Source of the DNA: Saprospiraceae bacterium
GTDB lineage: Bacteria; Bacteroidota; Bacteroidia; Chitinophagales; Saprospiraceae
Length of the DNA stretch: 41,102 bases
Assembly: GCA_020631545.1 (NCBI GenBank)
Contig: JAHDHB010000006.1
Coordinates: 1 to 41,102 of the forward strand
Direction of reading: 5' to 3'
The translations under genes and the position numbers were made by a program. Below, piece by piece: positions 1 through 41,102 of the stretch (positions are counted from its first letter, which is position 1; the number at the start of each line of letters is the position of its first letter). A model generated the notes under the pieces. It saw nothing but the letters and a program-made list of their open reading frames with translations. It was not told where the DNA came from and searched no databases.

Positions 1-602
1 CTCCCATACCATTTATTTCTAAGCAAAAGTTCGCCATAATTCTCTAAACGAGTAATAGCATCGTATTTTTCATGCTCCAGTAAGGCTGTTTTCAAAAATT
101 GTTCATAAGTAGAAGGAGAAAGTTGGTCATCTTTTGGAAAGTCATAATAAATATTTCGATACAGCTTCGATTTTGTCAAATGCCATTCAGCGCTGCGATC
201 AGGCTTGAAGTCTGCCATTATCTTATTTACCGCTTTGATATAACGATCACGCTTATTCAATTTCAATGGAAACTCAAGAAGAATGATATTCTTTAGGTGT
301 TCCTTTTGAGTAAGAATATCAGCAGTTGCAAATTTTTTTAATTTTTTAGACAACTCATAAGATCGGTTTCTTAATTTTCTACCATCAAAATTATCCTTCC
401 CAAATACCTTTTTATAGATAATTGATTTATCTAACAAATCGTCTTGGTTTCGATGACGACGGAGGTAATTGTAAAGAGCAAAAATTTCATCTTCCTCTTT
501 AAATCCGTTGGTTTTTAGATATAGTGCAAATTTATTTAGAGCCTCTTTTTGACCTAAGCTATAAATGTAACGTACTTGTTTAATCACTTCGCTATTCTTC
601 AT
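1..602 (-). CDS. Hypothetical protein, 3' end outside the window
   Basis: An uninterrupted minus-strand reading frame runs from an ATG at 602 off the left edge, giving about 200 residues with no stop. The protein begins MKNSEVIKQVRYIYSLGQKE. It is rich in Lys, Leu, Tyr and Glu and looks wholly alpha-helical. There is no signal peptide or membrane segment, so it is probably cytoplasmic. Patterns such as an Asn-Tyr-Leu-Arg-Arg-His stretch and repeated Leu-Lys spacing suggest helical repeats, but I recognise no family. An in-frame stop (TAA) lies six codons upstream of the ATG, so the frame cannot begin much earlier. The next gene, serS, is on the same strand but is separated by 323 bp and a terminator, so this gene has its own transcription unit. 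The coding call is good; the function is unknown. Confidence 0.7.
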   Translation of the reverse strand, partial: MKNSEVIKQVRYIYSLGQKEALNKFALYLKTNGFKEEDEIFALYNYLRRHRNQDDLLDKSIIYKKVFGKDNFDGRKLRNRSYELSKKLKKFATADILTQKEHLKNIILLEFPLKLNKRDRYIKAVNKIMADFKPDRSAEWHLTKSKLYRNIYYDFPKDDQLSPSTYEQFLKTALLEHEKYDAITRLENYGELLLRNKWYG

Positions 603-925
603 GATCAATAATTGGGTTTAGAATTTAAAAAAGCTAACTTCTCCTTGTTTGGAAACAAAGAAATAGCAGCCCAAATCGCAGCCGGGAAGCGAATGGAAAG
701 GAAGCGTGGTGGGTGTCCATAATAAATATGGTGCTGTAAGATAGGAAAAAAAGGAAGCTATTTTAAATTTTAATAAGAAATTACATAGATATTCAGGTTG
801 TTAGCGCTGTGATTAACTATTGACTTCTCTATTTAATTGATTTTTGGGTGGTCATTATGCTAAAAATCCCCTCTTCAGCGTTAACTAAAGAGAGGATTTA
901 ATTAGGAGCGAATTATATTGAAATG
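603..925. other. Intergenic stretch upstream of the partial gene
   Basis: No convincing reading frame is present in these 323 bases. The right-hand end holds the serS terminator. The rest is AT-rich and should carry the promoter of the partial gene at the left edge, but I could not identify a clear -7 motif. Confidence 0.5.
862..899 (-). terminator. Rho-independent terminator of serS
   Basis: Arms at 864-875 and 888-899 pair over 12 positions with one mismatch, around a 12-base loop. On the minus strand the stem is followed at once by a run of five T. It lies 27 bases beyond the serS stop codon and is oriented to end serS transcription. Confidence 0.75.
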
Positions 926-2200
926 CTAATCAATTTTATCGAACCTTGTATAAGGTCGTAAGGCTTCAGGAATAATGATTCCATCTGCTGTTTGATTATT
1001 TTCAAGGAGTGCGGCCACAATACGAGCAAGTGCAAGTGCACTTCCATTGAGCGAATGCGCTAGATGACTCTTTTTATTCTCGTCTTTAAAACGACATTTT
1101 AACCGATTCGTTTGGAAAGTCTCGAAATTAGAAACTGAACTGACCTCCAACCAACGATTCTGAGCGGCAGAGTATACTTCAAAATCAAAAGTCAGTGCTG
1201 AAGTAAATCCTAGATCACCTCCACAAAGACGGAGAATACGATAAGGAAGTTCTAATTTTTTTAATAAACCTTCCACATGTCGCAACATATATTGAAGTGT
1301 ATCGTATGAACGATCAGGGTGTTCAATCATAACAATTTCCACCTTTTCAAATTGATGTACACGGTTCAAACCACGTACATGAGAACCGTAAGAACCCGCT
1401 TCACGCCTGAAACAAGGTGTATACGCTGTCAATTTTATTGGAAAATCGGATTCGCTTACGATAGTGTCCCTATACATATTAGTTACAGGAACTTCGGCAG
1501 TAGGAATAAGATAAAGATCGTCCTCTGTCACATAGTACATTTGTCCCTCTTTATCAGGCAATTGACCAGTACAAAATGCTGTATCTTTGTTGACCAAATG
1601 AGGAGGAAGAACTTCTAAGAAACCGGCATCGCTAGCTTCTGCGAGGAAAAAATTGACCAGAGCGCGTTTGAGCTGAGCTCCTTTACCTTTAAATAGAGGA
1701 AAACCAGCCCCAGCAATTTTGGCCCCTGTTTCCATATCTATGATATCGTATTTCTTAGCAAGTTCCCAATGGGGGACAGCGCCTTCATGCAAAGAAGGAA
1801 GATCACTTTCCCAAGCTTTGAATACTTCATTGTCCTCATCAGTGTGTCCAGCAGGAACAGATTCGTGAGGCATATTTGGAAGAGCAACAAGAATATCGTA
1901 AAGTTCTTCTTTGGTTTTATCCAATTTTGATTCATTCTCCTTGATCGTGTTCTTATTGGAAGCTATTTGGTTTCGAAGTTCTTCCAATTCATTTTTCTTA
2001 CCTTGCTGGCTGAGAGAACGGAAAGAGCCCGAAGCTTTTTTATTCTCGGCTTTGCGGTTGTCAGAATCATACTGTAAATGTTTTCTAAGGTCATCCAATT
2101 CGAGAATTTTTTCGACCTTATCGGCAACATCAAGTCCACGCACTTTCATTCTCTGAATGAGGGTTTCTTTGTTTTGCCGGATGAAGTTAACTTGCAACAT
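926..2200 (-). CDS. serS: Seryl-tRNA synthetase
   Basis: A class II aminoacyl-tRNA synthetase that charges tRNA-Ser and tRNA-Sec with serine in the cytoplasm. At 424 residues it has the usual length. Residues about 1-110 form the N-terminal tRNA-binding domain with the long antiparallel coiled coil (many Lys and Glu, heptad-like Leu). The catalytic core follows. Motif 2 is visible as FRREAGSYGSHVRGLNRVHQ followed by FEKVE. Motif 3 is near the C-terminus: NGSALALARIVAALLENNQ, then DGIIIPEALRPY. The start ATG at 2200 gives MLQVNFIRQNKE, the normal SerRS N-terminus. The gene is monocistronic, divergent from rho, with a -7 promoter motif about 60 bases upstream and a terminator downstream. Nothing is missing. 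Confidence 0.98.
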   Translation of the reverse strand: MLQVNFIRQNKETLIQRMKVRGLDVADKVEKILELDDLRKHLQYDSDNRKAENKKASGSFRSLSQQGKKNELEELRNQIASNKNTIKENESKLDKTKEELYDILVALPNMPHESVPAGHTDEDNEVFKAWESDLPSLHEGAVPHWELAKKYDIIDMETGAKIAGAGFPLFKGKGAQLKRALVNFFLAEASDAGFLEVLPPHLVNKDTAFCTGQLPDKEGQMYYVTEDDLYLIPTAEVPVTNMYRDTIVSESDFPIKLTAYTPCFRREAGSYGSHVRGLNRVHQFEKVEIVMIEHPDRSYDTLQYMLRHVEGLLKKLELPYRILRLCGGDLGFTSALTFDFEVYSAAQNRWLEVSSVSNFETFQTNRLKCRFKDENKKSHLAHSLNGSALALARIVAALLENNQTADGIIIPEALRPYTRFDKID

Positions 2201-2258
2201 GTGGTTGGTTAGTTTAAGTTAAAAGTTGTAACTTTGGCTAGATTTTTGTAAATTTTTA

Positions 2259-2266
2259 CAAAGATA
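2259..2266 (-). promoter_or_regulatory. Probable serS promoter, -7 element
   Basis: Read on the minus strand this is TATCTTTG, an exact match to the Bacteroidota -7 consensus TAnnTTTG. It lies 58 bases upstream of the serS ATG, predicting a leader of about 50 nt. No clear TTG -33 element was found at the expected distance. Confidence 0.55.
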
Positions 2267-2566
2267 CTATTTGAATTGAAAAAATAAATGTAATTTTACG
2301 CCGCCAAGAAAGTAAAACTATATTTTTCTCCGTATTCTTTAGGACAACTCCTTTCTGCTTGTAATTCTTATTGTATATGACAACATAACACCTAGAATAG
2401 TTCCGATTAGGAGTTATTATTTAGTGTTTAATTTTAGAAGGGTCATTCCAATTTGAAATATCTTATTGAGTCGATTGTTCGGCCTTTTAGAAACTTAGCT
2501 AATTTACTTTATTGCCCGTAAGCTTTACACACCTACCAAACATTCATTAACTCTTTGAGTTCGCCA

Positions 2567-2645
2567 CGAAAAAGCTTGATTTTTCGCATTTATTTTAAAG
2601 GCCAACCAATTTACCATTATCAACCATTAAAATTTCACGTCATCC
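2567..2645 (+). promoter_or_regulatory. rho leader: hairpin followed by a C-rich, G-poor segment
   Basis: A perfect 7-bp stem with a 6-base loop (2567-2586, arms CGAAAAA and TTTTTCG) is followed by 2602-2645, which contains one G and about thirteen C. Unstructured C-rich, G-poor RNA is what Rho loads on (rut sites). In Escherichia coli rho controls itself by termination in its own leader. That this leader does the same is an inference from composition and position only. Confidence 0.35.
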
Positions 2646-4298
2646 ATGTATGATATTCTTCAATTAAACGAGATGCTAGTTCCTGAGTTAAAGGAAATTG
2701 CTGAACGACTAGAGATTAAATCCTATAAAAAACTAAACAAACAGGATATTATTTATAAAATTCTTGATCATCAAGCTATTATAGGAGATTCTTTGAAATC
2801 CCCTGCTAAAGCTAAGAAATCTGAGGAAAAACCTAAACGGGAAAGAAAGCCGAAGACAGAAAGCAAAAAAGTTGCCCCTAAAGCAAGGAAAAGAACGGCT
2901 AAAAAAGAAGAGGTTGCCCCAATGAAAGAGGAGGTAAAAGAGGTGAAGGAACCTTCTGCAATGCAAGAAGAGCCTAAAAAACCTCGAAGAAGAAAAAGAA
3001 TTATTAAGGAGGTCGTTAGAGAGTCCGTGGAACGTTCTAAAGCGAAAACCGAAGAAGTCGTTCAGGAAGAAGTTGTTAAAGAAGTTGAAAAAACTCAAGC
3101 TCCTGAACCAGTACAGGAAAAGTTCGAAAAACCAGAGCGCCCAGAAAAACCGTCTAAATCAAAAACATCTTTTGTCATTGAGTTTGACGGTATCGTAGAA
3201 GGTGATGGGGTTTTAGAAATGATGCCTGATGGATATGGGTTTTTACGTTCTGCAGATTATAACTACTTGACTTCTCCCGATGATATATATGTTTCCCCTT
3301 CTCAAATTAAATTATTTGGGTTGAAAACAGGAGATACGGTACAAGGTGCTATTCGACCTCCAAAAGAAGGTGAAAAATATTTTGCCTTGTTAAAAGTTTC
3401 CTACATCAATGGGCGTGAGCCACATGAAGCAAGAGATCGAGTTCCTTTTGATTATCTAACACCGCTTTTCCCTACACAACGGCTTAAACTTTCTCACGAT
3501 AGTAATTTACTTTCTACTCGGATCGTCGATTTGTTCACACCTATAGGTAAAGGACAAAGAGGGCTTATCGTAGCACAACCTAAAACAGGTAAAACCTTCT
3601 TACTCAAAGATGTAGCCAATGCTATTGCAAGAAATCATCCTGAAGTTTATTTGATTATTCTTTTGATTGATGAGCGTCCTGAGGAGGTTACAGATATGCA
3701 ACGTAGTGTGAAGGCGGAAGTAGTTGCTTCTACTTTTGATGAACCTGCTGACCGACATGTTAGGGTTTCTACTATCGTAATGGAAAAAGCTAAGCGCTTG
3801 GTAGAATGTGGACATGATGTCGTTATTCTTTTAGATTCTATCACGCGTCTTGCCCGTGCCCACAATACCGTGGCTCCTGCTAGCGGAAAGGTGCTTTCTG
3901 GTGGTGTTGAAGCTACAGCTCTTCACAAGCCTAAGCAGTTTTTTGGTGCTGCTCGTAACATTGAAGATGGTGGATCACTTACCATATTGGCTACAGCCCT
4001 TATCGATACTGGTTCTAGGATGGATAGCGTTATCTTTGAAGAATTCAAAGGAACGGGTAATATGGAACTTCAATTGGATAGAGGTTTATCCAACAAACGT
4101 ATTTACCCAGCTATTGACATCGTTAAATCTAGTACTCGTCGTGACGACTTGTTGCTGGACAAAGATACTATTCAAAGAATGTGGATTCTTAGAAATCACT
4201 TAGCTGATATGAATCCGGAGGAAGCCATGTTATTCTTGTTGAATAATATGAAAGGAACTGCCAACAATGATGAATTTTTGATAGCGATGAATGGATAA
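2646..4298 (+). CDS. rho: Transcription termination factor Rho
   Basis: A hexameric RNA-dependent ATPase and helicase that ends transcription. Residues 1-45 are a Rho N-terminal helical domain. Residues about 50-170 are a low-complexity insertion very rich in Lys, Glu, Arg and Pro, so the protein is 550 residues instead of about 420. The OB-fold RNA-binding domain follows (around [20 protein letters not shown]), then the RecA-like ATPase core. That core shows Walker A AQPKTGKT, the [10 protein letters not shown] segment, the [13 protein letters not shown] region and the Q/R-loop region [20 protein letters not shown]. Charged insertions at this position occur in other Bacteroidota Rho proteins; the one in Bacteroides thetaiotaomicron Rho has been reported to be disordered and to drive condensate formation. 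The ATG at 2646 is chosen because it starts the Rho N-terminal domain directly. The gene is single and divergent from serS. Confidence 0.98.
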
Positions 4299-4328
4299 GG
4301 TTTGCTTGTATTTTGATTTACCTGCTAA

Positions 4329-4370
4329 TTCTCTAAAAGATAACCGACTATAGGCTTATTTCTTAGAGAA
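4329..4370 (+). terminator. Possible stem-loop at the 3' end of rho
   Basis: A perfect 8-bp inverted repeat (TTCTCTAA at 4329-4336, TTAGAGAA at 4363-4370) encloses a 26-base loop, 31 bases after the rho stop. There is no good T-run after it, so it may protect or process the 3' end and need not be an intrinsic terminator. Confidence 0.3.
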
Positions 4371-4423
4371 AGCTAGCATTTTCAAATTCTTAGTAAACCA
4401 AATATGAATTCTCTTCTTAAAAA

Positions 4424-4455
4424 TTGAGAGAATTGACAATAAAATATTACCTTTG
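4424..4455 (+). promoter_or_regulatory. rpmH promoter (Bacteroidota type)
   Basis: A TTG at 4424-4426 and TACCTTTG at 4448-4455 match the -33 and -7 elements of the Bacteroidota primary sigma factor, with a 21-base spacer. Transcription would begin near 4462, leaving a leader of about 70 nt before rpmH. This is the best-formed promoter in the window, as expected for a ribosomal protein gene. Confidence 0.7.
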
Positions 4456-4532
4456 TCGAACTTTTCCGAAGTAATTAGGATTTTTCCTTCATACTTCATA
4501 GCCACTTTATAGAAGTTTAAACTTTAGCAGTA

Positions 4533-4688
4533 ATGAAACGTACATTTCAACCATCAAGAAGAAAGCGAGCGAACAAGCACGGATTCCGTTCAAGAATGGC
4601 CTCTAAAAATGGTCGCAAGGTTCTAGCCCGTCGACGTGCCAAGGGTAGAGCAAAACTTACTGTATCTGACGAGCGCAGATTGAAGTAG
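4533..4688 (+). CDS. rpmH: 50S ribosomal protein L34
   Basis: A 51-residue, very basic ribosomal protein of the large subunit. It begins [20 protein letters not shown], continues [20 protein letters not shown] and ends TVSDERRLK. This is the diagnostic L34 pattern (KRTFQPS, HGFR-RM, GR-VL--RR-KGR--L). The length is normal for Bacteroidota L34. It is followed 28 bases later by a strong intrinsic terminator and then by rnpA, the classical neighbour. The start is fixed by the conserved MKRTFQPS N-terminus. Confidence 0.98.
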
Positions 4689-4716
4689 TACTTTTCTACT
4701 TCGATAAGAAATAAAT

Positions 4717-4752
4717 AACCAAGGGTTTTAATTTTTAAGCCCTTGGTTTTTT
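4717..4752 (+). terminator. Strong intrinsic terminator between rpmH and rnpA
   Basis: A perfect 9-bp stem (AACCAAGGG at 4717-4725 with CCCTTGGTT at 4740-4748) has a 14-base AT-rich loop and runs straight into six T (4747-4752). It sits 28 bases after rpmH and 46 bases before the rnpA ATG, so much of the rpmH transcript should stop before rnpA. Confidence 0.85.
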
Positions 4753-4798
4753 GTGCTTGTAGTTGAACATAAGTTCATACCTAAAAAGTAACAAGCGT

Positions 4799-5182
4799 AT
4801 GAAGCCTTCCCTAACCTTTAAAAAAGGAGAACGCCTAAAACGAAGAAAAATCATTGGGCGGATGTTTAACCGTGAAGGTTCTTCCTTTTCTGTTTTTCCG
4901 CTACGGATTATTTGGCTCAAAACGGAGTTAGATGTCCCCTACCCTGCTCAATTTACGCTCAGTGTTTCTAAGCGTAATTTTTCCAAAGCTGTACAACGAA
5001 ATCGTATTCGACGACTCATGCGAGAGGTGTATCGACTAAACAAACATGCCATTTATTCTAGTATTCAGGAGAAAGACCAATATGCTATCATGCTATTGTA
5101 TGTAGGTAAACATACACCGACCTTTCAGGAGCTTGATCGAAAGTTTAAAATACTGACCAAAAAATTTAGTAAAAAAATATAA
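4799..5182 (+). CDS. rnpA: Ribonuclease P protein component
   Basis: The protein cofactor of RNase P, which with the catalytic RNA removes 5' leaders from precursor tRNAs. The product is 127 residues and very basic. The family signature RNRIRRLMREVYRL is present near residue 70, and the N-terminal TFKKGERLKRRKIIGRMF segment is typical. A TTG at 4763 would lengthen the frame by 12 residues, but that start lies only ten bases after the T-run of the terminator. The ATG at 4799 also matches the usual RnpA N-terminus better, so I use the ATG. The normal partner yidD is not found next to it; the next gene downstream is an S41 protease, 606 bp away. Confidence 0.95.
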   Translation: MKPSLTFKKGERLKRRKIIGRMFNREGSSFSVFPLRIIWLKTELDVPYPAQFTLSVSKRNFSKAVQRNRIRRLMREVYRLNKHAIYSSIQEKDQYAIMLLYVGKHTPTFQELDRKFKILTKKFSKKI

Positions 5183-5788
5183 AACCGTAAGATTTTGTAA
5201 AATCAACCTTTCTTCGATTAGTAGTTTCCTTAATATTAATGGAGTTGTATTAAAAAAACGAAACAAGTAGCAGCAGCCAACGTTATATACTGAAATGCCA
5301 AGCTAAATTGGCTTAAAAAATGCCTCTTTAAACCTCTTCTAGAACTTTGTTTTTCTACTTAGATTTATTATTTTAATAAAACTAGATTAAAGTGCTCTAC
5401 ACTCTGAACTTAATCAATACATGTTTTTTGACATGTGTTTTTTAAACGTTAAAATAAATTAATCATTTTCATTCTTTAAGGAAAGGCGTTATTATTGTTT
5501 GTAAATACTCAGCTCTTGGAAAACGATATTTTGACGCTACCTACTTGGATACTTCAGTTCGCAAGTATTAACCTGAATAATTCATAAACTTATTCTACTG
5601 TAATAGTCTATGAGTTCTTCAATTTTGAACTTAGATTTAGAAAATCCTTCTGCTTTATCGCCGTTTTACCAGCTATTTCTATCCTACTACACTTTTTATA
5701 GTTAAGTGAAACTGCATATCATTTTAATAGTTTAACTTTTGAGACTTATATCCCATAGTTAAATAGTAATAAATAACCAAATACTTAT
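5183..5788 (+). other. 606-bp gap between rnpA and the S41 protease
   Basis: This gap is AT-rich and holds no credible reading frame on either strand. It shows small hairpins only, for example GCCAAGCTAAATTGGC near 5298. A motif close to TAnnTTTG but with one extra T occurs near 5733-5741 and could drive the protease gene. Its size leaves room for an RNA gene, but I could not recognise one. Confidence 0.4.
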
Positions 5789-7447
5789 ATGAAACGACTT
5801 ACATCTTTTTCTCGCCGAACTAAAATCATTGCGATTTTTGTTGTTCTTGTTGGAGGACTCCTGTCTATTTCTACCCAAACCAGCAAGTATTTTGAGATTT
5901 CTAAAAACATAGAAATTTTCACAAATCTTTATAAAGAAATCAACACCTATTATGTAGATGACATTGATCCAGCTAAATTGATGAGAACGGGGGTAGATGC
6001 TATGTTGGAATCCTTGGATCCTTACACCAACTATATTTCTGAATCTGAAATGGCAGGTTTTCGCCTTCAAATAACAGGTAAATATGGTGGAATAGGCGCG
6101 AGTATTAGAAAACAAGGTGATTATGTGGTCATTACTGATCCTTATGAAAATTTCCCTGCACATAAAGCTGGGTTGAAAGCAGGAGATAAAATTACTGCGG
6201 TTAACGGCAAATCGGCGAAAGGAAAAGATTCCAAAGATATTAGTGAAGTGTTGAGAGGTGCTCCAGGTGATGAAGTAACCATTACTGTTCGACGAAGAGG
6301 AGAATCTAAAGATAGAGATTTTAAATTGCTAAGAGAGGAGGTTCGTATTCCTAATGTACCCTATTCAGGTATGATTGATGATAAAACGGGCTATATTTCG
6401 TTAACGACATTCTCCGAAAAAGCTGGCGAAAATGTGGGTAAAGCTCTAGAAGAACTTAAAAAAGAGCATAATGTTGAAAACGTCATTTTGGATCTCAGAG
6501 GTAATGGTGGTGGACTATTGCGTGAAGCCATCAACGTATCCAACATTTTTATTCCTAAAAATGAGGAAATCGTAACTACTCGTGCAAAAATCAAAGATTG
6601 GGATAAGAGCTTTAAAACCTTGAATAAGGCAATCGATGAAGAGATTCCTTTGGTTGTATTAATTGATCAAAGTTCTGCTTCTGCTTCCGAAATCGTTTCT
6701 GGAGTTATTCAGGATTTAGATAGAGGTGTTTTGATAGGTCAAAAATCTTTTGGAAAAGGATTGGTTCAAAATACGCGAGACGTAGGGTTCAATTCTAAAG
6801 TTAAATTGACTACAGCAAAGTATTACATTCCTAGTCAACGTTGTATCCAATCTGTACATTATAAAGATGGGAAGGCAGAAGCCAATGCTGATTCTCTAAA
6901 AGCGGAATTTAAAACCAGGAATGGGAGAAAAGTATTTGACGGCGGAGGGATTACGCCTGACCTAAAAGTTGGAACAGAAAATTATGGACAAATAACAGGT
7001 TCTTTAATCCGTGGAAATTTATTGTTTGATTTTGCCACAGAATATGCCATGAAGCACCCAACACTCGCTGAACCTAAATTATTCAAGCTGTCTGAAGCAG
7101 ACTTTAAAGAGTTTGAGCAATTTTTGGTTGGAAAGGATTATTCTTACGAAACTGCTAGTGAGAAATCCTTGAAAGAATTAGAAGAGTTGTCCAAAAAAGA
7201 AAAATACTACGAGGCTTTAAAGACAAACATTGAAGGAGCCAAAGCTCAAATCGCTTCTGACAAAAAGAAGGATTTGATTAAATTTAAAGATGAAATCATC
7301 GATATTTTGGAAAGAGAGATCGTAAGTCGTTATTATTTCCAAAGAGGAAGAATAGAAATTGGTCTGAAGAATGACGAGGAAATTAAAGAAGCTTTAGCCT
7401 TATTTGCGAATCCTACACGATATAAGTCTTTACTTAGAAGCAACTAG
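5789..7447 (+). CDS. S41-family C-terminal processing protease
   Basis: A periplasmic serine protease of the CtpA/Prc class, which trims or degrades envelope proteins from their C-termini. The 552 residues start with a basic segment and one hydrophobic helix (about residues 12-28) that exports or anchors the protein. A helical cap region follows, then a PDZ domain at about 95-190 (GKYGGIGASI to AGLKAGDKITAVNG), then the S41 core. The catalytic Ser298 lies in SSASASEIVSG and the general base Lys323 in SFGKG, 25 residues apart as in known family members. The C-terminal 150 residues are helical and charged, common in Bacteroidota versions. The start at 5789 gives a well-formed signal. The gene is monocistronic, with a long hairpin after it. 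Confidence 0.95.
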   Translation: MKRLTSFSRRTKIIAIFVVLVGGLLSISTQTSKYFEISKNIEIFTNLYKEINTYYVDDIDPAKLMRTGVDAMLESLDPYTNYISESEMAGFRLQITGKYGGIGASIRKQGDYVVITDPYENFPAHKAGLKAGDKITAVNGKSAKGKDSKDISEVLRGAPGDEVTITVRRRGESKDRDFKLLREEVRIPNVPYSGMIDDKTGYISLTTFSEKAGENVGKALEELKKEHNVENVILDLRGNGGGLLREAINVSNIFIPKNEEIVTTRAKIKDWDKSFKTLNKAIDEEIPLVVLIDQSSASASEIVSGVIQDLDRGVLIGQKSFGKGLVQNTRDVGFNSKVKLTTAKYYIPSQRCIQSVHYKDGKAEANADSLKAEFKTRNGRKVFDGGGITPDLKVGTENYGQITGSLIRGNLLFDFATEYAMKHPTLAEPKLFKLSEADFKEFEQFLVGKDYSYETASEKSLKELEELSKKEKYYEALKTNIEGAKAQIASDKKKDLIKFKDEIIDILEREIVSRYYFQRGRIEIGLKNDEEIKEALALFANPTRYKSLLRSN

Positions 7448-7476
7448 TAAAAGGAAGCTTAATTTAGTTTATTTGC

Positions 7477-7543
7477 AACGGTGAGTTTGATATTTTAGTT
7501 ATTTCGTTAAAATCGATGTAACTAAAATACCAAACTCACCGTT
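7477..7543. terminator. Long 25-bp inverted repeat after the S41 protease gene
   Basis: Arms at 7477-7501 and 7519-7543 pair over 25 positions with a single mismatch, around a 17-base loop, starting 29 bases after the stop codon. The stem is much longer than a normal terminator and no long T-run follows. It probably ends or stabilises the transcript, but could be a dispersed palindromic repeat. Confidence 0.55.
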
Positions 7544-8057
7544 TCTATATTATAGAAGGTCATTTTAATGGAACTACAGTTTAGCCTTATTCCGCTTTTT
7601 TGGATACTGTTGAGATTTACGAAGACTAAAAGAACAATTTTTTTGAATACTATTTAGTTAATACCTTACGTTATATAGAGTGTATGATGAATCTTATTCT
7701 TAGTAGAAATTACGCCAAATTTATATCCGTGATTATAATAAGATTCAGTTTCTTTTTGGAAGCAATCTACGGCAGGATATAAAAAAATTTTCCAAAAATA
7801 ATTTGAGGTATAAACAATTGATTGTATACTATTTAAGGTTTTATTTTTCACCATATTGAAAAAAATTATCAAATCGAAAATAGTTTTACTAGTGTTTTAC
7901 GGCTATTTTATATTTTAATTTCGTAGTTTTGTCTCGCTTTATGAGTAAGATACACGTACTCAAATAATTTTTCAATAAACATGGCGAAAAATCACCATAT
8001 AATTTTGTAAGAGGCACAAAAATTTGTAATTTGTACTCGAACAATTATTTAAAATTT
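7544..8057. other. 514-bp gap upstream of tsaB
   Basis: This gap is AT-rich. A 68-codon minus-strand frame (7666-7872) is open but has no recognisable domain, ribosome binding site or partner; it may be chance or a decayed gene. The right half should contain the tsaB promoter. Confidence 0.4.
7924..7931 (+). promoter_or_regulatory. Probable tsaB promoter, -7 element
   Basis: TAGTTTTG is an exact match to TAnnTTTG. It predicts a start near 7938 and a leader of about 120 nt before the tsaB ATG. No clear TTG at -33. Confidence 0.45.
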
Positions 8058-8744
8058 ATGGCTCTTATACTTAATATAGAAACAAGCACTAAAGTTTGTT
8101 CTGTTTCATTGGGATTGGATGGCGAGTGTGTCGGCTTAGTAGAAAGTGAAATTCCGCAGGCACACGCTAGTCAATTAACGCGTCTGATAGAGCAGCTGAT
8201 GGCAGATTCGAATAAAGAGTTGAAAGAATTGGACGCTGTTGCTGTAAGTGGAGGTCCTGGGTCTTATACAGGACTCAGAATTGGCGTTTCTACTGCTAAA
8301 GGCATATGCTACGCCTTAAATAAGCCACTCATTGCTGTTGATACCTTGAAAGCGTTGGCTTGGGCAGGGATGGATAAAATAGGGGAAGAGGGATTCTACG
8401 TACCGATGATTGATGCGAGAAGGATGGAAGTTTATACCGCTACTTATGCCTTTCAAGAAAAAAATCCCCTTGAAAAAACGCAAGCTCGAATCATAGACGA
8501 AAGCAGTCGTGATTTATATATGTCTCTAGGGAAAAATTTTTATTTGATGGGAAATGGAGCAGAAAAATGTATGGATTTGTTAACATATCCTAATTTTCAG
8601 CTACTTAGCTTAGGGTGCTCTGCCAAGCATATGGTGCCTTTGTCACAAAAGCAATTTATTATTGGGGAATTTAGTGACTTGGCATATTATAGCCCGTCTT
8701 ATCTTAAGAGCCCTAAAATCACTATATCAAAAAAAAAGTTATAA
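8058..8744 (+). CDS. tsaB: tRNA threonylcarbamoyladenosine biosynthesis protein TsaB
   Basis: A non-catalytic ASKHA-fold partner of TsaD in forming t6A at position 37 of ANN-reading tRNAs. The 228 residues open with LILNIETSTKVCSVSLG, the conserved phosphate-1-like loop of the family. The hallmark VSGGPGSYTGLRIGVSTAKG follows near residue 65, then YALNKPLIAVDTLKALA. The second half is shorter and more divergent, which is normal for TsaB compared with TsaD. An upstream TTG at 8031 would add nine residues before the conserved core; the ATG at 8058 puts the first strand at residue 3, so it is preferred. It stands alone, with a promoter motif in front. Confidence 0.95.
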   Translation: MALILNIETSTKVCSVSLGLDGECVGLVESEIPQAHASQLTRLIEQLMADSNKELKELDAVAVSGGPGSYTGLRIGVSTAKGICYALNKPLIAVDTLKALAWAGMDKIGEEGFYVPMIDARRMEVYTATYAFQEKNPLEKTQARIIDESSRDLYMSLGKNFYLMGNGAEKCMDLLTYPNFQLLSLGCSAKHMVPLSQKQFIIGEFSDLAYYSPSYLKSPKITISKKKL

Positions 8745-8794
8745 ACCACTGTAACCTTTTTTTTATATCTGCGTATTACATAGTAGTAATCTGA

Positions 8795-8802
8795 TATATT
8801 TG
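8795..8802 (+). promoter_or_regulatory. Promoter -7 element for the first ArsR-like gene
   Basis: TATATTTG matches TAnnTTTG exactly. It lies 122 bases before the preferred ATG of the regulator gene, predicting a leader of about 115 nt. Confidence 0.5.
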
Positions 8803-8923
8803 CAACCAAATGCCATTTATTTATTTCTACCACTTTATTCGTATGTTTATATTGGCATAGTTTTTGGTAGATATGAATTCGGTAATTTTATTATATGAAA
8901 ACGAACTACAAAATACTTTCAAA

Positions 8924-9262
8924 ATGAGGAAACAAAAAAACGAATCCGTCGTATTAAGCAAGGGTAAGAAAGACATTCACCTTGATTACACGGAATTGCG
9001 TAAAGCAGTTTTGGTTTTACGAGCTGTTAACCACAAATTGCGTCAAGATGTCATTGATCTCTTAGAAGAGAACGACAGAATGACTGTCACAGACATCTAC
9101 ATCAAACTGCGACTAGAGCAGTCTGTAGCTTCTCAACACTTGGCTATTCTTAGAAGAGCTGGAGTAGTTACTACTGACCGTCAAGGCAAGTTTATCTATT
9201 ATTCTTTAGACAAGGATCGTCTTAAGCAGATTTCCCGATTAGTTGAAGAACTGGCTAAATAA
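8924..9262 (+). CDS. ArsR-like winged-helix transcriptional regulator (first of a tandem pair)
   Basis: A 112-residue DNA-binding protein of the ArsR/SmtB fold. The winged helix-turn-helix is clear: RQDVIDLLEENDRMTVTDIY, then LRLEQSVASQHLAILRRAGV as recognition helix region, then the wing DRQGKFIYYSL. It has no cysteine, so the ELCVCDL-type metal site of classical ArsR proteins is absent and the signal is unknown. Longer starts exist (TTG 8864, ATG 8873). The ATG at 8924 is preferred because its MRKQK start parallels the MRKAK start of the paralogue at 9501. The two proteins share the EQS--SQHL-ILR-AG-V core. Each has its own terminator, so they need not be one operon. Targets are unknown; autoregulation would be usual. 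Confidence 0.88.
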   Translation: MRKQKNESVVLSKGKKDIHLDYTELRKAVLVLRAVNHKLRQDVIDLLEENDRMTVTDIYIKLRLEQSVASQHLAILRRAGVVTTDRQGKFIYYSLDKDRLKQISRLVEELAK

Positions 9263-9325
9263 TTTATTACAAAATAGATTATAGCCTTTATTGGGAAATT
9301 CTTATTGATGTAAGAACAAAATAAG

Positions 9326-9369
9326 TGTGCTATGTGTCGCCCATTTTCATGTAGCACATTTATTTTTTG
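9326..9369 (+). terminator. Intrinsic terminator after the first ArsR-like gene
   Basis: TGTGCTA (9326-9332) pairs with TAGCACA (9352-9358) and is followed by a T-rich run (9359-9367). It separates the two regulator genes. Confidence 0.6.
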
Positions 9370-9500
9370 CTTCTAATATTTAAAATATTATTATAAATTG
9401 GAAAACATTTAAAATTTCCATTATATTTTAGTATAGAAGTGATTTTACTTGGGCTTGCCCAAGGTTCTTTTATTTTTATATAATTTTAAAAAGGCTTATT

Positions 9501-9812
9501 ATGAGAAAGGCAAAGGTTAAAATTAAGGATGATACGCTGCAGGTTTCTTCGGAAATTCTAAGAGCTTTAGCTCATCCTCTTCGTATGAAAATTTTGGAAT
9601 TCATTGATCGGCACAAAACGATCAATGTAAACAAGATTTACAATACGTTGAAATTAGAGCAATCTATTACTTCGCAACACCTCCGCATTTTGCGTTTAGC
9701 GGGTATCGTTGATACGAAGCGTGATGGTAAATTCATCCACTACACCATTAATTACCCAAAGGTGGCCCATGTTACGAAGGCAATTGACACCTTTTTAGAA
9801 GAGGACAAGTAA
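9501..9812 (+). CDS. ArsR-like winged-helix transcriptional regulator (second of a tandem pair)
   Basis: A 103-residue paralogue of the upstream regulator. Its segments are ILRALAHPLRMKILEFIDRH, then the recognition helix region LKLEQSITSQHLRILRLAGI and the wing KRDGKFIHYTI. The AHPLRMKIL segment is the classical ArsR first helix. No cysteine is present, so the usual metal ligands are absent here as well. The C-terminal helix would form the dimer interface. The ATG at 9501 is the only good start. The gene ends in its own terminator at 9855-9880. The tandem arrangement of two diverged copies suggests duplication followed by specialisation, possibly heterodimers; this is inference. Confidence 0.9.
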   Translation: MRKAKVKIKDDTLQVSSEILRALAHPLRMKILEFIDRHKTINVNKIYNTLKLEQSITSQHLRILRLAGIVDTKRDGKFIHYTINYPKVAHVTKAIDTFLEEDK

Positions 9813-9854
9813 GTACTACTAGTACTCTACTAGTCATTAACTTATTCTTTTATT

Positions 9855-9880
9855 AAAAGCTCTACTCTTGTGGGGCTTTT
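9855..9880 (+). terminator. Intrinsic terminator after the second ArsR-like gene
   Basis: AAAAGCTC (9855-9862) pairs with GGGCTTTT (9873-9880) through one G-T wobble, around a 10-base loop. The 3' arm ends in four T and a second T-run follows. Confidence 0.6.
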
Positions 9881-9933
9881 ATGTTTTTGGGTATCTTGTT
9901 TGGTAATTACTTAGAAATCTCCCATAAATTGTA

Positions 9934-9941
9934 TATCTTTG
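9934..9941 (+). promoter_or_regulatory. Promoter -7 element of the acidic-repeat envelope protein gene
   Basis: TATCTTTG matches TAnnTTTG exactly and lies 30 bases before the ATG at 9971, giving a short leader of about 20 nt. Confidence 0.5.
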
Positions 9942-9970
9942 GCTATATAACTTAAATCTTCGGAGACGTT

Positions 9971-11494
9971 ATGAAAAATTCCTTTACCAATGCAAGGCTT
10001 TTATGGGTAGCCTTTTTAGTGTTTACCGTTATGACGGTGTTGCGACAGCAGGCTACCTCTACCCAAGAACTATCTTCTTTGAAGATACAAAAGCTTGAAA
10101 TTAATAGGATTAATTGGGATAAATTAGAAATCATTCCCGATTATACCCTTGACGTAGTTTCTGCTGATTTTGGCGTTACCTCCAAAATCATTGAAGAAAT
10201 AACGGTTTTTGATACTAACGGGAAAGCTATCTATGAAACAGCCAATGACCATTCTATCTCTCTTCCCGATGCGGAATTAGGTAGTAATGAATCTATAACT
10301 ATTCAGTATTGCCTCATCAAGGCTAAAGAGAAAGTTTGTGAAGAAACCAAAATTAAGGCTTCTCCTAAAAGACTTTCTATTGATCCTGAGATCACCTATC
10401 CTTTCAATAACAGAATTTTCTTGGGTAATTTTAATCTCAATGGAAAAATTTCTCGTCAAGTCTTTGGACAAGATGAGCAGTTTGAATTGGTTGAAACGAC
10501 TATGGGTGGAATCGAAGCTTCCTTGAAGTTGCGGCCAAAAGGCAGTGATGTCTCGGTTACTGTTCCTGTAAAAGGTAATTCAGGAAAATTTGATCTTTCT
10601 CAAGTAGAATTTTACCAAGAGTTCAAACAGCAAATCCAGCAATTGATTTATGATGAGAAAATAACATTCGATTATGAAGTTATTGCCACACTTGGTCAAG
10701 CTTATGCTTCCTATCCTGAAGGACTAGTTGCTGATGTCGAAACAGTAGAATTAGAAGAAGAAACGATAGAAGAGGAAGTTGTAGTAGAACCTGTAGCTGA
10801 AGAAGAAGTGGAAGAAGTCGTAGAAGTGGAAGAAGCAGTTATAGAAGAACCAGCAGAGGTTGTTCCTGAAGTCATTGAAGAAGAAACGCCAGAAGCCGCA
10901 GAGATAGAAGAAGAACTACCGGTAGATTTACATGTTCCTTTTGAAGCCAAATTCGATCTTTTTGAGAAACTTCCAGCGCCATCAATAGACCCTTATGAAG
11001 TAGCCGTCGTTGAGGAAAAAGAAGAGGAAAAGAAGGAAGAAGTTAAGGAGAAGAAGAAAAAAGAAATAGCAAAAGTGGTAAAACCAAAGGAAAAGCCAAT
11101 TGCTATTGCTCCGAAGCCTAAAAAGAAAACCGCTAAGCCGAAAAAAGCAGCTCCAAAGGAATGCTTTAACTATGACGCCTTGGTTAATCAATTTGCTAAG
11201 CGTGTTCAATTTCCTGTTATTCGTATGGTACATGAAGATCCAATCATTTCTACCAATAGTAACATCTCCTCCTACCGTTATAATAAGGATACAGGGAAAT
11301 TTACCATTAATATGACCGTAAAATGGGTAGATCGCTGGTTAGAAGAAACCTATTCAGTTGATGGCGTATTATCTGTAAACAAAGATGGGCGAGAAGCTAG
11401 GTTCAAAATGACGAGTAAAAACCAGAACGTCGTTGATTTGGAGGAATTTACAGCTCAAAAATCCAAAGGAGCAATCTACATGAAATCATTGTAA
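9971..11494 (+). CDS. Envelope-associated protein with Glu/Val-rich and Lys-rich linkers, unknown function
   Basis: I do not recognise a family for this 507-residue protein. Residues about 9-24 form one hydrophobic segment after a short basic start, so it is exported or anchored by its N-terminus. Residues about 35-250 look like beta-rich domains with two cysteines near 120. Residues about 250-350 are a Glu/Val/Pro low-complexity stretch. A Lys/Pro/Ala-rich stretch (about 360-400) follows, with alternating Lys-Glu runs. The last 100 residues are a compact domain starting ECFNYDALVNQFAKRVQFPV and ending in a region rich in Asn and Lys. An acidic and then a basic linker suggests a spacer that reaches across the periplasm, somewhat as in TonB-like proteins, but no TonB C-terminal signature is evident. 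It is monocistronic with its own promoter and a shared terminator. Confidence 0.85.
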   Translation: MKNSFTNARLLWVAFLVFTVMTVLRQQATSTQELSSLKIQKLEINRINWDKLEIIPDYTLDVVSADFGVTSKIIEEITVFDTNGKAIYETANDHSISLPDAELGSNESITIQYCLIKAKEKVCEETKIKASPKRLSIDPEITYPFNNRIFLGNFNLNGKISRQVFGQDEQFELVETTMGGIEASLKLRPKGSDVSVTVPVKGNSGKFDLSQVEFYQEFKQQIQQLIYDEKITFDYEVIATLGQAYASYPEGLVADVETVELEEETIEEEVVVEPVAEEEVEEVVEVEEAVIEEPAEVVPEVIEEETPEAAEIEEELPVDLHVPFEAKFDLFEKLPAPSIDPYEVAVVEEKEEEKKEEVKEKKKKEIAKVVKPKEKPIAIAPKPKKKTAKPKKAAPKECFNYDALVNQFAKRVQFPVIRMVHEDPIISTNSNISSYRYNKDTGKFTINMTVKWVDRWLEETYSVDGVLSVNKDGREARFKMTSKNQNVVDLEEFTAQKSKGAIYMKSL

Positions 11495-11536
11495 AGTAAT
11501 TAGATCTACTTTGAAGTAGTAGAGCGAAAGCTATAT

Positions 11537-11581
11537 AAAAAAGAGCTAGAAAGACTATTTAATCTTTCTAGCTCTTTTTTT
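11537..11581. terminator. Bidirectional terminator between convergent genes
   Basis: Arms at 11537-11554 and 11563-11580 pair over 18 positions around an 8-base loop. The outer part is A-rich on one side and T-rich on the other, so each strand reads stem plus T-run. It serves the plus-strand gene ending at 11494 and the minus-strand gene ending at 11668. Confidence 0.88.
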
Positions 11582-11667
11582 ATGGGGTGAATATGTTGCC
11601 CAGCATTGCATGAATTATTATTTGCTTAGCATCATACGGCTTAAATCTTACATCGTATTTTAAAAAT

Positions 11668-12396
11668 TTATTCCTTAGAAATAAAAGTTGTAAAAACGGT
11701 ATTTAATTTTTTTACCGCTAGGGATATTGGGAGATCAACAAAAGCATAGCGCATTTTATTCTTTTTGGAAAGTCCTTCTTGACGGCTTCGAAAAACTACG
11801 TGAGAAGGGAATGGAGGAGAGAGCGTGCCCATGTGCTTATCTTTTGTAATAAAAGAAGTGTAAGCCGTACGCTTATCACCGTCTACCATGTATTGCCCGA
11901 TATAGGTCATCAAAGAGTACTTACCTTCTAAAGAGATGGAAGGATCCACTTCAAGAGCAGAATTCAAAAAATAGCCTTGTTGTATATTTTGACTGTATTG
12001 CTCCGTTTCTGTATCGTACATAAAATAGACCTTACAGAAATCGAAATATTCAGGATCAGAAAAATACTTTACAATTTCTTGATTTAAGGAATCTCTTTCA
12101 AAGAGTGTTTGTTTTAGTTGAGCTTGGTAAGTTGCCTGCTTGGAAACACTTGCCTCCTTTGCCAGCTTTTCTAAAGCCGAAATTTTCAAATGTTGCGTTT
12201 TTAAACGGACAATTAGTATACCCTCCTTTAATTGTCCAATTCTTTTTTGAGCAAGTTGTAGTCGAGTCTCTTTAGCCCTAGTCTTCTTCGACTTAGGTGT
12301 TACTTTTTCCTCAGGTAAATCTAAAGTATCTTCAACCTGTGCAGCTAGAAAAAAAGGAATAACCAGAAAACATAATATAATTGAATACCTTGACAT
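11668..12396 (-). CDS. Exported protein of unknown function
   Basis: The 242-residue product has a clear Sec signal peptide (MSRYSIILCFLVIPFFLAAQ, cleavage expected after the second Ala). The next 110 residues are basic and helical, with a likely coiled coil (KETRLQLAQKRIGQLKEG and QLKQTLFERDSLNQEIVKY). The C-terminal half is a globular mixed region with conserved-looking aromatic residues (DFCKVYFMYDTETEQY, GKYSLMTYIGQYMVDGDKR). No family is recognised. It is convergent with the acidic-linker protein and divergent from moxR, whose promoter region it shares. It could be an envelope partner of the Bat system because of this position, but that is speculation. Confidence 0.85.
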   Translation of the reverse strand: MSRYSIILCFLVIPFFLAAQVEDTLDLPEEKVTPKSKKTRAKETRLQLAQKRIGQLKEGILIVRLKTQHLKISALEKLAKEASVSKQATYQAQLKQTLFERDSLNQEIVKYFSDPEYFDFCKVYFMYDTETEQYSQNIQQGYFLNSALEVDPSISLEGKYSLMTYIGQYMVDGDKRTAYTSFITKDKHMGTLSPPFPSHVVFRSRQEGLSKKNKMRYAFVDLPISLAVKKLNTVFTTFISKE

Positions 12397-12445
12397 AAAT
12401 TACCGTTAATAATTGGTTAAAAGAAAGCAAAAGCCCTTATTTTGC

Positions 12446-12466
12446 CACATTAATGTGTTATTTTTG
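12446..12466 (+). promoter_or_regulatory. Perfect palindrome joined to the moxR -7 element
   Basis: CACATTAATGTG (12446-12457) is a perfect 12-bp palindrome. One base later comes TATTTTTG (12459-12466), an exact TAnnTTTG match. The palindrome therefore occupies the promoter spacer of the moxR/Bat locus, in the divergent region shared with the minus-strand exported protein. A repressor site is a reasonable reading; no protein is known. Confidence 0.45.
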
Positions 12467-12639
12467 CAGCGTTTTTGCCAGAAAACCACACGTTTTGTAA
12501 CGAATATTCGAATGAAAATTCAACTCTATATAGCTTCGCTGGTGGCGTAGCCTACTAGGAAAAGAATATTCATGGTAGCAAAAATACACCTTTATAATTG
12601 TTAGGCTATAAAATTGTGCCATTTTTAAATACAGACTCC

Positions 12640-13638
12640 ATGCATACGTCAGTTGATATACAAGCATTAAACGAAAAAATCTATATTGAAAGTGCCTTTG
12701 TCGAGACACTTTATACTGAAACAAGCAAAGTCATTGTTGGCCAAAAGCACATGATCGAAAGGCTGATGTTAGGACTTTTGGCTCAAGGGCACGTACTCTT
12801 AGAGGGGTTACCTGGTTTAGCAAAAACATTAGCCATAAAAACCTTGTCTACTGCGGTAGATGGTCAGTTTAGTCGTATTCAGTTTACACCAGATCTATTG
12901 CCGGCGGATATTCTAGGAACCATGATTTACAACCCGGCTAAAAATGAATTTACCGTCCGTAAAGGACCCATTTTTGCCAATTTTATCCTAGCAGATGAGA
13001 TCAACCGGGCTCCGGCCAAAGTACAAAGTGCTTTGCTAGAGGCAATGCAAGAGCGCCAAGTAACGATTGGCAAAACAACCTATAAACTGGAAGAACCCTT
13101 TCTGGTATTAGCTACGCAAAACCCGATTGAGCAAGAAGGAACTTATCCACTTCCTGAAGCACAGGTGGATCGTTTTATGTTGAAAGTGAAAATCACTTAT
13201 CCTTCAAAAGAAGAAGAGCGTGAAATCATGCGCCAAAACATCCTTGGTAATTCCTTCAGCAAAGTGGAGAAAGTAGTAAAACCTGCCGAAATTATGAGAG
13301 CTCGAAAGACGGTGAGGGAAGTTTATATGGATGAAAAAATTGAACGCTACATCATTGACATCGTTTTTGCAACAAGGAACCCTTCGGATTATGGTTTAGA
13401 AGAGTTATCTACACTTATAAGTTATGGCGCATCTCCTAGGGCTAGTATTAACTTGGCCAGAGTCTCTAAAGCTTATGCTTTCTTAAAGAGAAGAGGCTAT
13501 GTCATTCCTGAAGATGTTCGTTCTATATGCCATGATGTGTTGCGCCACCGTATTGGTATAACTTACGAGGCAGAAGCAGAGAATATCACTCAAGAAGATA
13601 TTATCAATAAAATCTTAGACGCCGTCGTTGTGCCTTAA
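12640..13638 (+). CDS. MoxR-family AAA+ ATPase
   Basis: A 332-residue chaperone-like ATPase, the usual first gene of Bat loci, thought to act on VWA-domain partners. Walker A is GLPGLAKT (residues 56-63). Walker B is FILADEINRAPAK, sensor 1 is ATQNPIEQEGTYPLPEAQVD with RFML after it, and the lid region follows. The ATG at 12640 (MHTSVDIQALNEK) is preferred over a TTG at 12598, which adds 14 residues with no family likeness. Downstream lie a DUF58 protein and two VWA proteins, the standard MoxR partners. The promoter at 12459 should drive it with a leader of about 165 nt. Cytoplasmic, expected to form a hexamer. Confidence 0.95.
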   Translation: MHTSVDIQALNEKIYIESAFVETLYTETSKVIVGQKHMIERLMLGLLAQGHVLLEGLPGLAKTLAIKTLSTAVDGQFSRIQFTPDLLPADILGTMIYNPAKNEFTVRKGPIFANFILADEINRAPAKVQSALLEAMQERQVTIGKTTYKLEEPFLVLATQNPIEQEGTYPLPEAQVDRFMLKVKITYPSKEEEREIMRQNILGNSFSKVEKVVKPAEIMRARKTVREVYMDEKIERYIIDIVFATRNPSDYGLEELSTLISYGASPRASINLARVSKAYAFLKRRGYVIPEDVRSICHDVLRHRIGITYEAEAENITQEDIINKILDAVVVP

Positions 13639-14039
13639 AATATACGAACACCAAATAGTTTTTTGTTCGTAAAAAAAGCTAGTTTTTTTCTTCTATTAAC
13701 GAAGAGAAAAAACGATAAATAGCAATTAAAGTATTGCTAGATTGTTTGGGGATTAACAATTTTAAAATCAACTTTGTACAATGAAATTGTAATCGTTATT
13801 TTTAAGGTAATTACTTACCCAAATGGGGAATAAATTTACCTAGTACTAATTATAAAGGAGGCTTATTCTTTAATCTTTAAGCTACATTGGTAAAACAAAG
13901 TCCGAAAATTCTCGTATTATTGGGAGATAAGGAACAGCTCATTAGCATTTTTCGTTTGACTAACGAAAAAAATGTTCCTACTTATTCGCTTGAAAGTGAT
14001 TCTTCAAGCCTACTATAACGTGAATCTAATCTTTCAATA
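13639..14039 (+). other. 401-bp gap within the Bat locus, with a possible 43-codon reading frame
   Basis: A 7-bp inverted repeat (ACGAACA 13644-13650, TGTTCGT 13664-13670) follows moxR without a T-run. A frame at 13887-14018, starting with TTG, encodes 43 residues including KILVLLGDKEQLISIFRLTN. This looks protein-like, and a purine-rich AAAGGAGG stands about 25 bases upstream, too far for a normal ribosome binding site. It may be a remnant or a small gene. Nothing else is evident. Confidence 0.3.
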
Positions 14040-15377
14040 ATGGAAACAATGAGGACTTTTGGCCGCATTGTAGTCGGCCTATTGATTTTTGTGCCTAGTC
14101 TAGTGCTAGCACAATTTCAGGAACTGCAAAGTTTATCAATGTCTTTTGATAATCCTAGTGAAGTACAAGTAAAGTACTATCAAGGATTTGTAAATGATGT
14201 GCATGACGTTGTTCTCGCCCTTGGCTTTGATGGTGAGGTGTATAAAGGAATGGTTCGGTATCAACGAAGCGGAGAAATTCTTTATCTTAAAGGAAGAAGA
14301 GAGCATAAACAACTCTATTTGGAAGAGTTGAATGACAAAGGAGAAACTTGTGCCTTGATTTCTGGAAAATTATCTATTGGCCATTTCGAAGCAGACTGGG
14401 AGAATATAGACAAAACGGTTTCTTCGCATTGGAAATTGAAAGAAACGAAGCTAAACACTATTGACAATCAGTATTGTGGGGAAGATAAATGGATTTATTG
14501 CTACAAAGGTAAACTAGGAACGATATCAGCCCAAATTATCCTTCAAAAAACCAATGCCAATTCACTGGTAGGTACAGTTTATACAGAAGGAAAACAAGAT
14601 AATTTGCATCTGATTGGAGAGTACCGAAAAGATAAGAGTATTCATCTCGTCATCAGAGATGATAATCGACAAAATATAGGAACTATTGAGGGGCGCATTG
14701 AAAATGCTGGGACTTTTCAAGGTACATTTCAAGAAGCAGACGGACGTGCCGCTACGATGAAATGGGATTTAGAAAAGACATTTCCTATCTCCTGTATTGA
14801 GTATGCAGATTTTGCCTCCTCTTTTTCGGCAGTTTATCCGGCATTAGATGATAATCGAGCGTTCAATGATTATATTTACAAGGAGGTAAAAAAGTGGATG
14901 ACACAGACGAGGCAAGAAACCTTGAAATCCTTGGTGAAAAGTGGAGAACAGCATCCTAAAGATAGATTTTCTAAACAAGCTCACGCTTGGGTCGAAATCA
15001 CCCATGTTTCTGAAAATATCGTTAGTGGATACTTGGTAGGAAACAATACTTGGGAGGGGAATTATTTTAAAACCTTCAACTTTGATTTGGAACTAAACAC
15101 AAGTTTAGTCAACAATGATTTATTCGAAACAAGCCCTGTTTTTCAAACCTTTGTAAAGGAAACCATTACAGAACGGTTGAAGCAGCTACCATATTATAAA
15201 GAGCCAGAATTTCAAGGATGGTTAGGTCAACAAAAATTTGATCAGGCAGTTATCAAGCAAGGAGGGATAGAATTTTGTTCGGAACATCACGCTAGCTATG
15301 GTGTTCAAAAAGCGACAATTAGCTATCAAGCATTAAAGCCTTACTTAAAAAACGTGCATCGTCTAGTTTTACGATAG
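14040..15377 (+). CDS. Exported DUF3298-like protein in the Bat locus
   Basis: The 445-residue product has a signal peptide (RIVVGLLIFVPSLVLAQ). Residues about 25-250 are beta-rich repeats with several GTVYTEGK- and GTFQGTF-type strands. From about residue 265 the pattern resembles the DUF4163/DUF3298 domains found in RsiV and PdaC-type proteins: a helical YPALDDNRAFNDYIYKEVKK segment, the strand NYFKTFNFDLELNTSL, then IEFCSEHHASYGVQKATISY and a final QALKPYLK. The match is by pattern only, so the name is tentative. It lies between moxR and the DUF58 gene, same strand, with gaps of 400 and 112 bp. Start 14040 or 14049 cannot be separated. A periplasmic accessory to the Bat machine is the simplest guess. 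Confidence 0.75.
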   Translation: METMRTFGRIVVGLLIFVPSLVLAQFQELQSLSMSFDNPSEVQVKYYQGFVNDVHDVVLALGFDGEVYKGMVRYQRSGEILYLKGRREHKQLYLEELNDKGETCALISGKLSIGHFEADWENIDKTVSSHWKLKETKLNTIDNQYCGEDKWIYCYKGKLGTISAQIILQKTNANSLVGTVYTEGKQDNLHLIGEYRKDKSIHLVIRDDNRQNIGTIEGRIENAGTFQGTFQEADGRAATMKWDLEKTFPISCIEYADFASSFSAVYPALDDNRAFNDYIYKEVKKWMTQTRQETLKSLVKSGEQHPKDRFSKQAHAWVEITHVSENIVSGYLVGNNTWEGNYFKTFNFDLELNTSLVNNDLFETSPVFQTFVKETITERLKQLPYYKEPEFQGWLGQQKFDQAVIKQGGIEFCSEHHASYGVQKATISYQALKPYLKNVHRLVLR

Positions 15378-15489
15378 ATCTTTTGTTTTTGCCTAATTTA
15401 TACTTAAGGATAAACGCTTGTCAAATTTTGGCAAACTCATGTAGAACTTAAATAGCAGCAAAGCTGTATTAGGCAATTACCCAATAAGA

Positions 15490-16356
15490 ATGGACACGAA
15501 GGAACTACTTAAAAAAGTACGGAAAATAGAGATTAAGACGAAGGGTCTGAGTAGGCACATCTTCTCAGGAGAATATCATAGTGCCTTCAAGGGTAGAGGT
15601 ATGTCTTTTAGCGAAGTTCGGAATTATCAATATGGTGATGATGTTCGAAATATTGATTGGAATGTAACAGCCAGATACAATGAGCCTTACGTCAAAATAT
15701 TTGAAGAAGAACGTGAACTAACGGTCATGCTCTTGGTTGACATTAGCAAGTCTGCCATTTTTGGTTCTACAGCCCAGATGAAGAGCGAAATATTAACGGA
15801 GATATGTGCGGTATTGGCCTTTTCGGCAACGACGAACAACGATAAAGTCGGGGTTATTTTATTTTCCTCAAAAATTGAATTGTTTATTCCTCCAAAGAAA
15901 GGTAAAAGACATATTCTCAGGATTATACGTGAGTTGATTGAACATGAACAGGACGAAAAAGGTACGGATATTGCAAAAGCTTTGCGTTATTTCAATAATG
16001 TGATGAAGAAGCGTTGCATTGCCTTTGTTCTTTCTGATTTTATGGCAAAGGATTATGAAGACCCCTTGCGCATTGCTTCGAGGAAGCATGACATTACAGC
16101 CATTCACCTTTTTGATAAGGCAGAAAAAAAATTGCCAAACGTTGGTTTACTTAGAGTAGAAGATCCTGAAACTGGTGAAATGCTTTGGATTGATACTTCT
16201 TCTCGGTCAACGAGAGAGAAATACGAAGCATGGTTTGAAGAAAATTTTAATTATTTTAAAAATGTTTTTAATAAAAGTGGAGTGGATACGGTGAGTATAG
16301 AAACCAGTGAATCCTACGTCAAAGCCCTTATTCGGTTTTTCAAAAAACGCCACTAA
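15490..16356 (+). CDS. DUF58-domain protein
   Basis: A 288-residue cytoplasmic protein, the regular companion of MoxR ATPases. The DUF58 signature is complete: GMSFSEVRNYQYGDDVRNID followed by WNVTARYNEPYVKIFEEERE. The remainder is a VWA-like fold with a MIDAS-type DISKS motif near residue 87 (MLLVDISKS) and an FVLSDFM strand later. The protein is thought to couple MoxR to the membrane VWA proteins BatA and BatB. It lies 112 bp after the DUF3298-like gene and 53 bp before the next gene, so it is likely in the same transcript. ATG 15490 starts directly before the conserved LLKKVRKIEIKTK segment. Confidence 0.95.
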   Translation: MDTKELLKKVRKIEIKTKGLSRHIFSGEYHSAFKGRGMSFSEVRNYQYGDDVRNIDWNVTARYNEPYVKIFEEERELTVMLLVDISKSAIFGSTAQMKSEILTEICAVLAFSATTNNDKVGVILFSSKIELFIPPKKGKRHILRIIRELIEHEQDEKGTDIAKALRYFNNVMKKRCIAFVLSDFMAKDYEDPLRIASRKHDITAIHLFDKAEKKLPNVGLLRVEDPETGEMLWIDTSSRSTREKYEAWFEENFNYFKNVFNKSGVDTVSIETSESYVKALIRFFKKRH

Positions 16357-16409
16357 AACAAGCTAAATTATTGATTTCTAATTAATAATTATTGATATTT
16401 GCCCGCATA

Positions 16410-17375
16410 ATGAAAAATTTCTTTTGGATTATTATTCCTTTCTTTGTCCTAAATTCCATTCAGGCACAGATCAATGTTTCTGCTGTTTTTGACAGTACTC
16501 AAATGATTATTGGTGATCAAACTGATTTACATCTAAATGTTAATCAACCTAGTGCCTCTAAAGTGCTTTACCCTACCCTATCAGCAGAATCGCTTGGAAA
16601 TTTTGAAATTATTGAAGTTGGGCCTATTGATACCTTGAAGCGTGAACCAGAGTTGATTACTCAGCAAAACATCACGGTATCAGCTTATGATTCAGGCTAT
16701 TATCAGATTCCACCTCTTCCTTTTACTATCGTTAGACAAAATGGGCGAAAAGATACTATTTTTTCTGCTCCTGCGGCGATGATCGTTCAAACCATAGAAG
16801 TGGATACCTCAGTTATAGCACCCATAAAACCAATTATAAAACAAGGATATACGAGGGAAGAGATCACCAACTATTTACTTGGTGTTGGGGTTATTATCTT
16901 ACTTGGTCTTTTTATTTATTATTGGATTAAACGATACAATAAAGAAGAAGAGGTGGAGGAAGAAATCGTTATCATTCCAGCACACGAAACGGCGATAAAG
17001 AAACTTGAAGAGTTGAAGAAAGCTAAGCTTTGGCAAAATGATCAACTCAAAGAATATTATTCTCAATTGACTTATATTGTGCGAGAATACCTAGAAGGGA
17101 GATATGAGATAAGAGCTTTGGAATCAACTACATCAGAGATTTTTCAAGAGCTTAAGCGAGAGAATTTTTCTCAAGAGTTGAAAGACCAACTTAGGAAGGT
17201 TCTTCAATCTGCCGATTTGGTGAAATTTGCTAAAGCTGCACCTACGGCGGAGTTGCACGTCAATGCTATGAATGTTGCAGAAGATTTTATCCTAAAAACT
17301 AAGCAGGTAATTCAATGGATAGAAAATCGAGATACGGAGCCATCAAACGGTGAGTCCAAGTCTCCTACTACCTAG
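16410..17375 (+). CDS. One-pass membrane protein with BatD-like ectodomain (Bat locus)
   Basis: The 321-residue product starts at ATG 16410 (MKNFFWIIIPFFVLNSIQAQ), a clean signal peptide; an upstream TTG at 16392 is less likely. Residues about 20-140 form an Ig-like, BatD-like extracytoplasmic domain. One transmembrane helix follows at about 155-175 (NYLLGVGVIILLGLFIYYWI). The cytoplasmic tail (about 180-310) is helical, with the EYYSQLTYIVREYLEGRYEI segment and the pattern seen in DUF4381-like tails of Bat loci. Such proteins usually sit between the DUF58 gene and batA, as here. Role unknown; probably passes signals between ectodomain partners and MoxR/DUF58. Confidence 0.85.
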   Translation: MKNFFWIIIPFFVLNSIQAQINVSAVFDSTQMIIGDQTDLHLNVNQPSASKVLYPTLSAESLGNFEIIEVGPIDTLKREPELITQQNITVSAYDSGYYQIPPLPFTIVRQNGRKDTIFSAPAAMIVQTIEVDTSVIAPIKPIIKQGYTREEITNYLLGVGVIILLGLFIYYWIKRYNKEEEVEEEIVIIPAHETAIKKLEELKKAKLWQNDQLKEYYSQLTYIVREYLEGRYEIRALESTTSEIFQELKRENFSQELKDQLRKVLQSADLVKFAKAAPTAELHVNAMNVAEDFILKTKQVIQWIENRDTEPSNGESKSPTT

Positions 17376-17476
17376 AAATCGCCTGAAATTTTTCTTGAGC
17401 CGCTGATTTTATTCTCGGAACCCGATATTATTTCCAAAACTACCCCATTGAACCCAAGGCAAAAGCCCTTATTGAA

Positions 17477-18484
17477 ATGTTTGAACTGACCAATATAGAA
17501 TTTGCTAACCCAATTTTTACCATCCTACTCGGCCTTCTGCCGATATTAGGGATGTACTACTTTTATCAAGGAAAAAAGAGACATGCCTCCTACAAACTTT
17601 CAAGCCTAAAAGCCTTCGAAGGAAGTAGTTCCTTGCGTGGCAAACTTCGATTAATTTTACCACTATTGCGATTGTTAGCCTTAGGGGCGCTTATCATTGC
17701 TTTAGCTCGACCTAGAGCTACCCTCAAGGAAGAGGAAGTAAAGGCAGAGGCCGTGGATATTATTTTGGTTACTGACTTGTCTAGCAGTATGTTAGCAAGG
17801 GATTTCAAACCAGATCGATTAGAAACGAGCAAAGAAGTTGCTATTGATTTTATAGAAAAACGAGAATATGATCGACTAGGACTTACTGTTTTCGCTGGAG
17901 AAGCTTTTACCCAATGCCCCTTGACGACGGATCATGATGTGGTCAAGGAATTTGTTAGTTCTTTAAAATGTGGATTGCTTGAAGATGGAACGGCGATTGG
18001 TCTAGGCTTAGCTTCTGCCTTGAATCGATTGAAGGAAAGCGAAGCCAAAAGTAAGGTCGTTATTTTATTGACAGATGGAGAAAATAATGCAGGGGAATAT
18101 GTCAAACCCTTAACCGCTGCGGAAATCGCTAAAGAATTGGGTGTCAAAGTGTACACTATTGGTATTGGAACCATTGGTCAAGCCTATGCCCCTATTGGAC
18201 GAAGGAATGACGGGCAATACGTTTTCGGTTATACTCGCGTAAATATTGACGAAGACTTACTCAAGCAAATAGCAGGTCAAACGGGTGGCCGCTACTTCCG
18301 CGCGACAGACAGAAAACAGCTTGAAGAAATATACGAGGAGATTGATCGCCTTGAGAAAACCAAAATTGAAGTAACGACGATAAAGCGCTATACTGAAATG
18401 TTTTATCCTTGGTTAATTCTAGGCTTAATTTTACTAGGAATCGAAGTTTTATTACGATACACCATTCTTAGAACCATTCCATAA
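17477..18484 (+). CDS. batA: BatA: membrane VWA-domain protein
   Basis: The 335-residue product has two N-terminal membrane segments (about 13-29 and 57-78), a von Willebrand A domain (about 90-295) and a C-terminal transmembrane helix (about 310-330). The MIDAS metal site is intact: VTDLSSSM (DxSxS), a threonine in the CPLTTDHD stretch, and LTDGENN. It pairs with BatB, which has the same design. In Bacteroides fragilis bat genes were linked to oxygen tolerance and in Leptospira to oxidative stress, with debated roles. ATG 17477 gives the usual FANP(I/W) opening segment. It follows the BatD-like gene by 101 bp and precedes batB by 108 bp. Confidence 0.92.
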   Translation: MFELTNIEFANPIFTILLGLLPILGMYYFYQGKKRHASYKLSSLKAFEGSSSLRGKLRLILPLLRLLALGALIIALARPRATLKEEEVKAEAVDIILVTDLSSSMLARDFKPDRLETSKEVAIDFIEKREYDRLGLTVFAGEAFTQCPLTTDHDVVKEFVSSLKCGLLEDGTAIGLGLASALNRLKESEAKSKVVILLTDGENNAGEYVKPLTAAEIAKELGVKVYTIGIGTIGQAYAPIGRRNDGQYVFGYTRVNIDEDLLKQIAGQTGGRYFRATDRKQLEEIYEEIDRLEKTKIEVTTIKRYTEMFYPWLILGLILLGIEVLLRYTILRTIP

Positions 18485-18592
18485 ATTATTTCTTTAAGAT
18501 TAGACTGCCTGTTTGCTAGAGAAGGTGATCTACAGCAAGGGGCTAAAATCTCTTGATTCTAGAAAACAACGTAGAAAAATTTCCATAGAACC

Positions 18593-19621
18593 ATGTTTCG
18601 TTTTGAACATCCAGAATATTTGTATTTGCTACTAGGCATTCCTGTCTTGCTGATTTTCTTTGCTATAACTAGAGCATTGAAACGAAAGGCAATGGAAAAA
18701 CTAGGCGATCAATATATTATTGATCAATTGATGCCAAGCAAATCTAAGTATAGAGACACGATCAAATTTTTCATCATTACACTTGCTTTTGCTTTGCTTT
18801 GTATCGCTTTTGCCAATCCACAAATGGGTGCCAAAAGAGAAAAGGTGAAACGAAAGAGTGCCGATATATTCATTGCGCTCGATGTCTCCCACAGTATGAT
18901 GGCACAGGATATTCGCCCGAATCGAATGGAAAGGGCCAAGCAGTTTATGCACAAACTCATTGACGGTCTAAAAGGAGAACGAATAGGAACCATTATTTTT
19001 GCAGGAAATGCCTATTTGCAAATGCCGTTGACGACAGACTACTCTGCTGCTCAGCTTTTTATAAAAAGCGCTAGTCCGAAAATGGTTCCCTCCCAAGGAA
19101 CAGCCATTGGGGAAGCGATAGACATGGCCTCCGATGCTTTTGAGCAAGATAATAAATATCACAAGGCCTTAATCATCATCACGGATGGAGAAAATCACGA
19201 TGAAGCAGCCGTTGCTTTAGCGAAGGAGGTAGGAAAAGAAGGTATGCTCGTTTTTACCGTAGGTGTAGGTACGCCTTCCGGTGGTCCTATTCCAACTTCT
19301 TCTTTTGGTAGAAATGAATACAAAAAAGACAAACAAGGAAATCTCGTCATTTCGAAATTGAATGAAATAATGCTGACAGAGCTTTCTTCGGCTGCCAATG
19401 GCGAGTATTACAATATTGCAGAAGGCGACGAAATCATTGAATCGCTCCGAAAGCGCATTGAAAAGTTGGAAAAACAAGAATTCGAACAACGGTCTTTCAC
19501 GGAGTTCGAAAGCTACTTCCAATACTTTTTAGCATTAGCTATTTTATTATTGATTTTCGAATTTATGATGGCTTATAGAAGAAACGAATCTAGAAAAAAA
19601 CGAGATCTTTTCGGCATCTAG
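18593..19621 (+). CDS. batB: BatB: membrane VWA-domain protein
   Basis: The 342-residue partner of BatA has the same layout: N-terminal membrane helices (about 10-27 and 58-76), a VWA domain (about 88-300) with a MIDAS motif LDVSHSM and ITDGENH, and a C-terminal helix (about 310-330) followed by a basic tail. The start MFRFEHPEYLYLL is typical of BatB. The stop codon TAG ends at 19621, and its last base is also the first base of a 32-bp repeat found again at the end of batD. In related loci batC would follow at once, but here it comes 5.5 kb later, so the operon is broken or stretched. Confidence 0.92.
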   Translation: MFRFEHPEYLYLLLGIPVLLIFFAITRALKRKAMEKLGDQYIIDQLMPSKSKYRDTIKFFIITLAFALLCIAFANPQMGAKREKVKRKSADIFIALDVSHSMMAQDIRPNRMERAKQFMHKLIDGLKGERIGTIIFAGNAYLQMPLTTDYSAAQLFIKSASPKMVPSQGTAIGEAIDMASDAFEQDNKYHKALIIITDGENHDEAAVALAKEVGKEGMLVFTVGVGTPSGGPIPTSSFGRNEYKKDKQGNLVISKLNEIMLTELSSAANGEYYNIAEGDEIIESLRKRIEKLEKQEFEQRSFTEFESYFQYFLALAILLLIFEFMMAYRRNESRKKRDLFGI

Positions 19622-19652
19622 TAACGTTGGCTTCAGCCGACAAGTTGCGTTA
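19621..19652 (+). repeat. 32-bp repeat, copy 1, abutting the batB stop codon
   Basis: The 32 bases starting GTAACGTTGGCTTCAGCC and ending AAGTTGCGTTA are identical to 28398-28429. The ends TAACG and CGTTA pair, and GGCTTCAGCC folds as a small inner hairpin. The repeat begins on the last base of the batB stop codon. Confidence 0.85.
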
Positions 19653-19785
19653 ATAGTTCCTTATCCCTAGGTACTTGCGACTAGCACATCGTGAACAAAT
19701 TATCGATAATTTTAGAGTATCTATAAGTTATTAGCTTTCATCCTTCTTCTAGTAAGCTATTTTTGAGCGAAGCGACGAAAAAAAC

Positions 19786-20021
19786 TAGTGTCTGAACGAA
19801 AAAGGCAACTTTTAGAAAAAAAGTAGAGATTTCGCCATCTGGACAATGCGGGAAGGTATAGCGCTTAGCCTTGGCCTGATGGCTTAAAACATCTCCTAAC
19901 TGCCTAATATTATATTCCTTGCTCAAGTCGTCAGGCCAGACCATGCCACAAGGCAACCCCGGCACTGTCCAGACGACAAGGCCAGATCATTGCTTTTATC
20001 ACCTTTTTCGTTCAGGCACTA
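19786..20021. mobile_element. MITE-like element with 20-bp terminal inverted repeats
   Basis: The left end 19786-19805 (TAGTGTCTGAACGAAAAAGG) and the right end 20002-20021 are inverted repeats matching at 19 of 20 positions. Inner segments also mirror each other about the same centre near 19904: TCTGGACAATGC (19838-19849) against GCACTGTCCAGA (19962-19973), and TGGCCTGATG (19872-19881) against the CGTCAGGCCA stretch near 19929-19938. The 236-bp element can thus fold as one long interrupted hairpin and encodes no transposase. This is the build of a miniature inverted-repeat transposable element. A short ACTAG occurs outside both ends (left flank overlapping the terminal repeat), a weak target-duplication candidate. 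Confidence 0.7.
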
Positions 20022-20083
20022 ACTAGCCGCTTGTGGAATACGTATCGTGAGCGCATTCACTATAAGTGAAAACAGGTATTCAG

Positions 20084-20231
20084 AGGGCAACCATGAAGGT
20101 TTGCCCCTACGGATTTCAGGGTAAAGGTAGTCGTCTGCATCTATAAAAATGAAGCGATAAACTCTAGAAGAAAGTCTCCCGAAAACAAAAACCTAAACCC
20201 TGAGTAGGGGCAATCCTTCATGGTTGCCCTA
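20084..20231. repeat. 148-bp palindromic element with 27-bp arms
   Basis: The arm at 20084-20110 (AGGGCAACCATGAAGG, then TTTGCCCCTAC) pairs with 20205-20231 at 26 of 27 positions. Weaker pairing continues inward (TCAGGGT against ACCCTGA). It lies 62 bp after the MITE-like element and has no reading frame. It resembles REP-type or non-autonomous elements dispersed in many environmental bacteria. Confidence 0.7.
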
Positions 20232-20309
20232 GGAAGGAAGGTAATTCCTGGCATCTGACTCCTATTTTGTAGCGCAGTGATCAAAATTCTTAGAAGCTGT
20301 CCAAATCAA

Positions 20310-20996
20310 CTAATTCCAATCGAGCCCCAAGGTAACAGAAACGGTATTGTTGGTCAGCTCCAACGTCGGAGGATAATCCGTTAAAGAACCTAGATTAAAA
20401 AGGGGCGTTTGTCCCATGACTTCAAAAGAATTATTTCCATCATCATCCTTAAAAACAATGGAAAAATTAGTGTTTTGCGGTAAAAAGCAAGTACTAGTAC
20501 ATGACCAGTAACTAGGGAGGTCATTTTCAGTAAAATTATAATGAATGTTACCATCGTTGGTGATAAAATTGTTATTACCATCAGTAATGGCAAAACTAAG
20601 ATCTGGGCCATCAGAAGGATCCCAACAGTTGTTACAAGAAGGAGGAAGATTTGGAAGACTGTTTATCGTTATCGTTGCGATTCGTCCAATAACATTATTG
20701 TTATTAGAAAGATTAATGCTTTCTTCTTGGGTAGAAGTGCCATCATAGTTAGTGGCCGTTAAGGTTATGGTATAGCGCCCACCAGTTTCATAGACATGAT
20801 AAGGATTGGGCTCTACAGAAGATTTTCCATCGCCGAAATCCCAATGAAAAGACAAGGCATTTTTGGAATTATTAGAAAAATAGACCGCACAAGGCGCCAA
20901 GCAATTTTGATTAGACATTGTAAAACTTGCTTCTGGCGGGTCTTCGGTACAAGCAATTAAAGTAAGTAAAGTAAAAACGAATAAGGATAAACGCAT
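20310..20996 (-). CDS. PKD-domain lipoprotein
   Basis: The 228-residue product starts at ATG 20996 (MRLSLFVFTLLTLIACTED); an upstream TTG at 21029 is less likely. The lipobox TLIAC places the lipidated cysteine at residue 16, so the protein is membrane-anchored on the outer side of the inner membrane or on the outer membrane. A PKD domain follows (about 25-95) with the signature FHWDFGDGKSS and a YTITLTATNYDGTS strand. The C-terminal half is a beta domain with a DLSFAITDGNNN segment, paired cysteines (SCNNC and CTSTC) and an FKDDDGNNSFEVMG calcium-site-like loop. This arrangement is common in Bacteroidota surface lipoproteins. It is the only minus-strand gene within the Bat locus, divergent from the next operon. 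Confidence 0.88.
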   Translation of the reverse strand: MRLSLFVFTLLTLIACTEDPPEASFTMSNQNCLAPCAVYFSNNSKNALSFHWDFGDGKSSVEPNPYHVYETGGRYTITLTATNYDGTSTQEESINLSNNNNVIGRIATITINSLPNLPPSCNNCWDPSDGPDLSFAITDGNNNFITNDGNIHYNFTENDLPSYWSCTSTCFLPQNTNFSIVFKDDDGNNSFEVMGQTPLFNLGSLTDYPPTLELTNNTVSVTLGLDWN

Positions 20997-21109
20997 AAAA
21001 TATTTTATTTTTTGTAGAGTTGAGGTCAAATTTAGAAAATAATATTAACTTTATGTTTAGGAAATAGTAAAAAACTACATTAAAAACTGCAATAAATTTT
21101 TCTTTTGTA

Positions 21110-21907
21110 ATGGAATTTATTTTATTAGATGTTGATGTATCTCAAATATTCGACAAGATTGAGTCAAGTCCAATTTATAAATTTTTTCTTTTATTGACAG
21201 TAATTCTTACGATCCTTGGAGCATATGCTAAGGCGAATGGAAACGAAAATCCAAGGACTGTTTGGTATACTTCTTTAGGCTTGTTGTTTTTGATTTGTGC
21301 AGGTACTTTTTTAGTAATTTATTTTGATGTAAATGCAGATAATAAACATGAAAACTCTTTAAAAACTGCTGCTGTAAAAGTTTTAGAATACAAATCAACA
21401 TTAGAACATGATCAAGAATTGGAGAATATCCTATTAAATATGTCTCCACTAGATGAAAATCGATTTGTTCGAGAAGTGAGAAAAAAAGATTCCTTGAAAC
21501 TGGTTGATTTTGTGAATAAAAGGTTGGTAGATAGTGGAAAAAAAATGGATCAAGGTCAAAAACAGACTTTGATTTCTAGTGTTTTGCAAACAAGAAAAAT
21601 GGAGGGATTAAAAGATGAAATGAGTATAGACTTTAAAATGAGAAGAGGTATATCCAAAATTTTGAAAGAATTTTCAAGAAGGAAAGATCTTTCAGGAGCA
21701 GTAAGGCTGTTAGTAAAATGGGGAATAGATCAGAATACGGCATTATATTCTTTTGATGGAAAAAATGGAATAAAACAACGCTTGTCAACTACTATCAAAA
21801 CATATTTGATGGAAAAAATGTACAACATTAATCCTTCATCAAATATTACTATAGCCTTTATTGAATACAACTATCCAAAAATATCAAGTTTGGGATTTCA
21901 AAAATAA
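21110..21907 (+). CDS. Two-helix membrane protein of unknown function, first gene of a three-gene operon
   Basis: The 265-residue product begins with a short segment (MEFILLDVDVSQIFDKIE) and two hydrophobic helices (about 23-40 and 52-71: FFLLLTVILTILGAYA and WYTSLGLLFLICAGTFLVIY). The remaining 190 residues are charged and helical, probably cytoplasmic, with regions such as LEHDQELENILLNMSPLDEN. No domain is recognised. It is followed after only 9 bp by the next gene and is clearly co-transcribed with it. Base composition is more AT-rich than the Bat genes on either side, consistent with recent acquisition, but I have not measured it. Confidence 0.75.
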   Translation: MEFILLDVDVSQIFDKIESSPIYKFFLLLTVILTILGAYAKANGNENPRTVWYTSLGLLFLICAGTFLVIYFDVNADNKHENSLKTAAVKVLEYKSTLEHDQELENILLNMSPLDENRFVREVRKKDSLKLVDFVNKRLVDSGKKMDQGQKQTLISSVLQTRKMEGLKDEMSIDFKMRRGISKILKEFSRRKDLSGAVRLLVKWGIDQNTALYSFDGKNGIKQRLSTTIKTYLMEKMYNINPSSNITIAFIEYNYPKISSLGFQK

Positions 21908-21916
21908 TCGTACAAC

Positions 21917-22471
21917 ATGAAGCATAACTTTATTTTCGTTCTTTTTATAACATTAGCATCGTCATTACAGGCTCAAGAACCAATTCCTAATGACGAAAAA
22001 ATAATAGAGATAGCAAGAGGGGAATTGGAAATTTTAGAAAGGTATATTACCATAATTTCAGATGTATCTGAAACGTCTTATACAGTCAAACAAGACATGA
22101 TAGATGGAGCAATGGAACACTTTAGACCTGGCTCCAAAATACAAAAATCGAATTGTAGAACACGTCAAGTAGAAACACTTGAGGCAAGAACCTATTTTGA
22201 GCATTTAGCAGATTTAGGCCATAAATATGATACTATAAGGATAAACTTTTTGCCGAACAGTGTTGGGGAAATTATTAGTACAGGGTATAACAAATACAAA
22301 TTGATAGGTGAAATAAAACAAAAATTCATCGGTTACATGAATGGTGTCGTGAAATATTCAGACACTACATTTAAAGATGTTGAGCTTTTTCTTCAATACA
22401 ATGCTGAATTTGATGAATGGCGGATACTTATTGGAAATATTTCCGTAAAATTTACGAGTAAGTGCAAATAA
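21917..22471 (+). CDS. Exported small protein, second gene of the three-gene operon
   Basis: The 184-residue product has a signal peptide (MKHNFIFVLFITLASSLQAQ, cleavage expected at QA-Q). The mature part has an N-terminal helix (IIEIARGELEILERYITIIS) followed by alternating strands, ending ELFLQYNAEFDEWRILIGNI. The helix-then-sheet order and size resemble NTF2-like or cystatin-like folds, and the first 150 mature residues of the next gene show the same layout, so the two may be related. This is inference from pattern. Gaps to the neighbours are 9 and 10 bp. Periplasmic or surface location expected. Confidence 0.75.
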   Translation: MKHNFIFVLFITLASSLQAQEPIPNDEKIIEIARGELEILERYITIISDVSETSYTVKQDMIDGAMEHFRPGSKIQKSNCRTRQVETLEARTYFEHLADLGHKYDTIRINFLPNSVGEIISTGYNKYKLIGEIKQKFIGYMNGVVKYSDTTFKDVELFLQYNAEFDEWRILIGNISVKFTSKCK

Positions 22472-22481
22472 ACAGTGTCCT

Positions 22482-24476
22482 ATGAAAAAAGCATTATTTT
22501 TATTGCTTGCTGCTTTGTTTTTATTTATAGACTGTTCTGCTCAAGAGAATCTAGAAAGAAAGAAGTTGAAAGACTTTTTAGACATCTATAAAAGAAGATT
22601 GAACTATTTTTATATGGTGAATCTTGATGCTGATCAAAAAGACATACGTGATAGATTTGAAGATCTTTTTACGAGCAAAGAATGTAACGTTCTTAATGAC
22701 TTTTCTGATCTTAGTAAGAAGTATATGCCAATTCCTATGTATGTTAGAAATACGAAAATAGAGTTTAAAAACATTGGAGCAGAGCTAATTTTTGATACTG
22801 ATCAATTTTATTACGATAAACAAGACAATAAATATAACGTTGTAATAAAAAAAATGCTTAAGAAAAATGGTGATGGGGAGAATTGGAAAATTTTCTGGCT
22901 AAACTTTGAAATTATTGATAATAATGCTGATTTAAAAATTCGTAAAATTACAAGGGATGTAGAACCCAAAGACGATGACGGAGATCTCGTAGTTAATGAA
23001 CGTGATGGTTGTCCCACAGAAAAAGGTTCAGCCTTAACAAACGATGGTTGTCCTTTCAAAGGAAAAGATGAGGACAATGATAAATTTTACGATGATGAAG
23101 GTGATGATTGTCCTGGTGTTTTTGGCTTAGTAAGGGGATGTCCTGATACGGATAAAGATGGAATCATAGACAAAGAAGATAGTTGTCCTACACAAAAAGG
23201 ATTTCTTAGGTTTAAAGGCTGCCCAGATACAGACGGTGATGGATTTCCTAATCATGAAGATGCTTGTCCAGGAGAATATGGTAAAGTAAAAGGATGTCCA
23301 GATCCCGATAAAGATAACCTAGTCGGTGACGAAGATAGATGTCCTGACGCATTTGGTAAACCAGAAACAAATGGCTGTCCAGATACGGACGGTGATGGAA
23401 TTCCTGATGGTGTAGATGACTGTGAAACAGAGTACGGCCCAGCAAACACAAAAGGATGTCCAGATGCTGACGGAGACGGAGTACCGAATAAGGAAGATCT
23501 TTGCGATGAAGTAAAAGGCCCAGCAGAGACGCAAGGCTGCCCAGATACCGATAAGGACGGCGTGATAGATATACGGGACAAATGTCCGAGCGATTACGGA
23601 GAACCACGATTGGGAGGCTGTCCGGATAGTGATGGTGACGGTGTTATTAATTCAGAAGATGATTGTCCTGGTGAATGGGGAGACAAGGAGAATGGTTGTC
23701 CCAAAAAAGCCAAGGACTATAGAAAAGAAGGAAAAAAAGTTGAAAAACAAAGCCGCCAACGCGTGGAATTTTTAATTTCAGGTAGTGCCGTTTTTACGGA
23801 GTTTCCAGAGGCAGAAACGAATAACTTTGTATTGTGGGAAGGAAGAAACCAAGGATTCAAGGAGAATGGAAGCATGATAAACTATGGATGGAGTGCAGGA
23901 TTGGGACTTCATTTTAATCCTACAAAAGTTTGGGGCTTAGGATTTAGGGGAGGCTACTACCAACATTTCTTTGATCATAAAGCTTGGAATAGAAATTTGG
24001 CCATCTATCATTATGACAACAACATAAATTACAAGGCAATCAGTACGGATCCAGCCACTTATGAAGGAGTTTATGGCTTGTTTTCTACCTTTTTTGGAAA
24101 TTTAGATGGGCCTGCCCGATTCAAATTGGAGCCTTGGATTGGATTTTTGAAAGGCGATTTGAAGGAATCGGAAATTTCTACTCGAATCGACTATGACAAC
24201 CAAAACGGTAAAAATATTGGCTTGAACATTAGTTATCCTTTTGCGTTGTTGTACGGAGGAGAGGCAGCAATGAGTTTTCGCGTCAGCAATAATTTTAGAC
24301 TTGGGTTTGCTTGCTCTTTCTGGTTTTCAACATTAAATGTAGAGGATCAGAGGATAGATTTTGACACACAGGATGATTTTATCCTATACAATGAGCTTCA
24401 ACTAAAAACCATTCAACCCTCCTTAAACCTAATCTTTCCCTTGAATGCTAAATCTCAGAATAAAAAACAAACGTAG
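22482..24476 (+). CDS. Outer-membrane protein with thrombospondin type 3 repeats and C-terminal beta-barrel
   Basis: The 664-residue product has a signal peptide (MKKALFLLLAALFLFIDCSA). Residues about 22-160 form an N-terminal domain like the preceding protein. Residues about 165-405 are about eight thrombospondin type 3 repeats, each with a DTDGDG-type calcium loop and a GCP cysteine (for example CPDTDGDGIPDGVDDC). Residues about 425-655 are strand-rich with many Gly and aromatic residues (SAGLGLHFNPTKVWGLGFRG), suggesting a small outer-membrane barrel. Such repeats often join a barrel to an OmpA-like peptidoglycan domain, but here the order is reversed and no OmpA domain exists. It ends the three-gene operon. 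Likely a calcium-stiffened surface or periplasmic spacer. Confidence 0.85.
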   Translation: MKKALFLLLAALFLFIDCSAQENLERKKLKDFLDIYKRRLNYFYMVNLDADQKDIRDRFEDLFTSKECNVLNDFSDLSKKYMPIPMYVRNTKIEFKNIGAELIFDTDQFYYDKQDNKYNVVIKKMLKKNGDGENWKIFWLNFEIIDNNADLKIRKITRDVEPKDDDGDLVVNERDGCPTEKGSALTNDGCPFKGKDEDNDKFYDDEGDDCPGVFGLVRGCPDTDKDGIIDKEDSCPTQKGFLRFKGCPDTDGDGFPNHEDACPGEYGKVKGCPDPDKDNLVGDEDRCPDAFGKPETNGCPDTDGDGIPDGVDDCETEYGPANTKGCPDADGDGVPNKEDLCDEVKGPAETQGCPDTDKDGVIDIRDKCPSDYGEPRLGGCPDSDGDGVINSEDDCPGEWGDKENGCPKKAKDYRKEGKKVEKQSRQRVEFLISGSAVFTEFPEAETNNFVLWEGRNQGFKENGSMINYGWSAGLGLHFNPTKVWGLGFRGGYYQHFFDHKAWNRNLAIYHYDNNINYKAISTDPATYEGVYGLFSTFFGNLDGPARFKLEPWIGFLKGDLKESEISTRIDYDNQNGKNIGLNISYPFALLYGGEAAMSFRVSNNFRLGFACSFWFSTLNVEDQRIDFDTQDDFILYNELQLKTIQPSLNLIFPLNAKSQNKKQT

Positions 24477-25163
24477 CTGCTTGGGAAATATGGAGCCTAG
24501 AAAAATCGACCTGTACAAGCCTCAAAGGTAGAACGAACAAGCTATTCGAAGGGATTAGGTGTTTTTCTTAAAGGAAGTCATTGGTTGCGGTGCATCTGAG
24601 GGAAGGTTGTGGTGTTGGTGGTCGCGATGTAGACGAGAACATTCGCCTGATACTTTAGGTGTATGAGAAACGCAGTATGTTGCTAGTTCGCAAAATCCAC
24701 GCTCCAAACGTACCACGAGGCTCATCCCTTTTGGTTAAGATTTAAATGACTGGAATCTGATGAAGCTACTAGTATCGCTGCTTTAGAGGCTTGTACTGAT
24801 CGAGAAAAATCACGATAAAATTTCAGGGATTTTATGGAGGAATACAACGGCTAATCATTTCACCCTTTCAGGGTTTTTGGGTTGCCTAACTGAATTACTA
24901 ACTATAATCCTGTCAACCTTTCAGGGTTCACTTCAAATTTGGATAAATAAGCCGAGTAAATCCCGAAGAGATGTAAGGATTATGGAAAAATAGAAGAACA
25001 ACTTCTGGGCAAGCGACTATTGGAGAGAAACGAAGGCGGATAGATCGTTAAAAAAGGGTTAAAGTGAGTATTTGATGTATCAAGTTATACCATTTTATCA
25101 TTAAATTACTAGGGAATTATCGCTTTGAGAATTTCAAGGGCGAAAAATAGATTTTGGAGAAAG
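24477..25163 (+). other. Non-coding stretch before batC
   Basis: About 690 bp without a credible gene. It holds two related short palindromes (see 24862-24928), a 7-bp hairpin (ATAAAAT, 7-base loop, ATTTTAT near 24820) and no clear promoter motif. Together with 19622-20309 it brackets the inserted genes. Confidence 0.5.
24862..24928. repeat. Pair of short palindromes (ACCCTTTCAGGGT type)
   Basis: ACCCTTTCAGGGT (24862-24874) and AACCTTTCAGGGTT (24915-24928) share the core CCTTTCAGGGT and stand 53 bp apart. They look like two copies of a short dispersed repeat. Confidence 0.5.
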
Positions 25164-25952
25164 ATGAAGAGATATTTTTTGACGAGTATTTTGATGATGG
25201 GCTTTGTTTTTAGCCTATTAGCTCAAGGAGAAGCCGCATTAATTCGTAGCGGAAATAAATCGTACACTTCGAAGAATTACACCGTTGCCGAAGATAATTA
25301 TAGGAAGGCTTTGGATGTTAATGCAACGAATTTCAAAGGGGCTTATAATTTAGGAAATAGCGTTTTTGAACAAGAGCGGTATGAAGAAGCCGTGAAGCAT
25401 TTTGAAAACGCGGCGGTCTTGGCTAAAGACAAGGAATCGAAAGCAAAATCTTTTCATAATTTAGGAAATGCTTTTCTAGGATTGCAAAAGTACCAAGAAA
25501 GCGTAAATGCTTACATTGAAGCTTTAAAGAACAATCCTAAAGACATGGAAACCAAGTATAACTTGGCTTACGCTCGTACGAAATTAAAGGAACAACAGCA
25601 GGATCAAGATCAGGAAAAGCAAGATGAGGATCAAGAGAATAAAGAAGATCAGGATCAAGAGAAGGAAGACGAAAATAAGGAGGAGCAAGAACAAAAAGAC
25701 CAAGAGCAAAAAGAACAGGAGGAACAGAAAAAGCAGGAACAACAGCAGCAGAAAGATCAAGAACAACAACAGCAAGAGCAAAAGGAGCAGCAAGAACAGA
25801 ACAAGCAAGACCAGCAAAAGGCGCAACCGCAAAATATGAATCTACAAGAAGCCATGAAGATCTTAGAAGTCATGGACAATGAGGAGCAAAAGGTACAGCA
25901 GAAAATGCGCAAAGGAACAGGAAAACGGAATAAGTCTGATAAGGACTGGTAG
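25164..25952 (+). CDS. batC: BatC: TPR protein with Gln/Glu/Lys-rich tail
   Basis: The 262-residue product starts at ATG 25164 (MKRYFLTSILMMGFVFSLLAQ, a signal peptide); a TTG at 25125 would place extra residues before it. Three tetratricopeptide repeats follow (about 22-135), visible as AAYNLGNSVFEQERYEEAV-like and FHNLGNAFLGLQKYQESVNA units. Residues about 145-225 are almost only Gln, Glu, Lys and Asp, with a short conserved-type end (LQEAMKILEVMDNEEQKVQQ). TPR plus acidic tail is the normal BatC design; such proteins are periplasmic protein-interaction parts of the Bat machine. It is followed by two BatD-like genes and batE. Confidence 0.88.
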   Translation: MKRYFLTSILMMGFVFSLLAQGEAALIRSGNKSYTSKNYTVAEDNYRKALDVNATNFKGAYNLGNSVFEQERYEEAVKHFENAAVLAKDKESKAKSFHNLGNAFLGLQKYQESVNAYIEALKNNPKDMETKYNLAYARTKLKEQQQDQDQEKQDEDQENKEDQDQEKEDENKEEQEQKDQEQKEQEEQKKQEQQQQKDQEQQQQEQKEQQEQNKQDQQKAQPQNMNLQEAMKILEVMDNEEQKVQQKMRKGTGKRNKSDKDW

Positions 25953-26141
25953 CGGTAAAGAACGGAGGAGAAAGGAAAATGGAGAATTTTTGTGGGCTTT
26001 GGTGATAATTTTGAAGAATAGAGGCGTATTTTTGCGCTCATGTTTATATGATTAATGCTGCTCTTAAGCGATCAAGGGTTTACGAGAAGTATGACTAGCT
26101 AATGAGGTAAAACTTAAACTTTTAATTAGTAAATATTAACT

Positions 26142-26624
26142 ATGAACAAGCGGATCATCATGTGGGTGTGTTTATTGCTACCGACATGGATTTTGGCTCA
26201 ACAGGAAATCCGTTTTACTGTCCAGATTTCGGGGGGAGATACTATTGGACTCTATGAACATCTTGATATACAGTATAAAATAGAAGGAACAGATTATAAG
26301 GATTTTCAGCTTCCCGAGTTTTCGGGCTTCGACATCGTTTCTGGTCCTTATCAATCTACGTCTATTTCCTATGTAAATGGAGTTATGTCTAGAGAGACAA
26401 CCTATACCTATCGCCTTGTAGCAGAAGAGGAAGGTACTTTTGTTTTTCCTCCTGCAAGCATTTTGGTTGCTGAAGAGTTACTAGAAACTCAAGTTGTAGA
26501 GATTACGGTTGTCGAAAATGGGATTAGCAAACCAAAACAACTGAAAGAAAAGAAGTTTAGAACTCCAATGCCGGCCCCTTTACCAAGAGAACGATTTAAA
26601 GACACAAAAATCTATTCGATTTAA
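26142..26624 (+). CDS. Short BatD-like exported protein
   Basis: The 160-residue product has a signal peptide (MNKRIIMWVCLLLPTWILAQ) and one BatD N-terminal Ig-like domain: FTVQISGGDTIGLYEHLDIQ, then LPEFSGFDIVSGPYQST, SYVNGVMSRETTYTYRL and EEEGTFVFPPASILV. The same series (gain-of-NFLVLDQGSGTNMS, IINGVVSRSSSYTYTL, KKVGKFYIRPAVAKI) opens the full-length batD 4 bp downstream, so this is a one-domain paralogue. It has no membrane anchor and ends KIYSI. Spacing shows cotranslation with batD. It may be a duplicated ectodomain retained as a separate periplasmic subunit. Confidence 0.85.
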   Translation: MNKRIIMWVCLLLPTWILAQQEIRFTVQISGGDTIGLYEHLDIQYKIEGTDYKDFQLPEFSGFDIVSGPYQSTSISYVNGVMSRETTYTYRLVAEEEGTFVFPPASILVAEELLETQVVEITVVENGISKPKQLKEKKFRTPMPAPLPRERFKDTKIYSI

Positions 26625-26628
26625 GCTT

Positions 26629-28401
26629 ATGTCCATGAGGAATCCCACTAGGGAAGAAAGAACACCCGTATTGAGAAAATTACTGTTATTGATTGGGCTG
26701 GTTAGTCTTTTGGCTGTTCCTACTTGGGGTCAACGAGCCAAAGTCGACCTCAAAGTGAAGGTAGATGCCAAACAAGTGGTTTTAGGTGATTATTTTACGG
26801 CTACCTTCGTTGTCGAAAATGGGGAAGCTAGCTCCTTTAAACCACCAAATTTTGCCAATTTCCTAGTACTGGATCAAGGTTCTGGTACGAATATGTCTAT
26901 TATAAATGGTGTGGTATCAAGAAGCAGCAGCTATACTTATACCCTTCAACCCAAGAAGGTAGGTAAGTTTTACATTCGTCCCGCTGTGGCCAAAATAGGC
27001 CGAAAAACCTACAAAACTAAGTCTATACAAATAGAGGTTGTAAAAGGAAAACAAGGCAGCCAAAGTGATTTAGCTACTAGATTGGAAGATGGAACGGGTA
27101 TTTTTATCCGAGCAGAATTGGATACTTCAAAAGCTTACTTTGGCCAACAAATCCCCGTTACTTACCGCATTTATTCTAATGTTGGAAACTTTCAGCATGA
27201 TGTAATTGAAGATCCTGAATTTCCTGGCTTTTATGCAGAGCGCATCCGTCGTTTCTACAATGATGTACAAGGAGAAGTTATCAAAGGGGTTTCCTACAAA
27301 ACACAAGTGATCCGACGCTATGTGCTTTTTCCTCAAAAAACAGGCGTCTTAAAAATACCACCACTTACCGCCCGTGTAGCGGTTCCCCTTCGCCAACGCT
27401 GGCAAACTTATCGAACCGTTATTCAAAGTGAACCTCAAACTATTACAGTAAATTCCTTGCCGGAGAATGGAAAACCGGACAATTTTTCTGGTGCCGTTGG
27501 AAATTATGAAATGGTAACTAGGCTTGGAAACTCGACGGTGACCACGGATGATGCGATTACCTTTCAAATGGAAATCCTAGGAGAAGGAGACATCAAGCAA
27601 ATCCAAGCACCGGACTTAGGTTTACCGAAGGATTTGTTTGAGGTTTATGAGCCTACTTCCAACGAGGAATTTTATGAGCAAGATGGTTTACGAGCAGGAA
27701 AAAAGGTATTTGAATACATGATTCTTCCTAAAAAACCAGGTAATTATAAATTTACACCAGCCTTTTCCTATTTCCATGCAGATGAATCTAAGTATGTGAC
27801 ACTGAAGGATCAAGTCTATGATATTGATGTAGGAATGGGAAGTAATCCGAATGCTTCTGGTCGGATAAAAAAGGAAACAGCTACAGCGAAAAAGGAAATA
27901 CGGTTCTTAAAAACAAAAACCTCGCTTTCAAATAGTAGCCATCACTTTGTTGGTTCCGCTTTGTTTTGGGGCTTGTTTGCCATTCCATTTATTTTTCTTT
28001 TAGGAATTGCTAGGGCTAAGCGCAATCAGATCTTGGATAACAACATTGATGAAGTTATCTTCAAGCAGAAAAGAGCGAACAAGGAAGCATTAAAACGACT
28101 TTCTAAAGCTAAAAAATTGCTCGACAATAAGCAAAATAAGGAGTTTTACAAGGAAATCTCTGAAGCGCTTTGGGGTTATATTGGGGACAAATTGGACATG
28201 CCTGTTTCCGAACTTTCTAGGGATAATGTTCAAGAAAAATTGACCACTAAAGGCGTCAATTCTGTACAAATAGAAGAGCTTCTTGGGCTTTTTAATACCT
28301 GTGATATGGCCTTATTTGCTTCAATGGAAAATGAAGAAGAACGTCAAAGTACTTATCAGAAAGCAATGGAGGTGATTTCTGAAATGCAAGAGCAACTGTA
28401 A
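26629..28401 (+). CDS. batD: BatD: membrane-anchored oxygen tolerance protein
   Basis: The 590-residue product has an N-terminal signal (about 14-34: RKLLLLIGLVSLLAVPTWGQ), three or more Ig-like ectodomains (about 35-400, with the GVVSRSSSYTYTLQPKKVGK and YRIYSNVGNFQHDVIEDPEF stretches), a transmembrane helix (about 440-460: SALFWGLFAIPFIFLLGIA) and a helical cytoplasmic tail with KEISEALWGYIGDKLDMPVS. This is the regular BatD plan. ATG 26629 is 4 bp after the short BatD-like gene; an ATG at 26635 is possible. The stop TAA overlaps bases 2-4 of the second 32-bp repeat copy. Confidence 0.9.
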   Translation: MSMRNPTREERTPVLRKLLLLIGLVSLLAVPTWGQRAKVDLKVKVDAKQVVLGDYFTATFVVENGEASSFKPPNFANFLVLDQGSGTNMSIINGVVSRSSSYTYTLQPKKVGKFYIRPAVAKIGRKTYKTKSIQIEVVKGKQGSQSDLATRLEDGTGIFIRAELDTSKAYFGQQIPVTYRIYSNVGNFQHDVIEDPEFPGFYAERIRRFYNDVQGEVIKGVSYKTQVIRRYVLFPQKTGVLKIPPLTARVAVPLRQRWQTYRTVIQSEPQTITVNSLPENGKPDNFSGAVGNYEMVTRLGNSTVTTDDAITFQMEILGEGDIKQIQAPDLGLPKDLFEVYEPTSNEEFYEQDGLRAGKKVFEYMILPKKPGNYKFTPAFSYFHADESKYVTLKDQVYDIDVGMGSNPNASGRIKKETATAKKEIRFLKTKTSLSNSSHHFVGSALFWGLFAIPFIFLLGIARAKRNQILDNNIDEVIFKQKRANKEALKRLSKAKKLLDNKQNKEFYKEISEALWGYIGDKLDMPVSELSRDNVQEKLTTKGVNSVQIEELLGLFNTCDMALFASMENEEERQSTYQKAMEVISEMQEQL

Positions 28402-28429
28402 CGTTGGCTTCAGCCGACAAGTTGCGTTA
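28398..28429 (+). repeat. 32-bp repeat, copy 2, overlapping the batD stop codon
   Basis: Identical over 32 bases to 19621-19652. Here the batD stop codon TAA is bases 2-4 of the repeat, so both copies begin exactly at a Bat gene terminus. Confidence 0.85.
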
Positions 28430-28471
28430 GTCTGAACCCTATTAGTATGTAAGAAGTCAAGTCTTGCACAG

Positions 28472-28544
28472 GTATAGAGTAAAGAGACTTTTTGTTTTTC
28501 CGAAGGAAAAACTTACGTCATATGTCAGTCTCTCTACGCTATAC
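28472..28544. repeat. Palindromic element, copy 1 (17-bp arms and inner palindrome)
   Basis: Outer arms 28472-28488 (GTATAGAGTAAAGAGAC) and 28528-28544 (GTCTCTCTACGCTATAC) pair at 15 of 17 positions. An inner palindrome TTTTTCCGAAGGAAAAA lies at 28495-28511. A related copy with the same layout is at 36607-36663. Confidence 0.75.
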
Positions 28545-28565
28545 TATCTACCCTCTACTATAATA

Positions 28566-28578
28566 GCGGCTCTGCCGC
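28566..28578. repeat. Short GC-rich palindrome before batE
   Basis: GCGGC-TCT-GCCGC, a 5-bp GC stem with a 3-base loop in an AT-rich region, followed by GTTA as in the 32-bp repeat (GCGTTA end). It is probably another dispersed repeat; it is not followed by a T-run. Confidence 0.45.
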
Positions 28579-28626
28579 GTTAGGATCTAACCGGTCTATA
28601 ATTTTGAGTAGCGAAAACCAAAATAC

Positions 28627-29430
28627 ATGAATCAACGAATGGTGGCATTGAATTTTTTAGCTCAAGTCCAAGGAAAAAAAGCATGGGGTATCATGATGTT
28701 CCTGTTATTCGGATATATTTTGGCAGGAGCCAATGATCTTCAAGTCGAATTTCAAAAAGGAAATCAGTATTACGAAAAAGAGGATTTTGACAAAGCCATC
28801 ACGGCCTATGAAAGTGTTTTGCAAAAAGACGTTACTTCCAAAGAGTTACACTACAACCTTGGCAATGCCTATTTCAAAAAACAAGCACTTGGGAAGGCGA
28901 TTTTGAACTATGAAAAAGCTTTATTACTAGCGCCTCGTGATGCCGATGTCTTGCACAATTTGGAAATTGCAAAAGCAAGAAGATTGGATGAAATTAGTGC
29001 TCTTCCTCCATTTTTCCTTTTTAGTTGGTGGCAAGGATTGAGAGATAGCCTCTCTCCTACTGCTTGGGGAATTCTTTGCTTATTAGCCTTATGGCTCGCG
29101 GCAGGAGGTTTTGCTGGTTGGTTGTTTTTTACCATAAGACGTCAGAAAAAGTGGAGTTTTCTAGGAGGTCTCACTAGCTTTGTGCTGATGCTTTTATTTC
29201 TTTCATTAGCCTTTTCCCGCCTATCCTATGTCAAAGACAGTGGGCAAGCGATACTCATCGAAAAACAAAATAAACTGTATAGTGGTCCAGATACTGATAG
29301 CCCAGCTATTTTGACGATACATGAAGGGACTAAAATGGAAATTTTAGACCAAATTGGAGATTGGCAAAAAATACGTTTGGTGAATGGTGAACAAGGCTGG
29401 CTTCCTGTAGAGGCCTTGGGGAAAATTTAA
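28627..29430 (+). CDS. batE: BatE: TPR and SH3-domain membrane protein
   Basis: The 267-residue product has an N-terminal hydrophobic segment (about 20-37), two TPR units (about 42-115: FQKGNQYYEKEDFDKAITAY, LHYNLGNAYFKKQALGKAIL), two membrane helices (about 140-162 and 175-197) and a bacterial SH3-like domain at the C-terminus (about 210-267, ending GEQGWLPVEALGKI). TPR plus SH3 is the standard BatE design and the SH3 part may bind peptidoglycan or a partner. It closes the Bat gene set, 225 bp after batD with repeats in between. Start 28627 or 28639. Confidence 0.88.
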   Translation: MNQRMVALNFLAQVQGKKAWGIMMFLLFGYILAGANDLQVEFQKGNQYYEKEDFDKAITAYESVLQKDVTSKELHYNLGNAYFKKQALGKAILNYEKALLLAPRDADVLHNLEIAKARRLDEISALPPFFLFSWWQGLRDSLSPTAWGILCLLALWLAAGGFAGWLFFTIRRQKKWSFLGGLTSFVLMLLFLSLAFSRLSYVKDSGQAILIEKQNKLYSGPDTDSPAILTIHEGTKMEILDQIGDWQKIRLVNGEQGWLPVEALGKI

Positions 29431-29480
29431 TTTTCGAGGTAGCGACCTTCCCGTTTTGTGAGCTTGGTTGGTGTTGGTTT

Positions 29481-29540
29481 GCAAAAAATGGAAAGTCTTA
29501 GAAAAGCATACTGCCTCACCTAAAACCGTCCATTTTTTGC
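29481..29540. terminator. Bidirectional stem-loop between batE and the zinc hydrolase gene
   Basis: GCAAAAAATGGA (29481-29492) and TCCATTTTTTGC (29529-29540) form a perfect 12-bp stem with a 36-base loop, between two convergent genes. The long loop makes it an imperfect terminator. Confidence 0.5.
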
Positions 29541-29611
29541 TTCCTGCTGCATCTTCCCGCAAAACAGGATTATTGCTCATACTTTTCTAGCAAAGCGAAC
29601 AAAATTCATCC

Positions 29612-30574
29612 TTACTTAATTCTACCCAAATGTAGAATACGACCACCTGTTTGGTTAACTGGGCTAACACTCTTTCCAATGACAATTCCATCTTCAGGCG
29701 CAAAATATTCCCTGATCAAGTTTCCAAAAACATCTCGAATGATGGCTATAGAATCGCCTTTTTTCACACGATCTGTGAGATTTACGGGGACAGTTAATAA
29801 ACCGCCGGTGTCCGTATAAATCCAGACGGAGCTTTTACAAATAACAGATTCTTCTTCTGGCTGTTCTATTTCATCCTCCGTCATTTCTAAATAGGAAAGC
29901 GTATTGTGAATACCCGATATGCCACTCCGTATCATTTTCTTTTGGAAGGTGTTAGGGTTACCAACCTCAAGTGTTATTGCAGGTATATCCAACTCATCTG
30001 CTGCACCTCGTAGAGTACCATCAGAAGGAGGATTGTGGACAATAATCTGAGCATTTTGCAATAATGCTAATTTTCTAGTAACGGGATGTTTCATATCTGC
30101 CCGTATATAGTAAGAGTTTATCCTACCAAAGCTAGCAGTATGTAAATCAAGTAAATAATCAAAGTGTTTTACGATGCGATTTACAAAACGGTAGGCATAA
30201 ACCTGACTGACGTTGCCATCTTTTTTTCCCGGCATGATGTGGTTGAGATCTACCCCATCGTTAAAACGTCTCTTTTTGCGTAAAAAAGCGGGAATATTGG
30301 CAATAGGAATGCCTATGATTACCCCTTTTAACTCCTTGACGTCGATTTCGTTGAATAAGCGTTGAATGACGGGTATGCCGTTGAGTTCGTTACCGTGTAC
30401 GGCTGCGGTAAGGCCAAGTATTGGGTAATCTTCCTTGCCCCTAGCGACCATTATGGGAACGCTAACGGGTTTACCTAGGCCGTCAGAAATAATTTTTAAC
30501 CAAAAACATCGAATACTTTGCTTTGGAGTATCCTCTAGGTTAAAGGTTTCTATGGTTGGAATATTTGTTTGCAT
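29612..30574 (-). CDS. AstE/AspA-type zinc-dependent hydrolase
   Basis: A 320-residue metallohydrolase of the succinylglutamate desuccinylase/aspartoacylase group, which cleaves amide bonds of N-acylated amino acids or related compounds. Zinc ligands are visible: His60 and Glu63 in AAVHGNELNG and His145 in LLDLHTASFG. The DLNHIMPG motif (about 109) and GTLRGAADELDIPAITLEVG segment with the probable catalytic Glu are also present. A C-terminal beta domain (about 230-320) ends in NQTGGRILHLGRIK. ATG 30574 (MQTNIPTIETFNL) is preferred over an upstream TTG start at 30664. The gene begins inside the end of the ATP-grasp gene (35-base overlap), so the two are translationally linked. The substrate cannot be told from sequence. 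Confidence 0.9.
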   Translation of the reverse strand: MQTNIPTIETFNLEDTPKQSIRCFWLKIISDGLGKPVSVPIMVARGKEDYPILGLTAAVHGNELNGIPVIQRLFNEIDVKELKGVIIGIPIANIPAFLRKKRRFNDGVDLNHIMPGKKDGNVSQVYAYRFVNRIVKHFDYLLDLHTASFGRINSYYIRADMKHPVTRKLALLQNAQIIVHNPPSDGTLRGAADELDIPAITLEVGNPNTFQKKMIRSGISGIHNTLSYLEMTEDEIEQPEEESVICKSSVWIYTDTGGLLTVPVNLTDRVKKGDSIAIIRDVFGNLIREYFAPEDGIVIGKSVSPVNQTGGRILHLGRIK

Positions 30575-31583
30575 AATTCTGTTGTACTGCGTCAAAAATG
30601 AGGTCAATGGTTTGTTGGAGAACCGGACGTCCTGTTTGTTTTTCTGCTTGAGGAAAACCTCCAATACTTAAGGTATTGATTTCCGATAGAACACGTTTTC
30701 CATCGTCATCTACGAGGGTATCAGCACCGAAAATGAGGATACCTTCCTTCAGTAGTTTTGGGCTAATGGCTTGAATAATATCATTTTCTTCGGGAGTTAT
30801 TTCCGCAAGAATAGATTTTCCTCCTTGGGCTACATTGCACAACCAGGAGTCTGGGGCAGGCAACCGTAAAGAAGCCGCTAGTATCTGGCCATTTACCACA
30901 ATAATACGTTTATCTCCTTGACTAACATTTTTCAAAAACTTCATCGCTAAGAAGCCATCACGTTCTAACTCTTCTTGAATTCCTTGAAGGTAGGATAGAA
31001 TTGGATACTCTTGGTTTCCTACAAATAGTCGACCCTGAGTTATCTTGGCAATTCCTTTTCCTCCGTATTCTCTTAAGGGTTTGATTACTATTGGAAACTG
31101 CTTTGCATATTCAAGTATAGCTTCAATAGAATAACAAAGCTTCATAGGAGGACAATAGTCGGGAAAATTACTTAAAAATGCTTTCGTACTCGTATTTTTA
31201 ATGCCTAGCGGATGATTGATGATAATTTTGTCATTGGCCATATGGGCTAAGTAAGATAGAAACTCATCCGAAACGGGGCGAGGTAGACGTAGTAAAATAA
31301 TGTCATAGTCTGTTAGATCAACAGCCTGAAGATTTTCCAAAAACTGTTTTCCATCTTCTTGAAAAGAAAAAGACTCATCTGCTTGATGAACAAGTAGTTT
31401 TGTTGTGTTTAACGTTTGAAAAAAAGGTGCATTTTCTAAATTCCCACGACTAGCAATATCGATTTTATCGCATTGAGGATGGGAAGCAAGTTTAGCCATA
31501 AGGGCATACAGCGAATTTTCCTTGCTGTGGCGCCGATGGTCGGTTAGGGCTAAAAACGAATACTTTTTCATACCTTGGTACAT
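30540..31583 (-). CDS. GshB/RimK-like ATP-grasp ligase
   Basis: A 347-residue ATP-grasp enzyme resembling bacterial glutathione synthetase and RimK. It has an N-terminal Rossmann-like region (FLALTDHRRHSKENSLYALM), the DIILLRLPRP strand, the NHPLGIKNTSTKAFLSNFPD segment that in GshB precedes the ATP-grasp core, the ATP-binding KPLREYGGKGI and the C-terminal metal-binding VLSEINTLSIGGFPQAE. Such ligases join a carboxylate (as acyl phosphate) to an amine. The start is ATG 31583 or 31571 (MKKYSFLAL). It lies 77 bp after the 482-residue gene and overlaps the hydrolase gene by 35 bp. A true glutathione role is doubtful because no gshA-like partner is seen, though gshA could be elsewhere. Confidence 0.88.
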   Translation of the reverse strand: MYQGMKKYSFLALTDHRRHSKENSLYALMAKLASHPQCDKIDIASRGNLENAPFFQTLNTTKLLVHQADESFSFQEDGKQFLENLQAVDLTDYDIILLRLPRPVSDEFLSYLAHMANDKIIINHPLGIKNTSTKAFLSNFPDYCPPMKLCYSIEAILEYAKQFPIVIKPLREYGGKGIAKITQGRLFVGNQEYPILSYLQGIQEELERDGFLAMKFLKNVSQGDKRIIVVNGQILAASLRLPAPDSWLCNVAQGGKSILAEITPEENDIIQAISPKLLKEGILIFGADTLVDDDGKRVLSEINTLSIGGFPQAEKQTGRPVLQQTIDLIFDAVQQNYANKYSNHRNL

Positions 31584-31660
31584 TAAAGGAATGTGGAGTC
31601 CACTTTTAAAGCATTGATTAAAAATGGTTTGAACAATATTTTAAAGAATGGACTCAAAGG

Positions 31661-33109
31661 TTATAAAGAAATTTCATTTAGTAAAGTAGGGTCGTTGTTT
31701 AGCGATTTAAACAAGCGCATTTTGAATTTCCCCTTTGTATTGTAAAGGTTTTTGCACATTTTATCAATGGCAATCATGGAAAGAATCGTTTGAATGTAAG
31801 CTTCAATCAAGTCATCTAAGCCTAAACCGAGCTTATTAAAATCTCTTCTATCCATGAGCATTAGTCTATTGGCATCACTACTCCATTGATTATCATCCAA
31901 TTTTATGGATAAGTTCGTACCCAACATTTTCCAAGAATCACTACCGGAGGTGATTTCATCTGCAAGGGGAGAAGGGGTACGCCTAGAGTAAACACATAAG
32001 GGTTTGATGCCTTCTGGAGTAGAACTTACCATCATTCGTAGATCGGTAACGTAAGTTTCTCCCTTTGTGTTGGGGATGGTTCCAACATGATAAAACTTGC
32101 CTTTTTCACCACTTGAGCTCCAGTTATAGTTACCAATTAAGCTTTGTACGATAAAACGTTGATAGTCTATGTCTTGTTTCATAAAACTTTCCAGCTCCCG
32201 TTCGTTTATAATAGTAAAAACGCCTTGTCCTGCATTGCTGTAAGGAATTTTTATAACGGCTTGTCCGCCCATTTTATTTACCCAAAGCGGAATTTCTTCT
32301 TTACTGATGTCCCAGATAGTTTCTGGCGTAATGATTTGTAAGCCATGTTCCGCAAGTTCTGCATTGTAAAGATCATAAGCCTTTGCTGCAACCATTTTAT
32401 TTCTGCCTCCAGCCAAGCAAGCTACAATGGGATTGAGAATCTTAGTACGAGAGTGAAGAGGAAGACGATTCCAAGGTCGTTGAGTAACATATCGGAAAAC
32501 GGCACGAAGGCGATGCCATTGGCCATCTAGGTAGACATGTAAAAAGCTGTTTTCGAGTTTAATATGATCGTTGTCCTTTTCATTAAAAAATGGAACTAAG
32601 AGCACTTCTTCTTTAAAAACATCGGCAATGATAGCAGCATAACCGGATGTTTCCATATAGTTTTTGTCATATAGGACGGCGAGCCGACCCTCTATCTTAG
32701 CAACGCCCCTTTTGGGTTTCAAATAAGGCTTGAATGTGCGTTCTATTAGTAAACGATAAGAACCATCTTCCTTGTTATCATCCACGAGGGGCATGGATTT
32801 TTGGCCGGAAGGGCATGAGTTATTTTCAATAACAACCATTCGACGATTACCACCAGCAGAAGTAGAATTGATCAAATCTGCTCCACACCAAAGGAAATAT
32901 TTGCATTGATAACTTAGAATTTCTTCTAGTTTTTCTTTGGAAACCTTGGGATGTAAGTGACAATAACGACTGATTATTCGTTTTTTATCGAGATTGAGAA
33001 AAAAATTGACCATCGGGTGGATAGTAGCGTTTAACGCTTTGGGATACCAATGGTTTTCGCCAATGAAAGAGCCGGGTGTTACGACTTCTATTGTTTTTTT
33101 CATTTTCAA
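31661..33109 (-). CDS. ATP-grasp-like protein, first gene of a ligase/hydrolase operon
   Basis: I recognise no named family for this 482-residue protein. Its middle and C-terminal parts show ATP-grasp-like traits: the Lys/Gly loop VIKIPYSNAGQGVFTI (about 290), YHVGTIPNTKGETYVTDLRM with an acidic-basic metal/ATP site, and a long C-terminal helical region. The N-terminal half has an ENNSCPSGQKSMP segment, GRLAVLYDKNYMETSGYAAI and the unusual RYVTQRPWNRLPLHSRTKIL followed by NPIVACLAGGRNK. It has no signal peptide, so it is cytoplasmic. Together with the GshB-like enzyme it would make two ligases in one operon. The fold assignment is by motif inspection only and could be wrong. Confidence 0.75.
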   Translation of the reverse strand: MKMKKTIEVVTPGSFIGENHWYPKALNATIHPMVNFFLNLDKKRIISRYCHLHPKVSKEKLEEILSYQCKYFLWCGADLINSTSAGGNRRMVVIENNSCPSGQKSMPLVDDNKEDGSYRLLIERTFKPYLKPKRGVAKIEGRLAVLYDKNYMETSGYAAIIADVFKEEVLLVPFFNEKDNDHIKLENSFLHVYLDGQWHRLRAVFRYVTQRPWNRLPLHSRTKILNPIVACLAGGRNKMVAAKAYDLYNAELAEHGLQIITPETIWDISKEEIPLWVNKMGGQAVIKIPYSNAGQGVFTIINERELESFMKQDIDYQRFIVQSLIGNYNWSSSGEKGKFYHVGTIPNTKGETYVTDLRMMVSSTPEGIKPLCVYSRRTPSPLADEITSGSDSWKMLGTNLSIKLDDNQWSSDANRLMLMDRRDFNKLGLGLDDLIEAYIQTILSMIAIDKMCKNLYNTKGKFKMRLFKSLNNDPTLLNEISL

Positions 33110-33158
33110 TGGTTACGAGGTAAACGTAAAATTTGTTAAAAATAGGATCTAATGAAAA

Positions 33159-33267
33159 ATGGCCAGCTCCAGCAGATGAATTTAACGAAGAATATTCATT
33201 AAAAAAATGGTTGTCAAGCTTTTACTAGCTTTAAAATACAACGCAAAAATCTGCTGGAGCTGACCAT
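33159..33267. repeat. 19-bp inverted repeat with 71-base spacer
   Basis: ATGGCCAGCTCCAGCAGAT (33159-33177) pairs with 33249-33267 at 18 of 19 positions. The spacer is AT-rich. It could be a dispersed palindrome, a small non-autonomous element or a structured leader of the ligase operon, which begins 50 bp to its left. Confidence 0.65.
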
Positions 33268-33424
33268 CTTTGTTCACTCCAAAATGCAAATAAAGATATG
33301 TACAAAAAGAGGACTTTTGCAACTTTTTTATTTTAATAAATCGATTTTTTTTGATTAAAAACTAGGGATTTCCTAAGAAATGGTTAATTCTTTCCATTTT
33401 ATTTAAGCTGCCAAGGCAAATTCC

Positions 33425-33432
33425 TATCTTTG
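33425..33432 (+). promoter_or_regulatory. mutL promoter -7 element
   Basis: TATCTTTG matches TAnnTTTG exactly, 138 bases before the mutL ATG. No TTG is seen at -33. Confidence 0.5.
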
Positions 33433-33569
33433 GGTAGATTCTAGGGATAAACTAGATACGTTTTGAACTTATTTAGTGAAGTTCTGGTTTAATAAGAAAT
33501 AACTCGGGGATGAAGTACCTATTGCCGAGTCATCGTTGTCCAATATTTTTCAAAACTAAAGAGTAAGCC

Positions 33570-35444
33570 ATGGCTGACATCATTCAGCTACTACCGGATC
33601 ATATCGCGAATCAAATTGCGGCAGGAGAGGTTATTCAACGACCAGCTTCCGTAGTCAAAGAGTTGATGGAGAATGCGATAGATGCAGGAAGTACAGAGAT
33701 TAAATTGGTGATTAAAGAAGCCGGTAAGGTTTTGGTGCAAGTGATCGACAATGGTCATGGCATGTCAGATACGGATTTGCGGATGAGTTTTGCGCGTCAT
33801 GCGACTTCCAAAATTCGTAAAGCGGAAGATCTTTTTAGCATTAACACGATGGGTTTTCGTGGGGAAGCGCTTGCCTCTATTGCTGCTGTGGCACAAGTAG
33901 AAGTGCGTTCGAAGAGAGCTGAAGATGAACTAGGGACAAAAATCGTAATTGAAGGATCAGAGATAAAAACGCAGGAGCCTTGTCAGTGTGCAAATGGGAC
34001 AACTTTTTCGGTGAAAAATTTATTTTTTAACATTCCTGCTCGACGTAAATTCTTGAAATCGAACTCGGTGGAGATGAACAACATCCTTAGTGAGTTTCAA
34101 CACATCGTTTTAGCACATCCAGAAATTTTCTTTTCCTTACATCATAATAATTCAGAAATGTATCACTTGCCTGCTGCCAAAATAAGGCAGAGGATCGTTG
34201 GTGTATTTGGGAAAAGCTATAATCCACGCTTGGTTCCTGTGAGTGAAGCAACGGATATTATCAAAATTTCGGGGTTTGTAGGAAAACCTGAATTTGCAAA
34301 GAAAAAACGAAAGGGAGAGCAATTCTTCTTTGTCAATAATCGCTTTATTCGTAGTGGATACTTACATCATGCGGTTATGAATGCTTATGATGAGTTGATT
34401 CCTAAGGGAAACCATCCTTTTTATGCTATTTTTCTAGAGATAGATCCTTCGAACATTGATATCAACGTTCATCCTACGAAGCAAGAAATCAAGTTTGATG
34501 ACGAACGGTTGGTTTATGATTATCTGCGTGTGGGGGTAAGGCATGCCTTAGGCCAATATAATATTAGCCCAACGCTTGATTTTGAGCAAGAACAATTTTT
34601 TTCTCAAGCGGCAAGACCTACCAATCGTATTCAACGTGAGGATGTCACGCATGATGTAACGTCAAAATCGAGTGGAGGTTTACCCTCCTTTGCCAAGGAA
34701 AAAACGGCAATGCAGCGCGATAACTTAACTAATTGGCAAAAGTTGTATGAAGGAGTAGATGGAATGGATACTTCAGGGGAAGAGACGGTAGAAAATGAAG
34801 AACCTACCGCTCTAACCATTGGAAGTGAGTGGGAAGACGGTGCGGCGTTGGATGATGCGGAGGGCAGTTTTTCTAAACAACAAAAGAAACCTTACCAAGT
34901 CCATAATACTTATATCGTTAGTCAAATTAAATCTGGTTTTTTATTAATTGATCAACAGTCTGCTCATGAACGTGTTTTATTTGAGCAATACTCGGATGCT
35001 TTTCATCAAGGAAAACGTTCTAAACAGCAATTGTTGTTTCCAAAAACGATAGAAATCCCCTTGATTGATGCAGAGCTTTTGCGCAATATGCTGCCTCAAA
35101 TTAATTATTTAGGTTTCGACATACAAGAGTTTGGGAAAGAGTCTTTTATCATTCATGCAATTCCTGCTGAATTGAAGAGTGGACAAGAAGAAGAAATCAT
35201 TGAGGGCTTGTTGGAACAGTATAAACTGAATGCCGATTTAGACTTTGATATCTTCCAAAATCTGGCTCGTTCGCTGGCCTTTAGCTCTTCTATAAAGCGG
35301 GGGCAATCCTTGACGGAATTGGAAATGCAAAAGTTGATTGATGAATTATTTGCTTGTGAAATGCCGTTCCAATCGCCTACCGGAAGAAATTGCTTCATTA
35401 CGATGGAATTAGAAGATTTGGCGAAGCGGTTTTCAAATCGGTAG
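33570..35444 (+). CDS. mutL: DNA mismatch repair protein MutL
   Basis: A 624-residue GHKL ATPase that links MutS mismatch recognition to strand removal. The N-terminal ATPase is complete: IANQIAAGEVIQRPASVVKE with ENAIDAGS, the DNGHGM motif, the ATSKI loop and TMGFRGEALASI. The transducer domain (about 215-330) contains the usual FVNNRFIRSG and DVNVHPTK-like INVHPTKQEI. An acidic linker (about 345-430) leads to the C-terminal dimerisation domain. The endonuclease motifs are not conserved: DQHAxxE reads DQQSAHE at 461-467, and the C(P)HGRP motif reads SPTGRN at 602-607. So it probably lacks the nicking activity of most MutL proteins in organisms without MutH. Start and length are normal. Confidence 0.97.
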   Translation: MADIIQLLPDHIANQIAAGEVIQRPASVVKELMENAIDAGSTEIKLVIKEAGKVLVQVIDNGHGMSDTDLRMSFARHATSKIRKAEDLFSINTMGFRGEALASIAAVAQVEVRSKRAEDELGTKIVIEGSEIKTQEPCQCANGTTFSVKNLFFNIPARRKFLKSNSVEMNNILSEFQHIVLAHPEIFFSLHHNNSEMYHLPAAKIRQRIVGVFGKSYNPRLVPVSEATDIIKISGFVGKPEFAKKKRKGEQFFFVNNRFIRSGYLHHAVMNAYDELIPKGNHPFYAIFLEIDPSNIDINVHPTKQEIKFDDERLVYDYLRVGVRHALGQYNISPTLDFEQEQFFSQAARPTNRIQREDVTHDVTSKSSGGLPSFAKEKTAMQRDNLTNWQKLYEGVDGMDTSGEETVENEEPTALTIGSEWEDGAALDDAEGSFSKQQKKPYQVHNTYIVSQIKSGFLLIDQQSAHERVLFEQYSDAFHQGKRSKQQLLFPKTIEIPLIDAELLRNMLPQINYLGFDIQEFGKESFIIHAIPAELKSGQEEEIIEGLLEQYKLNADLDFDIFQNLARSLAFSSSIKRGQSLTELEMQKLIDELFACEMPFQSPTGRNCFITMELEDLAKRFSNR

Positions 35445-35575
35445 TACGAATAGCGAAGGGTTAGCCATGAGAAATTGGTACGCCTAGTCCTTCTTCGTAT
35501 TCCACCCAAACCTTCTCTACCATTCCTTGCGGTTTTTTTCAATTATCCCTTATCTTGTAGGTCTAATTATAATTT

Positions 35576-36571
35576 ATGAAAGCACTAGTGCCCGTGGCGG
35601 GGGTAGGTACAAGGCTGAGACCACATACCTACACACAACCTAAGCCGTTAATTCCTGTGGCAGGGAAACCTATCATTTCTTTTATTATTGATCAACTCGT
35701 AGAGGTCGGAGTCAAGGACTTTGTTTTTGTTATCGGCCATTTGGGGGATAAAATTCGCAACTATGTGAATGAAAAACATCCTGAAATCAATCGGGAGTTT
35801 GTATTCCAAAATGAGCGGCAAGGACTTGGTCATGCTGTTTGGACGGCTAGAAAGAAGATTATTGATAGTGAAGAGGTTTTTATCGTCTTGGGGGATACTA
35901 TTTTTGATGTTGATCTTCAAAAAATGATAGATTCTAAAGTTTCAGTGCTTGGAATTAAGAAAGTCGAAGATCCTAGAAACTTCGGGGTGGCAGAGCTGGG
36001 AGAGGAGAATAAAGTACTACGGGTCATTGAAAAACCCTTGATACCAAAGTCTAATATGGCGCTAGTGGGCTTGTACAAGTGTATACAGGTACAACAGTTG
36101 CTCGAAGCTTTAGAGCATAATATCACCAATGAAATCCGTACTAGAGGCGAATTCCAATTAACGGACGGTATACAACGAATGATTGATCAGGGAGTAGAGT
36201 TTGATGCGTTGTTGATCAATAATTGGTTTGACTGTGGGAAAAAGGAGGTTCTTCTTGAAACGAATGGGTTGCTACTTCAAAAGCCAGAATTTGCTTCGAA
36301 AGATTTACCAAACTACGAAAATAGCATCATCATTCATCCGGTGAGTATCAGCAAAGGATGTCGAATTAGTAATTCAATAATTGGTCCGAATGTTACGATA
36401 GGGGAAAATACAGAAATTAATTATTCGATTGTAAAACATTCAATTATAGGAAATTATGCTTCTATCGAAGAAGTTGTTTTGCATCATTCCGTAGTGGGTA
36501 GTGATGCTTCTATTAAAGGTCTCAGCCAAAGCTTGAATATAGGGGATAATACAGAGATTGACTTCAGCTAA
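35576..36571 (+). CDS. Sugar-phosphate nucleotidyltransferase (RmlA-like)
   Basis: The 331-residue enzyme joins a nucleoside triphosphate to a sugar 1-phosphate, giving an activated sugar for polysaccharide or glycan synthesis. The signature is complete: VPVAGVGTRLRPHTYTQPKP with LIPVAGKP, then the ERQGLGHAVWTA base-recognition region, the metal-site GDTIFDVD and a later EKPLIPKSN. Residues about 240-331 form a left-handed beta-helix (repeated SIIGPNVTIGENTEINYSIV-type hexapeptides), which acts as oligomerisation or acyltransferase-like domain. Sugar and nucleotide are not predictable. Length and start (MKALVPVAG) are normal. It follows mutL by 131 bp and is convergent with the LOG-family gene. 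Confidence 0.93.
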   Translation: MKALVPVAGVGTRLRPHTYTQPKPLIPVAGKPIISFIIDQLVEVGVKDFVFVIGHLGDKIRNYVNEKHPEINREFVFQNERQGLGHAVWTARKKIIDSEEVFIVLGDTIFDVDLQKMIDSKVSVLGIKKVEDPRNFGVAELGEENKVLRVIEKPLIPKSNMALVGLYKCIQVQQLLEALEHNITNEIRTRGEFQLTDGIQRMIDQGVEFDALLINNWFDCGKKEVLLETNGLLLQKPEFASKDLPNYENSIIIHPVSISKGCRISNSIIGPNVTIGENTEINYSIVKHSIIGNYASIEEVVLHHSVVGSDASIKGLSQSLNIGDNTEIDFS

Positions 36572-36606
36572 AAGGAGTTGTTCGCGACAATAACTGGGAG
36601 TAGAAA

Positions 36607-36663
36607 GTATAGAGTAGATAGATATTATTTTTCCGCAGGAAAAATTGTCTCTCTACTCTATAC
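36607..36663. repeat. Palindromic element, copy 2
   Basis: Arms 36607-36623 (GTATAGAGTAGATAGAT) and 36647-36663 (GTCTCTCTACTCTATAC) plus an inner palindrome TTTTTCCGCAGGAAAAA at 36628-36644. The layout and sequence match copy 1 at 28472-28544, with a shorter spacer between inner and right arm. Confidence 0.75.
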
Positions 36664-36704
36664 CCTCTACCCTCTACCCTCTACTCTTTACTCTTTACTC
36701 TTTA
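36663..36704. repeat. Tandem 7-bp repeat tract
   Basis: Three copies of CCCTCTA (36663-36683) are followed by three copies of CTCTTTA (36684-36704). The tract lies right after palindromic copy 2 and 11 bp before the stop codon of the minus-strand LOG gene. It is a purine/pyrimidine-asymmetric microsatellite, not a CRISPR. Confidence 0.85.
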
Positions 36705-36715
36705 CAGGACTACGG

Positions 36716-37447
36716 TTACTGCATCGTATAATTAGGACGCAATTTCGAGTCATTATCTTTGTAGAAATCATTGATAATTTGAGCTACTTCATTGATATCA
36801 TCGGTGACGTGAAGCAAACCCATATCTTCAGGACTAATGGTTTTTAAGTCTTGAGCCATAGATTTCCAAATCCAATCTTTCATTCCTGACCAAAACTCGA
36901 CGCCCATTAGAACGACAGGAACATTGTCGATTTTTTTAGTTTGAATCAATGTCAAGACTTCAAAAAGCTCATCCATTGTACCAAAACCACCGGGCATGAC
37001 GACAAATGCTTGTGCATACTTGACAAACATGACCTTACGAATGAAAAAGTAGTTGTGGTTGAAGTTTTTATCTTGATCGATGTAAGGATTATGACTTTGC
37101 TCAAAAGGTAATTCAATGTTCAATCCTACAGAAATTCCCTTGTTTTCAAAAGCACCTTTATTTCCTGCTTCCATAAGGCCTGGGCCACCACCTGTGATGA
37201 TTCCGTAGCCTTCTTCTGTAAGTTTTTTGGCTACATCAACGGTTAGTTCGTAGTATTTGTCACCAGGTTTCATTCTTGCAGAACCGAAGATAGAAACACA
37301 AGGGTCAATTTTATTTAAGCGTTCAAAGCCTTCTACAAATTCGGCAATCACCTTGAACATTGTCCAAGAGTTTTCTCCTTTTATTTCGCTCCATTTCTTG
37401 TGTCCTTTTGCAGGAACTGTGCTGTCAGACTTGTGTCTTTTTTTCAT
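36716..37447 (-). CDS. LOG-family phosphoribohydrolase (TIGR00730-type Rossmann protein)
   Basis: The 243-residue Rossmann protein carries the LOG-family motifs GGGPGLMEAGNKGA and PGGFGTMDELFEVLTLIQTK. Members hydrolyse nucleoside 5'-monophosphates (cytokinin riboside monophosphate in plants, AMP or related nucleotides in bacteria) to base and ribose 5-phosphate. The N-terminal 35 residues are basic and precede the VSIFGSARMKPGD first strand, as in many Bacteroidota homologues. ATG 37447 (MKKRHKSDSTV) fits. It is convergent with the nucleotidyltransferase gene; the 3' end stands in the tandem-repeat region. Cytoplasmic. The true substrate here is not known. Confidence 0.92.
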   Translation of the reverse strand: MKKRHKSDSTVPAKGHKKWSEIKGENSWTMFKVIAEFVEGFERLNKIDPCVSIFGSARMKPGDKYYELTVDVAKKLTEEGYGIITGGGPGLMEAGNKGAFENKGISVGLNIELPFEQSHNPYIDQDKNFNHNYFFIRKVMFVKYAQAFVVMPGGFGTMDELFEVLTLIQTKKIDNVPVVLMGVEFWSGMKDWIWKSMAQDLKTISPEDMGLLHVTDDINEVAQIINDFYKDNDSKLRPNYTMQ

Positions 37448-38071
37448 GCGTGTACGTTTTTTGCTAGCATAGAAGTGTTTTGGGTGTGATTAAGCGTTTG
37501 AGTGTGGGCGTGGTGCCCCTTTTCCAATAAACTTAGAGGTATTGGTCAAATCTTGCCATCACATGAAAAGACTTCTATTTAGGCGGTCTGCCTAATTCAT
37601 TTGCTCTTTAGTAAAAAAATAAATAATAAGGACAAAAGTCACTAGAAGAAAAAGAGAAGGGTGTAAACCTAGCGTTAACAAAAAACGAAATCTTGTTCTG
37701 CCAATTGGGGGGTTTCTTCTATACCTTTGTTCGATGAAAATCGAGTTTGTCCAATAAGTTTGTAAGACTAAGGGGTATGACGGCTATGGGGAAGGAAAGT
37801 AATTTTGGCTTAAATCATGTATCCTTAGCTTACTACTCAAAAAAATAGCCTTCTGTCATGTTTGTTCTAATAAAAACGTGTCAGAAGCGGCTCAACTCAG
37901 CAATACTTGCTTATTTATGTGGGTATATTTTCTTTGTCTGAAGAAGAAAACAGCCTTATTTAAATAGAAAAGGGTTTCTGAATTGAGCTACTAGGCCCTA
38001 TCATTAACGATCAATATAGGAATTTAGTTCCCAAAGATTACCTTTTTTTGAAAAAAGATAAATAGGAACAA
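37448..38071. other. 624-bp gap upstream of the LOG-family gene
   Basis: It holds no convincing gene. A 23-codon frame (37777-37848) starts after a purine-rich AAGGGG but has no other support. Just after it lies an imperfect 11-bp stem (37850-37860 with 37877-37887, one T-T mismatch). The promoter of the LOG gene should lie here but no clear -7 motif was found. Confidence 0.4.
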
Positions 38072-39340
38072 CTATGTATTTTTAAACTCTTCGAATTTGG
38101 TCTTGATGAAAGCTTGTAAATCGGGTAGATTTTTATACTTTCGCAACAAGTCACTTAAAGACTGATTGCTTGAACTAGAAGGTGTTACATAGCTTTCTAC
38201 ATCTTTTTCAGTGATTTCTTTATCACTAAGGATAATAAGTCGTTCGACAACGTTTCGAAGTTCCCGAATATTTCCTGTCCAGTTTTGGTTTCCTAGAGAT
38301 TTTAATGCTCCCTTGGTGATTTTTTTCTTAGAAACCCCATATTCTCCGCAGATAGCACTAATAAAGTGATCCGTCAGAAGTGGAATATCGCTTCTTCGGT
38401 CATTGAGGGAAGGAACAGGGATGATGATAACGGCAAGGCGGTGATAAAGATCTTCTCTGAATTTTTTATTATCAATTTCATTTCGAAGATTCTTATTCGT
38501 TGCCGCTACGACACGAACATCCACCTTTATTTCCTTGTCGCCCCCTACCCTAGTGATTTTGTTTTCTTGTAATGCACGAAGCACTTTAGCTTGAGCAGAA
38601 AGACTCATGTCTCCGATTTCATCCAAAAACAAAGTACCTCCATTGGCTTGCTCAAACTTACCGATGCGTTGTTTTACAGCTGAAGTAAAAGCCCCTTTTT
38701 CGTGTCCAAAAAGTTCACTTTCAATAAGTTCTGAGGGAATGGCTGCGCAGTTTACTTCGATGATTTGTCCTTTAGCGCGGTTACTTTTTTCATGAATCCA
38801 ACGAGCGACAAGTTCCTTACCCGTCCCATTAGGGCCAGTAATCAAGACTCTAGCTTCAGTAGGAGCAACCCGATCAATGGTTTCCTTTATCTTAGTGATT
38901 TCTGTTGATTTCCCTACAATTTCTTGTGTTTTGGACTTGGCTACGCGGCGTTTTAGCACCTTTGTTTCCGTAATCAAGGTTGATTTGTCCATCGCATTTC
39001 GGATAGTAATCAACATACGGTTCAAATCTGGTGGCTTAGCGATGTAGTCGAAGGCTCCTTTCTTCACTGCTTCGACGGCTGTTTCTATCGTTCCATGCCC
39101 AGAGATCATAACAACCGGGGTATCAGGAGCTAAGATATTGATACGTTCTAGAGCCTCAAGACCGTCCATCTTAGGCATCTTGATGTCCATGATAATGACA
39201 TCATACTTGTTCTTCTGCACTTTTACTAGACACTCTACCCCGTCCGCAGCTTCGTCCACTTTATATTTCTCAAACTCCAAAATATCTTTCAGCGTTCTGC
39301 GGATACTCCGTTCATCATCTACAATAAGTATTTTTGCCAT
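38072..39340 (-). CDS. NtrC-like response regulator with sigma-54 AAA+ domain, no DNA-binding domain
   Basis: The 422-residue protein has a receiver domain (1-118) with Asp8, Asp9, phospho-acceptor Asp52 in [12 protein letters not shown] and Lys102. The sigma-54 AAA+ domain (about 142-375) shows Walker A GPNGTGKE (169-176), the sigma-54 contact loop as GAFTSA (216-221, consensus GAFTGA) and Walker [13 protein letters not shown]. The protein then has an AAA+ lid with [20 protein letters not shown] and stops after [18 protein letters not shown]. That is the helix which usually leads into a Fis-type helix-turn-helix, so the DNA-binding domain is absent. No continuation is found in other frames after the stop. 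It may act from solution on RNA polymerase, as known for FlgR and CtcC. No sensor kinase gene is adjacent. Confidence 0.93.
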
Positions 39341-39421
39341 GTTTTTTTATTAAAAGTTAATGTTTATAGTTCGTTGGTAACCTCTTGTGTTTCGCTAGCG
39401 CCTTAATGAACAAAACGTTAG

Positions 39422-39808
39422 CTAGTAAACGCCTCGTGATAATAGAACCAAGGTACAAGCTACTTCGGACTGAATCCCCTGTTCTTTGGCTAGTTTTGCC
39501 AAAACAGGGTTTTCTGTACCAGGATTAAAAATAATCCGTTTAGGGTTTAACCCAAGAATATAATCATAATACGCTTCTTGCCTTTTCGGGTTCAAGTAGA
39601 GCGTTATGGTTTCAATATTTTCTAGGGCGGGTTGTCCGAGCACAATGGGTGTACCGTTGATATCTCCTTCTCGAATTCCTACAGGTACAACATCTATACC
39701 ATACTGTTGTAGGCGTTTAGTGGCGATAAAAGCATATCGCGAACTATTCGTAGTAGCTCCAAGGACAAGCGCCCTTCTATCTACCCCAAGCGTGGATTCC
39801 TTCTCCAT
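39422..39808 (-). CDS. CoA-binding protein (CoA_binding_2 type)
   Basis: The 128-residue single-domain Rossmann protein resembles the CoA-binding domain of succinyl-CoA synthetase. Visible: ALVLGATTNSSRYAFIATKR (nucleotide-binding first loop), YGIDVVPVGIREGDINGTPI, and IIFNPGTENPVLAKLAKEQG (the NPGxEN motif) near the end. ATG 39808 is used; a TTG at 39814 would add two residues. It lies 21 bp after the E2 gene on the same strand, so cotranscription with the dehydrogenase is likely and a role near acyl-CoA metabolism is reasonable. The exact function of these small proteins is unknown. Confidence 0.88.
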   Translation of the reverse strand: MEKESTLGVDRRALVLGATTNSSRYAFIATKRLQQYGIDVVPVGIREGDINGTPIVLGQPALENIETITLYLNPKRQEAYYDYILGLNPKRIIFNPGTENPVLAKLAKEQGIQSEVACTLVLLSRGVY

Positions 39809-39829
39809 GTTCAATTCTCAATAAATGAA

Positions 39830-41074
39830 TCAGACCAACAAACGGATTGGATCTTCCAAAATACCTTTTAAGGTTTGTAAGAATTTGGCGCCAGTAGCTC
39901 CGTCTACTACACGGTGGTCACAAGACATGGTTACTTTCATCATGTTTCCGATAGCCAACTGACCATCTTTGACAATAGCAGATTCCACGATTCCACCAAC
40001 AGCTAAAATGCAAGCATCAGGAGGATTAATGATGGCCGTAAACTCTTCAATACCAAACATTCCTAAGTTAGAAATGGTAAAAGTATTTCCAGACATATCA
40101 TCTACGGTAAGGCGTCTATCCTTTGCTTTGCCGGCATACTCACGTACTTCGCCATTAATTTGAGACAAGGTCTTCATATCAGCATTGCGAACGACAGGAA
40201 CGAGTAAGCCTTCATCTACAGCGACAGCGACACCAATATTAACGGCGGCATTTTGTCGTATCTTATCGCCCAACCAAGAAGAATTGATGGTAGGATGCAT
40301 ACGCAAGGAAGCTGCGGCAGCTTTGATAACCAAGTCGTTGAAAGAAACACGAGTTGGAGAAATTTCATTGATACGTTTTCTAGCATCAATAGCTTTATCC
40401 ATATTGATTTGCACCGTCAAGTAGAAATGAGGCGCAGAATATTTGCTTTCAGCCAATCGGCGAGCAATGGTTTTCCGCATTTGGCTCAAAGGAATATCTA
40501 TATCGGCAGGGCTTGCGGCAGCTACAGGTTGTGCTACAACTGCTGGTGCTGTCGACGTTGCTTTTTCTTGGAGGTAGGCTTCAATATCACGCTTAATGAT
40601 GCGTCCTTGAGTTCCTGATCCCTTGAGGCTTTGTAGGTCAATGCCTTGGTCTTCCGCCATTTTTTTGGCTAGTGGAGAAGCTTTTACCCTAGTATCAGTT
40701 GTACTTGGACTCTCTAGACTAGGCGTGGAGGTCGTTTCTACTAGAGCTTCTTCGGGCACGGCATCCTTAGGAGCGCCAGCTACACTACCATTACTTCTTG
40801 CTTTTTCGGCTTCCAATTCTGCCTTATAGTCTTCTCCTTCTTCCCCGATAACAGCAATGATTCCTTGGACGGGCACGACACTATTTTCTTGTACTTCAAT
40901 GTGTAACAAGAATCCATCAAAATAACTTGTTTGTTCCATTACAGCCTTATCCGTTTCCACTTCAAACAAGGGATCCCCAACTTCCACAGCGTCTCCGACT
41001 TTTTTAAACCAAGTAATGAGGGTTCCCTCTGTCATCGTGTCGCTCAATAATGGCATTCGTAGTATTTCCGCCAT
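39830..41074 (-). CDS. Dihydrolipoamide acyltransferase (E2), probably of pyruvate dehydrogenase
   Basis: The 414-residue E2 core moves acyl groups from lipoate to CoA. It has one lipoyl domain (1-80, lipoyl-lysine Lys43 in VETDKAVMEQTS), an Ala/Pro/Thr-rich linker, an E3/E1-binding domain (about 129-168: ASPLAKKMAEDQGIDLQSL then GSGTQGRIIKRDIEAYL) and the catalytic domain with the His387/Asp391 motif CDHRVVDGATGAKFL. A short form with one lipoyl domain is typical of Bacteroidota pyruvate dehydrogenase E2, named tentatively since branched-chain E2 is similar. ATG 41074 (MAEILRMPLLSDTM) is the conserved start. E1 genes may lie upstream, outside the window. CoA-binding gene follows after 21 bp. 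Confidence 0.93.
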   Translation of the reverse strand: MAEILRMPLLSDTMTEGTLITWFKKVGDAVEVGDPLFEVETDKAVMEQTSYFDGFLLHIEVQENSVVPVQGIIAVIGEEGEDYKAELEAEKARSNGSVAGAPKDAVPEEALVETTSTPSLESPSTTDTRVKASPLAKKMAEDQGIDLQSLKGSGTQGRIIKRDIEAYLQEKATSTAPAVVAQPVAAASPADIDIPLSQMRKTIARRLAESKYSAPHFYLTVQINMDKAIDARKRINEISPTRVSFNDLVIKAAAASLRMHPTINSSWLGDKIRQNAAVNIGVAVAVDEGLLVPVVRNADMKTLSQINGEVREYAGKAKDRRLTVDDMSGNTFTISNLGMFGIEEFTAIINPPDACILAVGGIVESAIVKDGQLAIGNMMKVTMSCDHRVVDGATGAKFLQTLKGILEDPIRLLV

Positions 41075-41102
41075 GATAATGTTTTGTTTATGTCTATAAA
41101 TA

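Follow-up and report, generated by a model that had tools for sequence, protein, structure and literature searches.

Stop codons of about twenty genes lie within a GTAA-tagged, REP-like hairpin repeat in the genome of a Saprospiraceae bacterium

The window considered here, that is, the whole stretch of 41,102 nt that was analysed, belongs to contig C257 of a Saprospiraceae bacterium whose draft genome comprises 6.38 Mb in 674 contigs and is 93.6% complete. It carries an operon of bat genes in which two copies of a 32-nt sequence, GTAACGTTGGCTTCAGCCGACAAGTTGCGTTA, lie at the ends of batB and batD, at 19621-19652 and 28398-28429. The features of the region are as follows.

17477..18484, plus strand: batA-type VWA protein with a BatA N-terminal domain
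18593..19621, plus strand: batB, VWA and BatA N-terminal domain, 342 aa; the orthologues in two same-genus relatives (G001 and G002) end at the equivalent residue
19621..19652, plus strand: REP-like repeat copy 1, tail type A (CGTTA); the G of its GTAA tag is the last base of the batB TAG
19653..25124, no strand assigned: extra segment of ~5.5 kb between batB and batC, missing from the compact operon of same-genus relatives
25125..25952, plus strand: batC-type TPR protein
26142..26624, plus strand: short second BatD-domain gene, directly upstream of batD; a counterpart is found in most relatives searched
26629..28401, plus strand: batD, BatD domains, 590 aa; its stop is the TAA of the repeat
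28398..28429, plus strand: REP-like repeat copy 2, tail type A (CGTTA); its tag TAA (28399-28401) is the in-frame stop of batD
28627..29430, plus strand: batE-type TPR and SH3 protein, beginning 225 nt after batD, beyond repeat copy 2

The initial annotation was right about both the sequence and the coordinates of the two 32-mers, and none of 100 shuffles yielded such an identical pair by chance. Its further claim, that the repeat had landed twice in the same codon-level place, holds insofar as both copies touch the stop codons of Bat genes, but the registers differ: the batD copy supplies the stop itself (offset 0), whereas the native batB stop TAG (19619-19621) shares only its G with the repeat, whose TAA forms the next triplet (offset 3). 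The two 32-mers are members of a family of about 100 hairpin repeats and carry no signal specific to bat genes. With 106 copies genome-wide, ~0.7 would be predicted per 41 kb, and two in 41 kb are unexceptional.

In the bat operon of G002, a distance of 16 nt separates the batB stop from the start of the next frame, and the batD stop overlaps, as ATGA, with the frame that follows it; in the focal genome 5.5 kb separates batB from batC and 225 nt separates batD from batE. Since the relatives are compact at these points, the repeats lie at two junctions that were opened in the focal lineage, yet the insert is not bracketed by them. The segment at 19653-25124 contains a minus-strand PKD-domain gene, a gene for a TSP3-repeat protein and another hairpin repeat pair. 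It had been suggested that the two copies mark the recombination ends of an inserted segment, and in favour of this both stand at gene ends where the relatives show compact junctions; the suggestion is nevertheless very improbable and did not survive the comparison, as the insert lies between batB and batC, whereas copy 2 comes later, after batC and the two batD genes and before batE, and more than 100 further copies occur in the genome. Other repeated sequence was also observed in the window. At 20079-20110 and 20204-20235 a different hairpin repeat, tagged GTAG, forms an inverted pair (GTAGGGGCAA...CCTTCATGGTTGCCC); its first 13 bases match 39 times in 0.91 Mb of the focal genome. Related low-complexity stretches (GTAGAGAGTAGAGAG / TCTCTACTCTATACCCTCTAC) occur near gene ends at 28471-28558 and 36600-36705, and similar runs also follow one repeat copy on contig C403.

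A search of the 6.38 Mb genome with the core AACGTTGGCTTYAGCCGACAWGTTG, at up to 3 mismatches, returned the 106 copies, and a reversed-pattern control returned 0. The statistics of the family refer to 105 aligned copies on 0.71 Mb of contigs that were chosen because they bear copies. The left edge is sharp, consisting of GTAAC with the G present in 98 of 99 copies and random flank before it, and after GTTG the copies continue with one of two tails, A (CGTT...) or B (TTCC/TTCT). There are 55 solitary copies; adjacent pairs are head-to-head (HH) in 20 cases, TT in 5 and HT in 5. The HH pairs carry their tags outside, 17 of the 20 combine one A tail with one B tail, and in every one of them at least one of the two tags is encoded by the element itself. 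A minimal dimer of this type measures ~73 nt and folds at -46.5 kcal/mol. A more elaborate arrangement is seen at L074 (C105, 3663-4660), a tandem array of ~231-nt units, each bounded by an HH pair, with four B+/A- pairs plus one extra A-.

The hairpin has a stem of 11 pairs, with 96.9% of cells paired. Changes on both sides of a pair affect 13 cells against 2.0 in shuffles (0 of 500 shuffles reach 13). Compensatory changes are exemplified by G10-C17, which is A-U in 6 distinct sequences, and by A4-U25, which is G-C in 5. Because all copies come from one genome rather than from independent species, this covariation speaks for a constrained hairpin and not for a function. Nearly all copies carry GTAA, the GTAG form being confined in the focal genome to 5 covarying GTAGC sequences. 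The family is a REP-like, non-autonomous hairpin repeat with a conserved 5' GTAA tag.

The relation of this tag to stop codons extends over the genome. Gene calls were simple, taking ORFs of at least 100 aa and settling overlaps by length. On this basis the TAA of the tag is the in-frame stop of an ORF (120-2153 aa) in 20 of the 105 copies, batD among them, and 11 further copies, including that of batB, begin 3-10 nt past a stop. Outside the repeats, a stop is found at only 5 of 151 non-coding GTAAC sites and 38 of 1485 non-coding GTAA sites (2.6-3.3%; Fisher 1e-5 and 1e-11, respectively). Offset 0, with its 20 copies, exceeds the mean of offsets 3-10 (11 copies in total) about 15-fold. The polarity is strict, with 31 stops at no more than 10 nt from a tag and 0 near a tail (p about 1e-9), and none of the 105 tails has a facing stop within 45 nt. 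The two Bat positions could have been attributed to chance had the genome-wide distribution borne no relation to stop codons, but with 20 of 105 exact stops, 11 more 3-10 nt after one and none reversed, the opposite was found. A common repeat with 106 copies is indeed likely to produce some coincidences; even so, that the repeat touches two stop codons without any relation to stops is a practically negligible possibility, given the 2.6-3.3% among free GTAA and GTAAC sites and a Poisson P of about 6e-17 against the density at neighbouring offsets. The repeat-stopped genes, which by resemblance we take to encode a glycine dehydrogenase C-terminus and nitroreductase-like, polyphosphate kinase-like and carbamoyltransferase-like proteins, among others, have no evident function in common.

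Among known systems the closest are the GTAG REPs (PMC3733652; REP/RAYT, PMC2817692). They share with the focal family an imperfect palindrome of 20-40 nt, high copy number and intergenic location, a 5' tetranucleotide at the foot of the hairpin, a stem whose 3' half has additional bases, predominantly head-to-head dimers with tags outside, and a position near gene 3' ends where the tag gives stops. GTAG REP termini 'often provide' a TAG stop, and both the preference of REPs for gene 3' ends and dimers of this kind have been described (PMC3733652). The focal family differs in that the tag is GTAA in nearly all copies, giving TAA and not TAG, and in that no RAYT flanked by the family was found. 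It is thus a short, high-copy hairpin with head-to-head dimers and an intergenic 3'-end bias with a stop-supplying tag, but nearly all copies lack a GTAG/GTGG tag at the hairpin foot, and no Y1 (HUH) transposase flanked by the same repeat was found; failing on tag and cognate RAYT, it is filed as a REP variant rather than as a canonical member. Stop-supplying GTAG REPs have already been published (PMC3733652), and what is new here is the GTAA-tagged variant, a tag without mention in PMC3733652, PMC8266576, PMC6006769 and PMC12306157.

The pairs recall REP doublets, BIMEs and REPINs in that two copies in inverted orientation, their tags facing outwards, flank a short spacer, but here the tails CGTT and TTCC mark the two arms, and more than half of the copies are single. 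The ends of IS200/IS605 elements (IS608, ISDra2) likewise have a hairpin beside a fixed tetranucleotide, and their published target tetranucleotide flanking the left end provides a possible model for insertion beside GTAA; in contrast, no transposase lies between focal copies, and the focal tetranucleotide pairs into the stem. Integron attC sites also begin at gene stops, have TAAC...GTTA ends and act as a folded single strand. They are about 57-141 nt long, whereas the focal repeat has ~31 nt and forms dispersed singles and HH dimers instead of cassette arrays; length and arrangement are what set the two apart.

The assembly contains three Y1_Tnp (PF01797) genes, at L196 (C62) 9899-10550, L123 (C656) 11800-12650 and L195 (C570) 15850-15990, none with a focal-family copy within the stretch read; five PF01797 genes in two Lewinella-type genomes are likewise without the family repeat in the stretch read. 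Beside the three genes there is one hairpin family each, namely GTAGCCCTGTGCGAAAGCGCAGGG, GTAAAYCCTGAARGGRTG (45 copies genome-wide) and a GTAG-type repeat, of which the family with 45 copies is GTAA-tagged and the other two are GTAG-like. As each gene adjoins a different hairpin family, none is the demonstrated partner of the focal repeat. In their motifs (DHVH/DHIH, WQ, Y[IV]xNQxxHH) the three are similar to class 1.2 of PMC6006769, a class listed there without REPs. At the protein level, three genomes of the focal genus each contain dozens of occurrences of a C-terminal domain that looks dockerin-like to the eye, with GDxNxDGxVNAxDRxxTWNNRN...LP repeats and with last residues that follow a fixed pattern (L064 near 15434, L079, L091).

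At up to 2 mismatches the family is absent from 40 relatives, two of the same genus included, and a strict 27-mer has no match in GTDB contigs. A relaxed pattern retrieved a homologous family from the GTDB contigs of Neolewinella aquimaris and Lewinella sp. JB7 and nothing from viral contigs; in an order-wide draw the pattern occurred in 4 of 299 genomes, namely the focal one and 3 from a single other genus. At up to 3 mismatches, Neolewinella aquimaris has 41 copies of the homologous family and Lewinella sp. JB7 has 42. These repeats have the same stem-loop core CGTYGRCTTYAGYCGACAWG and bulge, GTAGC/GCTG being the covarying counterpart of GTAAC/GTTG, but are GTAG-tagged, have more variable stems and, in some copies, supply TAG instead of TAA stops. 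In 8 of the 58 copies examined the TAG terminates an ORF that reaches 100 aa or more; some of these ORFs may be spurious, as the genomes look GC-rich.

The association with stops might have arisen if the repeats had truncated the genes they entered. The C-termini of repeat-stopped proteins differ in length from those of relatives mostly by 0 or +/-1, which is not distinct from 11 control genes, and because the ends match same-genus orthologues as often as those of the controls do, the repeats did not generally shorten proteins. Two genes are exceptions, one of them batD, which is 6 and 8 aa shorter than its two same-genus orthologues, while batB ends at the same residue as in G001 and G002. 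The idea that the repeat supplied the stop can therefore be kept in the literal sense that the batD stop is the TAA of the repeat, but not in the sense that a new protein end was made, the orthologues ending at or near the same residue.

These protein ends bear on the question of how the copies came to lie where they do. The element could bring its own GTAA and insert near gene ends regardless of sequence, creating early in-frame stops of which the near-terminal ones survive. In favour of this, every HH dimer has at least one tag that the element itself encodes, and in GTAG REPs the tag belongs to the recognised hairpin (PMC8266576). Frame-blind insertion inside gene ends would, on the other hand, give about two read-throughs for each stop, whereas 2 ORFs read through a copy and 20 are stopped by one; together with the conserved protein ends and the 15-fold peak at offset 0, this makes blind insertion of an element-borne stop improbable. 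The free GTAA sites of the genome provide a further comparison. They lie at a stop or 3-10 nt after one in a ratio of 38:14, and the repeats, at 20:11, do not differ (p=0.46), as would be expected if insertion took place at a GTAA that was already there. Matching protein ends, few read-throughs and the free-site ratio thus jointly favour insertion at pre-existing GTAA with loss of the copies that hit genes. Target choice alone is nonetheless insufficient, because 11-40 nt after a stop there are 5 copies against 56 free GTAA sites, so that repeats are over-represented at 0-10 nt (p=7e-5), and selection or an RNA function must add to it.

Such a function could even account for the whole pattern, if insertion were random and those copies were retained by selection that act as a 3' element of the mRNA, with a sense hairpin holding the stop in its basal stem and affecting translation termination or serving as an exonuclease barrier. 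The hairpin RNA is stable in sense (-12.5 kcal/mol, z -3.0) and not in antisense (-4.6, z 0), the latter being weaker because the antisense strand lacks the conserved G-U pairs; besides the 31:0 polarity, single copies in tandem contexts are oriented with the upstream gene 19:6 (p 0.015), and copies are depleted between divergent genes. In E. coli, ribosomes reportedly stall at REPs that lie no more than 15 nt from a stop (Liang et al. 2015, as cited in PMC12306157). It is nevertheless unlikely that retention for an RNA role is the main cause, since ~70% of the copies have no same-strand stop within 10 nt, the genes manage without the repeat in both genomes of the same genus and in 38 more from the family and order, the host genes have no evident common function, and free GTAA sites already show an offset ratio like that of the repeats. 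Neither copy in the window was among the terminator-like sites, the tails being CGTTAATAG and CGTTAGTCT, so that intrinsic (Rho-independent) termination was set aside, and at 19000-29000 of the window no Rfam 15 match exceeded the gathering score. By analogy, an effect of the hairpin downstream on termination, mRNA decay or translation is plausible, and selection on the sense hairpin near stops may add to placement.

The preferred reading, to which a probability of roughly 0.6 is given, is that dispersed REP-like repeats spread by a Y1-type mechanism to existing GTAA sequences, the batB and batD copies being survivors at stops. A single-strand mechanism of the IS200/IS605/RAYT-type Y1 (HUH) enzymes would spread the copies, and a GTAA already in the target would become, or stay as, the left edge of the element. 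Most GTAA sites lie within genes, where insertions would be lost; a GTAA formed by 'xxG TAA' at a stop would be harmless, which would make stops the preferred surviving sites and cause the tag to be read as a stop. The batB copy (register 3) and the batD copy (register 0) would be two such survivors. Equating tag with target is borrowed from the logic of IS200/IS605, as known REPs carry the tag as a guide and are cleaved at CT (PMC8266576). The joined flanks of 75 clusters, compared with ~0.9 Mb and some further loci of the same genome, yielded no clean empty site, the sole junction-spanning match (L069) falling in another repeat family; between species, one genome each was compared.

The GTAG-tagged kin raise the possibility, tentative and on balance doubtful, that the tag is a switchable address, a change of its fourth base to A together with the stem partner having retargeted the family from GTAG and TAG stops to GTAA and TAA stops. 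If true, a mobile repeat would find safe sites at gene ends by way of a sequence that contains a stop codon. The tag has been discussed as a cleavage guide, and altering it shifted the cut site in one system (PMC8266576); the putative natural change from GTAG to GTAA could test the REP tag as a target guide, a question that is open in TnpA(REP) biochemistry. For annotation, it is a warning that the stop codons of ~20 genes in this genome fall inside repeats. For the biology of such elements, the family offers a clean, countable case of a mobile hairpin repeat with stop codons as landing sites and with strict polarity.
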